The notes under the pieces are model-generated. The model saw nothing but the letters and a program-made list of their open reading frames with translations. It made no database searches and had not been told where the DNA came from. Both the position numbers and the translations under genes were made by a program. A DNA stretch of 64,000 nt from Lunularia cruciata (taxonomy: Eukaryota; Streptophyta; Marchantiopsida; Lunulariales; Lunulariaceae): positions 44,373,034-44,437,033 of the forward strand of contig OX419762.1 in the NCBI GenBank assembly GCA_948567375.1, written 5' to 3'. Below are positions 1-64,000 of this stretch, one piece after another. Positions within the stretch are counted from its first letter, which is position 1, and each line of letters begins with the position of its first letter.

Positions 1-689
1 CATACTTTTCAACATTTATAGTTTTTGTTTCTTTTCTTATTTGAAGATGAGAGGTGCTACTTTTTTATTTGGAGGAAGAAACCTTGATGTGGACATTATT
101 TGGATCCAACTCCTTATGTGGTAAGGGTACAAAGAAAGTTTCAAGTACAAAGAATGGACCAAGCTAAAGAGAAAAGGTAAAAAGCCTCTAAGCCCAAAGA
201 GTTTTGGAGCTAAGACCATACCAAGAATTCAAACTCTATTTTCATGTAAGTAAACAACAACCACCAGGAACCATTGCTGCCAGCCAAAGAGTTCTCATGT
301 GTGGATATGGACTTCTCACCTACTAAACAACATTGGGAAAAGAGCTCTAACTATAAAATCAAGGGTGGGATGAGTAATCCTTTCTTTTGTTAGAAATTTT
401 CTACAAGAAAAACCATCTTTGGCAAAGGGAAACCTTTGAGTGCAGCCCTAAGAGAGTATAGAAACTTACAATTCTTTGGAGTACACATTCTTCATTTCAG
501 TTGATTTCTTCAAGGAAGATGGTGACAGGACATAGAATGATGAGGAAATCTCTAGTATTAATCCTTGTTTATCTAGTTGGTGGAAAAGCATGCAATGCAT
601 GTTTGAAGTGAATTCCTCTAGAGCAAGCACTTGATATTATTTGATCTAAAAGTGGGATCTTAGCTCACTATTTATGGTTCATGATATGA
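1..689. other. Gene-free decayed sequence
   Basis: AT-rich sequence with stops in all frames. I recognise no domain, terminal repeat or RNA gene here. It lies just upstream of a plus-strand relic of the long-LTR coiled-coil ORF and is probably its decayed 5' part, but that is inference. Confidence 0.4.
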
Positions 690-1534
690 GAAGTAGGAAT
701 CAAGAGAGTGGAAAGTCAACCTACTTGATAATTTACCAAGCAGCCTTCTTTGACCAAATGTATGAAGGAGTAGTGTCAAACTAGGCTTACATGTTCTATC
801 ACCACTCTTGGTTGATGATTCAAGAATTAGAAATGTCACAATTCTTGACAAAAAAAGAGCCACTCCTTTTTCAAGATCAAAATTCCCTACCAAGAAGGTA
901 AGGAAATCTGCAGGTTGTGGATATCTCTTTGGATGAAGGTGAAGCCAAAGACAAAGAGAAAGAAGAAAAGGAGAGCAAAAAGATTACCTTAGAAGAGACC
1001 AAGACAAAAAGAGAAGATGAGCAAGCAAATCTGGAATTTTCTTCAGAAGGTGAAAGGAGTCACCAAGCCAAAGATCAACAAGATTTTGGGAACAAAGAGT
1101 TGACCACTTAACCAAGATTGCCTTTGGAGTTAGAAGAGAAGGAGGTCAAGGAAAGGGTGAATGAGGACAAAGAAATTGGTATCCAAGGAGAAGATGTTCT
1201 TGGAGGAGTTCAAGACAAAGAATATGTGGTGACCAAAGTGTGGCCAACACAAGCTCTCAATAGAGCAACATTCTTGATTAATCTTGTTGTCTCATTTGTA
1301 ATATACTTGCAGGCAATTCTACCCCAATATCAAGATGATTGGCCAGAAGTTAACGATTACATCTTGTTGATAAAGAAGCCACAAGAAAATGAGTTTGCAA
1401 TGATGGCAAAGAAGATCATTTGCAAGGGGAAGAAAAAAATACAAGGTCTTATACAAGGAGGAGTGGAGAAGAGGAGATACATTGCTGCAAGATGTAGAAG
1501 ATTTGAAGAGAAAGAAGACTTTTTGAAAATGTAA
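690..1534 (+). pseudogene. Relic of the long-LTR coiled-coil ORF
   Basis: Around 705-780 the translation contains TYLIIYQAAFFDQMYEGVV, which aligns with TTYVNMQ..VFFHQMFAGVKV in the ORF inside the long LTR at 17775-17830. Downstream, open segments at 917-1111 and 1118-1534 are highly charged (runs of E and K) and predicted coiled coil, as in the second half of that ORF. Stops and frameshifts separate the pieces. Function unknown; it is a decayed copy of a retrotransposon accessory ORF and not a host gene. Confidence 0.55.
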
Positions 1535-2699
1535 AGAAGAGTCAAGACCAAGAAGTCCAAAGATTGCAAGAGGAGAAGAACACTCTTTGGATTGCAAGTA
1601 ATTTTTTCCAAAAGTGGCTTGAGGCAAAGCTACAAGACCAAGTATAGTGGTCATTCAATTTAAATAGGAGATGGGTACCAAACATAGTAAGCAAGCTCAC
1701 TTGCAAATTGTATTTAATGAATACAAGAAAGATAATAGTTTGTGATTAGAGGCCTTCTAAGAAGAATTCAAGAAGGAGAAAAAAGAGTGATTTGCAAACC
1801 AATCAAAGATAATAGAGGAAGTCATGATAGTTCTTTAGGACTTATATGTTACTCCAAAGGAAGTCAAGGAAAAGTTACTTAGAGACTTGGAAGGTCTTTA
1901 GGACCAATTAGTATCCATATCCCAAGAAGCAACAAAAGACATAGTTACAAAACAAAGTTACATGAACTAAAATTGCAAGTGTAGATGTTAGAAAGAAAGA
2001 CCTATGAAGACCCAAAGAACGGATAGATTAGTTATTAGATTTAGAGAATATGTAGACGGAAAGTTCATACAATCTTGTGATACCTTAGTATTAGAAATAG
2101 TAGATTACAAGGAGAGATTAGACCTTCTCCATAGAATATTTAGGGGTGAAAATAGTTCATCACAATAGTATTTTGTGCCAAAGATCCTTCACAAAACAAG
2201 TTCTTCTTAGTTGAAGGTTTTTTATAGTTGTAATCTTTGAAGTAGTAAAATGCTCAAAGATTACAAAGTAAGAAGTTTCTTTGGGGAAGAGTTAACATTT
2301 TACCAAGCCATGTGGATAGCAATTAGCAATGTTAGACCAGCAACACAATATAAGATAAGGATGATAAGACATCCAATATACAATATAGATGCAAGGAAAT
2401 GCAATCTTCATAGATCTTTGGACTTCCTCCACCATTATATTTTCTTCAACCCAAGTAAGAGTTGCTATTTAAAGCTTGAATCCAATGTAAAGACTTCATT
2501 AAGACAATAGACAATGATTAAGTGAAAGTGCAAAAATCCCTTTGTTGGTTTGATTTATTTTGAATATTTTTATTAGGTCTTTGTTGAATAATTGCAAGGA
2601 ATCTTTGTAGTAAGAATTGTAAGAACACACTCTTCACCAAATTGTAGTATTTCAAGGCAAACACATTTATGCCCAAAAGGAGAGAAACTAAGGTAGATG
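1535..2699. other. Decayed sequence, short unrecognised ORF at 2250-2510
   Basis: Purine-rich on the plus strand with words such as CAAAGGAAG and AAGAAG, typical of the coiled-coil relics nearby, but no frame stays open. The 86-codon ORF at 2250-2510 has no motif I recognise and its composition is that of its surroundings, so it is probably fortuitous. Confidence 0.35.
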
Positions 2700-5600
2700 T
2701 CACTTAAAAATCCTTATCCTTACTTCTTTCACTTCTTGTGTAGGAACAACTGCAAAAAGAAAATTTCACCCTCCAAAGTACATCACAAAAATTGACAAAT
2801 TTAAATTCACCATCACTCAAAAATAAATCCAATCAACTCTTGAAAGTGATGTTTCAATTCAAGGACTGATCTCCTTCAAGAGATTGGAATTTTCTTCCTT
2901 TGTAAAAGTCAAATGCAACACTAAAGGAATAGAAATATTCAAGGAAGCTGGTTCACTTTACCAATTAGGATTTGTTTATGCCTTTTAGTATTTCACAAGT
3001 TCACTTTTATCTTTACTTCCAACACTACAGACTCTCATAGGTAGATCAAGGCATTGCTTTCAAGAAAACTTATTTGCCTCTAGGGATCAAACACACAAGG
3101 AGCAAAGTGATGTTGGAAAGATATATAATTGAAAGTAAAACATACAAGAATAGAAAATTCACACAAGGATGATAAAAGTGACAAAGAGCTCAAAACACTT
3201 TCATTTATTAACCATTGAATTGAATACAAGGCATTGTGAACTGCTAGCCTTAAATACTATGCTGTCCAAACCTAAATGTTGCTTGAAAGCAAAATAGCGA
3301 ATGATATGTATTGTCTAAACTGCTACATTGATTGGATCACTAAATCTTCTTGGGTTTGCATCCCATTTTTGAGGGCACTTGAATGATTCCAAAGGAACCA
3401 GAGTCTTTCCTAAAGCTCAATTCCCTTAACTCCTAAGGTTCATATGCATACTTACCAAAATCCTACTTAACTTATCTTTCACTGACTTCAAAGTAAGCTC
3501 AATATAATCTCTAGTTTCTATAGTCATCCTTTGCATTTTATCTCCAAATTCATTGTAACTTCTTCTCATTTCTTACCCTTAATTTTTGAACCTTAATTTT
3601 AAGCTTTGAAGCAATTTTATTTCATTGTTTGCTAAAATATATCTTATAAATTCCTCTAAAATTAACTCTAATTGCTCACATAAACTCTCTACTCTTCCCT
3701 TTGGACTTACCTTTGTTCCTTGTCCTTTAGGCTGTCTGGTTCCTTTGATTCCATTATTCACGTTTATCCATAGAAGTGTGGGATTGATCTCTATACCAAC
3801 TTCTACCTTTTCAACTTGGGTCACCTTTCCTGACATATCTTCTATCCAAAGGGTTGTGATACACAACTCTTGCTGCAACTCTACTATTTTTTGATTTTTT
3901 GCCTTTTGCAATGCCACCCAAACTTGATCATAGTTGATCATTCCTTCTTCTAACTTCCTAAATTTGGCCTTTTCCTTGACTAAGTCTTGTCTGAGTACTT
4001 CCTTTGTAAATTGTACACAAGCTATGTGGTCCATCTAGGCTTTTTGAAGAGTCATCAATTCCTTCTTCACACCCTTTAACTCTTCTTCTTTTGTGGACAC
4101 TTTTTCTACTAAGGTTCTGTTTTCTTCCTTGATCCTATTCAAATCCTTCTTGACGGATCTAACCAAATTTATGCTTCTTCTAGTTCTTGGTTTGCATCTT
4201 CCAACTCTCTAAAGAACAAAAGTTTCACCCACCAATTCCTTTGAAGTATAGTGCATCCATCTTGGCAACTCACTCAAGAATTCCACTCCTTGTTGATATT
4301 CCTCATAGAGGTCAATAAGGAACTGAAAGATTGGGACTATATCTCCTATTAAGGTACTTAGTAGTTTATACTTGCTTCCCTTAGGTTGTTCCTAGTCATT
4401 TTTTTCTTCTACTTCATTTGGCTATGTCAATATGGTTTGTACATTCCTAATAGTAGGCTGTACTTGGGGACTTTTGGTTTGGATTTGGGCATTTCTTCTC
4501 TTTGATCATCTTCTGGTTCATCCACAAGTGCATCCTCATCTAGAAACAGGCCATCTTGTCCCAAATTGCCAAAGTATTGATCTACCTTGGCATCTTCTAT
4601 CCTTGGTGGTGTTAACTTATTTAGGCCTCCTTTAGAGTCTATCCTCTCTCTTGACTTAGCGTCCAATACATCATGTTCATCCCCTCATAGATTGGCCAGA
4701 TCTTCCTACCTTGTCTTCTTCTTGCAACAAAATATCACTACCTTTGGAGATTAGACCGCCTTGCATTTTCCAAAATCAAGCTATCCTTTGGCTATACTAA
4801 ACATTTCCTCCTTTGGTTTCAAGGATCTTTGTCCTTCCTTGATTCACCTTGCTGTTTGTACTCTATATTTGCTTTGTCTACCTTGCATATAGTAACCACC
4901 CAACCCGGTTGAGTTTGGTGGTAACCTTCATCACGGTAGTGCCTCAAGAATTCCTCCTTCTCCTCTTCCATCAACAGTCCTATGCCTATATAGAAATGAA
5001 TCACAAAAGATAGGAGATAGTGGAGGCATTTTTTGAGAACAAGTTATACATCTTACTAATCTTGGTATTGAATATGGTTGCCAAATCCATTGATTTTCTT
5101 ACAAAGAGATATTCAAGAACAAAACCTAACTAACAATCATGTAGGTTGTCCAAATAGGCTTGAAGACCTTGAGCATGACTAAGACTTCTTCCTTTGGGCC
5201 GGATCTTGGGAATTTGCTACATTTCACTCAATTTTGTTATCCTTCTTGCAAGTGAACATGGGTGCCAACATGAAAACACATCTCTTTGCATTAAACATAA
5301 AAGAATCCTGTTGAAGAATGCTATTTATGTAGAGTCTCCTAACACTTGTCTCCAATGTGAATATGTCCATAGAAACAAATTTCCACTTAGGCAAGTCTGA
5401 TTTTGGAAGGTTCACTATTTGATTTCTTGTCCTATCTATATTCAAGTAGCACTAATTCCATAATAAGAGTAACAATCCTTTGCTTTCAAGGAATACCTTC
5501 CTATCAAAAATTTCCCAAGGATCTACCTTAGGCATTTTTAGGTTTAAGGGCTTACCTCTTCCTCAACCTCTACATCATCTCAATGGGTGTGCCATGTTGA

Positions 5601-5850
5601 ATATTCTCTCACTATTTCATTCAGATTTTCCCTTACTTACAAAGGTCTCTAAGTTATTGACCTCACTTCTTATTGCTCTATTGATGGCTATTGATAGAAT
5701 TGATAAAGTGAATGATGGAAGTCAAAGTCTAGCAATCATCTTTACTTGCTTGTTCCTTCTCCACATGTATGGGTAGGTGATGGCCTTATTCATTATTCTT
5801 GTGCCATATTTGCATGAAAACCACTATTGTTGTCCTCTACAATCCTTTGA
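2700..5850 (-). pseudogene. Diverged minus-strand copy of the long-LTR ORF and its 3' flank
   Basis: At about 3025-3105 the text (AGATCAAGGCATTGCTTTC...ATCAAACACACAAGGAGCAAAG) resembles 48400-48435 in the minus-strand long LTR, which gives orientation and homology. The minus-strand ORF at 3579-4034 (151 codons) is a coiled coil with a VEVGIEINP segment comparable to VTEVGIQVSS in the better copies. The minus-strand segment at 4819-5240 contains FKPIWTTYM and HFYIGIGLLMEEEKEEFLRH, aligning with FKLEQTTYV and HFYFGLNLLTAEERHRM of the same unknown domain. The order of the parts agrees with the intact-length LTR at 16818-20506. All frames are broken. Confidence 0.55.
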
Positions 5851-6589
5851 AGAACCACCTTATCTTTATAGGTCAAAGGTTCCTATGTCGTTTGTACTTT
5901 CTTGAATTCATGCTTCCAACGTGTTCATATTTATCCACATGGGAAGATGAGCACATTTAGGTAATGTTTAAATACCTTATGATAGAGTGAGCATTTCTTA
6001 GCCAAGACTCTCTTTTTCTTGTTGTTGATAAGGTCAATTAGTCCTTGGTGTAAATTGAGTCTTTGTGAACCGGATGCCTTTGGATTTCATCATTCCTCTA
6101 GCTTTCAACTAAGAACTTCCTTTAGTTCACCAAAAATATTGAAAATCATCAAAAATTCCTTCAAAATTTGTGGTACCATATGAATCCAAGTGATTGAGTG
6201 TGTGTGATCACATGTACTTGTGGCTAGGATGTGGTCATTGGTAGTCCCAAAGAAGCAATGCCTTGATGGATGTTAGGAGAGAGCTACTATGTTGATAATA
6301 CTCAATAGAAGAAAAGATAAAGAATAGTCACCAATACAAAAATCCTTTGGATAGAGCTGCACCTTTGGAAAGGATGGAATGTAGTCTTTAGAGTATGGAT
6401 CTTTTTAGTTAAAATAGCCTCTTTGTAGTTGATTGGATCATCATATTAAAGATTTAGTAGGAATTGGTCTTTAACAAATGTGATAATTTATTGATTTATG
6501 GATTTTCTACTTTTAGTGGTGTATCAAAATTGGTGTCATTACACTCTTTTAGGAGTGCTTCTTACCCAAGAAGTTAAACAAGTAGAAAT
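5851..6589. other. Gene-free decayed sequence
   Basis: No ORF with a recognisable domain. It leads into an LTR-end-like sequence at 6590-6731 and is probably decayed LTR. Confidence 0.35.
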
Positions 6590-6731
6590 AACGAACTGCA
6601 ATTTGTGACACTTCTCTTTAAATCTAGCTAGTTTTGAATTGTATCTCCAAGGGAACAACCTATTTCTTACCACATTTTGGTTGATATTGGGATACCACAT
6701 CCTTTTGGTAATGTTGTCAAGGATTCACTTT
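6590..6731 (+). repeat. LTR 3' end plus primer-binding-site relic (long-LTR family)
   Basis: TTTTGAATTGTATCTCCAAG followed by GGGAACAACCTATTTCTTACC aligns with the end of the 3.7-kb LTR near 20430-20470. It is followed at 6713-6731 by TGGTAATGTTGTCAAGGAT, which sits where the other copy has its tRNA-Asp-like PBS (20513-20530). This marks the LTR/internal junction of a very old plus-strand member of the family. Confidence 0.45.
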
Positions 6732-8860
6732 GGAGTAGCCAGATACAAAGATTGACAAGGTAATGATGTTAGGGAGTTGAGTACCACACAAAAAAGGAGT
6801 CAGTACTCTTCTGACTTAAGAGCTTCAAGAGAAACTAGAAATGAAAAGTTGAGTGGCATGCAACACAAGAAAGAAAAGCTCAAGAAGAATGTGACAATCT
6901 TGAGAGAAAAATAGTAACAAACACCAATATTCCTTTGGCAATTGTCTTTATAGAAAGGCAAGTTTGGATTAAAGAACATCTTTGGGCAATTGTTCTAAGC
7001 TCAACTTGTTTTGGCTACCTCACCACAATCCAATTTGGAAGAAGAAGATGTTACAAAGTTGAGGGAAGATGCACTCAAGTGGAAATAAAGGAATAGATTG
7101 CATTGCAACCTTCTTTCTTAGGATTAGGTGAAAGTAAAGATTATTTTCCCTTGAGAACATGAGAAATCTTCTTTCATTAATAAATTCAAGACAATCTTGG
7201 TTCCAACAAAGAGATATGGATGTCAATAGACTCTGAATATTTTTGAGCTTGTTAGAAGAAAGCCAAGAATTAGTAAAATCCTACCAATGTAACATATTGG
7301 CCTACATTCATGAATCACTTCCCAAAAAGGTTTTGAGAGCTAGCTATGAGGCAAATGCCTTTGCCACACTAAGGAAGGTGGAATGTAAGAGGAATGAGAA
7401 GTAGTGCAACAACAAGAAAAGGTTCTAGAGCTTTCTAAGTAGAGTGCACAAGAGAAGCACCACCCTACCATATTCAAGTGCATAGGTAGTAGCATAGTTC
7501 TTAGGAGGATTATTAGCAAATATCCTTATCTTTGCTGAAGAATGAGAATATGATACGTTGGCAAAGAGGGTGAAGTCTAAAAAATTGTGCAAACCAGCCC
7601 AATGGAATCTTATAGGGAAGGAAAACCAAGGAAGAAGTTCAAGTATGTGCCAAGGAAGTATGCTTGCAAATGAACATCAACAAAGAGTTATACCACTTAG
7701 GTAGAATGTAGCTCAAGGCACTTGTTACAATTCTGGAGCTTGAGGCCATTGGTCCCTAAATTGCTTAGAGCCTAAGAAGCATATTTGCTACACACTTTTT
7801 TTTTAATTCTAAGGCTCTTGGGCATTTTATGGCAATTATTTGTGATCACCTACTCCAAAGCCACCAGTATGCTCTGCATTTACATAACCTACTAAAAAAA
7901 TATACTAATTGTGATGCTCAACCGTTCCCAAAGTACAATATTTTTGGTTGTTTTGTAGAACTTGGCTACAAAATGTATAGAAATAGTCATTCAATAAAAA
8001 AATTGGGAGGTAGATGATTGTTACCTATTGTTCAAGGAAAAGGAAGATGGTAAGCCAAAAAAACCTTTGGCAAGGAAATATTTGCCCTGGAAGCCCTTCA
8101 TCTTGAAGAAAATCCTTTGTCTTTGGAAGACCTTTGGCTAGAAATATTATTCACCTTGGAAGCCACTTAGCTTAAAGCTTCATGCATAAATATTGCACCA
8201 ATAGATCAAGAACCACAATTAAGGACAATTTGATTATACTAATTGCTCACATGTGTGAGTAGCAATGGCTCACCAAAGGGTGTGCTTACCAAAAGATCAT
8301 CATCATTGGACCAACACAATAAATATATGTCTAGGACTTGGAACCTTTTCACTTTTTGAAGAACCCATCCAGGAAAGATCAATCAATCTCTCTTTATCCT
8401 TGACAATAAACCTCTACTCAATCTCTACATTTCAAGAGAGAGTGGCTATATGAATAGAAGTGGAAAGAGTAAATAAGAGTAGGGATTGATGAGAGGATAG
8501 AAAGAAAAAGAAGTTGCTACCCCATGAAAGATATGCAAGACTTCAAACTTCATCATCAAGTCTCCTAGATTAGTTAAGTAGGGGTTGTACTACAAAGAAG
8601 AACAAGGTCCACACCAATAAGCTCAAATTCTTGATAGGGAATTGGGAACTGAGTGATCATGCAATATTGCATGAGATTCAAGATAACCAAGATCTTGAGT
8701 TGGTAAATTTGAGGGGAACCTCTTTGCTTGGATTGAGGAACGTTGGCAAAGAGTTATGGGGACTAGCAATTCACTCTTAGATGGCATGACCTGGGATAGC
8801 ATGTGGTCTTGACCTAATTTGACCTTTGAGGCAAAATCCAAAGCCACTTTCAGAGATTGG
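6732..8860. other. Decayed internal sequence, nothing recognised
   Basis: By position it would be the internal region of the old plus-strand element whose LTR end lies just upstream, but I find no gag knuckle, protease or RT motif. A 62-codon ORF at 7829-8017 and one at 8265-8453 have no recognised motif. Confidence 0.35.
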
Positions 8861-9860
8861 TAGACAAACAATGGTTGGTCTGTCCCTAAAAATAAAGATC
8901 ATACAAGAAGGATCTTGGTGGAGTCAATCATGAATTTGTTAAAATCCAAATGAAAAACTTACAAAATAAAAGCCAAGCCATTTTTTTTGAATACCTATAC
9001 CAAGGGAACCTTGTGAATTCGGTAGCAATGTTTTGGGTGAGGACTAGAGAATTTGCGGGGTTAATGAACAAAGAAGTTGGGGTAACTCTAGTATCTCCCT
9101 TTGTCATCTATTTTAACCTAGGCATGGGATTGTTGACCATGGAAGAAAAGAAGAAGTACCCAAACCACTTCTTCCTTGAAGGACATTCAAAGAGCAAAGA
9201 GAGAGGGAGAATGCTAATGGTACAAAAATATGCAGAGGTAGATGCAGAGTTTGCCCACATAGGAAAAAATGTGGAAGTTAAGGAAGTCTAAAACACCTTG
9301 GGATTTGAGAAGCAAAGGTAAGAAGATATTGCTATGGAGCACATACTCCAAAAATGTTCTAATACCCTTGCCATGGCAAAGGCAAAGGCCACCAAAAGGA
9401 TAAGGAAATCCTCATAGAAGAGGAAGAAGAAGAAGTCTAGAAAGATGGAAAAGTAGGGATACAACCAGATCCTCCACCTATGATTAGCAAGGAGTCCTTT
9501 GCCAAGATCATCATTTTATCAAACAAGGAGGCAGTCAAAGATCACAAACATGGAGAAGTACAATCCATCCTGCCCATACCTCTCCCCAAACAACCAACTT
9601 ATTGGAGGAAGAAAGAGCACCCATCCTTGGGCACTAGGATCACAAAGCCAGACCTTCTAGCCTAAACAAAAGTATGGTAGAGGGGTTAGGGATGATGAAA
9701 TCTCCTTTATTACCAACCATGAGAGAAGAAGAGTTAAGAGAGGAAGGAGTCCTTTGTGCTGAAGAGGTACTTGAAGCAAAAGATGAAAAATCTTGTCAAG
9801 ATGATATAGGTCTTTAGGCCAAAAGTAAACTTCACAAGGAAGACTTGTAACACCCATTTG
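8861..9860 (+). pseudogene. Relic of the long-LTR unknown domain and coiled coil
   Basis: The ORF at 8950-9291 (113 codons) contains PFVIYFNLGMGLLTMEEKKK, aligning with AHFYFGLNLLTAEERHRM in the long-LTR ORF. In a neighbouring frame just upstream is IMNLLKSK.KTYKIKAKPFFL, aligning with IMAMFKPEQMTYVNMQKAVFF. Charged coiled-coil-like sequence continues to about 9860 (ORF 9480-9665). Frames are interrupted. Function of this protein family is unknown. Confidence 0.5.
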
Positions 9861-10064
9861 TGCATGTGTATGGTATTGTGACATTTAGCTTGGTATTATA
9901 AATACTTGAGAGATATTATTTATATTGAGATAAAGGATGGTTCTACATTAGTCATGATAAGCTAAAGTTAGTCATAGCTAAGATAGTGGAGAACCTTACT
10001 TTTGAGGAAGTGGAAAAGATAACACCACTATTTTGGATTCTAGTGTGTTGACTTGGTATTATTC
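9861..10064. other. Left flank of the chromovirus insertion
   Basis: Decayed sequence interrupted by the insertion at CTAGG; it continues at 15687. No gene recognised. Confidence 0.45.
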
Positions 10065-10069
10065 CTAGG

Positions 10070-10495
10070 TGTAACAATATGAAGTTTAGCGACGAAGTTA
10101 GTCGGGCTTACAAAGTAGCACATAAGACAAATTAGCCTAGCATATTCCGAAAGTATTTAGGAAGCTTCTTGGGAAGCTTCCCGGCTAGCTTAGCTTGCAC
10201 CTCAAGTAAGTAGCTGCTAGAAGGAAGCTTCTAGAAGCTTCCAATTAGCTTAGCTTGCACGCTAAGTAGGCGGCTTCTAGAAGGAAGCTTCTTGAGAAGC
10301 TTCCTAGTTAACTTGGCTTGCACTCTAAGAAAGCAACTTGAGGAAGCTTCTTGAGAAGCTTCTCAAGGGCCTTGTATGCTACCTATAAATACCAAAGTCA
10401 AAGCTCATGCTAGGCATTTGGAGTTTTCCCACATTCAAGTGTCCCAATGTGAGTTTCTATTCTCCTATTTCTCTCCTTGGACTCGGTCTTTAACA
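10070..10495 (+). repeat. Chromovirus 5' LTR
   Basis: Begins TGTAACAATATGAAG and ends TAACA directly before the PBS. It matches the 3' LTR over its length. It contains four roughly 60-bp sub-repeats, each with a pair of GAAGCTTC palindromes, then a TATA box. The same LTR family recurs at 50124-50493, 57827-58311 and 59660-60148. Confidence 0.93.
10161..10391 (+). promoter_or_regulatory. Heat-shock-element-like repeats and TATA box in the LTR
   Basis: GAAGCTTC palindromes occur at 10161, 10173, 10224, 10234, 10284, 10296, 10343 and 10355. The pair at 10224-10241 reads GAAGCTTCTAGAAGCTTC, which is four contiguous nGAAn/nTTCn units in the canonical heat-shock-factor spacing; the other pairs have a wider gap. 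A TATA box (TATAAATA) follows at 10384-10391, with the usual order of enhancer then TATA for U3. Binding is inferred from the consensus only. Confidence 0.6.
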
Positions 10496-10496
10496 T

Positions 10497-10508
10497 TGGT
10501 ATCAGAGC
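10497..10508 (+). other. Primer-binding site, initiator tRNA-Met type
   Basis: TGGTATCAGAGC lies one base after the LTR end. This is the classic complement of the 3' end of plant initiator tRNA-Met used by many plant LTR retrotransposons. Confidence 0.9.
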
Positions 10509-10519
10509 AAGGAATGGGA

Positions 10520-11700
10520 TGGATGGAATTTATGGACCACCAAATCCACTTTTGCCAAACCATTGGGATTTTCATGTCCAAATATTACCAAGCACCGCTT
10601 CATACAATTCATCACCTCACGCTTTGGGCAGGATTTTCTACATATAATCACCGTGTTTGAGGAACCCTTGATACTTCCGGTTGTCACTTATGGAGAAAGG
10701 TGGACGTGCTGTATCTATGTGTTAATCAATTAGATTAATTGGAAGTAGTAGGATAGAGTTGTAGCTATGGCGGCAATACCGGACGTTATCCTTGCGATGT
10801 AGCAACAAATCAAGCACCTTACTTGATTGTTGGATGAACAAGACAAACAACAACAAGAACGTATAGAGAGAGCACCATTCTGAGATAGAGAAGATTATAT
10901 TCAATTTCCAAAATGAAGGTGTTTGAAGGCATGAATCTTCTAGGCACAATGGAGAATTTTTGTTTGATTGCAAATGTTACTTCAAAACCACCAATCTTCA
11001 AGATGAACAAAATAGATTCTCTTGGCTTCTAGCCAATTGGATGGTATGGCAAAAATTTGGTAGCAATTCCGAGTGGAGCAAGCTGAACAACAGATTGTTG
11101 CACCAATCTTCACATGAAAAAAATTCAAGGATGCAATACTTGGTCAATTTCATACTATAAATGCCACCCAAGCCACACAAGATAACTTGACAGAGTTGAA
11201 GCAGATTGGCTCAATAAGAGGCTACATCACACAATTTCAGAATATCATCATGCAAATTCCAGATATACAAGAAGGAGAAGTTCTGGATCGATTTGTGCGG
11301 GGATTGAAGTCACAAACCAAATTGGAGGTGACCATGTGAGAACCACAAAATGTAGAAGAAGCCATGCAATTGGTTGAGCGCTTTGATTCCTTGGTTGCAA
11401 CAACTTGGTCTTGACCTCGACTTACACCAAGCTTACTAGTACAATACACAAAGATGGAAGAACCAACACCAATGGAGATTGATGCTATCCAACAAAGGCC
11501 ACTTGGTGTAGCAGAAAGAGAAAGATTATGAAAAAATAAAGGTTGTTTTTATTGGCATCAAGTTGGACATTGCATAGCTGAATGTCCACTTAGGAATGGG
11601 CGACCTAGACAAGTTGCCCAGATGGAGTTTGTGGAATCAAATGATCAAGAAACAAAGAATACCAGTAGGAGATTTTGAGCTGTCTACTGGGAGATCGATT
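10520..11700 (+). pseudogene. gag of the chromovirus, broken
   Basis: Starts with MEFMDHQ-like sequence; the related minus-strand copy at 59428-59637 starts MDGIYGPP and shares EERWTYCIY with this one, supporting a shared gag N-terminus around 10517-10730. Fragments at 10960-11160 and nearby frames match a retrotransposon gag capsid region. A zinc-knuckle remnant at about 11536-11600 (CFYWHQVGHCIAEC) has the second Cys of CX2CX4HX4C changed to Trp. Multiple stops and frameshifts; not translatable as one protein. Confidence 0.75.
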
Positions 11701-11759
11701 AGTTCCAATGGGATTAAAGGCTTGACCTATGCAAGTTTCCTTCACTTGCAATGTATGAT

Positions 11760-12115
11760 AACTAATTAGGGTTGTAGGATTTTGGTTGATTCTGGAAGTT
11801 CAAAGAATTGAATGTGTATGCAAGTAGCAAAGGAATTGGGTATTTCTATCAAGCTAGTGATTGGAAGTAGTTTGATGATGGCGGATGGTAGAAAGGGTCT
11901 TGCATTCCGCACCTCTCATCCTGTTACCTTCAAGATTGGGAAGGAGTATTTGGAGTGTATGAGGTTAGTAGTGGCACCTCTACACTATGATATCATTCTG
12001 GGTCTACCTTGGCTTGAACGTCATAAGGTTCAATTTGATTGGACCCGACACCAAATTCAAGTACAACATCAAGGTAGGAATTTCCGATTAGGTTGTTTGG
12101 CACCTTCAAAGTAAG
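11760..12115 (+). pseudogene. Retropepsin-like protease of the chromovirus
   Basis: The translation contains ILVDSGSSKN near 11780, the D-S-G active-site loop of retroviral-type aspartic proteases. About 65 residues later comes DIILGLPWL, the conserved second motif of gypsy proteases. The longest open piece is 11812-12114; a stop follows the active-site loop. In this family the enzyme cleaves the Gag-Pol polyprotein within the virus-like particle. Confidence 0.85.
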
Positions 12116-12130
12116 ACACCTAAGAATAAT

Positions 12131-12310
12131 CAGTCCCAAGATGGGAAGTTTGTCAAGAAGGTAACCATAGAGCAAACCTTGAAGGTAGTGGAGTCCCAAG
12201 ATAGGAAGTTTGCCAAGAAGGCAAGCATGGAGTAAGCTTGGAAGAGAGATGAGTCCTTGGAAGGGAAGTTGGTTAGTAAAGCAGCCATAGAGCAAACTTT
12301 GGAGGAAGAT
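12131..12310 (+). repeat. 60-bp tandem repeat, three copies, in the protease-RT linker
   Basis: Three units with exact 60-bp period begin at 12131, 12191 and 12251. Each starts with a variant of CAGTCCCAAGAT or GAGTCCTTGG and ends with a GAGCAAACCTT-like tail. In frame they give a 20-residue charged repeat with an S-Q-D-G-K-F / E-Q-T-L pattern. The period is a multiple of three, so the expansion would have kept the reading frame. Confidence 0.85.
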
Positions 12311-12379
12311 AAGTGTGTATTGGCAGGGTGGATCAAGCCAATTGTTCAAGAACAATCAGAGGAGGGCCAAGAGCCTCAT

Positions 12380-13727
12380 CAAGCAATGGTTGATTGGATA
12401 GTTTAGGAGTTTGCAGATGTGTTTCCAGATGATCTTCCAAAGGGATTACCCTCCAATTGAGGTATGCCCTTCAAGATCAAGTTATTGCCAAGGAGTACTC
12501 TAGTGAGTAGACCAATCTATTGGATCTCACCAAAGGAGTTGGAGGAGTTGCAAACAACACTTACAGAGTTGTTGGAGAAGGACTTCATACAACGTGGTAC
12601 CTCTCCTTGGAGAGCACTAGTACTATTTGTTCCAAAGAAGGATGGAGGACTTTGTTTTTGTATTGATTACCGTGGGTTCAATAAGCAAACCGTGAAGAAT
12701 GCATATCCCTTGCCTCAGATTGATGACTTGCTTGATCAACTAAGTGGAGCAGGCTACTTTTCCAAGTTGGATCTTCACAACGGCTATTGGAAAATTCCTA
12801 TTGATAGAGAAGATGTGCAAAAGACTACCTTTTGTACAAGGTATGGGCATTTTGAGTGGAGAGTTCTACCTTTCGGACTCACTAATGCTCAAACAATCTT
12901 CATGGATCAGATGCATCGGGTGTTGGATGGACTATTGGATTGGTCCGTGGTGGTGTTCCTGGATGATATCTTAGTTTATAGTAAGATAGAGGCAGAACAC
13001 GTGAATCATGTGCAAGAAGTCCTAAGGCAACTATGACAATGGAAATTTTATTGCAAGAAGTTGAAGTGTGCCTTTTGGCAAAAGGAGGTTACCTTCTTGG
13101 GTCATAAGATCTCATCAGAGGAGATCAAGATGGAAGAAGAGAAAATCAAGGCCATTATTGATTGGCCTACTCCAAAAGATGCTATAGAAGTACGACCATG
13201 CAATGGATTGGCCAGTTTTTACCAATGGTTCATCCATTCTTATGCTCAAGTGGCTGCACCATTAGTTGATCTCTTGGGAAAGAACTCAAGCTTCCAATAG
13301 ACCACCAAGCATGAAGAAGCATTCCAGAAGTTAAAGCATATGGTGTCTTCAAGACCCATTCTTCAACCATATGATCCTCAACTACCCTGTGTGGTTAATT
13401 TTGATGCTTCTAAATTTGCAATTGGAGCCGTGCTACAACAAGAATTCTCATTGCCTTTGTGTCTTGCCGACTCAATATGGCTGAACAAAACTACTCCAGA
13501 GATCAAGAACAACTTGCAATGGTATACGCTATCAAGGTATAGAGGCATTACCTCCTAGGGAAACAAGTGATCATGCAAATTGATCACAAACCATTGTTGC
13601 AGATCTTACACTTGGAACACATGAAGAGTCAACATCATCAATGGGAAGAACAACTCCAACTGTATGACATCAAACTTGAGTACAAACCAGGTTGGTTCCA
13701 TATCATCCCTGATGCTTTATCACGATG
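12380..13727 (+). pseudogene. Reverse transcriptase and RNase H of the chromovirus
   Basis: RT motifs are in order: KDGGLCFCIDYRGFNKQT, YFSKLDLHNGYWKI, LPFGLTNAQTIF and the catalytic VVFLDDILVYSK (FLDD at about 12956). The long open piece is 12464-13036. The thumb/connection follows at 13061-13300 and RNase H at 13340-13727 with VVNFDASKFAIGAVLQQ, IDHKPLL and a final PDALSR. The RNase H Glu region is out of frame, and stops occur at about 13034 and 13298. It would copy element RNA into DNA in the particle. Relatively well preserved but not functional as it stands. Confidence 0.92.
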
Positions 13728-13734
13728 ACCTGAT

Positions 13735-15345
13735 TTGAAGTCTCTTCCTCTCATCATAGTGGTAATTTCAACGGTGTCAATTGACTCCAAGGTCCAAAAC
13801 GAGTTTCAATCAGCTCTACACCAAGATCCCTTCTTCCAAATGGTACATGGTTGCCTTACGGCATGCAATAAGGAGTACAACATCTTCTCCATCAAGGAGG
13901 GCCTTTTATTCCATGAGGACCGGATCTATGTTCTAGCTAAAGGTGATCTTCAACTTGTGTGCCTTCAAGAAGCTCATGATTTACCCATTGCTGGTCACAT
14001 GGGTGTGGACAAGACCTTGGGTACCCTCCAACGTCAATGGTGGTGGCCCAACATGACATGAGATGTTCAAGAATTTGTCCAATCATGTGAGAGCTGCCAA
14101 CGTAACAAGGCCAAAAACCAAAAGCCGAGTGGACTCCTTGAACCACTCACCATTCCATCCGCTTGCTGGGAGCATTTAAGCTTGGATCTCATCACATCCT
14201 TGCCAAAGACAAAAAAAGGACACACCGCAATCATGGTGTTTGTGGATAAGCTTAGTAAGCAAATCCACTTGGCACCAACCTGTGATACCATGGATGCTCC
14301 AACCTTAACGCAAATCTACTTCGACAATGTCTTCAAGCATCATGGGATGCCATGTGTACTCATCTTTGACCGTGATCCTTGATTTACCAAGAAGTTTTGG
14401 CAAGCACTCTTCCAAATACTTGGCACCAAGCTTGCTTTGTCCATGGCCTATCATCCTCAAACTGATGGACAAACAAAATGTGCAAATCATACATTGGAGG
14501 ATATGTTGCATGCCTTTGTCAATGTCCACCATACCAATTGGGATGAATGTCTTGTAGTTGTAGAATTTGCCTACAACAATTCCAAACATGCAAGCACCGG
14601 ATTTTCTCCTTTCTTTCTCAATTTTGGTCAAGATTTGTTTGTTCCAGATTCTCTTCTTGCTCCCCCTCCATCTCAAGTTCCTCATACTTCTACGTTCTTG
14701 ACCACTATATCCCAATTTCTCCAAAAAGCCAAGTCTCACCTCCTTGTTGCTCAGAATTGCTAAAAACAATATGCGGACCACCATCGTTGTGATCTCACCT
14801 TTGAAGTTGGTGATAAAGTCATGCTATCCTCTAGTAACCCCCCTCTCCGACTTAATACCCAAATTTGTAAACTTGCCCCTAATTGGATAGGACCCTTTGA
14901 CATCACCCAAATTGTCTCTCCTGTTGCTTATTGACTTGCCTTGCCTTGTCACATGCGTATCCATCCTGTCTTTCATGTTTTCAAGTTGAAATCCTTTGTT
15001 CCTAACCCCTCTTCCTTTTCCTCTTGATTCCAACCTCCCCCTCTTTGTCCCTATCAATGATCATGAGGAGTACAAAGTTGATCGTATCCTTACGCATTGC
15101 CGTATTCAACGAGGCCGTATTCACCAACATATGGAGTACAAGGTCCTTTGGAAAGGGTATCTCCTTCATGATGCCACATGGGAACCTCTTTCTCACCTCC
15201 CGAATGCACAGACCGCCATCCAAGAATTTGAAGCTTCACTGGCGACAAGGATGTCACCAATTAGCAGCGGGAGAAGATGTAACAATATGGAGTTTAACAA
15301 CAAAGTTAGTCGGGCTTACGAAGTAGCACACAAGACAAATTAGCC
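13735..15345 (+). pseudogene. Integrase with C-terminal chromodomain
   Basis: The HHCC zinc domain (H at AHDLPIAGHMG, C at SCESCQR) spans about 13965-14102. Catalytic D and D are in LSLDLITSLP and IFDRDP, and the E is in NHTLEDML near 14490. A GPFDI-like motif occurs near 14887. The chromodomain at about 15070-15240 has YKVDRIL, MEYKVLWKGY and DATWEPLSHL, giving the aromatic residues of the methyl-lysine cage. Stops near 14059, 14380 and 14761 break it. The ORF runs on into the 3' LTR and stops at about 15343, so chromodomain tail and U3 overlap. Confidence 0.92.
15266..15277 (+). other. Polypurine tract
   Basis: AGCGGGAGAAGA immediately precedes the 3' LTR start TGTAACAA and lies inside the end of the chromodomain ORF. 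It is the expected plus-strand primer site. Confidence 0.75.
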
Positions 15346-15681
15346 TAGAATATTACGGAAGTATCTAGGAAGCTTCTTGGGAAGATTCCCGGCTAGCTTA
15401 GCTTGCACCTCAAGTAAGTAGCTTCTAGAAGGAAGCTTCTAGAAGCTTCCAACTAGCTTAGCTTGCATGCCAAGTAGGCGGCTTCTAGGAGGAAGCTTCT
15501 TGAGAAACTTCCTAGTTAACTTGGCTTGCACTCTAAGAAAGCGACTTGAGGAAGCTTCTTGAGAAGTTTCTCAAGGGCCTTGTATGCTACCTATAAATAC
15601 CAAAGCCAAAGCTAATGCTAGGCATTTGGATCCTACATTCAAGTGTCCTCCTATTTCTCTCCTTGGTCTCGGTCTTTTACA
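15278..15681 (+). repeat. Chromovirus 3' LTR
   Basis: Starts TGTAACAATATGG and ends TTTTACA, followed by the CTAGG duplication. It carries the same GAAGCTTC palindrome pairs and TATAAATA box as the 5' LTR, with a few substitutions (for example GAAGATTC at the second palindrome) and a short deletion near its end. Confidence 0.93.
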
Positions 15682-15686
15682 CTAGG

Positions 15687-16812
15687 TGTTTGGCTTTGAA
15701 GAAAGAGTTGAGAACTCTTGGGTCCGTAAGCCTTTTTGTTCTGAATTCTTCTATAATCCAATGATAGCCCATGTGAAGGAATCCTTGACTTGGTGGTTGG
15801 GTCAAGATAAGATTGCATGCTTAGTGCAATATGCCCATGTGGATGGATATTCCTTTATAATTTTTGACTTTACTTGACTTTTAACTTAGTAACTTGAATT
15901 ACTATAGTAAATAGTAACTTTAGTGCATAACTATTTCACAAGTATATAAACAAGGGGTGAGGAGGTACTCATCATCCTTTCTTTTGCAACTTTATCTATC
16001 TCATTTGGCTCTCTAGTGAGCAAGGTTTTGAGTCTTGGAGTTTTAGCCTTGGAGGAGTATGATGGAATTGGAGTTCCTTGCCTTCTTAGTATATGGTGTG
16101 CTACCATAATAGCCATTAGAGATTCATCTTGAGTGAGAGTAGGCCGGCTCAAAGACCAAAGGTAGGATGAAGGGTCATCCAAGACAAATACACAAGGCCC
16201 ACTCAAATTGATATCCAAGCAATAGGAGCAAACTCTTTTGAAGAGTTTGAAAGAGAAGAGAGTGTGCCCTTGGCCTCATTCAAGATCATGAGAGGAGAAA
16301 GCTCAAGCAAGAAGGAAATTTGGCAGATCATAGTAGTGCCTCTTCCCAACTAATAGTGTACAAGGTGGTCCCGGATCTTGAATTATTGGAGCAACTTCTC
16401 CCCATCTACACAAAGTCTAACAATGGAATCATAGACTATGTGATCCTCATCCAAGATCTTCACCAAAGAAAAGATGAATGCAAGGGAAGAATTGCAAAAA
16501 GTTTGTACCCAAAATTTGGAGATGGGAAAACAAAGCAATGCCTTGGTGCAAGAGGTGATCAAACTCAAAGAAGAAAGTCACGCTCTAAAGAAGGAGATGA
16601 AGGACGAAAGGGCATTGAGAAAGAAAATGGCTAGCTTACAAGAGGAAGAAACACATCAATGAATCAAGCTAGAAGAAGAGATAAAAGCTCAAGAGGAAGA
16701 GATTGACGTGCTTAAGGGAGAAGTAGAGAAAGTAGTGGTGTCTCTTGTGGCAGTAGAAGTTTGCTATCTAGAGGAGCTACAAGTAGTTGACACCTAGGTA
16801 GGGAAACTCATG
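15687..16812 (+). pseudogene. Right flank of the chromovirus: coiled-coil ORF relic
   Basis: Continuation of the sequence interrupted at 10064. Open pieces at 15686-15877 and 16320-16662 are unrecognised. The second contains VVPDLELLEQLL and lysine/glutamate-rich coiled coil, resembling VVTPLLELLKEHQ at about 18610 in the long-LTR ORF and part of the relic at 1118-1534. It is probably an older copy of that ORF. It is interrupted again at GAGAC (16813-16817) and resumes at 27959. Confidence 0.45.
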
Positions 16813-16817
16813 GAGAC

Positions 16818-19800
16818 TATGGTGCCCACATTTTTTGTTTTTTTTGTTTTTATTAGTATTTGGGAGAGGAAGTAAACAAAGAAAGTTGAGTTGCGAAAGA
16901 AGGAATGGATGGAAGTGACTTTGGAGGAAATCCAAGGAAGTTGAGATTGGATCTGATCATGGAAGTACTCAAGAGAAGGGTACAAAGAAAGAATTCCAAA
17001 GAGCATTGTCTTTGGATCAGGAAGCAAAGGCCGATACAAAGACCGTCTAACAACCTTGGTACATGGCAAGAAAGTACTTTTCAAGAAATGGCGGAGACAG
17101 AAGAAGCATGTCTTGATAGTGACAGGACATCAACATGCAGAAGAAGGGGAAGTCAATTTTGAAATAGACTGAAGAATGACTGCAATTTGGGGTAATATAA
17201 AAGTGCAATTTTGCAAGGACAAGTTGAATATGTCAAGTAGATTTCCAATCCCTATGAGTAGTTGTCTTGCAGTAATGCATGTCAGGAAGCCAATTGTCTT
17301 GTCCAGGAGAAGGAATAGTTTTCCAATGCCAAAGAACAAGAGAGCAGATCATGGCAAAGAAGGTCACAAATGCTCTCGCAGTGCAAAGTTTTGCAATTTG
17401 TAGGTTAGACGTTGTAGCAAGGATCAAAGTCTTAAATAGACTTCGTATTACCTTTTTAGCATGGAACTTGAATTTCAATTTTGTAGGAGTCATGGTAGGG
17501 ATTGTGAGGACAGCCGCAAAGTCAAAGGGAAGAGAGGAAATCTGGCCTGATGGACTAAGTCGGATTGGAGGTTAGTGTTGGGGAAGGAAGCAGGAGAACG
17601 AATGGGGATCACTTTCTATCGGAAGTGTGATGCTATAGAGGAGACAGCGGAGATCCAAAATTCGTTCTTTGCTCCGCACACAACAAATGGTTACAAGGTG
17701 GAGTCCTATCGGGACCCAATTCAACGAAGTATCACGGGGACAATAATGGCCATGTTCAAACTAGAACAAACAACTTATGTGAACATGCAATAGGTGGTCT
17801 TTTTCCACCAGATGTTTGCAGGAGTGAAGGTGAAATGGGTGAAGTGTATTCACCAACGAATGAGGCAGATGGTGGTCAATTGGAGGACAGGTTCACCTCC
17901 ATGTTATTTTGCACCGTTTCAGCACACTTCTACTTTGGGTTGAACTTGCTGACAGCAAAGGAGAGGCATCGCATGGTGTTGCATTTCCATCTTGATTTGA
18001 GACGGAAGGCGGATGAAGAAGAGCAACAATATATGGCACACTTGCGAGCCAGTGATGATCACTTCTTGAGGACGGGATAGTAGAAGATGGACAAAGTCAT
18101 GAGTCCAAAGAAGAAGAAGTGTAGTTAACCCGAAAATGCAAAGTCACCTCTAGCACAACGAAAGACCCAAAGACTGGTTCTGCAGAGTAAGAAGAGTGTG
18201 AGAGAAGCACAATCGGAAACCAAGTCTAAAGGAGAGGCAAAGTCTCAAGGAGAGGACTCAAAAGAAGATGAACTCACTTTGCAAAGTAAGGAATCCAAAA
18301 GTGAGAGTGAGGGGGAACATGAGGTTCAACAATCGATTGGAGTGGGTGAAGCTTGTCATGCGATGATTGACAGTGTATCAAGAAAGAAAAATCATTGCAT
18401 AGCCCTAGTTGTGGAAGAGAAGGGGGCTGAAAGACGGAAGGAGTATCCTTCGGGGCCGAGTTTAGTAGGTAAGGAAGAAGGAAGCTTGGAAGTAGTGTCT
18501 CTAAAGATACAAAGATTGCGACTTTGGCAAAAGGAGCCGATGGAAGAAGCAAAGTACAAAGATGGGGTCAAAGACAAAGAGAATTTTGGCAGAATACAAT
18601 ATCTATCAAAGGTTGTCACTCCATTGTTGGAACTATTGAAGGAGCACCAGAAGGTGATTCCCCAAGATTGTATGAAGGTGAAAAATGAGTTGCAAGTGGT
18701 GAAGTATTTGCTGGTTGAAGTGAAGGGTTTGTAGGAGCACGTAGTCCAAAAAGATGAGGAAGTTGAAGAACTTTGGGTGGATGCAGTCTTGAAGAAGAAG
18801 AATTTCAAGAAGTTGCAAGAGAGTGTTGAGTCAAGAGGTAAGGAACTGTAGAAGCAAGCCAAAGAATTGAAAGAGCAAGCAATGTTGCTGACCAAGATGA
18901 AAGAGGAGGTTAGTGATGTGCGCATCGAGAGTATTCTTGTGAAGGCGATGGCCGCAATAGTGGAGCAGGAGTTGGAAAGCTTGAGGAAGAGCGCAGCCGG
19001 GAAGGATCAAGCATGGTAGAGAGAGTTGGTAGTCAGGCATCAAGAAGAAGAAAAATTGTGCGAGATAGTACAAAGTGCTGAGTTATAGAGTTCATAGTAT
19101 GCAGAGGAGAAGAAGATGCTCGGTGCTGAGTACGAAGATGAGTTGAAAATGTACCGCAAAGAGTTGAAGGTAGAGCAATCTTGATGGTATGAGTCAGAAT
19201 CACTAGGAGAAGTTGTAGGAAAGTTGTGGGCAATCTTGAGCATAGAGGATGAAGGGACATTAGAAGAAGCACGTCTACATGAGTTAAAGTTGCTTGTGCA
19301 GGAAACTTGAAAGAGAAAAGCCAAAGATGTAGATATGAACATTTTGCTGATCCGATTAAGGGAGCGAGTAGATTGGAAGATGTTAGAAGTAGGAGACAAT
19401 GTCAGTCTCAGATTAGATTTAGTCAAGTCAGAGTTAGAGCAAATCAGGAGTAGTGTGACAAAGGAGAGGAAGTCCAATGTTACAGAAGTAGGAATTCAAG
19501 TGTCATCAGACTTGTTATTTGACATATTAGAGAAGAGTGGGTCAGAAAAGGAAGTAGATAGATTACCCATGACCTCAATTGTAGATTGTAGAGAAGAGAT
19601 AGTAGAAATAGTAAAGGATTTGGTAGAATCATATATACCCAAAGAAGGAGAAGTAATAGGAAGATCATCGGGTTTGAAAGCTGATGAGGAGGTAGACATT
19701 GGATCGAGGTAGAAACAGATTTGAGATCTGAAGAGGCAGATATGAAGGGGTGCATTGTCAGTTTGGATCTGCAAGTTAGAAGAGTTGTTGTAGAAAGGTA

Positions 19801-20506
19801 TTTTTGTTAGAACTATTGTTTGCTTCATTATTTAAAGGTAGCATTCGTAATATTATGTTGTTCAGTATTCATATTTCTGAAGATGGATAAAGTGAAGTGC
19901 TGTTTTCAATGCTTGTCGCTTGAGCTTGATTCTAAGTATAAATTCTGTGTTTGTGTTTGTGAGTGTTGGGAGGATTCTGAAGTGCAAGTCAGTGTGTCTA
20001 TAAATGTTGGATTCCATAGCTTTGATCTTCATTTTGTGTGTGTGATCCTGAGTGAAGTGCAATCGGAGTAATGCCTTGACAGATCTAAGAGGAATTGTAG
20101 TGTTGGTAGTATTCTGCATTTGTGAGTGCAGTGCAAAATTGATGTGAAGCAATTTCAATCAAGGAAGTTGTGCCTTCAGTGGAGGGGTAGAACATAATTC
20201 TGAGGCAAAGTTGTTTTCACAATGAAATGCCGTCTTTAGGAGCATTTGAATCATCACAATCAACATTTGTTTGGACAGAATTTGCTATGTTGTGATTTTG
20301 CATGTGTGTATATGTGACAAGTTGTCAAGATCATGAGCTTGTTACTCTCTTCTAGGTGTGGTTTTTACCTGAGAGATTAAAGACGCAACCAAGACAAATT
20401 GAAATTGCTACTTTGCTTTGTATTTGACCAATTCTGAATTGTATCTTTGCGGGAACAAACTTTACTTACCTGATTACCGCAAAGTGATATTTGCCGGGTT
20501 GTCACA
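16818..20506 (+). repeat. 5' LTR, about 3.7 kb
   Basis: The start matches the 3' LTR start (TGTGGTGCCCACATTTT, here with TG changed to TA). The end is GGGTTGTCACA, forming TGTG/CACA inverted ends. The first kilobase aligns throughout with 26679-27690, and the final 250 bp align with 27700-27953. Most of the LTR is occupied by a broken ORF on the same strand. Confidence 0.85.
16905..19712 (+). pseudogene. LTR-encoded coiled-coil protein, broken ORF (about 900 codons)
   Basis: Begins MDGSDFGGNPRK about 90 bp inside the LTR, with an equivalent start MDKSDFGGN in the 3' LTR (26765). Parts in order: a basic N-terminal segment; a segment with WGNIKVQ and CQRTREQIMAKKVTNALAV (about 17185-17400); an unknown folded domain at about 17575-18080 with TNGYKVESYRDPIQ, TTYVNMQ and YFGLNLLTAKERHRM; an acidic linker; then some 450 residues of coiled coil (18560-19712). 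Frame changes and stops (for example near 17792, 18732 and 18849) interrupt it. I recognise no known family. It sits downstream of integrase when read from the 3' LTR, as a U3-encoded accessory gene would. Confidence 0.7.
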
Positions 20507-20512
20507 TTCTTT

Positions 20513-20530
20513 TGGTACCGCTGCTGGGGA
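20513..20530 (+). other. Primer-binding site, tRNA-Asp-like
   Basis: TGGTACCGCTGCTGGGGA lies just after the 5' LTR. It matches the tRNA-Asp-type plant PBS TGGCGCCGTTGCCGGGGA at 14 of 18 positions; the minus-strand relative at 47908-47925 is also close. Confidence 0.7.
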
Positions 20531-20599
20531 TACAAAACTTGGAAGTGGAAGAATACAAAGCCAATCTTGGAATTGGGTACCAAAGCAATATGAATGTCT

Positions 20600-22784
20600 C
20601 CATCAAGGGAACAACAGGAAGAGAGAGTTTGAAGATGAACATTGCATCATGAAGAAGAAGAATGTCTAAAGATCCAATCTACTTTTGACAAAATTGAATG
20701 AGAGGCGTTGGACTTTCAACTTCTCCACGAAGTTCAAGAAGCTTTGCGAGAACTTGAACAAAAGAAATACAAAGGAGGGTGGCAAGGCTTCTTTTTGTCG
20801 TCTTCTTCCAAGAAGAAGAAAGACTCAAGCGGGCAAACATATTCATTACGACCCAGTACACCGACTTCCCCTAAAGTTGTAAAGGAAGTCAAATTCATTA
20901 AGAAGTTTGTTCACAAAAAGACAACACAAACACTTACGGAAGAAGAGTGTCAACATCTTCTACGCATGATTCCTTGGTTGTCTCAAAGGAATTTAGAAGA
21001 ACACTTGGAAGGTGCTGAAGCTCTTACTTCTAGTTGGGTTGAAGTCAACACAACCAGAGAAGAAGAAGAAATTGTCAAAGAAGACCCCACTTTGAACTTG
21101 ACTAATTGGAACCCTTGGGCCAACACTACGGCGTCCATACCAAGCAGCTCCTTGGTTCCCTCAAGTTCAAACTTACCACAGCCGAGTCCACCAAACTGAG
21201 CGATGACTTTGTTGTCTGTCACCCGACACGCCTATTAGAAGTATAAGGGGACAAAACAAGACAAAGATCCTGATGAATTTATCCAAGAATTCAAAGTCAT
21301 TTCCTTTGCCAATAAGGAACATGACTATGTGGATGGTCTGCAGATTTTCCCAAGTCTGCTCCAAAAGAAGGCTCGGAGCTAGTATACCCATGTAACTCAA
21401 AAGGGGTTCACACCAGCAAATTGGGCAGACTTACAAAATGGCTTCCTAGAATAATTCTGGGAAGTGGATTATGATACGAGTGTCTTTGCGGCACTTAATG
21501 ATTTGGACCAAGGGAAGAAGGAAAAGTTGAGAGATTACTCCAAGCGGTTCATGGCCCTAATGAACCAAGTTCTGAAACAATTCGGTGTGGTGGGTTACTT
21601 TGATGCCCAAGCCATTACCTAGTTCCTTTGGTGGACTTTCACTAGAAATTTGTATCTTTGCCAGGGAGAGGAATGTAACTTCCCTAGACAAAGTCCTCAA
21701 ACATGTTGCTTGATATGAGGCGGCTCACTTCCACTCGTCCAGCAACCAAAGAAATCGGGAGAAGAAAGGCAAGAAGCCCAGAAGGAGAGCTTCTTGCAGC
21801 ACATCCCCTTCTTCAGAGGAATCCTCCACATCTTTGAGTTCTTCTTCAAAATCCAAAGAAGAAGCAAAGCCATGAAGAATACAAAGACGCGGAGGAAAGA
21901 AACGAGTTACACCGCCAACAAAGAATGTACCTAAGGCAGACTAGAAGCTGGAAACTCTTATTAAACAATTTGTGGATTTCAACATCCAGATGATTGGGGC
22001 TAAGGACCAAAGAAAGAATCCGTCATTTGGCCGACCAAATGTATGGTGCACTGCGTGTGGTAAATCCAGCCATGCTAATACAGATTGTTTGACCCGCACT
22101 GCGTTTCCAATGCAACAAATTGATTGGGTTCCCGGTTGGGACTAAAGTGAGGAAGAAGAGGCTGTGTACCAAACCCAAGAGGTACAGCCTCAAGCAAGCA
22201 CATCGTACCAAGGTCTGAGGTATGGACCAAGGGAGTACAACAATAATGCTCCCCCATGAAGACCACCAATGGGCGGCCAAATAGGCCTCAAAATGTTGCA
22301 TTGGGTGCTTGCTACAATTGTGGCTCGATGGGACATTGGTCTCCAAATTGTCCGAAGCCAAGACAACAAATTGGTTATGTTCCACTTTGCAGAAATTGTA
22401 AAGGATCGGGGCATACGGGAAATCAGTGCCCGCAACCACCCAACCCAAAGCCGCTTGTAAAGTATGTATAGACCCCTTGCTGCGCTCCAAGCAAAAGGGG
22501 ATACAAATGTAAATTGTATAACACTTGAAGAAGAGAGGCTTCAAGAAGAGAGTCCCGCTTAAGAAGGAGAATGGCCGGACCTCAAAATTTTGAAGGTAGA
22601 GACACACACAAGGAAGAAGAAGCGCGATCCCAAAGAAGTGAGAACTACTTCTTTGTCTTCTCAAAAGGTGAAGAGGCTACGCCCAAAAACTATCCTTTTT
22701 GCTAAGGAGGAAAAGTTCCTAGCAAAAGCAAAAGCTAAAGCAAAAGCCTTGCAGAAAGAAATCAAGGAAGCAGTACGGAGATGA
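20600..22784 (+). pseudogene. gag with three CCHC zinc knuckles
   Basis: The N-terminal open piece is 20708-21199. The capsid region follows at about 21230-21720, with QDKDPDEFIQEFKVISF and LRDYSKRFMALMNQVL. Three zinc knuckles fit CX2CX4HX4C: CTACGKSSHANTDC near 22056, CYNCGSMGHWSPNC near 22312 and CRNCKGSGHTGNQC near 22387. A basic lysine/alanine-rich tail ends near 22784. Stops, one a TAA near 21450, break the frame. The protein would form the particle and bind RNA. Confidence 0.85.
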
Positions 22785-22799
22785 GTACGGAGTGGGAGA

Positions 22800-23560
22800 T
22801 GAGTTTAGAGGAGAACACAAAGATATAGCCTCCAGTTTTTCTGGCGGATATCAGGTCCAAAGTAAAAGACTTGATCCAAGCCAAACTTGGTCAACCCAAA
22901 GATCATTGGGTCAAGGCCATACATACTCCGATTACCATCCTGAAGCACCCTAAAGTCCAATTTTGAGCAAGGATAGACTTCGGTTCCAAAGATGCAGGCA
23001 AAGAAGGTGAAATTGGGAGGAGTTCTACTATATGTTATTGTGGCTAATATGACGTCTACAAGTGCTAATGTCACATTTAAGCAATTGTGGGAGGACAATA
23101 AGCTGTACAAAAAGAAGCTGAGTTTAACCCTCAAGAAAGTAAAGGCGATGACCAAGAAAAACTTGCCCACAATTTATCATATTGAACAAGAAGATTTGGG
23201 ATCTCCCAAAGTGGATGCAGAGATCACAGGCTGCATGATCACATCCATAACCATTGATTTGGGGTCGGGTGTGAATGTTATGATAGAAGACACTGCACTT
23301 TGACTGGGGTATATAGCGTTTGAACCAACACCCCAAATTCTGAAATTTGCGGATCAAACGAGGAGACAGCCCTTGGGCATGCTGTCAAATATCACTACGA
23401 TCATTGGAGAGGTGCCCTTCAAGTTAAATTACTTTTTGTTGCAACCAATAACCAAAACTGGTTACCCTCCCTTGATCGGAAGACCCTGGTTGTATAGTGC
23501 CCAAGTTACTGTGGATTGGCACCAACAAAAGTTAAGGTTTAAGAACATTCTGTCCAAAGA
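22800..23560 (+). pseudogene. Linker and retropepsin-like protease
   Basis: Active-site sequence TIDLGSGVNVM near 23255, then PLIGRPWLYSAQVTVDWHQQ near 23475, the IGRPWL motif common in Athila/Tat-type proteases. A TGA at about 23301 lies between the two motifs. Open pieces are 22992-23303 and the start of 23373-23945. Confidence 0.85.
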
Positions 23561-25354
23561 TCAGAAGCAAGTAATCATGAGTTGGATGAAGGTTCCTCAC
23601 CTTGGGGAAACTACTTCATTGGAAGACAAAGATGAATCCAAAGATTCATCGTCTTTATCTTTCAAAGACTCCAAAGACAAAGTCCAAGTTTATTATCTGG
23701 AATGCTACAAGGTAGAGGTCAAAGACAAAGACCCATACAACATTGCCTCAGGTGAACAAGACTTGGAGGAAGGGAGTTTGACTGCAGTACGTCTTGGATT
23801 GAGCCGAGTAAGCCATGTCAAAGGCATCATCAACCCCAATGACTGTCAAGATGTTATCTTGATTGAAGGAAATTTTTTGAAGATTTCAAAGACAATCACT
23901 TTGGAGGGGTTGGCAGGATACATTGCCCTGTTTATAGAATTCTAGGATGTATTTGCTTGGTCTATTGATCAAATGCCAGGCATTCCACAAGAATTTGGAG
24001 AACACCGGATTGATCTGATTGAAGGTGCAGTTCCGGTTTGGCAAAGATAATACCACCTGAACCCAAAGTACTCCCTCTTAGTGAAAGACAAAATTGACAA
24101 GTACTTAGGGGCTGGAATAATCTTTCTTGTCTTGAGCAGTGAGTGGGTTTTCCCATTGTCATCGTTCCAAGGAAGAAGACAAGAAAGATTTGAGTGTGCC
24201 AGGATTTTCGCAAGTTGAACGTAGTGACACGGAAGGATCATCATCCTTTGCCTTTTACTGATACAATTTTGGACCAAGTAGCTGGTCACCCTTGTTATAG
24301 TTTTCTTGATGGATTTTCAGGGTACAATCAAGTATCCATCCAAGAAGAGGACAAGGATAAAACTACATTCACCATTGATTGGGGCACTTTTGCTTACAAT
24401 CAAATGCCCTTTGGGTTGTGTAATGCTCCCACTACTTTCCAACAGATGATGAATGTGATCTTCAAGGATTTTTTGCACAAATTTGTGGAGGTCTTCATTG
24501 ATGGTTTTTGTGTGTGTGGGCATAGAGATGTACATTTGGATTACCTTTGCCAAACTTTTGAAAGGTGTGGTTTTGCCAATTTGTCATTACACCCAGAGAA
24601 ATGCTTCTTCACAATGAGGGAGGGAATTCTTCTAGGGCATTGGGTGTCAAGCCAAGGTATTGAAGTCGATGTCAAGAAGGTTAAAGTAATCTCAGCTTTG
24701 GAATCTCCAAAGAATATTTGGGAGCTAAGAGCCTTCTTAGAACATGTCGGATACTACAGACGCTTTGTGTCAAACTATGCGGTGCTTGTTGCACCCCTTA
24801 TAAAGCTACTGAAGAAGTCCAAAGACTACTTGTGGGAAGCCGCACAAGAAGATGCTTTCCAAGTATTGAAGCGGAAATTGGTTGAAGCACCAGTTATGAG
24901 GGCCCCAATGTCCCTTTTCATGTGTATATGGATACTTTGTCCATGGCAATTGGAGTTGTCTTAAGTCAAAAGGACAAGAAGAAGAAGGACTATCCGGTTT
25001 ATTATGCCAGCCAACAATTATTTGTCTCAGAAAAGAACTATTTGACAATTGAACGAGAAGCACTCAGAATGGTGTATGCCTGCAAGAAATATTTGCCACT
25101 ACCTACTGGGATACGAGTTTGTCTTCTATGTTGACCATTATGCATTGCAACATTTGGTCAAGAAGGCAGATTTGTTCGGGTGCATTGCAAGATGGATCTT
25201 GTTGTTACAAGAATTCACAAACACTATACAAGTAAGGAAAGGAGCTTCACATTCAAATGTGGACTTCTTATCCAGGTTAGAAACTCAAGACCAAGACTTG
25301 GAAGTCAATTATCGGTTTCATGATGAAGAGCTATATCATCTGATGGCTGTTTGA
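23561..25354 (+). pseudogene. Reverse transcriptase and RNase H, catalytic motif altered
   Basis: The RT N-terminus is recognisable at about 24000-24190 in shifted frames. From 24194 to 24964 the frame is open: CQDFRKLNVVTRKDHHPLP, YSFLDGFSGYNQVSIQ, MPFGLCNAPTTFQ, then VEVFIDGFCVCG where related enzymes have a DD pair, so the second catalytic Asp is Gly here. RNase H begins MYMDTLSMAIGVVLSQ (24922) and continues with YVDHYALQHL in another frame (25049-25354). The altered motif and frameshifts make the enzyme inactive as read. Confidence 0.9.
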
Positions 25355-25447
25355 AGTACAAGGTATGTGGCCAAATATCACTATCTGCATATGTGTCATT
25401 GTCCTGAGGTGTTGGACCCAAAGTAGAGGGCAATTTTCATCTGGAAG

Positions 25448-26667
25448 ATGGGACCATACCAATTAAAACACAACATTTTGTTTAAGATGGGCAAAGATGA
25501 AGTACTTCGGAGATGTTTGGAGGCATACAAAGTCGGAGCAGTCATGGAATCCTTACACTCTGAAACATCGGGAGGACACTATGCCTTGAAAAATACGGTG
25601 AAGAAAATCCTTTCAGCAGGGTATTGGTGGCCTACAATCTATAAAGATACTTATGCCCATAGTCAAAGTTGTGATGCCTATCAAAGAATAGGGAAATCAA
25701 CGGCAACTTCCCAATGGCCTTTGAAACCAATTTTGCCATTGGCCCTATTTGAGAAATGGGGTATTGATTTTGTGGGTCCCATTCAACCAGTGACCAGAGT
25801 CATGAGGAAGAGATACATCTTGGTATGCACTAATTATGCGACCAAGATGGTAGAAGCGGAGGCAACACAAAGAGATGATGCATAAATAGTTGCAGAATTT
25901 TTCTTCCGAAACATCATTTTTTGTTATGGGTGTCCTTTGGAATTGGTCAGTGATTGGGGAACTCATTTTTGGAACTCAATGGTGGAAGAGTTAACCAAGT
26001 ACTTCCAAATTAAACATTGGAAGACCACGCCTTACAACCCAAAAGTGAATGGACTCACGGAGAAGGCCAATGGATTGTTGTGCAAAATTTTGAAGAAGAT
26101 GACAGTCAATTATGCCTACGACTGGGACACAAAGTTACATGCAGCTTTGTGGGCATATAGAAAAACTTAAAAGATTATTACCAAGCAAACTCCTTATTTC
26201 CTGATATACGGATTGCATCCATACTACCAGTTGAATTTGAAGTACCGACATATCAGATTCTTTGTGAAGAACAATTGTTGGAGGAAGAAAGCCAGGATCT
26301 TTGGATCCATCAACGGATGTGGTTAGAAGAGAAAAGGGATGATGCAATGCAAACCACAAAGGAAGTCCAAGAACAGCGGAAGGTCAAGCACAATAAAAGA
26401 ATCAAGCTTGTGGCTGTTCAGAAACGGGACTTGGTGTTGTTATATGACAATCGCCGCATATTCTTTCTAGGGAAACTACATTTGAGGTGGATGGGGCCAT
26501 ACCGTGTTATGCACATATATGCCAATGGCTCTATTCAACTTGCAGACCTGGACGGCAATCCTTTTGCCACTCGAGTAAACAAGTGGAGGGTTAGAAAATA
26601 TTGGACCACGGACCTAACTTTGTATAAAGAACCGGTTGTCGGTGTTCACGGGGACGCTCACATTTGA
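25448..26667 (+). pseudogene. Integrase, no chromodomain
   Basis: The open piece 25448-25885 has the zinc domain (LHSETSGGHY then SQSCDAYQR, the last Cys replaced by Tyr) and the first catalytic Asp in WGIDFVGPIQP. The second Asp is in LVSDWGTHFWN and the Glu in GLTEKANGLL (25937-26170). A C-terminal piece at 26275-26667 has HLRWMGPYRVMHI, the GPY/F module. Stops near 25883 and 26168 separate the pieces. The ORF ends ten bases upstream of the LTR; no chromodomain follows. Confidence 0.9.
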
Positions 26668-26678
26668 GGGAGGGGGTA
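26666..26678 (+). other. Polypurine tract
   Basis: GAGGGAGGGGGTA directly abuts the 3' LTR start TGTGGTGCCC. The same arrangement on the minus strand occurs at 31664-31676. Confidence 0.85.
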
Positions 26679-27953
26679 TGTGGTGCCCACATTTTATGTT
26701 TTTTTCTGTTCATTAGTATTTGGGAGAAGAAGTAAACAAAGAAAGCTAAATTGCAAAAGAAGGAATGGACAAAAGTGACTTTGGAGGAAATCTGATGAAG
26801 TCAAGATCGGATCCAATGATGGAGGTACTCAAGAGAAGGGTAGAAAGAAAGAAGTCCAAAGAGCATTGTCTTCAGATTGGGAAGCAAAGGCTGATACGAA
26901 GACCATCTAGCAACCTTGGTATGTGGCAAGAAAGTACACTTCAAGAAATGGCGGAGACAGAAGAAGCATGTCTTGAAAGTGAGGACAACAACACGGAGAA
27001 GAAGAGGAAGTCAATTTTGAAATCAACTAAAGAATGATTGCAATTCAGGGTAATATTAAAGTGCAATTGCATAGGGACAAGTTGAATATGTCAAGTAGAT
27101 TTCCAATCCCTTTGAGTAGTCGCCCTGTAGTAATGTGTGTCCGGAAGCCAATTGTCTTGTCCAGGAGAAGGAATAGTTTTCTAGTGCCAAAGAATGAGAG
27201 AGCAGATCATGGCAAAGAAGGTCACAAATGCTCTAGCAATGCAAAGTTTTGCAATTTGTAGGTTAGACATCGTAGCAAGGATTGAAGTCTTGAACAGACT
27301 TTTATTACCTTTTTAGCATGGGACTGGAATTTCAGTTTTGTAGGAGTCATGGCAGAGATAGCTGCCGTAATTGTGAGGACAGCCCCAAAGTCAAGGAGAA
27401 GAGAGGAAATCCGGCTCAATGGACTGAGTGGGATTGGAGGTTAGTGTTGGGGAAGGAAGCAGGAGAACCGATGGAGATCACTTTCTATCAGAAGTGTGAT
27501 GTTGCAAAGGAGACGACAGAGATCCAACATTTGTTATTTGCTCTAAGTACAACAAATGGTTAGAAGGCGGAGTCCTATCGGGACCCAATTCAACAAAGTA
27601 TCATAGGGAAAATAATGGCCATGTTCAAACCAGAACGAATGACTTACGTGAACATGCAGCAGGCGGTCTTTTTCCACCAGATGTTTGCAGGAGTGAAGGT
27701 GACATCACAATCAAGATTTGTTTGGACAGCATTTGCTTTGGTGTGATTATATGTGTGTGTATTTGTGACAAGTTGTCAAGATTGTGAGCTTGTTACTCTC
27801 TTCTAGGTGTGGTTTCTACCTAAGAGATTAAAGACCAAGAAGAGCTGAAATTGTTACTTTGCTTTGTATTTGACCAATTCTGAATCTTATCTCTGTGGGA
27901 ATGAACTTTACTTACCCGATTATTGCAAAAGTGATATTTTCTGGGGTGTCATA
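26679..27953 (+). repeat. 3' LTR with 2.4-kb internal deletion
   Basis: Collinear with the 5' LTR to about 27700 (GTTTGCAGGAGTGAAGGTGA, equal to 17813-17832), then jumps to sequence equal to 20254 onward and ends TGTCATA. It keeps the first third of the LTR ORF (26765-27690) and the LTR terminus; the coiled-coil part is gone. Confidence 0.85.
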
Positions 27954-27958
27954 GAGAC

Positions 27959-28449
27959 CTTGAAGAAGGACGATGAACACAAGAAGGAGAAGGTAACCAT
28001 TTAGGAAGAAATTCTGGTTGAGTTAAAGGAACAATGGAACTAGTTCAATCTAGAGAAGACAACCATTTTGGCAAAGATGGAGATGTAATGAGATTATTTG
28101 GAGGAGATCATGAAGGAGGTATTAGAAGTCTCTTTGGAGAAGTTAAAAGCTAAAGATTCCCAATCCCAAGCGCATGCCTTGACCATGAAGAGCTACTTGA
28201 AATTCAAAAAAAATTCAAGAAATTAAAACAATTAATAGACAAGTTAATGGAACACAATTCAAAATTTTTAAGATGCAATGAAAGTGTGATTGGTAGAAAT
28301 CATGGGGTATTAGGAATGGGTAAATTTATTAATAAAGATTTTTAAAGGCAAAGGTAGTTCCTCATCGTAAAATTTAGGCAAAAGATAATTATTAGCCCAA
28401 GGGAAATAGGCAGAAATTTGTTAAATATAGAACACATCCTTAGCTTGAA
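27959..28449 (+). other. Right flank of the long-LTR element, coiled-coil-like relic
   Basis: Resumes the sequence interrupted at 16812. Plus-strand frames rich in E and K (KKDDEHKKEK, EEIMKEVLEVSLEKLKAK) suggest the same coiled-coil ORF relic as 16320-16800. No intact gene. Confidence 0.45.
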
Positions 28450-30191
28450 ATTTTCTTTGGCCTCAAACTCTAGCTTCCTTCTTCCTTACCCACTGAACTT
28501 GGACCCACAAGATACTCCTTTTGTTGTTCAGTCTTCTTCTTTTCCATGACCAGGGCTATGCAATGATTCTTCTTTCTTGGTACACTGTCAATCATTGCAT
28601 GACAAGCTTCATCTCCTTCTTCTTCTTGAGCAGATTGCTGAACCTTTTCTTCACCTTCACTTTTGCTTCCTGATTCCTCACTTTGTAACGTGAGTTCTGC
28701 TTCGTCTAAGTCCTCTCCTCTAGACTAAAGAGTCTCCTTCAGACTTGGTTTTTGACGGTTCTTCTTTGACCACCTTCTTACTTTGCAAAACCACTCTTCA
28801 GGTCTTCCTTTGTGTTGGCGGTGACTTTACTTCTTTGGGTTTATTGTGCTTCTTTGTCTTCAAGCTTGTGACTTCTTCCATTGTCCTGTCCTCAAGAAGT
28901 GATCATCACTGGCTCTCAAGTGTGCCATGTATTGTTGCTCTTCTTCATCCACTTCTCGTCTAAAATCAGGATGGAAATATGACACCATACGATGCCTCTC
29001 CTCTGCTGTCAGCAAGTTCAACCCAAAGTAGAAGTGTGCTGCAAACAGTGCAAAATAATGTGGAGGCAAACTTGTCCTCCAATTGACCACCATCTACCTC
29101 ATTTGTTGGTGGAAACACTTTGCCTAGTTCACCTTCACTCTTGCAAACATCTGGCGGAAAAAGACCGCTTTTTGCATATTCACATAAGTCATTTGTTCCG
29201 GTTTGAACATGGACATTATTGTCCCCACAATACTTTGTTTAATTGGGTCCCAATAGGACTCCACCTTGTAACCATTCGTGGCACGCAGAGCAAAGAACAA
29301 ATTTTGTATGTTTGCCGTCTCCTCTGCATCATCACACTTTTGATAGAAGGTGATCTCGTCGGTTCTCCTGCTTCTTTCCCCAACACTAACCTCCAATCCA
29401 ACTCAGTCCATCAAGCCGGATTTCCTCTCTTCCCTTTGACTTTGGGGCCTTCTTTGCAACTACTGGCAGCTATCTCTGCCATGACTCATGGGAAACTAAA
29501 ATTCTAGTTCCATGCTAAGAAAGTAATACAAAGTCTATTCAAGACTTCGATCCTTGCTATGACATCCAACCTACGAATTGCAAAACTTCGTACTGCCAGA
29601 GCATTTGTGACCTTCTTTGCCATGATCTGCTCTCTCGTTCTTTGGCATTGGAAGACTATTCCTTCTCCTAGATGAGACACTCTAACCCCTTCTTGATTTT
29701 GGAAAATTTCACTCTCAATTGGCTTCTTGACATGCATTACTGTAGGATGACTACTCAAAGGGACAGGAAATCTACTTGATATATTCAACTTTCCCCTATG
29801 CAATTGCAATTTTATATTACCCCAAATTGTACTCATTCTTCAATCAATTTCACAATCGACTCCTCCTTCTTTTGCGTGTTGCTCTCTTATCACTGTCAAG
29901 ACATGCTTCTTCTACCTCCACCATTTCTTGAAGTGTACTTTCTTGCCACATACAAAGGTTGTTAGATGGTCTTTGCATCAGCGTTTGCTTCCCAATCCAA
30001 AGATGATGCTTTTTGGACTTCTTCTTCTGACTTCTCTTCTGAGTACTTCTATCATTGGACCCGAAGTCGGCTTCTTTGGATTTCCTCTGAAGTTACTCCC
30101 GTCCATTCCTTCTTTTGTAATTCAACTTTCTTGCTTACTTCTTCTCCAAATGCTAACAAAATAGAAAAAAACAAAAAATGTGGGCACCACA
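28450..30191 (-). repeat. Minus-strand long-LTR fragment with part of its ORF
   Basis: Read on the minus strand it starts at 30191 with TGTGGTGCCCACATTTT, identical to the LTR start, and aligns to about LTR position 1650 (AGGAAGAAGGAAGC near 28475, equal to 18473). ORF pieces 29504-29836, 29124-29396 and 28860-29093 correspond to successive parts of the LTR ORF, including FYFGLNLLTAEERHRM. The distal half is missing. An AAAAGGGGAAG run precedes the LTR start, like a polypurine tract, but that stretch also reads as the ORF of the neighbouring LTR. Confidence 0.75.
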
Positions 30192-31663
30192 CTTCCCCTT
30201 TTGATTCTTCTCCTGATGATGTAATTACCACCAGGTCCTTCCTCGGGTTTACTTTCTTGGTCTTCCAAGATCTTGTTGCCGCTACTTCTTCTTATTTTGG
30301 TCAACTCCTCTTCTTCAACTTTGGAAGATTCACCTTCAACCGCATGTTATGCTCCATTTGTGCATAGTACTCGTCATTGCTTCTGATCTATAGAATGTAT
30401 TGCTGCTCCTCCATATCAGCATCTCTTTTTAAGTCAGGATGGAAGTGCAACACCATCTGTGTCTTTTTGCTACATTCAAACAATCTAATCCAAAGTAAAA
30501 ATGGGTTGCAAATGGCATAATGTAGTGTAGAGGTGACTTGTCTCGCAAATTCCACACCATTTGTCTTGTGCGCTGATAGAAGCACTTCGCCCAATTGATT
30601 GGGTTCCCCTGCAAACATCTTATGGAAGAACACCACTTGATGTTTCATCACATAAGTGGTTTGATCCAGCTTGAAGATAGTCATCATTACTCCTATGATG
30701 ACTCTCTTGATAGGGTCCTTGTAGCTCTTGACTTTATAACCATTCTTTGTCCATTTTGAAGAAAAGGCATCTTGCACTTCTTGGGTTTCTTCAACTACTT
30801 CTCCTTTCCCCAAGAATGTGGCTCCCTTCTCCTCACCCGCCTCTCTTCCAAGTACTAACCTCCAATCAAACTCTGTCCATCGAGTTGGATTTCCTCTTTT
30901 ACCCTCTACCTCGGGTCCATTGAGACATTTACTCTTGATGACCTTGGTCATGAAACCTGGAAAAATGAGGTTCCAATTCCATACCAGAAATGTGATCCAA
31001 AGCATGCTCAAGATTTTGATTCTTGAGATCACATCTAATCTCCAAATTGCATGATTTCTCTGTGCAAATTCTGAGTTCTTCTTTCCACCTCCCATCTTAC
31101 TCTCCTCCACTCTGGGTTAGTGATCAATCTTCCAACCGACTTCTGGACTAACTCTCCTGACTTCCTCTCGATGTACAAGCACGTCTCTTACTACACTCTC
31201 TTTTCCCTGATCTCCTTCTTAATGGCAATGGGAAATTACTTGTCATCTCTTTGTCTCTATCTCAAATTTTATAGTAGCACCTCCTCAGTCTTCTTTCACT
31301 TTGAGTTTCTACCAAGAAATCACACCTCTTGCATGCTATTGTCATTGTCAAATTTTCCCCTCTCATAGGCCAACTGTTTTTATGTGAAGTACCTTCTTGA
31401 ATTTCCAACCCCAAAGGAAAGTTGTTACCCTATCCTCACCTTGGGTGGAGAGCCCCCAAGACAAAGTCTCCTTACTTTGGGTTGAATGCTGATAGGAAAT
31501 TTGACAATCCGAGTAGTTCATCTTTTGACATGAAGTCACTTTACCTTGGGTTACAACCCAAAGACACCATTCTTTGCCTTCTGATGCCATACATGCAACA
31601 CGACTTTGTCTATACACTTCTTCTTCAAAAAATAAAATAAATAAAATAAATGTGGGTACCACA
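30192..31663 (-). repeat. 3' LTR (5' part) of the minus-strand long-LTR element
   Basis: The minus-strand LTR start TGTGGTACCCACATTT is at 31663, immediately after a polypurine tract GAGGGAAGGGTA (31664-31675). It is a diverged subtype and is cut at 30192 by another LTR. Its ORF segment at 30388-31110 (240 codons) is the longest intact stretch of the unknown LTR protein in the window, containing WRLVLGREAGE, TKNGYKVKSYKDPI and VVFFHKMFAG. An AT-rich microsatellite lies at 31627-31650. Confidence 0.75.
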
Positions 31664-31675
31664 TACCCTTCCCTC

Positions 31676-32690
31676 AAATGTGAGTGTCCCTGCAAACATA
31701 GACCTCGGGTTACTTCCCGCCCTCCAAGTCTATCATCCAAAATTTCTGAACTCTCCACCTGTTCACTCAAGTGGAAAATGGTTGCCCCTCTAAGTCTGCA
31801 AGTTGAATGATCCCGTTGTCATAAAGATGAAGTTCTCAATAAGGGCCCATCCATCTCAAATGCAATTTGCCTACAAAAAAATTATTTGGCAATTGTCATA
31901 TAACAAAACCAAGTCTCCTTTGGGAATAGTAATAGGCTTGATGTGCTTATTGTGGCTGACTTTCCTCTATTCTTGTACTTCTTTTGTGGTTTGCATTGCA
32001 CAATTGATGGATCTGCAGATCTTGACTTTCTTCTTTGGACAACCATTCCTCACACAAAATCCGGTACGTCGGTACCTCAAATTCAATTATAGGATGGGAT
32101 GCAAGCCGAATGTCAAGAAGTATGGAGTTTGCTTGGTTGTGATCTTTTCTATCATTTGATATACCCACAACGTGGCTGGTAACTTTGTATCCCAATCATA
32201 GGCATCATTTTAGTCACCTTACTAAGAATTTTGCAGAGTAACCGATTCGCCTTCTTTGTTAGACCATTTGCTTTGGGATTATAAGGAGTTGTCTTTTGAT
32301 GTTTAATCTAAAAGTACTTGGTTAATGCCTCCATCACAAAGTTCAAGAAATATGTCCCTCTATCACTGACCAATTCCAAAGGACATCCATATCGGGAGAT
32401 ATTATTTTGAAAGAAATATTCTGCAAATCTTTTTGCATCAACTTTATGAGTTACTTCAGCTTTGACCATCTTGCTAGCATAGTCAGTGCAAACCAAAATG
32501 TATTGTTTTCTCATGACTTGGGTTACCGGTTGTATTGGTCCCACAAAATCAATTCACTATTTCTCAAATGAGGCCAATGGTAAAATTGGTCAAAGGCCAT
32601 TGGGAAGTAGCGATTTGCTTTTCCATTCTTTGACAAGCGTCACAATTTTGAATATGGGCATGTGTGTCTTTATACATTGTAGGTCACCAA
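31676..32690 (-). pseudogene. Integrase core and C-terminus (minus-strand element)
   Basis: The piece 32308-32544 begins at MGPIQPVTQVMRKQYILV and has the second catalytic Asp in LVSDRGTYFLN. The first Asp lies just upstream behind a stop. Downstream, 31947-32195 and frames to 31676 correspond to the C-terminal half and GPY/F region of the plus-strand relative. Stops and small indels throughout. Confidence 0.8.
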
Positions 32691-34460
32691 TACCCCAAGG
32701 AAAGAATATTCTTTACACTATTCTTTAGGGCATAGTGTCACCCCATGCTTTGGAGTGTAAAGACTCAATTACTCTTCCAACTTCATATGCCTCCAAGCAT
32801 TGCCAAAGTACTTTGTCTTCACTCATCTTGAATAAAATGTTGTGTTTAAGCTGATACAACCCCATTTTCTTGAGAAAGACTGCCCTCTGCTCTAGGTCCA
32901 GCCCATCAAGACACTGGAGAGTATGTAGATAGTGATATTCTGCTGCATACCTTGTACTTCTCATTGCTGTCAAATGATATAACTCTTTGTCAAGGAAACA
33001 ATTGTCGACCTCCCATTCTTGGTCTTGAGTTTCTAACCTGGATAGGAAGTCCATGTTAGAATGCAAAGCTCTCTTCCTAATTTGTATAATAGATATGAAT
33101 TCTTGTAATAACAAGATCCATGTGGCAATTTGCCTAGACAAGTCTGCCTTCTTGACCAAATGTTGCAACACGTAATGGTCAACATAGAAGACAAACTCAT
33201 ATCCCAAAAAATAGTGGCAAAACTTCTTACATGCATACACCATTTTGAGTGCTTCCTTTTCAATTGTAGAATAATTTCTTTCTGAAACCAAAAGTTGTTG
33301 GCTGGCATAATAGATTGGGTAATCCTTCTTCTTGTCATCCTTTTGACTCAAGACTACTTCAATTGCCATGGATGAAGTATCCACATATACATGAAAGGGG
33401 CATTCCTAATTTAGAGCCCTCATAATTGGTGCTTCAACCAGTTTCTTCTTCAATACCTAGAAAGCTTCTTCTTGACTTGCTTCCCATAGGTAGTCTTTGG
33501 ACTTCTTCAGAAGGTTTGTAAGGGGTACAACAAGCACCACATAGTTTGAGATGAAGCGTTTGTAGTATATGACATGTCCCAAGAAGGCTCTCAACTCTTG
33601 GATGTTTTTTGGGGATTCCAAAGGTGAGATAACTTTTACCTTCTCAAAATCTACTTCAATACCTTGGCTTGACACCGGATGCCCCAAAAGAATTCCTTCC
33701 TTCATTGCGAAGCAGTTCTTTGAGCAGTAAAAAAGCAGTTCTTTGAGTGTAATGAAAAACCGGCAAAATGGCACCTTTCAAAATTTTGGTGAAGGTAATC
33801 CAAATGTACATCTATTTTCCCAAAAAAAAAAAATCATCAATGAAGACTTTCACAAATTTGTGCAGAAAATCCTTGAAGATTGTATTCATCATCCGCTGGA
33901 AAGTAGCAAGAGAATTACACAACAGAAAGGGCATTTGATTGTATCCTTGTCCTCTTCTTGGACCAATACTTGATTGTACATTGAAAATCCATCAAGAAAA
34001 CTATAGCAAGGATGCCACTTGATCCAAAATTGTGTTGGTAAAGGGCAAGGGATGACGATCCTTCCTTATAATTGCATTCAATTTGCAAAAATCTTGGCAC
34101 ACTCAAATCTTCCCAATTTTCTTCTTCAGGACAATGACAATGGGTGAGACCTACTCACTGCTTAAGATAGGAAAGATTATTCTGGCTCCCAAGTACTTGT
34201 TGATTTCATCTTTCACCAAGAGTGACTACTTTGGATTCAGATGGTACCATCTTTGCCAAATTGGAACTGCGCCTTCAATCAGATCAATCTGGTGTTCTCC
34301 AAATTCTTGTGGAATACCCCGCATTTAATCAATAGACCAAGCAAATACATCATGGAATTCTATAAATAGGGCAATGTATCTTGCCAATGCCTCCAAAGTG
34401 ACTGTCTAGAAATTTTCAAAATTTTTCATTCAATTAAGACAACACCTTGACAGTCATCGG
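32690..34460 (-). pseudogene. Reverse transcriptase and RNase H (minus-strand element)
   Basis: RNase H plus the start of integrase is open over 32725-33384 (MDTSSMAIEVVLSQKDDKKK, KEALKMVYACKKFCHYFLGY, FVFYVDHYVLQHLV). The RT C-terminal part is open at 33457-33774 (LLGHPVSSQGIEVD, LRAFLGHVIYYKRF). The RT core at 33775-34460 is recognisable only in broken frames and includes a short A-run at about 33822-33832. The segment is cut at 34460 by the methyltransferase element. Confidence 0.85.
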
Positions 34461-34911
34461 TGTCACGCCATTTGTAGTTCCGCATCTAGATGCTCGGACA
34501 CTGGACTTCTAGTGATGGTAGTTAGAGTTATTCTAGCAGTTTCTCAGGGACTACTTTCCGACGGTTAGATTTTGTGTTCGGGGTACTGACTTCATGGTGG
34601 GGCCCACCGTCACTTTGCACCGTTTGCACCGTCGAGTGTGCCATCAGCGGGACCGTTAGGGTTTCAGGGCTAGCTCGAGTCCAAGGGGTATAGTTTCGAA
34701 GTGAGCTCCAGAGAGCTCACTTCTCTGATGTTGAGCCTTCGAGTTCTTGGCTATGGTGGACAGAGGCCGGCGAGCGTCACTTGGATTCTCTATGCTTGAG
34801 TGGGTGTGGCTTGACTGTAATCAGTGCCCAGTTGTTGGCAGTTTATAGAGTGACAGATCAAGTACTGATCTGAGTTGAGTTGAGTTGAGAGTGTTAAGCA
34901 ATCTGATTACA
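34461..34911 (+). repeat. 5' LTR core of the methyltransferase element
   Basis: TGTCACGCC to CTGATTACA. The first 449 bp (to 34909) match 44052-44500 without length change and with about 13 differences by eye, nearly all transitions. It lacks the 106-bp segment that flanks the 3' copy on both sides. ATCAGAG at 34911-34917 may be what is left of an initiator-Met-type PBS (TGGTATCAGAGC), but the match is partial. Confidence 0.85.
34698..34723. repeat. Perfect 11-bp inverted repeat in the LTR
   Basis: GAAGTGAGCTC, 4-nt loop CAGA, GAGCTCACTTC. The same palindrome is at 44289-44314 and at 62131-62156 (loop TAGA), so both arms are conserved in all three LTR copies. Could be a dimeric factor site in DNA or a hairpin in RNA. 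Confidence 0.85.
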
Positions 34912-35184
34912 TCAGAGAAGTGAAGTCAGGGGGAAATCGGGTGCAGGAACGTTGAGTGTTGGTGGTATCTCCAAGCTCGGTGGATCGTGGTAGCTCGATT
35001 CAGGTTCTGTGTTTCCCTAGTGTGCAGAAGCTCGTGTAGTTGATGCAAATTTGGCAGTTAGGCGGACGGTGTGAGGAAGCGCTGGCCAAATTTCGAGCAA
35101 AGAAGGAGCAATTTTTGAGCAGTGTTGTGATTTTGAGCTCAGGAGGTGAAGGCAGGACCAATTTGATGCGAGTTGGGCTCAGAA

Positions 35185-35625
35185 AGTGAAATTGAAGGTG
35201 GAGTTGGAAAGCTCTTCTCATGAAATTGTGATTTGGAAAAACCCGTTTTGTCAATTTGGCTCGAGTGGAAAGTTAGCGGGGGCAAGACGGACATCCATCT
35301 TTAGGGTTTACGTCAGATTTTACGTCAGATTTACGTCAGATTTTTGGGCCAGAATTGGAGGAGTTTCGCTGTTTGGCCAGATTTGGAGAAGTTTCGCTAG
35401 TTTGGAGGAAAGTGAAATTGAAGGTGGAGTTGGAAAGCTCTTCTCATGAAATTGTGATTTGGAAAAACCTGTTTTGTCAATTTGGCTCGAGTGGAAATTT
35501 AGCGGGGGATTTGGCGGACATCCATCTTTAGGGTTTACGTCAGATTTACGTCAGATTTTTGGGCCAGAATTGGAGGAGTTTTGCTGTTTGGCCAGATTTG
35601 GAGAAGTTTCACTAGTTTGGAGGAG
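35185..35625 (+). repeat. Tandem duplication, about 226 bp, with ACGTCA clusters
   Basis: Copy 1 begins at 35185 and copy 2 at 35411, both with AGTGAAATTGAAGGTGGAGT and extending through TTTGGAGAAGTTTC. Each contains tandem TTTACGTCAGAT units (three in copy 1, two in copy 2). On the minus strand these read CTGACGTAAA, the core recognised by plant TGA-type bZIP factors. Confidence 0.85.
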
Positions 35626-35758
35626 TTTCGCAGATTTGGAGAAGTTTCACCAATTTTGGAGGAGGTTCAAAGTGGCAACAAGAAAGGCCTCATTTGGGCG
35701 TTTAGAGGCTTCGAGGCATAGGGCTGTGGGCTATGAGAGGCTACGAAGGCCTAGAAGG

Positions 35759-35780
35759 GCCAGCAAGCCAGCTTGCTGGC
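35759..35780. repeat. Leader hairpin with 9-bp arms
   Basis: GCCAGCAAG, CCAG, CTTGCTGGC. Preserved base for base in the second copy at about 62336-62357. Function unknown; a palindromic loop in a leader could serve RNA dimerisation. Confidence 0.6.
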
Positions 35781-35850
35781 GTGAGGCTAGCTAGTTTAGT
35801 GTAGATCTTGGTCATTGGTTGGCAAAATCTGCCTTTCTTGCTAGATTGTG

Positions 35851-35918
35851 CGCAACAGGGATTGACCCCTAGATCTCTTGTTCCTAGACTGGTGCCCTAG
35901 CCAACTGGTCCATCCTCA
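35851..35918 (-). other. Antisense tRNA-like segment with A-box and B-box
   Basis: On the minus strand, 35912-35894 reads TGGACCAGTTGGCTAGGGC, close to the tRNA A-box TRGCNNAGTNGG pattern. Then 35868-35858 reads GGGTCAATCCC, close to the B-box GGTTCRANTCC, at tRNA-like spacing. The second copy (62488-62470, 62444-62434) has GGGTCAAACCC, an even better T-arm. I cannot fold a convincing full cloverleaf with a clear anticodon, so I call it tRNA-like or SINE-head-like, not a tRNA gene. Confidence 0.45.
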
Positions 35919-36379
35919 CTTGTTGTCATAGTGACTGTGCCACTGTTATCTATACACATGTAGCTTTGGCTAGGAGAGGCAGTTTGATCACATTCTTGGT
36001 GATCCTGGTAGCTTAGGACTTAGATACGAACTACTCTTATGTCAAATGCCAAATGGTGGCAGAGTCAGTCCTGTGTTGTGTTATGAGATGGAGGGTTTTC
36101 GTTTAGATTTCTTGTGATTGGATCCCCTCCATTCTCTGCTTCCTATTTGTGCACCACGTTTGTGTGAGGTGCCTTGACTTTTGAGCGTTGGTGCTCTGGT
36201 GTGCTCTCGGTGGTGAGGCTGGAGTGATGACCAATCAGACTACCTTTGTTTCTCTCCGGTGAGGTAGGAAGTGATGACCTGTAGACCGTGAGAGTGCGTG
36301 TTATGATGGCAGGTTACAGGTTGCCCTTCCCCTAGTGTAGTTATCTCGATTAGAGTTACATTAGTGGGTGGTGTTTTAG

Positions 36380-37785
36380 TTGGTGTTGGCACGCGGTGGT
36401 GTTGGCACTTGGTGGGGCACTTGCGGTTGTGACTTGCTGTTGCAGTTGGTGGTTCGGGTTTGTTGGTGTGGTTACTTTGTCACGACGGAGTTCTTTGGAG
36501 ATTCCAGAGGAGTTAGCCCTGTAGTACGCAGTGGGTTTACTCGGAGTGGTGCTCGGTATCAGCCTGTATCTCAGGTCCCGGTGAGGGAGAAGATTGACTC
36601 TGAGTTGGAGTTCAACACAGGAGCTGATTCAGTTGAGAGTGCACTTGGTGTGTCCGCACCGTTGTTGTGGGACATGGACGAGATTTATGGGGCCTCCAAA
36701 GGCCCTAGGTGTTACTCTGGTACAGTGGGTACTATTGAGTTGGATGACTTCATCCAGGAGTTCGATAGTTGGTGTGATCTGCAACAGATGCGGAACCCGA
36801 CTTTGTTCACACCCTTCATGGCATGGAAGGGGTTGTTTCAGCACTTGGAGGGTCCACCGATGGACGACTACCATGAGTTCAGGAGAGCTCATTTGGAGGA
36901 GATTGAGTTATGGAGACAGTATTGGTCTCCACACTATGTCTCCATCACTTCAGGTTCGGTGGCCAGGAGTAGGTTGGCTGTACCTACGAGTTCTAGCTCG
37001 AGTAGTGTTGGTGGAGCTAGTGGAGGTGCACTAGCTGGAGATAGTGCTACTACGAGTAGAGGTACCGTTGCAGGAGGTGGTGTGGTACCGGGGTTTAACC
37101 CCATGGTTGAGTTCTTCCTATGTTTGAGGTAGAACTACCAGGGAGTGCGGACTGACAAGCTGAGGAGCTTGCAGGAGTTCCAACGGAAGGCTGGAGAGAG
37201 CCTACGCGAGGCATACACTCGCATGAGGCGGCTGATCAGTTTCACTCAGGGAGTTACTGAGGCCCAGGCAGTCCAGTTTTGGTATGGGATACTGGCCAGG
37301 GAGTTGCGACGTAGAGTTCGTGATGCTACGTTGTTGCAGGCTACTTCGCCTACTTTGGCAGTAGTCTTTGGTTTGGTTGAGCGTATTGAGCTCAACATGG
37401 TGGAGGAGAGAGTGGTGACAGCTGGATTTGGTAGAGAGACCTCATCCACGGTTGTGACTTCTTCTAGAGTGTAGTAGAGTGCACCACGCCCAGTTGGTTT
37501 TTGAGGACAAGGTGGACAGCCCAGATCCTATGGAGTGAGTGGAGGGCCTAGTGGAGTTAGACCCTTACCCTCATTTTCGGGTCAGCAGCAGCCAGTAAGT
37601 GGTGGTGTTGCTTGTTGGACTTGTGGTGGACCTCACCATAGGAGAGAGTGTACTAAGGGCAGCGGACCTGATACCTCTGGTGCATCACAGCCAGCACAGA
37701 GGCAGTGTGAGCATTGCCACAGATTTGGTCACACTAGTGACCGGTGTTTTGACCTCACCCGGAGTTACGGAGTGGTAGGGCTACT
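36380..37785 (+). pseudogene. gag of the methyltransferase element
   Basis: One frame with interruptions. A conserved segment (DSVESALGVSAPLLWDMDEI, ELDDFIQEFDSWCD, MAWKGLFQHLEGPP) is followed by a Ser/Gly linker, the capsid motif LRSLQEFQRKAGESLREAYT (about 37160-37220) and two zinc knuckles, CWTCGGPHHRREC near 37613 and CEHCHRFGHTSDRC near 37708. TAG at 37130-37132 is CAG in the second copy, so that stop is secondary; TAG TAG at 37472-37477 and a TGA near 37502 follow. No in-frame ATG precedes the conserved part, so the true start is unknown. Confidence 0.85.
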
Positions 37786-38181
37786 ATGGCAAGTAGTAGA
37801 GGAGCTCCAGTTCATGGAGGACGAGGTGGTAGAGGTGGTGGTAGAGGATCTACACCTAGTAGGGGTGCAGTACCTGCCCTTACTTCTGACACAGCTATGG
37901 CTACTCGGATTGAGCAGTTGGAGCAGAGATTGGCTAGTATGGCTATTGCTCAGAGGAGATCAGATTCGGGTGCTGAGGCTTCCACCTCATATGCTGGTGA
38001 TAGAGATGCTTTGGACTTCATGTGCGGAGCAGCACAGGTGGATGCATCTACAGCAATGACTAGGAGTGCAGTACGTGCTCCAGAGCCTAGAGGAGCATCA
38101 GTGGAGTTGGACCCACAGAGAGGAGAGGTTGGGAGACAGGTCAGACTTCCCCAATCTTTCAGGCTATCTGAGGCATTGTAG
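37786..38181 (+). pseudogene. Gly/Arg-rich and acidic linker, gag-protease junction
   Basis: The frame is one base back from gag. It starts with an RGG-like run (GGRGGRGGGRGS), a motif class that binds RNA, followed by a short coiled-coil stretch with RIEQLEQRLASMAIAQRR. It ends at a TAG (38179) and the same frame resumes at 38182. It may be the gag tail joined after a one-base deletion, or the start of a separately framed protease ORF. Confidence 0.6.
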
Positions 38182-39380
38182 ACGACATCCATGGTTCCTA
38201 GACGTCCCAGTGCAGGTGTGGTAGGTGGTGATGGAGTACTTGATGGAGTACCTGCTAGTCAGCCACCTGCTACTACACAGACTGAGTCTAGCATGATGTT
38301 GGGGGCGGCTCAGCTGATTATGCGGCATCCTTCATTTTCAGCCAATGACATGTTTACATTGGGAGTTGACCCAGCCCCAGTGTTCCGGTTGGCTGCCACG
38401 TTGTGTGAGAGTAGGGATGGTGCGGTTCCTACTACTAGAGCAGAGGTGGTTGGTAGTGGAGCTGACTTGGTTGAGGAGCATGGGATCCGTTCAGCGACCA
38501 GTGGTTTATGGCAGGCAGCAGCGGCTAGACTAGAGGAGTTGCCAGCTAGACCGGCCTTTGAGAGAGCGCAGTTTACACCTGGTGTTGTCCTATTGGATAA
38601 CCAGAGGGGGATCTTTTGTTTAGTGGGACCTTCAGGGAAGGTCTATACACCACAGAGAGTCTTGTTAGACTCTGGTGCGCAACCCCTTATGTTGGGGAAG
38701 GCTGCAGTTGTTGGTCTGGAGTTACGGAAGACCGATGTGGAGAGGTGTCCATTTCAGATCCAGACATCTCTAGGTGGGGGTTCGACACAGTACATCACAC
38801 GTGGGGAGCTTGTTGTCCAGGTTCAGCCTGGTCATCCGACTGATAGCTCAGTGGTGAGAGCTCAGGCTATTGCGACGATAGCTGAGTCATATGATGTGCT
38901 AGTTGGGGGAGAAGTGTTATACCCTATGGGTTTCAGTATTGACTATTGGGAGGAGACAGCCTCTTATAGACCTGGTTGGCAGTCTGGTGAGGGACGGGTA
39001 TGTCGCCTACCAGTACGTTCCAGTAGTGGCAGTCTTGGCTCACTACAGTCCGGGACCATGGCAGCATCAATTTTAGCTTTCAGCGGTGCAGTTACTTGGC
39101 CTGGTGACTTGTTGGAGGGGAACGCCCATGCAGAGGATACTCCAGTACCAGAGGAGATCACTCGGCTATGGAGTACGAGTGGGATTGTTCCATCCACCTT
39201 GGATGTTCCATTGTGGAGTTCAGAGGAGGCATTGCAGCAGCATGCAGATCAGTTGGTGCAGCAGGCTTGGAGTGGAGCCTTTGTACCATCAGGGGATGAG
39301 TGTGAGGATGAGCCTCCAGAGGCAATTGCTTTGACACCTCTGGATACCACACTCATTGCTTGGCAGTACCCAGTAGAGGG
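38182..39380 (+). CDS. Retropepsin-like protease region of Pol
   Basis: Part of an open frame running to 39468. The active-site loop RVLLDSGAQPLMLGK lies near 38660-38700 and YDVLVGGEVLYPMGFSIDYW near 38890-38945 corresponds to the second conserved protease motif. A roughly 140-residue connector without recognised domain then leads, in the same frame, into motif I of the methyltransferase, so protease and methyltransferase are parts of one polyprotein. In relatives the protease releases Pol domains; whether it frees the methyltransferase is unknown. Confidence 0.8.
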
Positions 39381-40330
39381 GATATGCCTATTGGAGTTGT
39401 TTGGTGGGATCAGCACCGGACTAGCTGCGGTGTTACAGGCGGGTATCCGAGTACAGAGGTACTTGTAGTAGAGAGAGATGAGACTGCTAGGCGAGTCTCT
39501 CTACATCATGTGGCACACTTGGCCTATCGGTATCCGGAGTTATTACCGATGTCATCAGTCAGAGGTTACCAGAAGGCCTTACCAGGAGACATTTCCTTAC
39601 TGGGGGCGTATGACCTAGAGAGACATGGGCCTATTCACTTGGTGATTTCTGGATGGCCATGTCAGGGACATACACATGCGGGCCATGGTTTGGGTCTTCA
39701 GGATCCTCGTTCTGGTGTGTTTTGGGAGATGTTAAGTATACTATGACATCTCCAGGTTCATCAATCTATTTCTCCAGCTTACCTTTTGGAGAACGTTCCA
39801 TTGATGGGTGATTCTCGCACTAGAGTGGTGGCGAGTACACATCAGGTCCATTCATGGATGGGACCTGCTGTATTGTTAGATGCAGCCAGAGTGGGATCAC
39901 GGGCTCATCGTCTTCGTCTTTGGTGGACGAACCTTTTACCCAGAGAGGTTCTACAGCGTAGTTATGATGGGATTCAGCGACTTGACCACATCCTTGTTGA
40001 TGATATCTTGGATGTTGGGCGTCAGTCTCAGACAGTGGTAGTGGCTGATAGGTCACCTATGGTAGTGGTGAACCTAGTTGGACAGCCTAGAGCTGCATTT
40101 CCCACACTCATGAGTTTCCCAGGCTCTCATGCTTTTCGAGAGGGAGGACCTGGACTTGTTTGGGACTCACAGTTACAGCAGTTGGTGGAACCCAATGCTG
40201 ATGAGAGAGAGCGGGCGATGGGTTTTCACACCAGTATTACCGCTGTTCCAGCAGTGTCAGAGGCATCCAGGCGTCAGGTGTTAGGTCAGGCTATGGACCT
40301 GAACTGTTTGACCTGGATTGTGAGCCTTGG
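39381..40330 (+). pseudogene. DNMT3-like cytosine-5 DNA methyltransferase domain within Pol
   Basis: Motifs are in the ordinary order I to X, not rearranged as in DRM enzymes. Motif I is LLELFGGISTGLAAVLQAG (39388-39444). After a one-base frame change near 39465 comes VVERDETARRVSLHH. Motif IV is ISGWPCQGH with the catalytic Cys at 39660-39662. Motif VI is LLENVPLMGDSRTRV (Glu at 39789). Motif VIII-like RVGSRAHRLRLWWTNL is near 39890. There is a short target-recognition region, then motifs IX-X with ERAMGFHTSITAVP and RRQVLGQAM (40211-40296). The short recognition region and ENV.MG..R.R layout resemble DNMT3. TGA at 39744-39746 breaks the frame. Family activity: transfer of methyl from SAM to cytosine C5. 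Confidence 0.9.
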
Positions 40331-40772
40331 TTTGGCAGAGCAGCGTAGGATGCGCTTGATAGGCATCACCACTCGGACACTTGTGAGCCTTGTGCCTATC
40401 AAGACGATTCAGGCACATGCTGGGGGCGATGGACCGAGTGGACATGGTATTCTTGGGACACATCCAGTAGCTACTAGGGAGAGTGGTCTACTTGGAGTCC
40501 ATCCAGGTGAGCGTGGGCTACTTGGATTACACCCTTGGTCCACATGGGATGCAGCCAGAGGACGTATGGAGCTTGCAGCCAGAGTGGAGGGAGTTTTTCA
40601 CACAGAGGTTGGGACCTCTAGTGGTCGAGAGCATGACACCATTGCTCCCAAGGGCCCAGTGTAGCAGCCAGTCAGTACGTCTTCCACTCCTACTACAGTT
40701 ACAGAGGATACTTGGGAGCCAGATCTTGGACCCAAGCTTACTGGAGAGGAAAGACGGAGGGTTTGGAGGTTC
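40331..40772 (+). pseudogene. Methyltransferase-RT linker
   Basis: Same frame as the methyltransferase and RT, with one TAG (40662-40664). It includes three consecutive variants of a short Gly/His motif (GHGILGTHPV, SGLLGVHPGE, RGLLGLHPWS) at about 40440-40530, a small degenerate peptide repeat. No catalytic domain recognised; probably a spacer between enzyme modules. Confidence 0.6.
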
Positions 40773-42497
40773 TTGAGGAGTCACACAAGTTGTTTTGCCT
40801 TCAGTATGAAGGATTTGGGTGCTCTGAAGGGACCTAGTATACGGATTGAGCTGACTAGCGACACACCTGTTTTCCGACGTCCTTATCGATATAGTGATAT
40901 GGAGAGGACATTGATTCAGAGCCGGAGTAGTGACCTTTTTGAGGCTGGTTTGGTGGAGATTTCACATGGAGAGTATGCATCAGCGACAGTGATGCCAGCC
41001 AAGAAGGATATGCATGGCAACTATATAGATAGGCGGATGTGTGGAGATTACCGTCCTATCAACCGACATACTAGGGCTGATCGGTATGCCATGCCTACAC
41101 CGGAGGAGATTTTTGATGCGATTGGGCATGCAAAGGTCTTCAGTACTTTGGATCTTCGAGCGGGATATCATCAGTTGCCGATCAGGGAGGAAGATAAGTC
41201 CAAGACAACATTTTGGGCTATTGATCCTCACGGCAAGGATGTGTTATATCAGTGGAGGTTCTTACCATTTGGGTTAAAGAACGCTCCTGCTAAGTTCCAG
41301 AGGGTCATGGATAGGATCCTAGCTGGATTGGATTTTTCTCGGTGCTATATTGATGACATTTTGGTTTATAGCACTACTGTGGAGGAGCATGAGAGACAGT
41401 TGTTGGAGGTGTTTGAGAGGTTGAGATCTCATGGACTCAAATTACATCCTGGGAAGTGTAGGTTCTTCCATGAGCAGGTTGAGTATTTGGGTCACACTAT
41501 CTACCCTGGAGGACTTGGTGTCCAGCAGACCAAGGTGGAGGCTATTGCACGTATTCCCCGGCCTACGGATGTGAGCAGAGTGCGAGCATTCCTTGGGTTG
41601 GCAAACTTCTATCGACGCTATGTTAGAGGATTTAGTGCCATTGCCAAGGCCTTGACAAAGCTGACCAAGCTTACACAGGAGTGGTGTTGGGGAGATGAGC
41701 AGGAGAGAGCTTTTGTAGAGCTCAAGGAGAGGTTGACATCTACTCCTATTTTGAGGAGACCGATCAGGGGACGACCATTTCAGGTTCACATTGATTGGAG
41801 TATGTTGGGGCTTGGAGCAGTGCTCACCCAACATGATGATGAGGAGAAGGAGTTTGTGGTGGCCTATGCTAGTCGCTCCAACAATTCAGCGGAGGCAAAG
41901 TATAGTTCATATGAGGGAGAGTGCTTGGCAGCAGTTTGGGCAGTAGCACATTTCCGATGTTACCTATTTGGTAACCCCTTCACTCTCATCACTGATCATC
42001 AGCCACTGAAATGGTTGATGGAGTCCGACAAGCTTTCAGGGAAGCTTGCACGATGGGCTCTGATTTTACAGGAGTATGATTTCACGGTTGTTCACAGACC
42101 TGGAGTGGTGAACCGTGATGCAGATGGGTTGAGTAGAAACCCATGTCCCAGCCAGCAGGATCAGACCGGAGCACGTTGGCATGGTGAGACAGATGAGGAG
42201 ATGGTGCCAGGTTGGCATGCATCGGCCTTTCTGTGTATATTTGCAGAGACTTTGGTGGTATCTCTCTCAGCGCATACAGGAGGAGTTATTGAGGTCACAG
42301 ATCTAGAGAGTGAAGATATTGGTACAGTTCAGCGAGACATTCATGATGATGTCTTAGTGATGGACTATCTTCGCACTGGTGTTGTGGGTGGCACAGTTGG
42401 GACAAGGAGAGAGACCGTGTTCTTCAGCGAGCCAAACGGTTCAGATTGGAGGGTAGACACCTTTTGCGTGTATGGGAGGATGGTAGAGTGCGAGTAG
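40773..42497 (+). CDS. Reverse transcriptase and RNase H of the methyltransferase element
   Basis: Open for 574 codons. RT motifs: MCGDYRPINRHTRADRYAMP, FSTLDLRAGYHQLPI, LPFGLKNAPAKFQ and catalytic CYIDDILVYS (about 41344). The connection has VRAFLGLANFYRRYVRGF. RNase H catalytic residues are all present: HIDWSMLGLGAVLTQ, YEGECLAAVWAV, LITDHQPLKWL and NRDADGLSR. A roughly 110-residue tail follows. It is in frame with the upstream methyltransferase apart from two stops. This is the best preserved RT in the window. Confidence 0.95.
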   Translation: MRSHTSCFAFSMKDLGALKGPSIRIELTSDTPVFRRPYRYSDMERTLIQSRSSDLFEAGLVEISHGEYASATVMPAKKDMHGNYIDRRMCGDYRPINRHTRADRYAMPTPEEIFDAIGHAKVFSTLDLRAGYHQLPIREEDKSKTTFWAIDPHGKDVLYQWRFLPFGLKNAPAKFQRVMDRILAGLDFSRCYIDDILVYSTTVEEHERQLLEVFERLRSHGLKLHPGKCRFFHEQVEYLGHTIYPGGLGVQQTKVEAIARIPRPTDVSRVRAFLGLANFYRRYVRGFSAIAKALTKLTKLTQEWCWGDEQERAFVELKERLTSTPILRRPIRGRPFQVHIDWSMLGLGAVLTQHDDEEKEFVVAYASRSNNSAEAKYSSYEGECLAAVWAVAHFRCYLFGNPFTLITDHQPLKWLMESDKLSGKLARWALILQEYDFTVVHRPGVVNRDADGLSRNPCPSQQDQTGARWHGETDEEMVPGWHASAFLCIFAETLVVSLSAHTGGVIEVTDLESEDIGTVQRDIHDDVLVMDYLRTGVVGGTVGTRRETVFFSEPNGSDWRVDTFCVYGRMVECE

Positions 42498-43475
42498 TAC
42501 CACTTCCATCACAGAGACCACAGTTGGTCCGTCATGCTCATGAGGAGCTAGGACATTTTGGAGTAAAGCGTACATATAGCTTACTCCAGAGATTATTGGT
42601 GGTGCGGTATGCGGACCGAGGTACAGTAGTTTGTTGCCAGATGTGTGGTTTGTGACCGAGTTAGAGCATCATTCAATGCTCCTACGCCACAGTTACACCC
42701 ATTACCTATCATGGGATTGGGTTACCATTGGAGTTTGGACTTTGCCGGACCTTTACCGCTGACTGTGAGACATCATCGGTATGTTTTGGTGATGGTGGAG
42801 CACTTCTCCAAGTGGATTGAGTTGGTGGCACTTCCTGACAAGTCTAGTGAAGGGACAGCTTACTCGTTCTTGGATCGAGTTCTTAGTCATTTTGGTGCAC
42901 CAGCAGAGGTTTTGACTGATCAGGGTACAGAGTTCTTGGGAGAGTTTCAGGTCTTGTGTGACAAGGCTTTGATTGATCATCGTACTACATCCCGAGATCA
43001 CCCTGAGGCAAATGGCTTAGCAGAGAGAGTGGTTCAGACGGTGAAGAGAGGATTATGAAAGTATGGTTTGCAGAGAGGCCACTTGGGAGATTGGGATCTC
43101 CAGTTACCTTGGTTGGCCATGGGCTATCGGTTCAGCCGGCAAGCCTCCTTAGCATCCTTCTCTCCATACTTTCTACTCTATGGACGAGATCCAGATTTAC
43201 CTGTAGCCATTCGTTGAGATGCTACTGTAGTTTTGGACTTGGATGACCCCGATGTATGGATGAGCGCATGTTCTCAGCGGGCAGAGATCTTTCGGAGAGT
43301 GATGCCGATGGCCTTTGAGAACTTGGCAATTGCTCAGCATAGAGATACTTTACGCTATGCTACCATTCAAGGAGGAGGTTATAGACCCTCGATCCGTTGA
43401 TTTCATCCAAGCGACTATGTATATCTACAGCAGACAGCACCGACGACACTTGATGTTTCTACAGGCCGCACTATC
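42446..43475 (+). pseudogene. Integrase of the methyltransferase element
   Basis: The zinc domain is split by two compensating single-base shifts: H-H (RHAHEELGHFG) at 42530-42560 in one frame, then MVCDRVRASF with the last Cys from 42645 in the RT frame. The catalytic core is intact: D in WSLDFAGPLPL, D in VLTDQGTEFLG, E in NGLAERVVQTVKRG. The frame then continues through TGA at 43056-43058, 43215-43217 and 43398-43400 with recognisable sequence (FSPYFLLYGRDPDLP, FHPSDYVYLQQ). Confidence 0.88.
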
Positions 43476-43775
43476 TTGAGAGTGCACGAGGTTTTGCCAT
43501 CTGGAGTCCTTGTGTTAGAAGGACGTGATGGTGTTGTTTGGAAGGATCATGTGCGCAATTGTGCGCCATGCCACCTTCCAAACATTGATGGTACTATGGA
43601 CCCAAGCTTGGCACTTGTACGTGCAGGCTTGAGGTGTATGTTATGTGGCTCTTCTGGTGGAGCTGCTACTATGTTAGTGTGTGATAGCTGTTCGAGAGGA
43701 TGGCATATGGCATGTATGACTCCTCCCCTCACGGTGGTTCCTCAGGGACAGTGGTTATGTCCTAGATGTACTTGA
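43476..43775 (+). CDS. Integrase C-terminal tail with PHD finger
   Basis: Same frame as the integrase core. RVHEVLPSGVLVLEGRDG resembles the end of the gypsy integrase C-terminal module. A canonical C4HC3 PHD finger spans 43635-43769: CMLC, then 11 residues, CDSC, SRGW, H, MA, C, 15 residues including TPPL and GQW, CPRC. All eight zinc ligands and the Trp two residues before the last Cys pair are present. The ORF ends three residues later. PHD fingers commonly read histone H3 tails; here one occupies the position of the chromodomain in chromoviruses. Confidence 0.9.
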   Translation: MRVHEVLPSGVLVLEGRDGVVWKDHVRNCAPCHLPNIDGTMDPSLALVRAGLRCMLCGSSGGAATMLVCDSCSRGWHMACMTPPLTVVPQGQWLCPRCT

Positions 43776-43943
43776 CCTATAGCTAGTTCATTCTTTATAT
43801 GGTATAGATTGCAGACAGGCGACTAACGATGGGGCTCCATAGCACCCGGCCTCCTGATCTTTGCCCATTAGAGGGTATACCATATACTTAGAGTAGATGG
43901 CTATCTGGAGTTAGAGGGACCTAACCGCCAGCTAGGGGGGCGA
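43776..43943 (+). other. 3' untranslated segment with inverted repeat and polypurine tract
   Basis: Contains TATATGGTATA (43796-43806) and its exact complement TATACCATATA (43876-43886), able to form an 11-bp stem. A purine-rich AGGGGGGCGA at about 43934-43943 is placed like a polypurine tract, directly before TTGTGGCAC. Confidence 0.6.
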
Positions 43944-44051
43944 TTGTGGCACTTTAGAGTCTATGTATGACTTATGTGTGAGTTGTGCTTCTATAGTGTA
44001 TGATGTTGACAGCGATGTATGTTGTGTAGCGATATATATACGCACGACAGC
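43944..44051 (+). repeat. Terminal segment T1, inner copy
   Basis: TTGTGGCACTTTAGAGTC to ACGCACGACAGC. It repeats at 44501-44606 with two mismatches. It follows the polypurine tract and precedes the LTR core, as U3 would. Confidence 0.85.
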
Positions 44052-44500
44052 TGTCACGCCATTTGTAGTTCCGCATCTAGATGCTCAGACACTGGAGTTC
44101 CAGTGATGGTAGTTAGAGTTATTCTAGCAGTTTCTCAAGGACTACTTTCCGACGGTTAGATTTTGTGTTTGGGGTACTGACTTCATGGTGGGGCCCACCG
44201 TCACTTTGCACCGTTTGCACCGTCGAGTGTGCCGTCAGCGGGACCATTAGGGTTTCAAGGCTAGCTCGAGTCTAGGGGGTATAGTTTCGAAGTGAGCTCC
44301 AGAGAGCTCACTTCTCTGATGTTGAGCCTTCGAGTTCCTGGCTATGGTGGACAGAGGCCGGCGAGCGTCACCTGGATTCTCTATGCTTGAGTGGGTGTGG
44401 CTTGACTGTAATCAGTGCCCAATTGTTGGCAGTTTATAGAGTGACAGATCAAGTACTGATCTGAGTTGAGTTGAGTTGAGAGTGTTAAGCAATCTGATTA
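44052..44500 (+). repeat. 3' LTR core of the methyltransferase element
   Basis: Same 449 bp as 34461-34909 with about 13 substitutions. It ends CTGATTA and passes directly into a second T1 copy. Confidence 0.9.
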
Positions 44501-44606
44501 TTGTGGCACTTTAGAGTCTATGTATGACTTATGTGTGAGTTGTGCTTCTATAGTGTATGATGTTGACAGCGATGTATGTTGTGTAGCAATGTATATACGC
44601 ACGACA
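44501..44606 (+). repeat. Terminal segment T1, outer copy
   Basis: TTGTGGCACTTTAG to CGCACGACA, ending at the target-site duplication. The TGTC start of the 5' core and GACA end of this segment form a short inverted terminal repeat, so these are the ends that were inserted. Confidence 0.85.
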
Positions 44607-45840
44607 TCGGTGTTGATGATTCCTTCCACATGACTCACTTGGCTCAATCCGAGTTGAGCTGCCATCAAACCCTCTCCCTTCAAGTCATGTTCACCCAAGG
44701 CGAGGTAATATGGGTCTTCATTGTTGGCGTCCACCTCGTAACATTCCAAGTAATTGACTTGGACTTTGTCCTCAAAATCTTTGAAAGACAAAGACAATGA
44801 GTCTTCAGATTCATCCTCATCTCCTGACAAAGTTTTTTCCCCAAGATGGAGAACCTTTGTCCAACTCACGGTCACCAGCTTCAGGTCTTTGGACAAAATG
44901 TCCTTAAACCGCAACTTTTGCTAGTGCCCATCCACCACAACTTGAGCACTATACAACCAGGGTCTTCTGATCAACAATGGGTAACTTGTTTTGGTCATTA
45001 GTCACAACACAATGTAATTCAACTTGAAGGGCACCCGTCCAATGACTATGGTAATGTTTGATAGCATGCCCAATGGTTGTCTCCCGGTTTGGTCTGCAAA
45101 TTTCAAAACTTGGGATGTTGGCTCAAACATATGATACCCCGCCAATTTGCAGTATCTTTGGTTATGACATTCACACCGGAACTTGAATCAATGGGTATCA
45201 ACATGATCATGCACCTTGCAATCTCCACATCAACTTCCGGAGATCCCAGATCTTCTTGTTCAATTTGATAAATAGCAGGCAGGTCCTTTTTAGACATCAC
45301 CTTTGAGAGCGGAATTTAGTTGCTTCTTATACAACTTATTGTCTTCTCATAGTTGCTTGAATGTGATGTTTGACTTGTAGATGCCAAATCTGCTACAATA
45401 TTGTATTGAGGTACTTCTTCCAATTTCACCTTCTTTGCCTTTGTCTTTAGATTTGAAGTCTCACCATGTTCAAATTTGACTTTGGGGCGCTTCATGATGG
45501 TGATTGGAGTACTAGTGGTCTTAACCCAAGGTCCCTCAGGTTGGCCCACCTCGGCTTGGATCAATCCTTCACTTTGGATCTGATGTTCACCGGAAAAATT
45601 GGAGGCTTTGTCTTTGTCTCCTCCTCCAAACTTATCTCTTGAGTTCTGAGTATTGCTTCCTTGAGTTCTTTCTGCAAAGCTTTAGCTTTAGCTTTGCTAG
45701 AATCTTTTCCTCCTTGGCAGAAATGATTGACTTTGGGCACAGTCTCTTTGCCTTTTGTGAGGATGAAGAGGTTGTACTTAGTTCCTTGGCGTCACGCTTC
45801 TTCTTACTTGGGTGTGTCTCAACCTTCAAAATTTTGAGGT
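44607..45840 (-). pseudogene. Protease and upstream linker of the minus-strand element
   Basis: Minus-strand pieces at 44498-44914 (its last part reads into the insertion), 45103-45300 and 45316-45829. 45103-45300 contains PIDSSSGVNVITKDTA, the protease active-site region with DLGSG changed to DSSSG. 44498-44914 has EDESEDSLSLSFKDFEDKVQ, matching the plus-strand relative at about 23625-23690. 45632-45829 is the basic gag tail. Stops and shifts separate the pieces. Confidence 0.8.
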
Positions 45841-45844
45841 TTGG

Positions 45845-47774
45845 CTATTCACCTTCAGAGGCCGAGCTGCCTTCTTGAGGTCTCTCCTCCTCAAGTGTTA
45901 TACAATTTACATTTGTATCCCCTTTCACCTGAAGTGCAACACACTTGGTTGGGGTCTGTACATATTTCACATGTGGCTTTGGGTTTGGGGGATCAGGGCA
46001 TTGGTTGCCTGTATGACCAGATCCTTTACAATTCACACATAAGGGAACATACCCAATTTGCCGTCTTGGCTCCGGACAATTTGGAGACCAATGTCCCATT
46101 GAGCCACAATTGTAACATGCTCCGAGTGCAACATTCTGAGTTCAGTTTTGGTTGCTCATCGGTGGTCTTCATGGAAGAGCATTGAGGTTACATTCCCTTG
46201 GTCCATATCTTGGACCTTGGTACTATGTACTCGCCCAAGGCAGTACCTCTTGAGTTTGGTACACTGCCTCCTCTTCCTCTTCTTGGTTCCATCTTGGAAC
46301 CCAATCAATCTGCTACACCAAAAATGCATTACAAGTATTGCATTACATATTTGCATGGCCTCACTTGCCACATGTGGTGCACCATATATTGGATCTACCA
46401 AATGATGGGAGCTTTCTTTGGTCCTTCACCCCAATCATCTAGATCTTAAAATCCAAAAACTCTTTTATAAGAGCATCCAACTTGTTGTCTGCCTTATGTA
46501 CACTCTTTGCTAGAGGTGTGTGTGGTTTCTTGCCTACACATCTTCATATTCTTCTTGGCTTTGATACTTCTTTGGATTCCAAAGAAAAACTTGAAGATGT
46601 GGAGGATTCTTCTAAAGAAGGAGATGTACTACGAGAAGCTCTTCTTCTAGGCTTCTTGCCTTTCTTCTCCCAATTTCTTTGATTACTGGTAGAGTGAGAG
46701 TGAGCCGCCTCATAATGGGAAATGTGTTTGAGTACCTAATCCAAGGAAGTTACATTCCTCACCTTGGCAAAGATCCAAATCTTTGGTGAAAGTCCTCCCA
46801 AGAACCAAGTAGTGGCTTGGGCATTGGAGTAACCCACCACACCCAATTTCTTTGGAACTTGGTTCAAGAGCGCCATGAACTACTTAGAGTAGTCTCTAAA
46901 CTTCTCCTTCTTGCCTCTATCCAAAGTCATTGAGTGCCACAAAGACACTTGTGTCATAATCAACTTCCCAAAATTGTTTGAGGAAATTGTTTCTCAAGTC
47001 TGCCCAGTCCGCTGGCACGAACCTCTTTTGGGTTACATGAGTATACCAACTCCAAGCTTTCTTTCAAAGCAGACTTGGGAAAATTCTCAATCGATCCGTT
47101 GAGTCATGTTCCTTATTGGAAAAGGAAATGACTTCAAATTCCTTGATGAATTCATTGGGGTCTTTGTCTTGTTCAATCCCCTTGCACTTTTTATATGCAT
47201 GTTGGGTGACAGGTAGTGAATTCATGGTTTGGCTTGGTAGAATCAACTGTGGTAAGGTTGAACTTGATAGAGCTAAGGAACTAGCTTGTATTACACTGTA
47301 TTGGCAACCCATGGATTCCCATTAGTCAAGTTCAATGTTGGGTCTTCTTCAACAATTACTTCCTCTTTGACTGTATAAACTTCAACTTGAGTAGAAGAAA
47401 GAGGCTCAACACCTTTGGAGTGTTCTTTGAAATTCCTTTGAGACAATCAAGGAATTGTGCCTAAAAGATGTTGATACTCTTCTTCTGTTAGGATTTGTGC
47501 TATCTTTTCCCAAACAAATTTCTTTATAAATTTGACTTCCTTTACAGCTTGAGGGGAAGTCGGTGTATTGGGTCGTAATGAATATGTCTGCCCGCTCAAG
47601 TCTTTCTTCTTCTTGGAAGAGAGAGATGAAAATAGCCCTACCAACCGCCTTTGCGTTTCTTTTGTTTGAGTTCTTGCAAGGCTTCTTGCACTTCATGAAG
47701 AAGTTGAAAGACCAACGCCTCCCATTCGGTTTTGTCAAAAGTAGATTGGATCTTCTAGTGTTTGTCTTCTTCAC
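45845..47774 (-). pseudogene. gag of the minus-strand long-LTR element
   Basis: 45845-46099 carries the end of one zinc knuckle (MGHWSPNC) and an intact CVNCKGSGHTGNQC. The knuckle corresponding to CTACGKSSH in the relative has lost its cysteines (about 46350-46395). The capsid region lies near 46700-47312 (KDPNEFIKEFEVISFSNKEH). The N-terminus is at 47406-47774, matching 20685-20990. Broken by stops and indels. Confidence 0.8.
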
Positions 47775-47907
47775 GATGCAATGTTTGTCTTCAAACTCTC
47801 TCCTCCCATTGTTCTCTTAATGCAGACATTCATATTTCTTTGACACCTAGTTTTGAAATTGGCTTTGTATTCTTACACTTTTGAGATTTGTATCTCAAAA
47901 GTATTTG

Positions 47908-47925
47908 TATCCGGCAATGGCACCA
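47908..47925 (-). other. Primer-binding site of the minus-strand element
   Basis: Minus strand reads TGGTGCCATTGCCGGATA, close to the tRNA-Asp-type site TGGCGCCGTTGCCGGGGA. It lies just inside the LTR end at 47934. Confidence 0.75.
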
Positions 47926-47933
47926 AAAAATCA

Positions 47934-50110
47934 TGTGACAACCTCGCAAATATCACTTTTGCGGTAATCAAGAAAGTAAAGTTTGTTCCCGTAGAGATAT
48001 TGTTTAGAATTGGTCAAATATGAAGTCAAATGATTCTTCTTAATTTCTTCTTTAATCTCTCAAGTAGAAATCACACCTAGAAGAGAGTAATAAGCACTAT
48101 GTTGTAGTCTTGTCACAATAATTTGTCACCAGTTAATCAGTTAATCACAACTCCATCAAATCACAATCACAATTCCATCAAATCACAATCACAACTCCAT
48201 CAAATCTTTCCAAACAATCTTGATTGTGATGATTTAGTCCCTCCTAAAAATGGCATTTCATTGCAAAACAACTTTGCACAAAATTGCATTCCACCCCTCC
48301 ACTAAAGGCACAACTTCCTTGATCAAAATTACTTCACATCAACACTACGCTGCACTCACAAATGCAGAATACTACCAACACTGCAATTCCTCTCAGATCT
48401 ACCAAGGCATTGCTTAGGATCAAACACACAAAATGAAGATCAAGGCTGCAAAATCCAACATCCAACAAACATTGATTTGCACTTTGAAATTCTACAAACA
48501 CTCAAAATTGCAAACACATCATTGATACTTGGAATCAAGCTCAAGCGACAAGCATTGCTTCACAACATTGTGCTTTATCTATTCACAGGAAAATGAATAC
48601 TAAACAACAACATCTTGCAAATCTCACCTTTAAATAGTGAAGCTATCCAACAGTTATCTAACAATTATACCATTTCCTAACAACTCTTTCTACCTGTAGA
48701 TCCAAACAAACAATGCACCTCTTCATATTTGCCTGTTCATATCTCAAAACTATTACTACTTTGATCTGATGTCTACTTTTTCCTCTAGTACCAATCTCAA
48801 AGTAACCTCACATACTACTCTATCCTCGGGTTTACCAACTACTAACTCTTCTACTAATTTTACTACTTCTTCTTCCTCATCTACCCTTCCCTTCATGTGT
48901 AGCCTTTCTAATTCTTGATCTCCTGACCCACTCTTCTCTAATATCTCTAATGGTAACTCCAAAGATATCTGTACTCCTATCTCATCTACTTTAGGCTTTG
49001 CTCTTACATCCTTCCAAAGTTTATCTATCTCTAACTTAACTAAATCTAATCTAATTGTGATATTGTCTTCCACTTCCAATATCTTCCTATCTACATGAGT
49101 TTTGAGACTAATTAGCAAAGCATTCAAATCTTTATTCTTCACATTTCTTCTCCTCATCTCATGCGCCAACAACCTTAACTCATGCAATCTTGTTTCTTTA
49201 ATCCTCACACTAGCTTTTGTACTCAACATTGCATTCATCTTTACTACGACCTCCTTTAGTGGTTTGAGCCTCATCTTTCTCTCATGTTCTTGATCTGCCT
49301 GCCAATCTTCCGTGTACATTGCTAGTTCTACCGTGAATTTGGCTTTCATAGTCTCCTTCTCCTTCTCCTTCTGAACAATCTTCTCTTCCAGATTACGAAG
49401 TAACTCCCTTAATCTTTCTTCCTCTCTATATCTCACTGTCAACTCTCTTTGCCAAAGATGTTTCTTCTCTTCTACACTCTCCATCACTGTGTTAAGCTCT
49501 TGCTCCTTCTCTGCTTCTCTTGCCATAGCATGGATGATTTCTAATCGTGAGTCAACAAACTGCTATTTCAAGATTTCATACTCAACTATCTATCTCTCTT
49601 TAACTATGACATTTTGCTCTATTACTCTCTCTTTATTTCCCACTTCCTTCTTTAAATTCTCAATTACTTGGTTTTATACTATTACATCTACTTGTAGTAC
49701 TTCTTTCCGCTCCTCTCCTTGGGTTATGATCTTTTTCAACTCCAAGTTCTCTTCTTCTAACTTTGCCAACACTTGCAACACAGTCTTTACCTTGGGACAC
49801 TCTGATTGCATTTCTCTCTTCTTCTCCTCCAACTTCATTAACAATGGGCAGACAATCTCCCGTAGATACTCCACTCCTTTGCTCTGATTCACTTTGACTT
49901 TCGGGCTTTTCTCTTTCTTTTCTTCTTCTTTACTTGACATTCTTCTTCTCAGCGGTAGTTGCCTTATTGGAATGGATTCTTTGCTCTCCAAACTTCCACT
50001 CTCCATTTCTCTTCTTCTACTCAGCCCCGCATCACACGTCACCTTTCTTTTGGAGCTGACACCTCTATGAATGATCATCCTCCTCTTCTCTTCCTTCTCG
50101 CAAACTTAAG
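47934..50110 (-). repeat. 5' LTR (3' part) of the minus-strand long-LTR element
   Basis: The minus-strand end GTTGTCACA is at 47934. It aligns with the last 2 kb of the LTR at 18500-20506. The part corresponding to the LTR start is missing, cut near 50110-50123 by the next element. It carries the coiled-coil half of the LTR ORF. Confidence 0.8.
48756..50078 (-). pseudogene. LTR ORF, coiled-coil half
   Basis: Open from 49526 to 48756 (256 codons) after an upstream piece 50078-49674; one gap region with stops lies between. Long heptad-like E/K/L stretches (EKIVQKEKEKETMKAKFTVE) indicate a coiled coil. NITIRLDLVKLEIDKLW and DEIGVQISLELPLEILEKSG match NVSLRLDLVKSELEQI and TEVGIQVSSDLLFDILEKSG at 19400-19545. 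Same unknown family; the conserved tail suggests it was once under coding constraint. Confidence 0.7.
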
Positions 50111-50123
50111 ATTAAATCCAAAA

Positions 50124-50493
50124 TGTAATAATATGGAGTTAATAGAAAAGTTAGTAGTAGCTTATAAGTTAAACAAAGCTCATCCAAGAAGCTTCTTGGT
50201 GGGAAGCTTTTAGGAACTTCTTGAAGTTTCAGTAACTTATACACCAAGTTAAATAGCAAGCTTAGCTTGTATGCCAAGGAATGACTAGCTTGACTTGCAC
50301 TCCAAGAAAGTTGGCTTCTAAAAGGAACTTTCCTTCCTTAAAAGCTTCTTGGGAGTCTTGTTCTTAGCTTCCATTTAAATACCAAAGCCAAAGCTCATGA
50401 TAAGCATTTGGAGTTTTCCTTACTTGAGAGTTTTCAATGTAACCTTCTATTATGAACTTAAATTCTCTTATTTCTCTCTCTTGGTCATCTAAA
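50124..50493 (+). repeat. 5' LTR of the decayed chromovirus
   Basis: Same family as 10070-10495 but shorter and diverged. It keeps GAAGCTTCTTGG-type repeats, AGCTTGTATGCCAAGG sub-repeats and an AATACCAAAGCCAAAGCTCATG block after a decayed TATA region. Confidence 0.75.
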
Positions 50494-50509
50494 TTAGTAT
50501 CAAAGTATG

Positions 50510-51770
50510 AATGGGATGAATGGAATTTATAGACCACCAAATCAATTTCTCACAAGCCATTGGTACTTCCATGTTAGTTTACTATCAAAGCATCTTTTTA
50601 GCAATTCATCACTTCTTGCTTTGGCCAAGATTTCTAAAATGTGATCATCTTGTCAAATGAATCATTGATCCTTCTTATTGTAACTTATAGAGAGTAGTGG
50701 ACATATTGTACCCATGTATTAACATAGATAATTGCAAAGAAGGTAGTATTGTAGAGTTTGTATTCATGGTGGCAATGCACAAAGTTATCATTATTATGCA
50801 ATAATATATAACAATCAAGCATCTTGCTTGATTGTTGGGAGAGAGAGATTATGATAGTCAATGACACAAGCAGTTGGAGAGAGTAACATTTCAAGGGGAA
50901 GAAGATTAAATTTCATTCCCAAAACCAAAGGTATTTGAGGGCAAGAATCTATTGGAGACAATAAAATTTTTTTTTGATTATGGATGTCATTTTGAAGCCA
51001 CAAATCTTCTAGATGATTTGAGGTGAATCCTTTTAGCTTTGAGTCAACTAGATGGAGTGGTAAAACTATGGTAGCAATTCTAAGTGGAGAAAATGGAATG
51101 GAAATTTTTTGCTCTAATTTTGACATGGAAAGCCTACAAGAGTGCAATCATTGGGAGATTCTAAGCCATGAATGCTATGTGAGCTAGATTGATTGGTAGA
51201 ATTGAGACAAGATAGTTTTGTGAGAGGTTATATTCCTCAATTCCACAACACCATAATGCTAATTTCAAATACACAAGAACAAAAAGCTTTGGATTGATTT
51301 GTGAGAGGCTTGAAATTGCACACCAAATTGGAATTTACCATATGTGAACCCAAACATCTAGAAGAAGCTATGTAGATGGTTGATCACTTTGATTCCTTGG
51401 TTGATATAAGTTAGTATCAACCTAGATCTCCATAAAACGTGCAAAAGAACCAAGCATGGGTAGATGAACCAAATTCTGGAGATTGATGCCATCTAACAAA
51501 GACCACTTGGCATGGCAAACCAAGAGTAGCTTTGACAAAATGGTTACTATTGATATTGCCAACAAATGAGATATTGCATTGCTAAATGCCCATATGAATG
51601 ACCTTGACCAATTTCCCAAATGGAGTTCTTGAAGCATGATGATCAAAGAAAAAAAGAGTCATATATCATATTAGAAGATATTGAACCACTTATTAAGAAC
51701 CTAATTAGTTCCAATGAGATTGAAGGCTTGACCTATGCAAGTTTGATCTAGTTGCAAGGTATGATTGTAA
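50510..51770 (+). pseudogene. gag relic of the decayed chromovirus
   Basis: Nucleotide-level collinearity with 10510-11760 (for example ATGGAATTTATAGACCACCA near 50518, and GCCTATGCAAGTTTG-like text near 51735). A knuckle remnant lies near 51545-51600. No frame is open beyond about 60 codons. Confidence 0.65.
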
Positions 51771-51779
51771 TAATACATT

Positions 51780-54700
51780 AACTCACCACATTTTGGTTCT
51801 ATGATAAGAAACCAATCATTCTATCAAGGATATGGTACAAAATGGAGAGATTTTTTAGTAGATATTACAAATTTAGTCCTTTATTGTTCCATTTTTCACT
51901 ACTTGGGCAAAGATAACTCCCCAAAGAAGGAAATGTCCCCGACATAGGTGTATCATAGAAAATCACAACTATAAAATTACGCATAATCCGAATAAATCCA
52001 ATCAACCCTTGGAAGTGATGTTTCAATTCATTGACTTTATCTCCCACAAAATACTTTCCTTTAACTTTGACTCTAAAGGTTTGGCATAGCACCTAATAGT
52101 TTGCATTTCAACTCCAAAGGCCTCAACTTCCAGCCAAAGGTAGGATTTGGTCTGAAGGTCTACTCCTAAGTATGAAGGCTTGTGTTTTCTATCCAAAAGT
52201 CTGATGTAGCTTTGACAGATTGCACTTTGTTTCCAAAGGACTGCAATTTTGCCTTAAAGTTTAGAACACTTCAAGAAACTGAGTCACCATCCAAGGTTAG
52301 GATTTGCCAATACAATTCACACTCCTTAAAATTCTTTTGTTTATTGTCAACACTACAATCACACTTAAGACCATCAAGGGATTGCTCTAAAATACTTGCC
52401 TTTGCTTCCAAGGATTAAACAAACAAGGAGCAAAGAAATTTTATTGTTAAGATTCAGCTGATAGATAAAATTTTGTAAGGCATACACCTGCACAAGGATG
52501 ATAGAAAATAACAAAGAACAATAAGGTCTTTCAATAGTTAATCATTGAATTGAACATATAACACTTCAAATGCTGGCATTAAATACTCAACCCTTTGGAT
52601 TTAAATGCTACTCTAAAACAACACAAAAAAACAATGATGCCTATCAAAACTCTAAATGCTTGGGTTTACATCGCATTGCAAGAGGCATTTGACTAACTCC
52701 AAAGGAATTGGAGTGCTCCCTAACTCTAACTATCTTATCTCCTAACTTTTCTCATGTACTCTTGTGAGAATTCTATCTTACTTTTCTCCTACAACTTTAA
52801 AGGTATACTTTAAATACTCCTTACTCTCTTCTTTCTTCCTTTGTATTCTTTTTGAAACTTTGCAATTTTTTCTTCCCATTGCTTTCCACTACTCTTCTTA
52901 ACTTTACCTCTAGGTTTCTATAGCAATTAAATCTCATCACTTAATAAAGTATATCCTATAAAACTATCTACTACACTCTACAATCTCCTCTGCAGCTCAT
53001 CTACCTTCTTCTTTGGATCTAGTGTCCTTTATTCATCAAGACTTTTTGCTTCTTTGGCCTTTGGCTTTTATGATTGCTCTTTTGTTTGCTACTTTTTGCT
53101 TTGGATTGGCATTGCATTACACCATTTCAAATTGAGTCACCTGGACTATCATTGCTTTAAACTGATCAATAAAACCTTTTAGTTTCTATTTTAACTTTTG
53201 ATCTTTGATTTTTTTGCCTCCTACAATACCACCCAATTTTTCTCTTCCCTTCCCTTGGTTTCTTGCAACATTTTACACTTAGCATGTGCATTGGCTATCT
53301 CACTCTTGAGTTTTGTGATGGTCAAATCTGCCACATTTTGTATAAATTTTTTCTCCTTTATGACAACAACTAAATGCTCTTTAAGTTCTTCTAACTCCTT
53401 AATTTAAGGTTCTAAGTTAGTCATCAAAAGGCCATTCTCTACCTTCTATTTATGCAATTCCTTCTTCATGAAACCTATCAAAGCCTTTTGTTCTTCCTTG
53501 GCTTGCTTCATTTTCTCTTGTTTCCTCTATAATATTGGATCTCACTCTGTCACTCCTCCAAAGTATGATGCATCCACCTTGGCAACTCAAAAATACTCTC
53601 AACTCTTGACAACTTGCTCTTATCAAAGATCTCTATCAGAAATTCTTCTATGGGAACCATCCCGGTGGTTAACATATGGAGTATAAATCATTTCTCAACC
53701 AAAATGGCCTTTGGCATTGTGGGTTTTGGGTCACTTTTAGGTTTGATCAACTCCACTTCTATGTCCCAAAGGGTTATCTTTACTTTCATCTTTTGCATTG
53801 ACTTCAGATGATCTCGTTTGTTTGTCTATAGATTCTTGGGAAACACCACCTCCTTTGGAAACAACCCATCTAATTCCAAATCTCCTAAGTGTTTGTTAAT
53901 TTCAACATCATCCATCTTTGATGGGATAAGATACCTCAGATTCCCTCCCAATATTGATCACTCCCCTTTGGAGTTATAGCCTGATGTAGTAGTAGAAAAA
54001 ACCTCCTACACCTCAGCTTGATGTTCCACAAGGCCATCTTCCTTCCTTGCCTTTCTCTTCAACCAAGATGTTACCGCCTCTAGTGAATGTGTGGCTTTCC
54101 TCTTCTTTGGAGTGATATGTCCTTTGGCTAGATTGACCATTTCTTCCTTCAACTCTATCCAATGCTTTTCTTTTTTGAGCCAAAATTTTCCTCTTTTTGC
54201 TATAGCTTCCTTGTAGCTACAATCCATTCCTACTAGCTTCTCAAAATATCTTCATTCAATTTGTGGCCAAGGAAGTCCTTCTCAGATTTTGTTTCAAAAA
54301 CCCAAGCTTATGTAAAAATGGATCAAAAGGAACTAGGTAATGGATCCCTCTTCTTATAAGGCACAACATATTTGGTTGACTTGTTGATAAAATATCCTAG
54401 CCTAGCCAATGCCTTTGCCTTCAAGCACTTGTTGAAAGAACAACACTTCATTCATTGTGACATAGGTTGTCCAACTTAGCCTGAATATTCTAAGTAAGTT
54501 TAGAACAACATCACATCTTACCAAGTCCCTATAGAGGCTAATTCTCCAACCATTCTTGGAATTGTCTTTGACAATCAAACAAGTGATCCACTTTATTCAC
54601 CAATTTCTTGGCATTTAGAAATTGAGTATCCCTTCTTAGCATATTTTCTACACCTGCACATGGTCCTTACACATCCTTCTAATGCTTCCAAGTCCATTGG

Positions 54701-56645
54701 TTTGGATTTCCTTGCAACTTATCTTTGTCTTGGTAACTCTACTCCTTGATTTTTGAGTCTCATGTCCTTGATTTCCTACCCTATATCTATGGATTAGTAC
54801 AACCAGTCCCACAATAGGAACATCTAGAATATTTCCTCTCTAAAACTTCTCTTCCCAACATACATCTCCAAAGTATTGATTCAAATTCAATGGTCTCTCT
54901 TGACAAGGTCCTCTCATACTGTGGTTGTGTGCTATGGAATGGACTAAGGTATAAGTTTCTTGCCTTTAGGCCTAACTTTCCTTTGGGTCTACGTTGAGAT
55001 CCAATTGCTAACTATAGTGATTGTCCAAATATAATTGTGAAAGTAAGCCCAAGTCTGGACTGGTCTATGATATTCTCTACCATCTTGACTTTGCACAAAG
55101 GAGTAGATGAATTATCCTTGTCCACCACTTTCCCACCTTCTTGATTGCCGGCAAATTGTATGTTGTACTATCATTTCATCAAAAACTATTAGATCTTCCC
55201 AAGGTTGATTCAACCCCACATATTATAAAATTTCTTGTCACCATGGCTCACAAGTGTTATCATGGGTCAGCATGTGCTAACTTACTTTCATTGCAATTGT
55301 CTTTAGAGATGATACAAGTTATGTCGTTTGTAAGTGGTTGGTAAGATCTTTGTACTTATCTTGCATTCCTTTTGGTCTCATCCCAAAGGCATACTATCTT
55401 TCTATTCTTTCAAATCTAACCAAAGGTGAATATACTTCACAACTTTTTGGGTCCAGAACCAAAGGAACGAGCTTTCTCCTTACCTTTGGGTTTTCTTCTT
55501 GCCTTTGGAGACATGTCCTTTGAACTATATGTTAAGTATGGAGTCTAATTAATTATGAGAAAAATCCTTGGGAAAAATATCATAGGGGATGTAAAAGAGT
55601 CAATATGGGACAGCTTTTCTACAAGAATATTGAAGAGTAAGTACGGGCCAGATCTTCTATGGGAGTGTAGAAGTGTAAGTATGGGATCTCCAAATCATGA
55701 GATTCCACTTATGGGAGTGAACAAAAAAATAGTCCATATTGGAGCATATATCTTTAGGAATATAGATGCACATGAGGCTTGCTTTATCTCATTGGAAGTG
55801 ACTTCTCAAGGGCTTTCTATAAACACCAAGATCATGAAAAAATGCCTTAGAAAAGAAGTTGAAGTTCACAATAAATGTGTCATACATAAAGTATGAGAGC
55901 TATGGGATTGTGGGCTGCGAGCTCTAGGACCTATGAGTATAAGACCTATGGGCATGGCTATTGCAAGCATGGGACTGTGAGACTTGCATGAAGGCTACTC
56001 ACATGGCCCCCTACTTATGGAATTGAGTGAGGTGATTTGTATCAATTGGTACCCAACAATCAAGAGTTTAGATACAAGATCAATCTACACCACATGTTTC
56101 TAAAACTAGATGAGAGTCTCTAAGTTCAAGAGTATAAATATAAGTAGATCTGATTATTAGAGTAGACTTCAATAGTTATTGTTTTACAGTTCTTAATAAA
56201 AAATTCAAAAGTAGAATGAAAATATTGGGCTGTTGTGAACATAGGCAGATTAACCATATGAAATTTAGCATAATTTCTATGTAGGCTTTTCTTGACCAGA
56301 TTGATTAATGAATTTTGCTCCATCTCAAAGCCAAATTGTGATTCTCATTGCTCTCCCAAATTCCTAGTTGCAAATTTTTTCTTTCAATATTATATCCTTT
56401 AGACTATTGGATATGAATACACAAGCCAACCTACTTCTCAACCCTTTGGGTCTAAAATCAAAGAATAAGCTACTCCATAGACCTTTGAAGTTGTCTTTGA
56501 AGCTTAAGTTTCTTTTCTAGACCTTTGGATCTAAATCTTAAGTTTAAATTATTACTTCCTTTATACTTTCAAAAGAAAATGATAAGCAAACACTTAAATT
56601 TGAAATTTTGGAATTTTCCAATGATAAATGTAATCATCAGATCTT
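51780..56645 (-). mobile_element. Minus-strand long-LTR-family copy inserted in the decayed chromovirus
   Basis: Splits the chromovirus protease; TTTTGGTT is present at both edges. On the minus strand, 54570-54300 reads SLYRDLVRCDVVL and LSWTTYVTMNEVLFFQQVLEG, aligning with the unknown domain of the LTR ORF (ESYRDPIQ..., TTYVNMQ...FF). 54227-54006 and 53000-53900 are charged coiled coil. 52340-52435 resembles the LTR segment near 48390-48440. All decayed. The span 55141-56640 has short ORFs without recognised motifs and may be LTR start or other sequence. Confidence 0.5.
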
Positions 56646-57821
56646 GGCTGAAAATTTTTGGTTGATTATGAGAGTTTTGCAAATTGAATGCCCATACAAT
56701 TAGTAGAGGAATAAGGTATTCCTATAGATTCAACATTAAGTAGTAAATTGATGACAACGCATAGTACAAAAGTTTCTACTTATGGAACTCACAACCAATT
56801 GCATTCAAGAATGAAAAAGAATACTTTAGTGGATGAGATTTTTAGTTACCCCCTTACCTTACAATATCATTCTGGTTCTTCCTTGGATTGAACTTCATAG
56901 GGTTCAAATTGATTAGACCTGATGATAAATTCAAGTACAATATCAAAGTAAGAATTACCAATTAGGTTGTCTACACCTTTGAGGCAGACATCTAAGAGTA
57001 GTAACTCTTGGGATGAGAAGTTTGTTAGTGTATAGGTTGTAGACCAAACTTAGGAATATTTATATTTATATTTTTGCAATGTGGATCAAACCTATTGCAC
57101 AAGGATTCTTTGGTGAGGACAAGAAGTATCAAAAAGTAATGGTTGATTAGATAGTATAGGAGTTTGAAAATGTGTTTCCAAATGATCTTCCAAAATTATT
57201 ACCCTTTGATTGAGGTATGTACTTCAAGATTGAGCTATTGCAAAGTAGTATTCTAGTGAGTAGACCAATCTATTGATTATCAAAAAAGGAGTTAGAAGAA
57301 CTTCAAATAACATTGACCAAGTTTTTTAGAGAAGGATTTCATATGATATAACATATCTCCTTGGGAAGCACCAATATTATTTGAACCAAAGGATGATAGA
57401 GTGCTTTGATCTTGTATCATTTCCTTGGTCTTAATAAAAATCATGAAGAATCAATCACTTGCTTTAGATTGATGACTTGTTAGATCATATAAGTGAAGCA
57501 CAATACTTCTTAAAATTGGGTCTTCAAAGCAACTATTGGAGAATTTGAATTGATGGAGAGGATGTGCATAAGCCCGCCTTTTGCATAAGATACTAGCATT
57601 TTGAATGGAGAGTTTTAGCTTTTGGGCTCATTAATGATTAGATAGTCTTCATGGATCAGATACATCAAGTGTTGGAGGTGCTATTAGATTGATAAGTAAT
57701 TGTGTTCTTGGGAGAAATTTTAATTTTATAGTAAGACTTAAGCACGTGATCAACACTATGTAAAAGAAGTCTTAAGATGGCTATGACAATAGAAGTTCTA
57801 TTTTTAAAAGTCCAAGTGTGT

Positions 57822-60153
57822 CTTTTTGTAAAAGACTAAGAAGAGAAATAGGAGATTGGAAAGTAAAGTTCACATTGGGACTCTTGACTGAAAGCAACTC
57901 CAAATGCCTAGCATGAGCTTGGGCTTTGGTATTTATAGAGAATATAAAAGGCTCTTGAGTAGTTTCTCAAGAGGTTTTCTTAAGCCGCTTCTTGGGTTGC
58001 AAGCCAAGTTAATCGAGAAGCTTCTCAAGAAGCCTCCTTCTAGAAGTAGCCTACTTGGCATGCAAGCTAAGCTAGTTGGAAATTTCCTAGAAGCTTCCTT
58101 CTAGAAGTTACCTACTTGGAGTCCAAGGTAGGCTAGTCAGGAAGCTTCCCAAGAAGCTTTCTCCTAGAAGTTTCTACTTGGCGTGCATGTTATCCAATAC
58201 TTGGAAGATACCAAGTAGTTTCTTAGATAATTCTAGAATACTAGGTTAATTTGGCCTATTTTCTACTTCATTAGCTTTGACTTACTTGTCGGTAAACTCC
58301 ATATTGTTACATATTTCCTTACCGCTAGTTAGTGACATCCTCATGGCCATTGAAGCTTCAAACTTATTGATGACCGTTTGTGCATTTTGGAGATGAGAAA
58401 GAGGCTCCCAAGTGGTATCATGAAGGGGATACCCTTTCCAAAGGACTTTGTACTTTGTATGTTGTATATGGCAACATGCAAGGATACAATCAAATTCATA
58501 CTCCTCATGATCATTGATAGAGACAAAAGGAAGAGAAAGTTAGACACAAGAAGAAAAAGAAGATTGATTAGGAGCAAAGGTTTTCAACTTAGAAACATGA
58601 AAGATAAAGTAGATGCATATGTGACAAGGCAAGGTAAGTTGATAAGCAATAGGAGAAATGATTTGGGTGACATCAAATGGTCCTATCCAATTAGGAGTAA
58701 GTTTACTGACTTGGATATCAAGTGGGAGGGGTAGGTTACTAGAGGAGAGCATGACCTTATCATCGAGTTCAAAGGTGAGATCACAATAATGGTGGTCTGC
58801 ATATTGTTTTTTACAATTTTGAGCAACAAGGAGATTGTGACTTCAAGCTACTCAAAAACTGATCTAGAGCTTCACCATCCAATATATCTAGAATTTTCAT
58901 AATGGTGTTTTGGAATTGCAAGATATAGCTTATTACAAAACAAATTTTTACAACTCTAGAAACTTATCTTGTGCAGTTTGTATGACATTTATCACCTAGA
59001 ATTGCCCAATTATTGCACCTTTGAATTCTTCCCATGTCAAGATTGGCATAATAAACTACCATTAAGCTCACTCCACTCAAAATTACCACCATAGTTTCAC
59101 CACTCCATCCAATTGGCTTGAAGCTAAGAGTTTCAAGCTAAGCTTGAAACTATTCATCCTGAAGATTTGTAGTCTCGAATAACATTCACAATCAAATACA
59201 AAATTCTCCACTATGCCAAGGAGATTCTTGCCATCAAATACCTTAGGTTTTGGAAATCAGATTTGTTCTTCTCCTTCTTGAAATAGTTCTCTTTCTATGT
59301 GCTCTTGTTGTTGATGGTCTTGTTCATCCAACCATCAAGTAAGGTGCTTTATTTGTTGTTCCATAGCAATGATAACCTCAATCATTGCCTCCATGTCTAC
59401 TACTCTATCATATTACCCCCAATTTATCTAAATTAACTTATAAATGCAATATGTCCACCTTTCTTCATAAGTTACAACCAGAAGTACCAAGGGTTCCTTG
59501 GACAAGGTGATTGTGTTCAGAATATTGCCCAAAGCATGAGGTGATGAATTTGGTGAAATGATGTTTGGGTAATACACAGACACAAAATCCCAATGGTTTG
59601 ATAGAAATGGATATGGTGGGCCATAAATTCCATCCATCCTATTCTTGCTCTAATACTCATGTAAAAGACCAATGAGAGAAATAGGAGAATGGAAATTGAA
59701 GATCACATGAGGACTCTTGAATGAGGGAAACTCCAAATGCCTAGCATGAGCTTGGGCTTTAGTATTTATAAGGAGTATAAAAGGCTCTTAAGAAGCTTCT
59801 CAAGAAGTTTCCTCAAGCAGCTTTCTTGGAGTGCAAGTCAAGTTAATCAAGAAACCTCTAAAAAGCTTCTTTCTAGAAGCTGTCTACTTGGTGTGCAAAC
59901 TAAGCTAGTTAGATGCTTCTTAGAAGCTTCCTCCTAGAAGCTACCTACTTGGGGTCCAAGGTAGGCTAGCCGGGAAGCTTCTCAAGAAGCTTCCCACTAG
60001 AAGTTGCCACTTGGTGTGCACATTACTCAATATTTAGAAGGCACTTTCTAGATAGCTTTCTAGATACTTCTAAAATATTCTAGGCTAATTTGTCCTATTT
60101 GCTACTTCATTAGCCTTTACTAACTCACCAATAATCTCCATTATTACACTTTT
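57822..60153 (-). mobile_element. Pol-less chromovirus derivative (minus strand), TSD CTTTT
   Basis: Two similar LTRs, 57827-58311 (485 bp) and 59660-60148 (489 bp), are flanked by identical CTTTT (57822-57826, 60149-60153). Between them is only about 1.35 kb. On the minus strand this is a PBS remnant (59659-59645), gag N-terminus (MDGIYGPPYPFLSNHWDF at 59637), some gag, then a jump to the integrase tail and chromodomain remnant. Protease, RT and most of integrase are missing, so it was non-autonomous or decayed by deletion after insertion. LTRs contain GAAGCTTC repeats and a TATTTATA region. Confidence 0.85.
58312..58840 (-). pseudogene. Integrase tail and chromodomain remnant
   Basis: Minus-strand frames at 58341-58577 and 58540-58752 correspond to 14815-15240 of the better chromovirus: TPNWIGPFDVTQIISPIAYQ (GPF motif) and SLSMIMRSMNLIVSL / YNIQSTKSFGKGIPFM, the latter in the alternative frame that overlaps the chromodomain. 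Frameshifted. Confidence 0.7.
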
Positions 60154-60240
60154 GGCATAAAAATGTAACTTTTTGGGCCATAAAGTTTCACATGAAGGGA
60201 TCAAGATTGAAGAGGAGAAACCCAAGGACACTAAAACCAA

Positions 60241-61560
60241 ATTTCTTCTCTACTAATTTTTGAAAGTCTAAAATTTTAATTGATGTTTATAAAAGTCTTT
60301 CTTTTTCAAAAAGGAGTCTATATATTGGTATGAATCAATTCAATGAGTTTGTTAGCATGTCTACCTTGGCACTTAATGGTTGTCTAGCCTGCTTGCTACT
60401 TACATGTTCCACATACAATAGAGGTATCAACCAAAACAAGTTTGGGCAACTCAATGACTAAACCAAAGGAAGGAAGACTCTTCAACCTTTGGAGGTTCAT
60501 ATGATTAACTTGCTTGTGCTAGATGACAATATCAAGCACTACTATACACCTTTGTCCATACATGATAGATTGCAATAGAGATGCAAAAGCATCAAGCTTA
60601 AACAATTTTCCATTCCTACTACCTTGTGCTATAAGATTACCATCAACATCTTCAACAAAGCATCCATTTTTGTTGAAGCACAGTTGCATACCTTGCTCTA
60701 CTAACTATCCTACAAATAGCAAGTTTTTGATTATGATATACACATGGAGAATATTTTGCATTCCTTGTAATGAAGAATGGGCAATAAAGTGCAAAATGTG
60801 ACCTATTTGTTGGATCTGGTGCTTGGTGTCATCTCTTGTCCCCATGTATTGTGGTGCTTTTCTAGGCTAAACGGTAGTGAACCACTCTCAATTTGTATCA
60901 CCAAAATCAATCACCCAATCAACTTCAAGATAGAACATTGCATTGCTCTGATGGGTGACTACTAATAGATGCTCATAGTCTTCTATGCAAGCATAGCATT
61001 CTTGCTTGTGCTGGTCATTTTGATTCTTGAAGTAGAACTTGGAAATGTGCCCTTGCTGGTGATAGTAGTTGTAAGTACCAAGAGCACATTGTCTATTTTT
61101 TGTCTAGTATTCTACATCTATTACTTCAATGCTTCACATCCATTACTAACTTGATTGCCAACATTATGAACACCACCTCTGGCAACATTCATGCCTTGTC
61201 CACTACCTCAAAATCCTCCTATCCTTGAAAAATACAAGCCTCTAGGACATTGGTGGAGGTGGAGCTAGCCTTTGCAATCATTGCACCTCCTCACCAAGTA
61301 GCATTACAACCAACTCATCCCACTTTGGAAGTAGCTTGCAAGTAGGAATTAATGTCACAAATTGCATGTAGTGTGGTGTTAGACCCTAAAATGCATCTCT
61401 AATTAGCTTAATTGGACCAATTACCACCTTCAAAAAAGCAAGTTGATCCACAAGGCTCTTCATATGGTTAATGTAACTATTAATGACTTGGAGAAAGAGA
61501 GTTTTAGTAGAGTATGGGAGCTAGAGTGTTGAAGGACGGGTTTGAACCAAAGGTGCTCTC
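60241..61560 (-). mobile_element. Ty1/copia gag-protease-integrase fragment
   Basis: Read on the minus strand: a gag-like segment near 61470-61290 (PHYMQFVTLIPTCKLLPKWD); a knuckle-like YNYHQQGHISKFYF near 61075-61035; a protease-like WVIDFGDTN near 60930-60900; then NLLFVGQLVEQGM, NLIAQGSRNGKLFKLDA and VNHMNLQRLKSLPSFGLV with CGTCK, the pre-integrase zinc region of copia; ending near 60330 with NKLIELIHTN. Stops throughout. RT and LTRs are not seen. Confidence 0.75.
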
Positions 61561-61892
61561 GATCTGCCAATCTCAAATCCTTTTCTGATCAAGCTTCAGA
61601 TTTTGCATCATGATCACTTTTGAGCTTGAATGGTAGTACATTTTGGACCTAGGTTCATGGCTTTAGTGATGGAAACCCTAGGTTATATTATCCTTCTTAT
61701 ACTTATTTATGGATAGGTCTAGGACTTGAAAATTTATGTACTCTTGTAGAAGGAAAGGAGCTTAATTTTTTTCAAAGGCTTCAAGGTGGAGTTGTGAGGT
61801 CTTTGTGTAAAAGGAGAAATGGCTAAGTGATAAAATTGTAGCAAATTGGGTCCCAACATGTGAAGTCTAGAATTTTTAAGGATTGTGGGAGT
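61561..61892. other. Unassigned spacer
   Basis: No gene, repeat end or motif recognised. It is the left flank of the second methyltransferase-family copy. Confidence 0.4.
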
Positions 61893-62285
61893 TGTCACAC
61901 CATTTTTAGTGCCGCATCTAGATGCTCGGACATTGGAGTTCTAGTGATAGTAGTTAGAGTTATTTCAACAATTTCTCAAAGATTACTTTCCGACAGTCAG
62001 ATTTCATGTTTGGGGAAACGGACTTCACGGTGGGGCCCACCATCACTTTGCACTGTTCACACCGTTGAGTGTGCCATTAGCGGGACGGTTAGGGTTTCAG
62101 AGCTAGCTCGAGTCCAGGGGGTATAGTTTTGAAGTGAGCTCTAGAGAGCTCACTTCTTTGATGTTAAGCCTTCGAGTTCCTGGCTATGGTGGACAGAGGC
62201 CGACGAGCATCACTTGGATTCTCTATGCTTGAGTGGGTATGGCTTGACTGTAATCAGTGCCTAGTTGTTGGCTGTTTATAGAGGC
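61893..62285 (+). repeat. Truncated 5' LTR core
   Basis: Homologous to 34461-34856, including the 11-bp palindrome at 62131-62156. It starts at the same base as the first copy, with no T1 segment upstream, which supports TGTCAC as a real element terminus. Confidence 0.85.
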
Positions 62286-62426
62286 TTTGAGGCATAAGGC
62301 TATGGGCTATGAGAGGCTACAAAGAGCCAGAAGGGCCAGCAAGCCAGCTTGCTGGCGTGAGGCTAGCTAGTTTAGAGTAGATCTTGGTCATTGGTTGGTA
62401 AATTCAGCCTTTCCTGCTAGATTGTG

Positions 62427-62494
62427 CGTAACAGGGTTTGACCCCTAGATCTCTTGTTCCTAGACTTGTGCCCTAGCCAACTGGTCCACCGTCA
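62427..62494 (-). other. Antisense tRNA-like segment, second copy
   Basis: A-box-like text at 62488-62470 and B-box-like GGGTCAAACCC at 62444-62434 on the minus strand, orthologous to 35851-35918 and slightly closer to the B-box consensus. Confidence 0.45.
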
Positions 62495-63119
62495 CTTGTT
62501 GTCCTAGTGACTGTGCTACTGTTATCTATACACATATATTTGGCTAGGAGAGGCAGTTTGATCCCATTCTTGGTGATCCTTGTAGCTTAGGACTTAGATA
62601 CGAACTTCTCTTATGTCAAATGCCAAATGGTGGCAGAGTCAGTCCCATGTTGTGTTATGAGATGGAGGGTTTTTGTTTACATTTCTTGTGATTGGATCCC
62701 CTCCATTCTCTACTTCCTGTTTGTGCACTACGTTTGTGTGAGGTGCCCTGACTTTTGAGCGTTGGTGCTCTGGTGTGCTCTTGGTGGTGAGGCTATAGTG
62801 ATGACCAATCAGGACTACCTTTGTTTCTCTATGGTGAGGCAGGAAGTGATGACCTGCAGACTATGAGAGTGCGTGTTATAATGGCAAGTTGCTCTTTCCC
62901 CTAGTGTAGTTATCTTGGTTAGAGTTACAGTAGTGGGTGGTGCTTAGTTGGTATTGGCACGTGGTGGTGTTGGCACTTGGTGGAGCACTTGCGGTTGGGA
63001 CTTGCGATTGTAGTTGGTGGTTTGGGTTTGTTGTTGTAGTTACTTGGTCACGACGGAGTTCTTTGGGGATTCCAGAGGAGTCAGCCCTGTAGTACGCAAT
63101 GGGTTTACTCAGAGTGGTA

Positions 63120-64000
63120 CTTGGTATCAGCCTGTATCTTAGGTCCCAGTGAGGGAGGAGATTGACTCTGAGTTGGAGTTTGACACAAGAGCTGATTCAG
63201 TTGAGAGTGCACTTGGTGTGTCCGCACCGTTGTTGTGGGACATGGACAAGATTTATGGGGCCTCCAAAGGTCTTAGGTGTTACTCTGGTATAGTGGGTAC
63301 CATTGAGTTGGATGACTTCATCCAAGAGTTCGATAGTTGGTGTGATTTGCACCAGATGCGGAACTCGACTTTGTTCACACCCTTCATGGCATGGAAGGGG
63401 TTGTTTCAACACTTAGAGGGTCCGCCAATGGATGACTACCATGAGTTCAAGAGAGCTTATTTGGAGGAGATCAAGTTATGGAGACAGTATTGGTCTCCAA
63501 ACTATGTCTCTATCACTTCAGGCTCGGTGGCTAGGAGTAGATCGGCTGCACCTACAAGTTCTAGCTTGAGTAGTGTTGGTGGAGCTAGTGGAGGCGCACT
63601 AGCTGGAGATAGTGCTACAACGAGTAGAGGTACCGCTGCAGGAGGTGGTGTGGTACAGGGGTTTAACCCCATGGTGGAGTTCTTCCTATGTTTGAGGCAG
63701 AACTACCAGGGAGTGCAGACTGACAAGCTGAGGAGCTTGCAGGAGTTCTAGCGGAAGGTTGGAAAGAGCCTACGCAAGGCATACACTCGCATAAGGTGGC
63801 TGATCAGTTTCACTCAAGGAGTTACTAAGGCCCAAGCAGTCCAATTTTGGTATGGGATACTGGACAAGGAGTTGCGACGTAGAGTTTGTGATGCTACGTT
63901 ATAGGCTACTTCGCCTACTTTGGCAGTAGTCTTTGGTTTGGCTGAGCGTATTGAGCTCAACATGGTAGAGGAGAGGGTGGTGACATCTGGATTTGGTAGG
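63120..64000 (+). pseudogene. gag of the second copy, partial
   Basis: Open from 63149 to 63751 (200 codons), beyond the position of the TAG at 37130 in the first copy because it has CAG there. It then stops at TAG 63749 where the first copy has CAA, and again near 63902. Conserved MAWKGLFQHLEGPP and LRSLQEF. Runs off the window end. Confidence 0.85.

Follow-up and report, generated by a model that had tools for sequence, protein, structure and literature searches.

A Ty3/gypsy-type retrotransposon at 34461–44606 of the window, as we call the whole 64,000-nt stretch of Lunularia cruciata DNA analysed here, almost certainly encodes a C5-cytosine methyltransferase (MTase). In the lineage of this element the Gag-protease product carries the MTase as its C-terminal domain, and the UAG between the MTase and the reverse transcriptase (RT) probably works as a readthrough stop, judging from sequence. 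The best explanation of the whole, which we hold to be rather probable, is an element with a gag-protease-MTase ORF, a leaky UAG and an RT-RNaseH-integrase-PHD ORF, which would methylate its own cDNA. The kind is already published as KnitGypsy-Dnmt3 of the alga Klebsormidium (PMC5890265). New, as far as literature searches show, are the bryophyte range, the placing of the MTase on the Gag side of a readthrough-type stop, the PHD finger, and the target-duplication evidence that an element with a DDE integrase truly ends in split repeats.

Anatomy of the element and identity of its methyltransferase

The coding regions and repeats of the element lie on the forward strand. Gag with zinc knuckles is encoded in frame 2 (36674–37756, with stops in the window copy; located by tblastn to Marchantia polymorpha P0260, gag being about 60–61% identical to that species), followed in frame 1 by the end of gag and an aspartic protease (37867–39465; LLDSGAQP; 54% identical to P0260). 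The MTase (39381–40334) sits after this protease and before the RT, with motif I in frame 1 (39381–39468) and motifs IV–X in frame 3 (39462–40334), and a C-terminal extension of the gag-protease-MTase ORF (40335–40661) reaches the point at which relatives' ORFs also end. Beyond the stop lie RT and RNase H (40704–42176; Pfam; 76–80% identical to liverwort relatives), the DDE integrase core (42630–43058; Pfam rve, 2.3e-14; 92.6% to Calypogeia P0121) and, at the C terminus of the pol ORF, a PHD finger (43635–43769; Pfam PHD, 9e-12, and PHD structures in the PDB). The order of protease, RT, RNase H and integrase is that of Ty3/gypsy elements, and relatives mapped onto the window cover the MTase (39462–40634) and the RT-RNaseH-integrase-PHD part (40704–43787), both in frame 3. 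The 5′ untranslated part contains a tandem duplication of a segment of about 220 bp (35182–35624; 91% over 229 bp with gaps).

An intact relative, L001, comes from a GTDB 'cyanobacterial' ('Synechococcales') assembly, into which this eukaryotic repeat was most likely mis-binned; its 9,158 bp join end to end through a 127-nt overlap. Its two ORFs, gag-protease-MTase and RT-RNaseH-integrase-PHD, are in frame with each other and free of internal stops. A search 3′ of the first terminal repeat gave no convincing tRNA primer site, the best agreement being 8 of 12 bases in the window and 7 of 12 in L001. Twenty further copies from the same genome were picked by their match to the MTase, a choice that leaves the share of copies lacking the domain outside their scope.

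The window copy is decayed: its mapped frames are broken by 13 stops, those at 40662 and 43773 not counted, and by two frame changes. Its MTase contains one frame change, within motif I, and one TGA at 39744, which is decay. Because relatives have one unbroken ORF and 17 of the 20 other copies run from motif I to motif X in a single frame when stops are ignored, the frame change is likewise decay of this copy, and a programmed frameshift inside motif I is ruled out.

The preliminary description had called the region a C5-MTase with motifs in unpermuted order, and this is borne out by the motifs, by the profile scores of relatives and by a family HMM. The catalytic Cys of motif IV, the ENV of motif VI and the RxR of motif VIII are all found, and these residues are conserved among relatives (Cys in 73 of 77, Glu in 102 of 114, the two Arg in 120 and 124 of 140). 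The order I-IV-VI-VIII-IX-X is unpermuted, in contrast to the DRM-type permuted host gene L009. By Pfam, the N piece of the window MTase scores 20.4 bits against DNA_methylase (PF00145), below the cut-off of 22, and the C piece gave no match in the scan of the window pieces; a single-sequence PDB search finds DNMT3A at E 0.1, near noise. Against the family HMM the C piece scores 348.5 bits, and 180 of 7998 scored candidates match it at E ≤ 0.01, the best at 4.6e-104. Five relatives pass the PF00145 cut-off (29.7–44.3 bits; P0008, 42.7 bits), which argues against placing the region outside the C5-MTase family; P0274 has no Pfam MTase match, yet is matched by the family HMM. The NCBIfam dcm model matches all six relatives scanned, only far below its cut-off (27–44 of 100.65 bits).

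Motif IV reads WEC, PEC or FEC in P0188, P0263, P0271 and P0274, whose element layouts differ from that of the window. In 8 of the 77 proteins that cover this column, the Pro otherwise conserved ahead of the catalytic Cys is replaced by Glu.

The narrower assignment to DNMT3 holds as regards structure. DNMT3A and DNMT3B are the top-ranked solved structures by a 50-row profile and by predicted fold; DNMT1 and CMT are absent among the matches listed in these comparisons, an absence that says no more than this. The PWWP and ADD domains of animal-type DNMT3s were not found by Pfam in the gag-protease-MTase proteins P0241 and P0260, and companion domains are absent also from protist and algal DNMT3s, according to the available text of PMC12344493. 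A host DNMT3 gene, in contrast, is only a candidate donor, since phage C5-MTases score equally by sequence: six of them reach 46–54 bits against the family HMM, DNMT3A/3B 44–51 and HhaI 27. For the host itself, a piece of the unpermuted DNMT3-like gene L008 reaches just 33.5 bits. In the MTase tree the retroelement clade stands apart (100/100) from phage MTases, DNMT3A/3B and HhaI, under long-branch and composition warnings; the donor trees, where this clade is again separate, hold two DNMT3 references, host pieces and phages only. These scores and this separation favour a phage, bacterial or viral DNMT3-like enzyme as donor over a host DNMT3 gene. The first rank of DNMT3A/3B by profile and fold speaks against such a donor, as do four MTase and RT scans of viral contigs, which gave no relatives, and we regard it as possible but on the unlikely side. 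The PCQ of motif IV is undiagnostic, being common to phages and L008. Candidate host MTase genes in the same genome are the unpermuted DNMT3-like L008 and L011 and the permuted DRM-like L009.

The stop codon before the reverse transcriptase and the proposed role of the methyltransferase

The MTase had been described as built into the Pol polyprotein. It does lie between protease and RT, but it ends the gag-protease-MTase ORF, and a conserved UAG precedes the RT. This in-frame boundary reads TAG CAG CCA in the window (40662–40670) and TAG CAA TCA in L001, both of which fit UAG-CAR-YYA. All 20 copies have the TAG, with CAGCCA after it in 18, CAGCAA in one and CAGCTT in one, and it is constant although the same copies bear many other stops, partly unshared. 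With the boundary sites included, CARYYA follows TAG in 5 of 2021 cases in the window, both strands counted, and in 2 of 190 in L001. Motif X could be found by pattern in 22 of 36 protein matches, and 21 of these 22 end 29–157 aa later without RT, though some ends may be set by contig ends or gene models; the other is an annotated gene model that runs on into RT.

It is very improbable that the boundary stop is ordinary decay of an element that makes MTase and RT as a single polyprotein, the arrangement first reported from Klebsormidium. The window copy does hold many decay stops, and P0263 and P0188 carry MTase and RT in one ORF, but relatives' ORFs stop at this point and the TAG at 40662 is not decay, since every copy and the intact L001 have it. 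A plant precedent, SIRE1, is reportedly a Copia element in which the stop precedes an envelope-like protein, unlike the arrangement here. The likeness is that SIRE1, a retroelement of soybean, also separates reading frames by an in-frame stop, whose suppression is described (PMC2194720). The UAG-CAR-YYA context is essential for readthrough in TMV, and in plants the TMV site gives 32% and the BNYVV site 11% readthrough (PMC2754532).

Because the MTase ends the gag-protease ORF before a UAG in readthrough context, it would be made at the level of Gag. Most ribosomes would halt at the UAG to yield Gag-protease-MTase and some would read through to the polymerase, so that every particle would contain the MTase at near-Gag stoichiometry. 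Once freed by the protease, the enzyme would methylate cytosines of new cDNA before integration, which would mark the cDNA as of the genome's own kind or set its later chromatin state. Methylation of its own cDNA within the particle is a step to which we give somewhat less than an even chance. The idea is close to a proposal already made for dinoflagellate elements, and expression of the Klebsormidium MTase in yeast is reported to have given no methylation, in a test that its authors call inconclusive (PMC5890265). CpG depletion, as a footprint of self-methylation, is absent from the window element (o/e 0.47, against 0.23 elsewhere in the window). For the MTase, the 28 pairs that can be formed from 8 of the 20 copies give a pairwise dN/dS of 0.41; shifted frames give 0.45 and 0.73, so this value lends no support to recent purifying selection.

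Alternatively, the MTase may target host chromatin: freed, or together with a complex of integrase and PHD finger, it would methylate the neighbourhood of the insertion, or it would imitate or counter host silencing. In favour are the PHD finger at the end of pol and the report that SymbioDIRS DNMT3s methylate a yeast genome (PMC5890265). The nearest PDB entries to the PHD finger include the PHDs of CHD4, PHF12, KMT2D and KDM5 type, and the finger would steer the integrase to a histone state; PF00628 is present in 14 of 120 listed RT relatives and in 4 of the 36 protein matches of the MTase search. In elements of the window type, however, MTase and PHD finger lie on separate ORFs and are therefore not obligatorily one protein, and we consider action on host chromatin unlikely.

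Split terminal repeats and integration

Two identical LTRs at the ends, a feature of Ty3/gypsy elements, were not found. Instead the element has the layout A1-coding-B1-A2-B2 of DIRS/PAT-like split repeats. A1 (34461–34909) begins with TGTCACG, has no B repeat upstream and is 97.1% identical to A2. At the other end, the polypurine tract AGGGGGG (43934–43940; a similar tract occurs in L001) lies just 5′ of B1 (43944–44049, ending in GACA), which is separated from A2 (44052–44500, beginning with TGTC) by the 2-nt spacer GC (44050–44051) at the centre of the palindrome GACAGCTGTC; B2 (44501–44606) closes the element with CACGACA. The pairs differ at 13 of 449 (A1/A2) and 2 of 107 (B1/B2) positions, 14 of these 15 differences being transitions. 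Such an excess of transitions between the window repeats is as expected from methylcytosine deamination.

The element is flanked by a 4-bp target-site duplication, TCGG (34457–34460 and 44607–44610), and is inserted in an older minus-strand gypsy element, of which an uninterrupted relative of the target site lies at 23833–23841 on the other strand. Further remnants of gypsy type, comprising RT, integrase and flanking parts, occupy 23300–26700, 12461–14800, 32200–33700, and 34001–34456 plus 44611–45000. The 5′ part of a second copy, with a TGTCACACC start, an A1 that is 89.5% identical, gag and an internal deletion, is cut by the window end (61893–64000, forward strand).

The B-A-B 3′ end recurs in 19 of the 20 other copies, with B2 only partial in L017 and L021. 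Besides the window, 12 of the 15 copies with both ends seen are bounded, at the start of A1 and the end of B2, by a perfect 4-bp duplication (L016, L018, L019, L020, L024, L025, L029–L031 and L033–L035, the A1 start of L035 being taken from the printed flank); L022, L028 and L032 are without it, and one end is unseen in L017, L021, L023, L026 and L027. DIRS, PAT and Ngaro elements are not known to make target-site duplications, in contrast to these 4-bp duplications. None of the fetched 5′ stretches of copies has B directly before A1, and the single B in such a stretch (L035) is part of another copy. In 16 of 20 copies A2 meets B2 at the joint CTGATTA|TTGTGG, and in 13 of 20 a 2-nt spacer (GC in 9) separates B1 from A2; GACAGCTGTCACG occurs 633 times in the genome, against once for the reversed control. 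A1 and A2 differ by 2.3–6.9%, transitions prevailing, in the 10 copies whose duplication is perfect and whose own pair aligns over more than 100 bases, a sample that excludes L031 (77 bases) and L035 (compared with a different copy). L018 was apparently inserted beside or within an older copy (5920–7740 in element orientation): directly after its B2 come an 86% link and 83–86% RT of that copy.

An ordinary LTR element, in which A1 is a 5′ LTR minus its B part or B2 a chance extra copy, fits the polypurine tract before B1, as at a normal 3′ LTR, but is hardly credible in view of the recurrent B-A-B end, of the duplications at A1 start and B2 end, and of L001, where B starts without TG and yet the B|A palindrome is the same as in the window.

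Pfam scans of the window pieces and of relatives found no tyrosine recombinase domain; the integrase is of the DDE type. PAT and Ngaro share the layout of A1-B1-A2-B2 split direct repeats, but carry a tyrosine recombinase (PMC4157794), whereas the window element combines this layout with a DDE integrase and 4-bp target duplications. Split repeats and duplications together imply that the integrated form is a circular permutation of an LTR-type cDNA. The integrase would use the GACA-GC-TGTC joint between B and A in a cDNA circle or tandem, and not ends defined by the polypurine tract; we put integration via this joint at close to an even chance. A fuller scheme is more tentative still: instead of a linear LTR cDNA for insertion, reverse transcription would yield a circle or tandem containing two B-A units, the integrase would cut the B|A palindrome and drop the spacer, the permuted insert would gain its 4-bp duplication, and the Gag-level MTase would mark the circle. 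Cutting at the proposed B|A joint resembles the use of abutted ends by copy-out-paste-in insertion sequences.

Relatives, known systems and significance

The element is high-copy in its genome. In a PF00145 search of this genome, 123 of 2161 candidates were scored and all 123 match, a few of them host genes, with open frames of at most 1428 aa. Relatives of the MTase extend over liverworts, Sphagnum and metagenomes. Among the best 120 of the 180 C-piece matches at E ≤ 0.01, which are those listed, 11 bear plant names: four from Calypogeia fissa, three from M. polymorpha, and one each from Marchantia paleacea, Riccia sorocarpa, Sphagnum troendelagicum and S. jensenii. Identity to the C piece is 71% for M. 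polymorpha, 70% for Calypogeia and 51% for L001. An MTase fragment, P0101, occurs in a bacterial 'Obscuribacterales' MAG, where mis-binning is probable.

The domain is found in all 20 MTase-selected copies and in other species, so the region is no one-off: a piece of a host MTase that landed in some unrelated gypsy element, which nothing except the broken frames of the window copy suggests, is ruled out for practical purposes by the identical place and order in those copies and species.

Further gag-protease-MTase ORFs (P0241–P0256) measure 715–1451 aa, two of 715 aa being shorter on the gag side or partial. Other layouts exist: MTase then RT in a single ORF (P0263, P0188), MTase between RNase H and integrase (P0271, P0274) and MTase after RNase H (P0233), and all five MTases fall within the retroelement clade of the MTase tree. 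In the RT tree the window type (10 rows) has 99/99 support, the RNaseH-MTase type (3 rows) 98/99 and the MTase-RT pair only 43/53, while named algal RTs fall outside the window and RNaseH-MTase types. Membership of the window type is to be read with care: besides the window and L001, the MTase is in the same protein only for P0130; P0121, P0122, P0127 and P0137 are labelled by similarity alone; and P0123, P0124 and P0126 are putatively paired with separate MTase proteins (P0060, P0252 and P0250), whose contigs have the same length as theirs. These layouts are compatible with a single capture and later relocation, or with transfer from element to element; repeated capture from one donor family may account for them instead.

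The preliminary description placed captured methyltransferases in a few algal or dinoflagellate retroelements, but they are not confined to these, as the liverwort and Sphagnum relatives show; a gypsy case was already known from Klebsormidium nitens (PMC5890265). That element, KnitGypsy-Dnmt3, likewise joins a gypsy element to an unrearranged DNMT3-type MTase, and a figure legend of De Mendoza and colleagues gives it DIRS-type repeats with gypsy domains, the same layout as here (PMC5890265). It is reported within the Pol polyprotein ORF, where the window element has a conserved stop between MTase and RT, and the available text, on whose description alone the comparison is made, has no mention of such a stop, a PHD finger, target duplication or readthrough (PMC5890265). 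A 2025 paper gives the streptophyte case as Copia (PMC12344493). Among the MTase matches listed that bear organism names, none is from Klebsormidium; the K. nitens RT proteins P0152 and P0201 (51% and 43% identity) have no MTase in their models. Plant chromoviruses, also of the gypsy type, bear a chromatin reader at the C terminus of the integrase, namely a chromodomain, and are not known to carry an MTase, where the window element has a PHD finger and an MTase. SymbioDIRS-Dnmt3 and SymbioLINE-Dnmt of Symbiodinium are also retroelements with captured C5-MTases, SymbioDIRS with split repeats, but they are tyrosine-recombinase or LINE elements and, per their authors, unrelated captures (PMC5890265). 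Going by titles and the beginnings of abstracts, the literature searched has no plant elements of this kind beyond PMC5890265 and papers citing it.

In the textbook view, cytosine methylation silences transposons, and here an element apparently makes its own MTase in bulk. The tie of repeat layout to recombinase type is also loosened: the element here, with a DDE integrase and target duplications, uses split repeats, a layout described from elements with a tyrosine recombinase (PMC4157794). A definite ratio of Gag-MTase to polymerase follows as a prediction from the stop context. As relatives in liverworts and Sphagnum keep the MTase, the benefit of DNA methylation to a transposon becomes testable, and because the family is present in the genetic model M. 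polymorpha, these questions are open to bench work.
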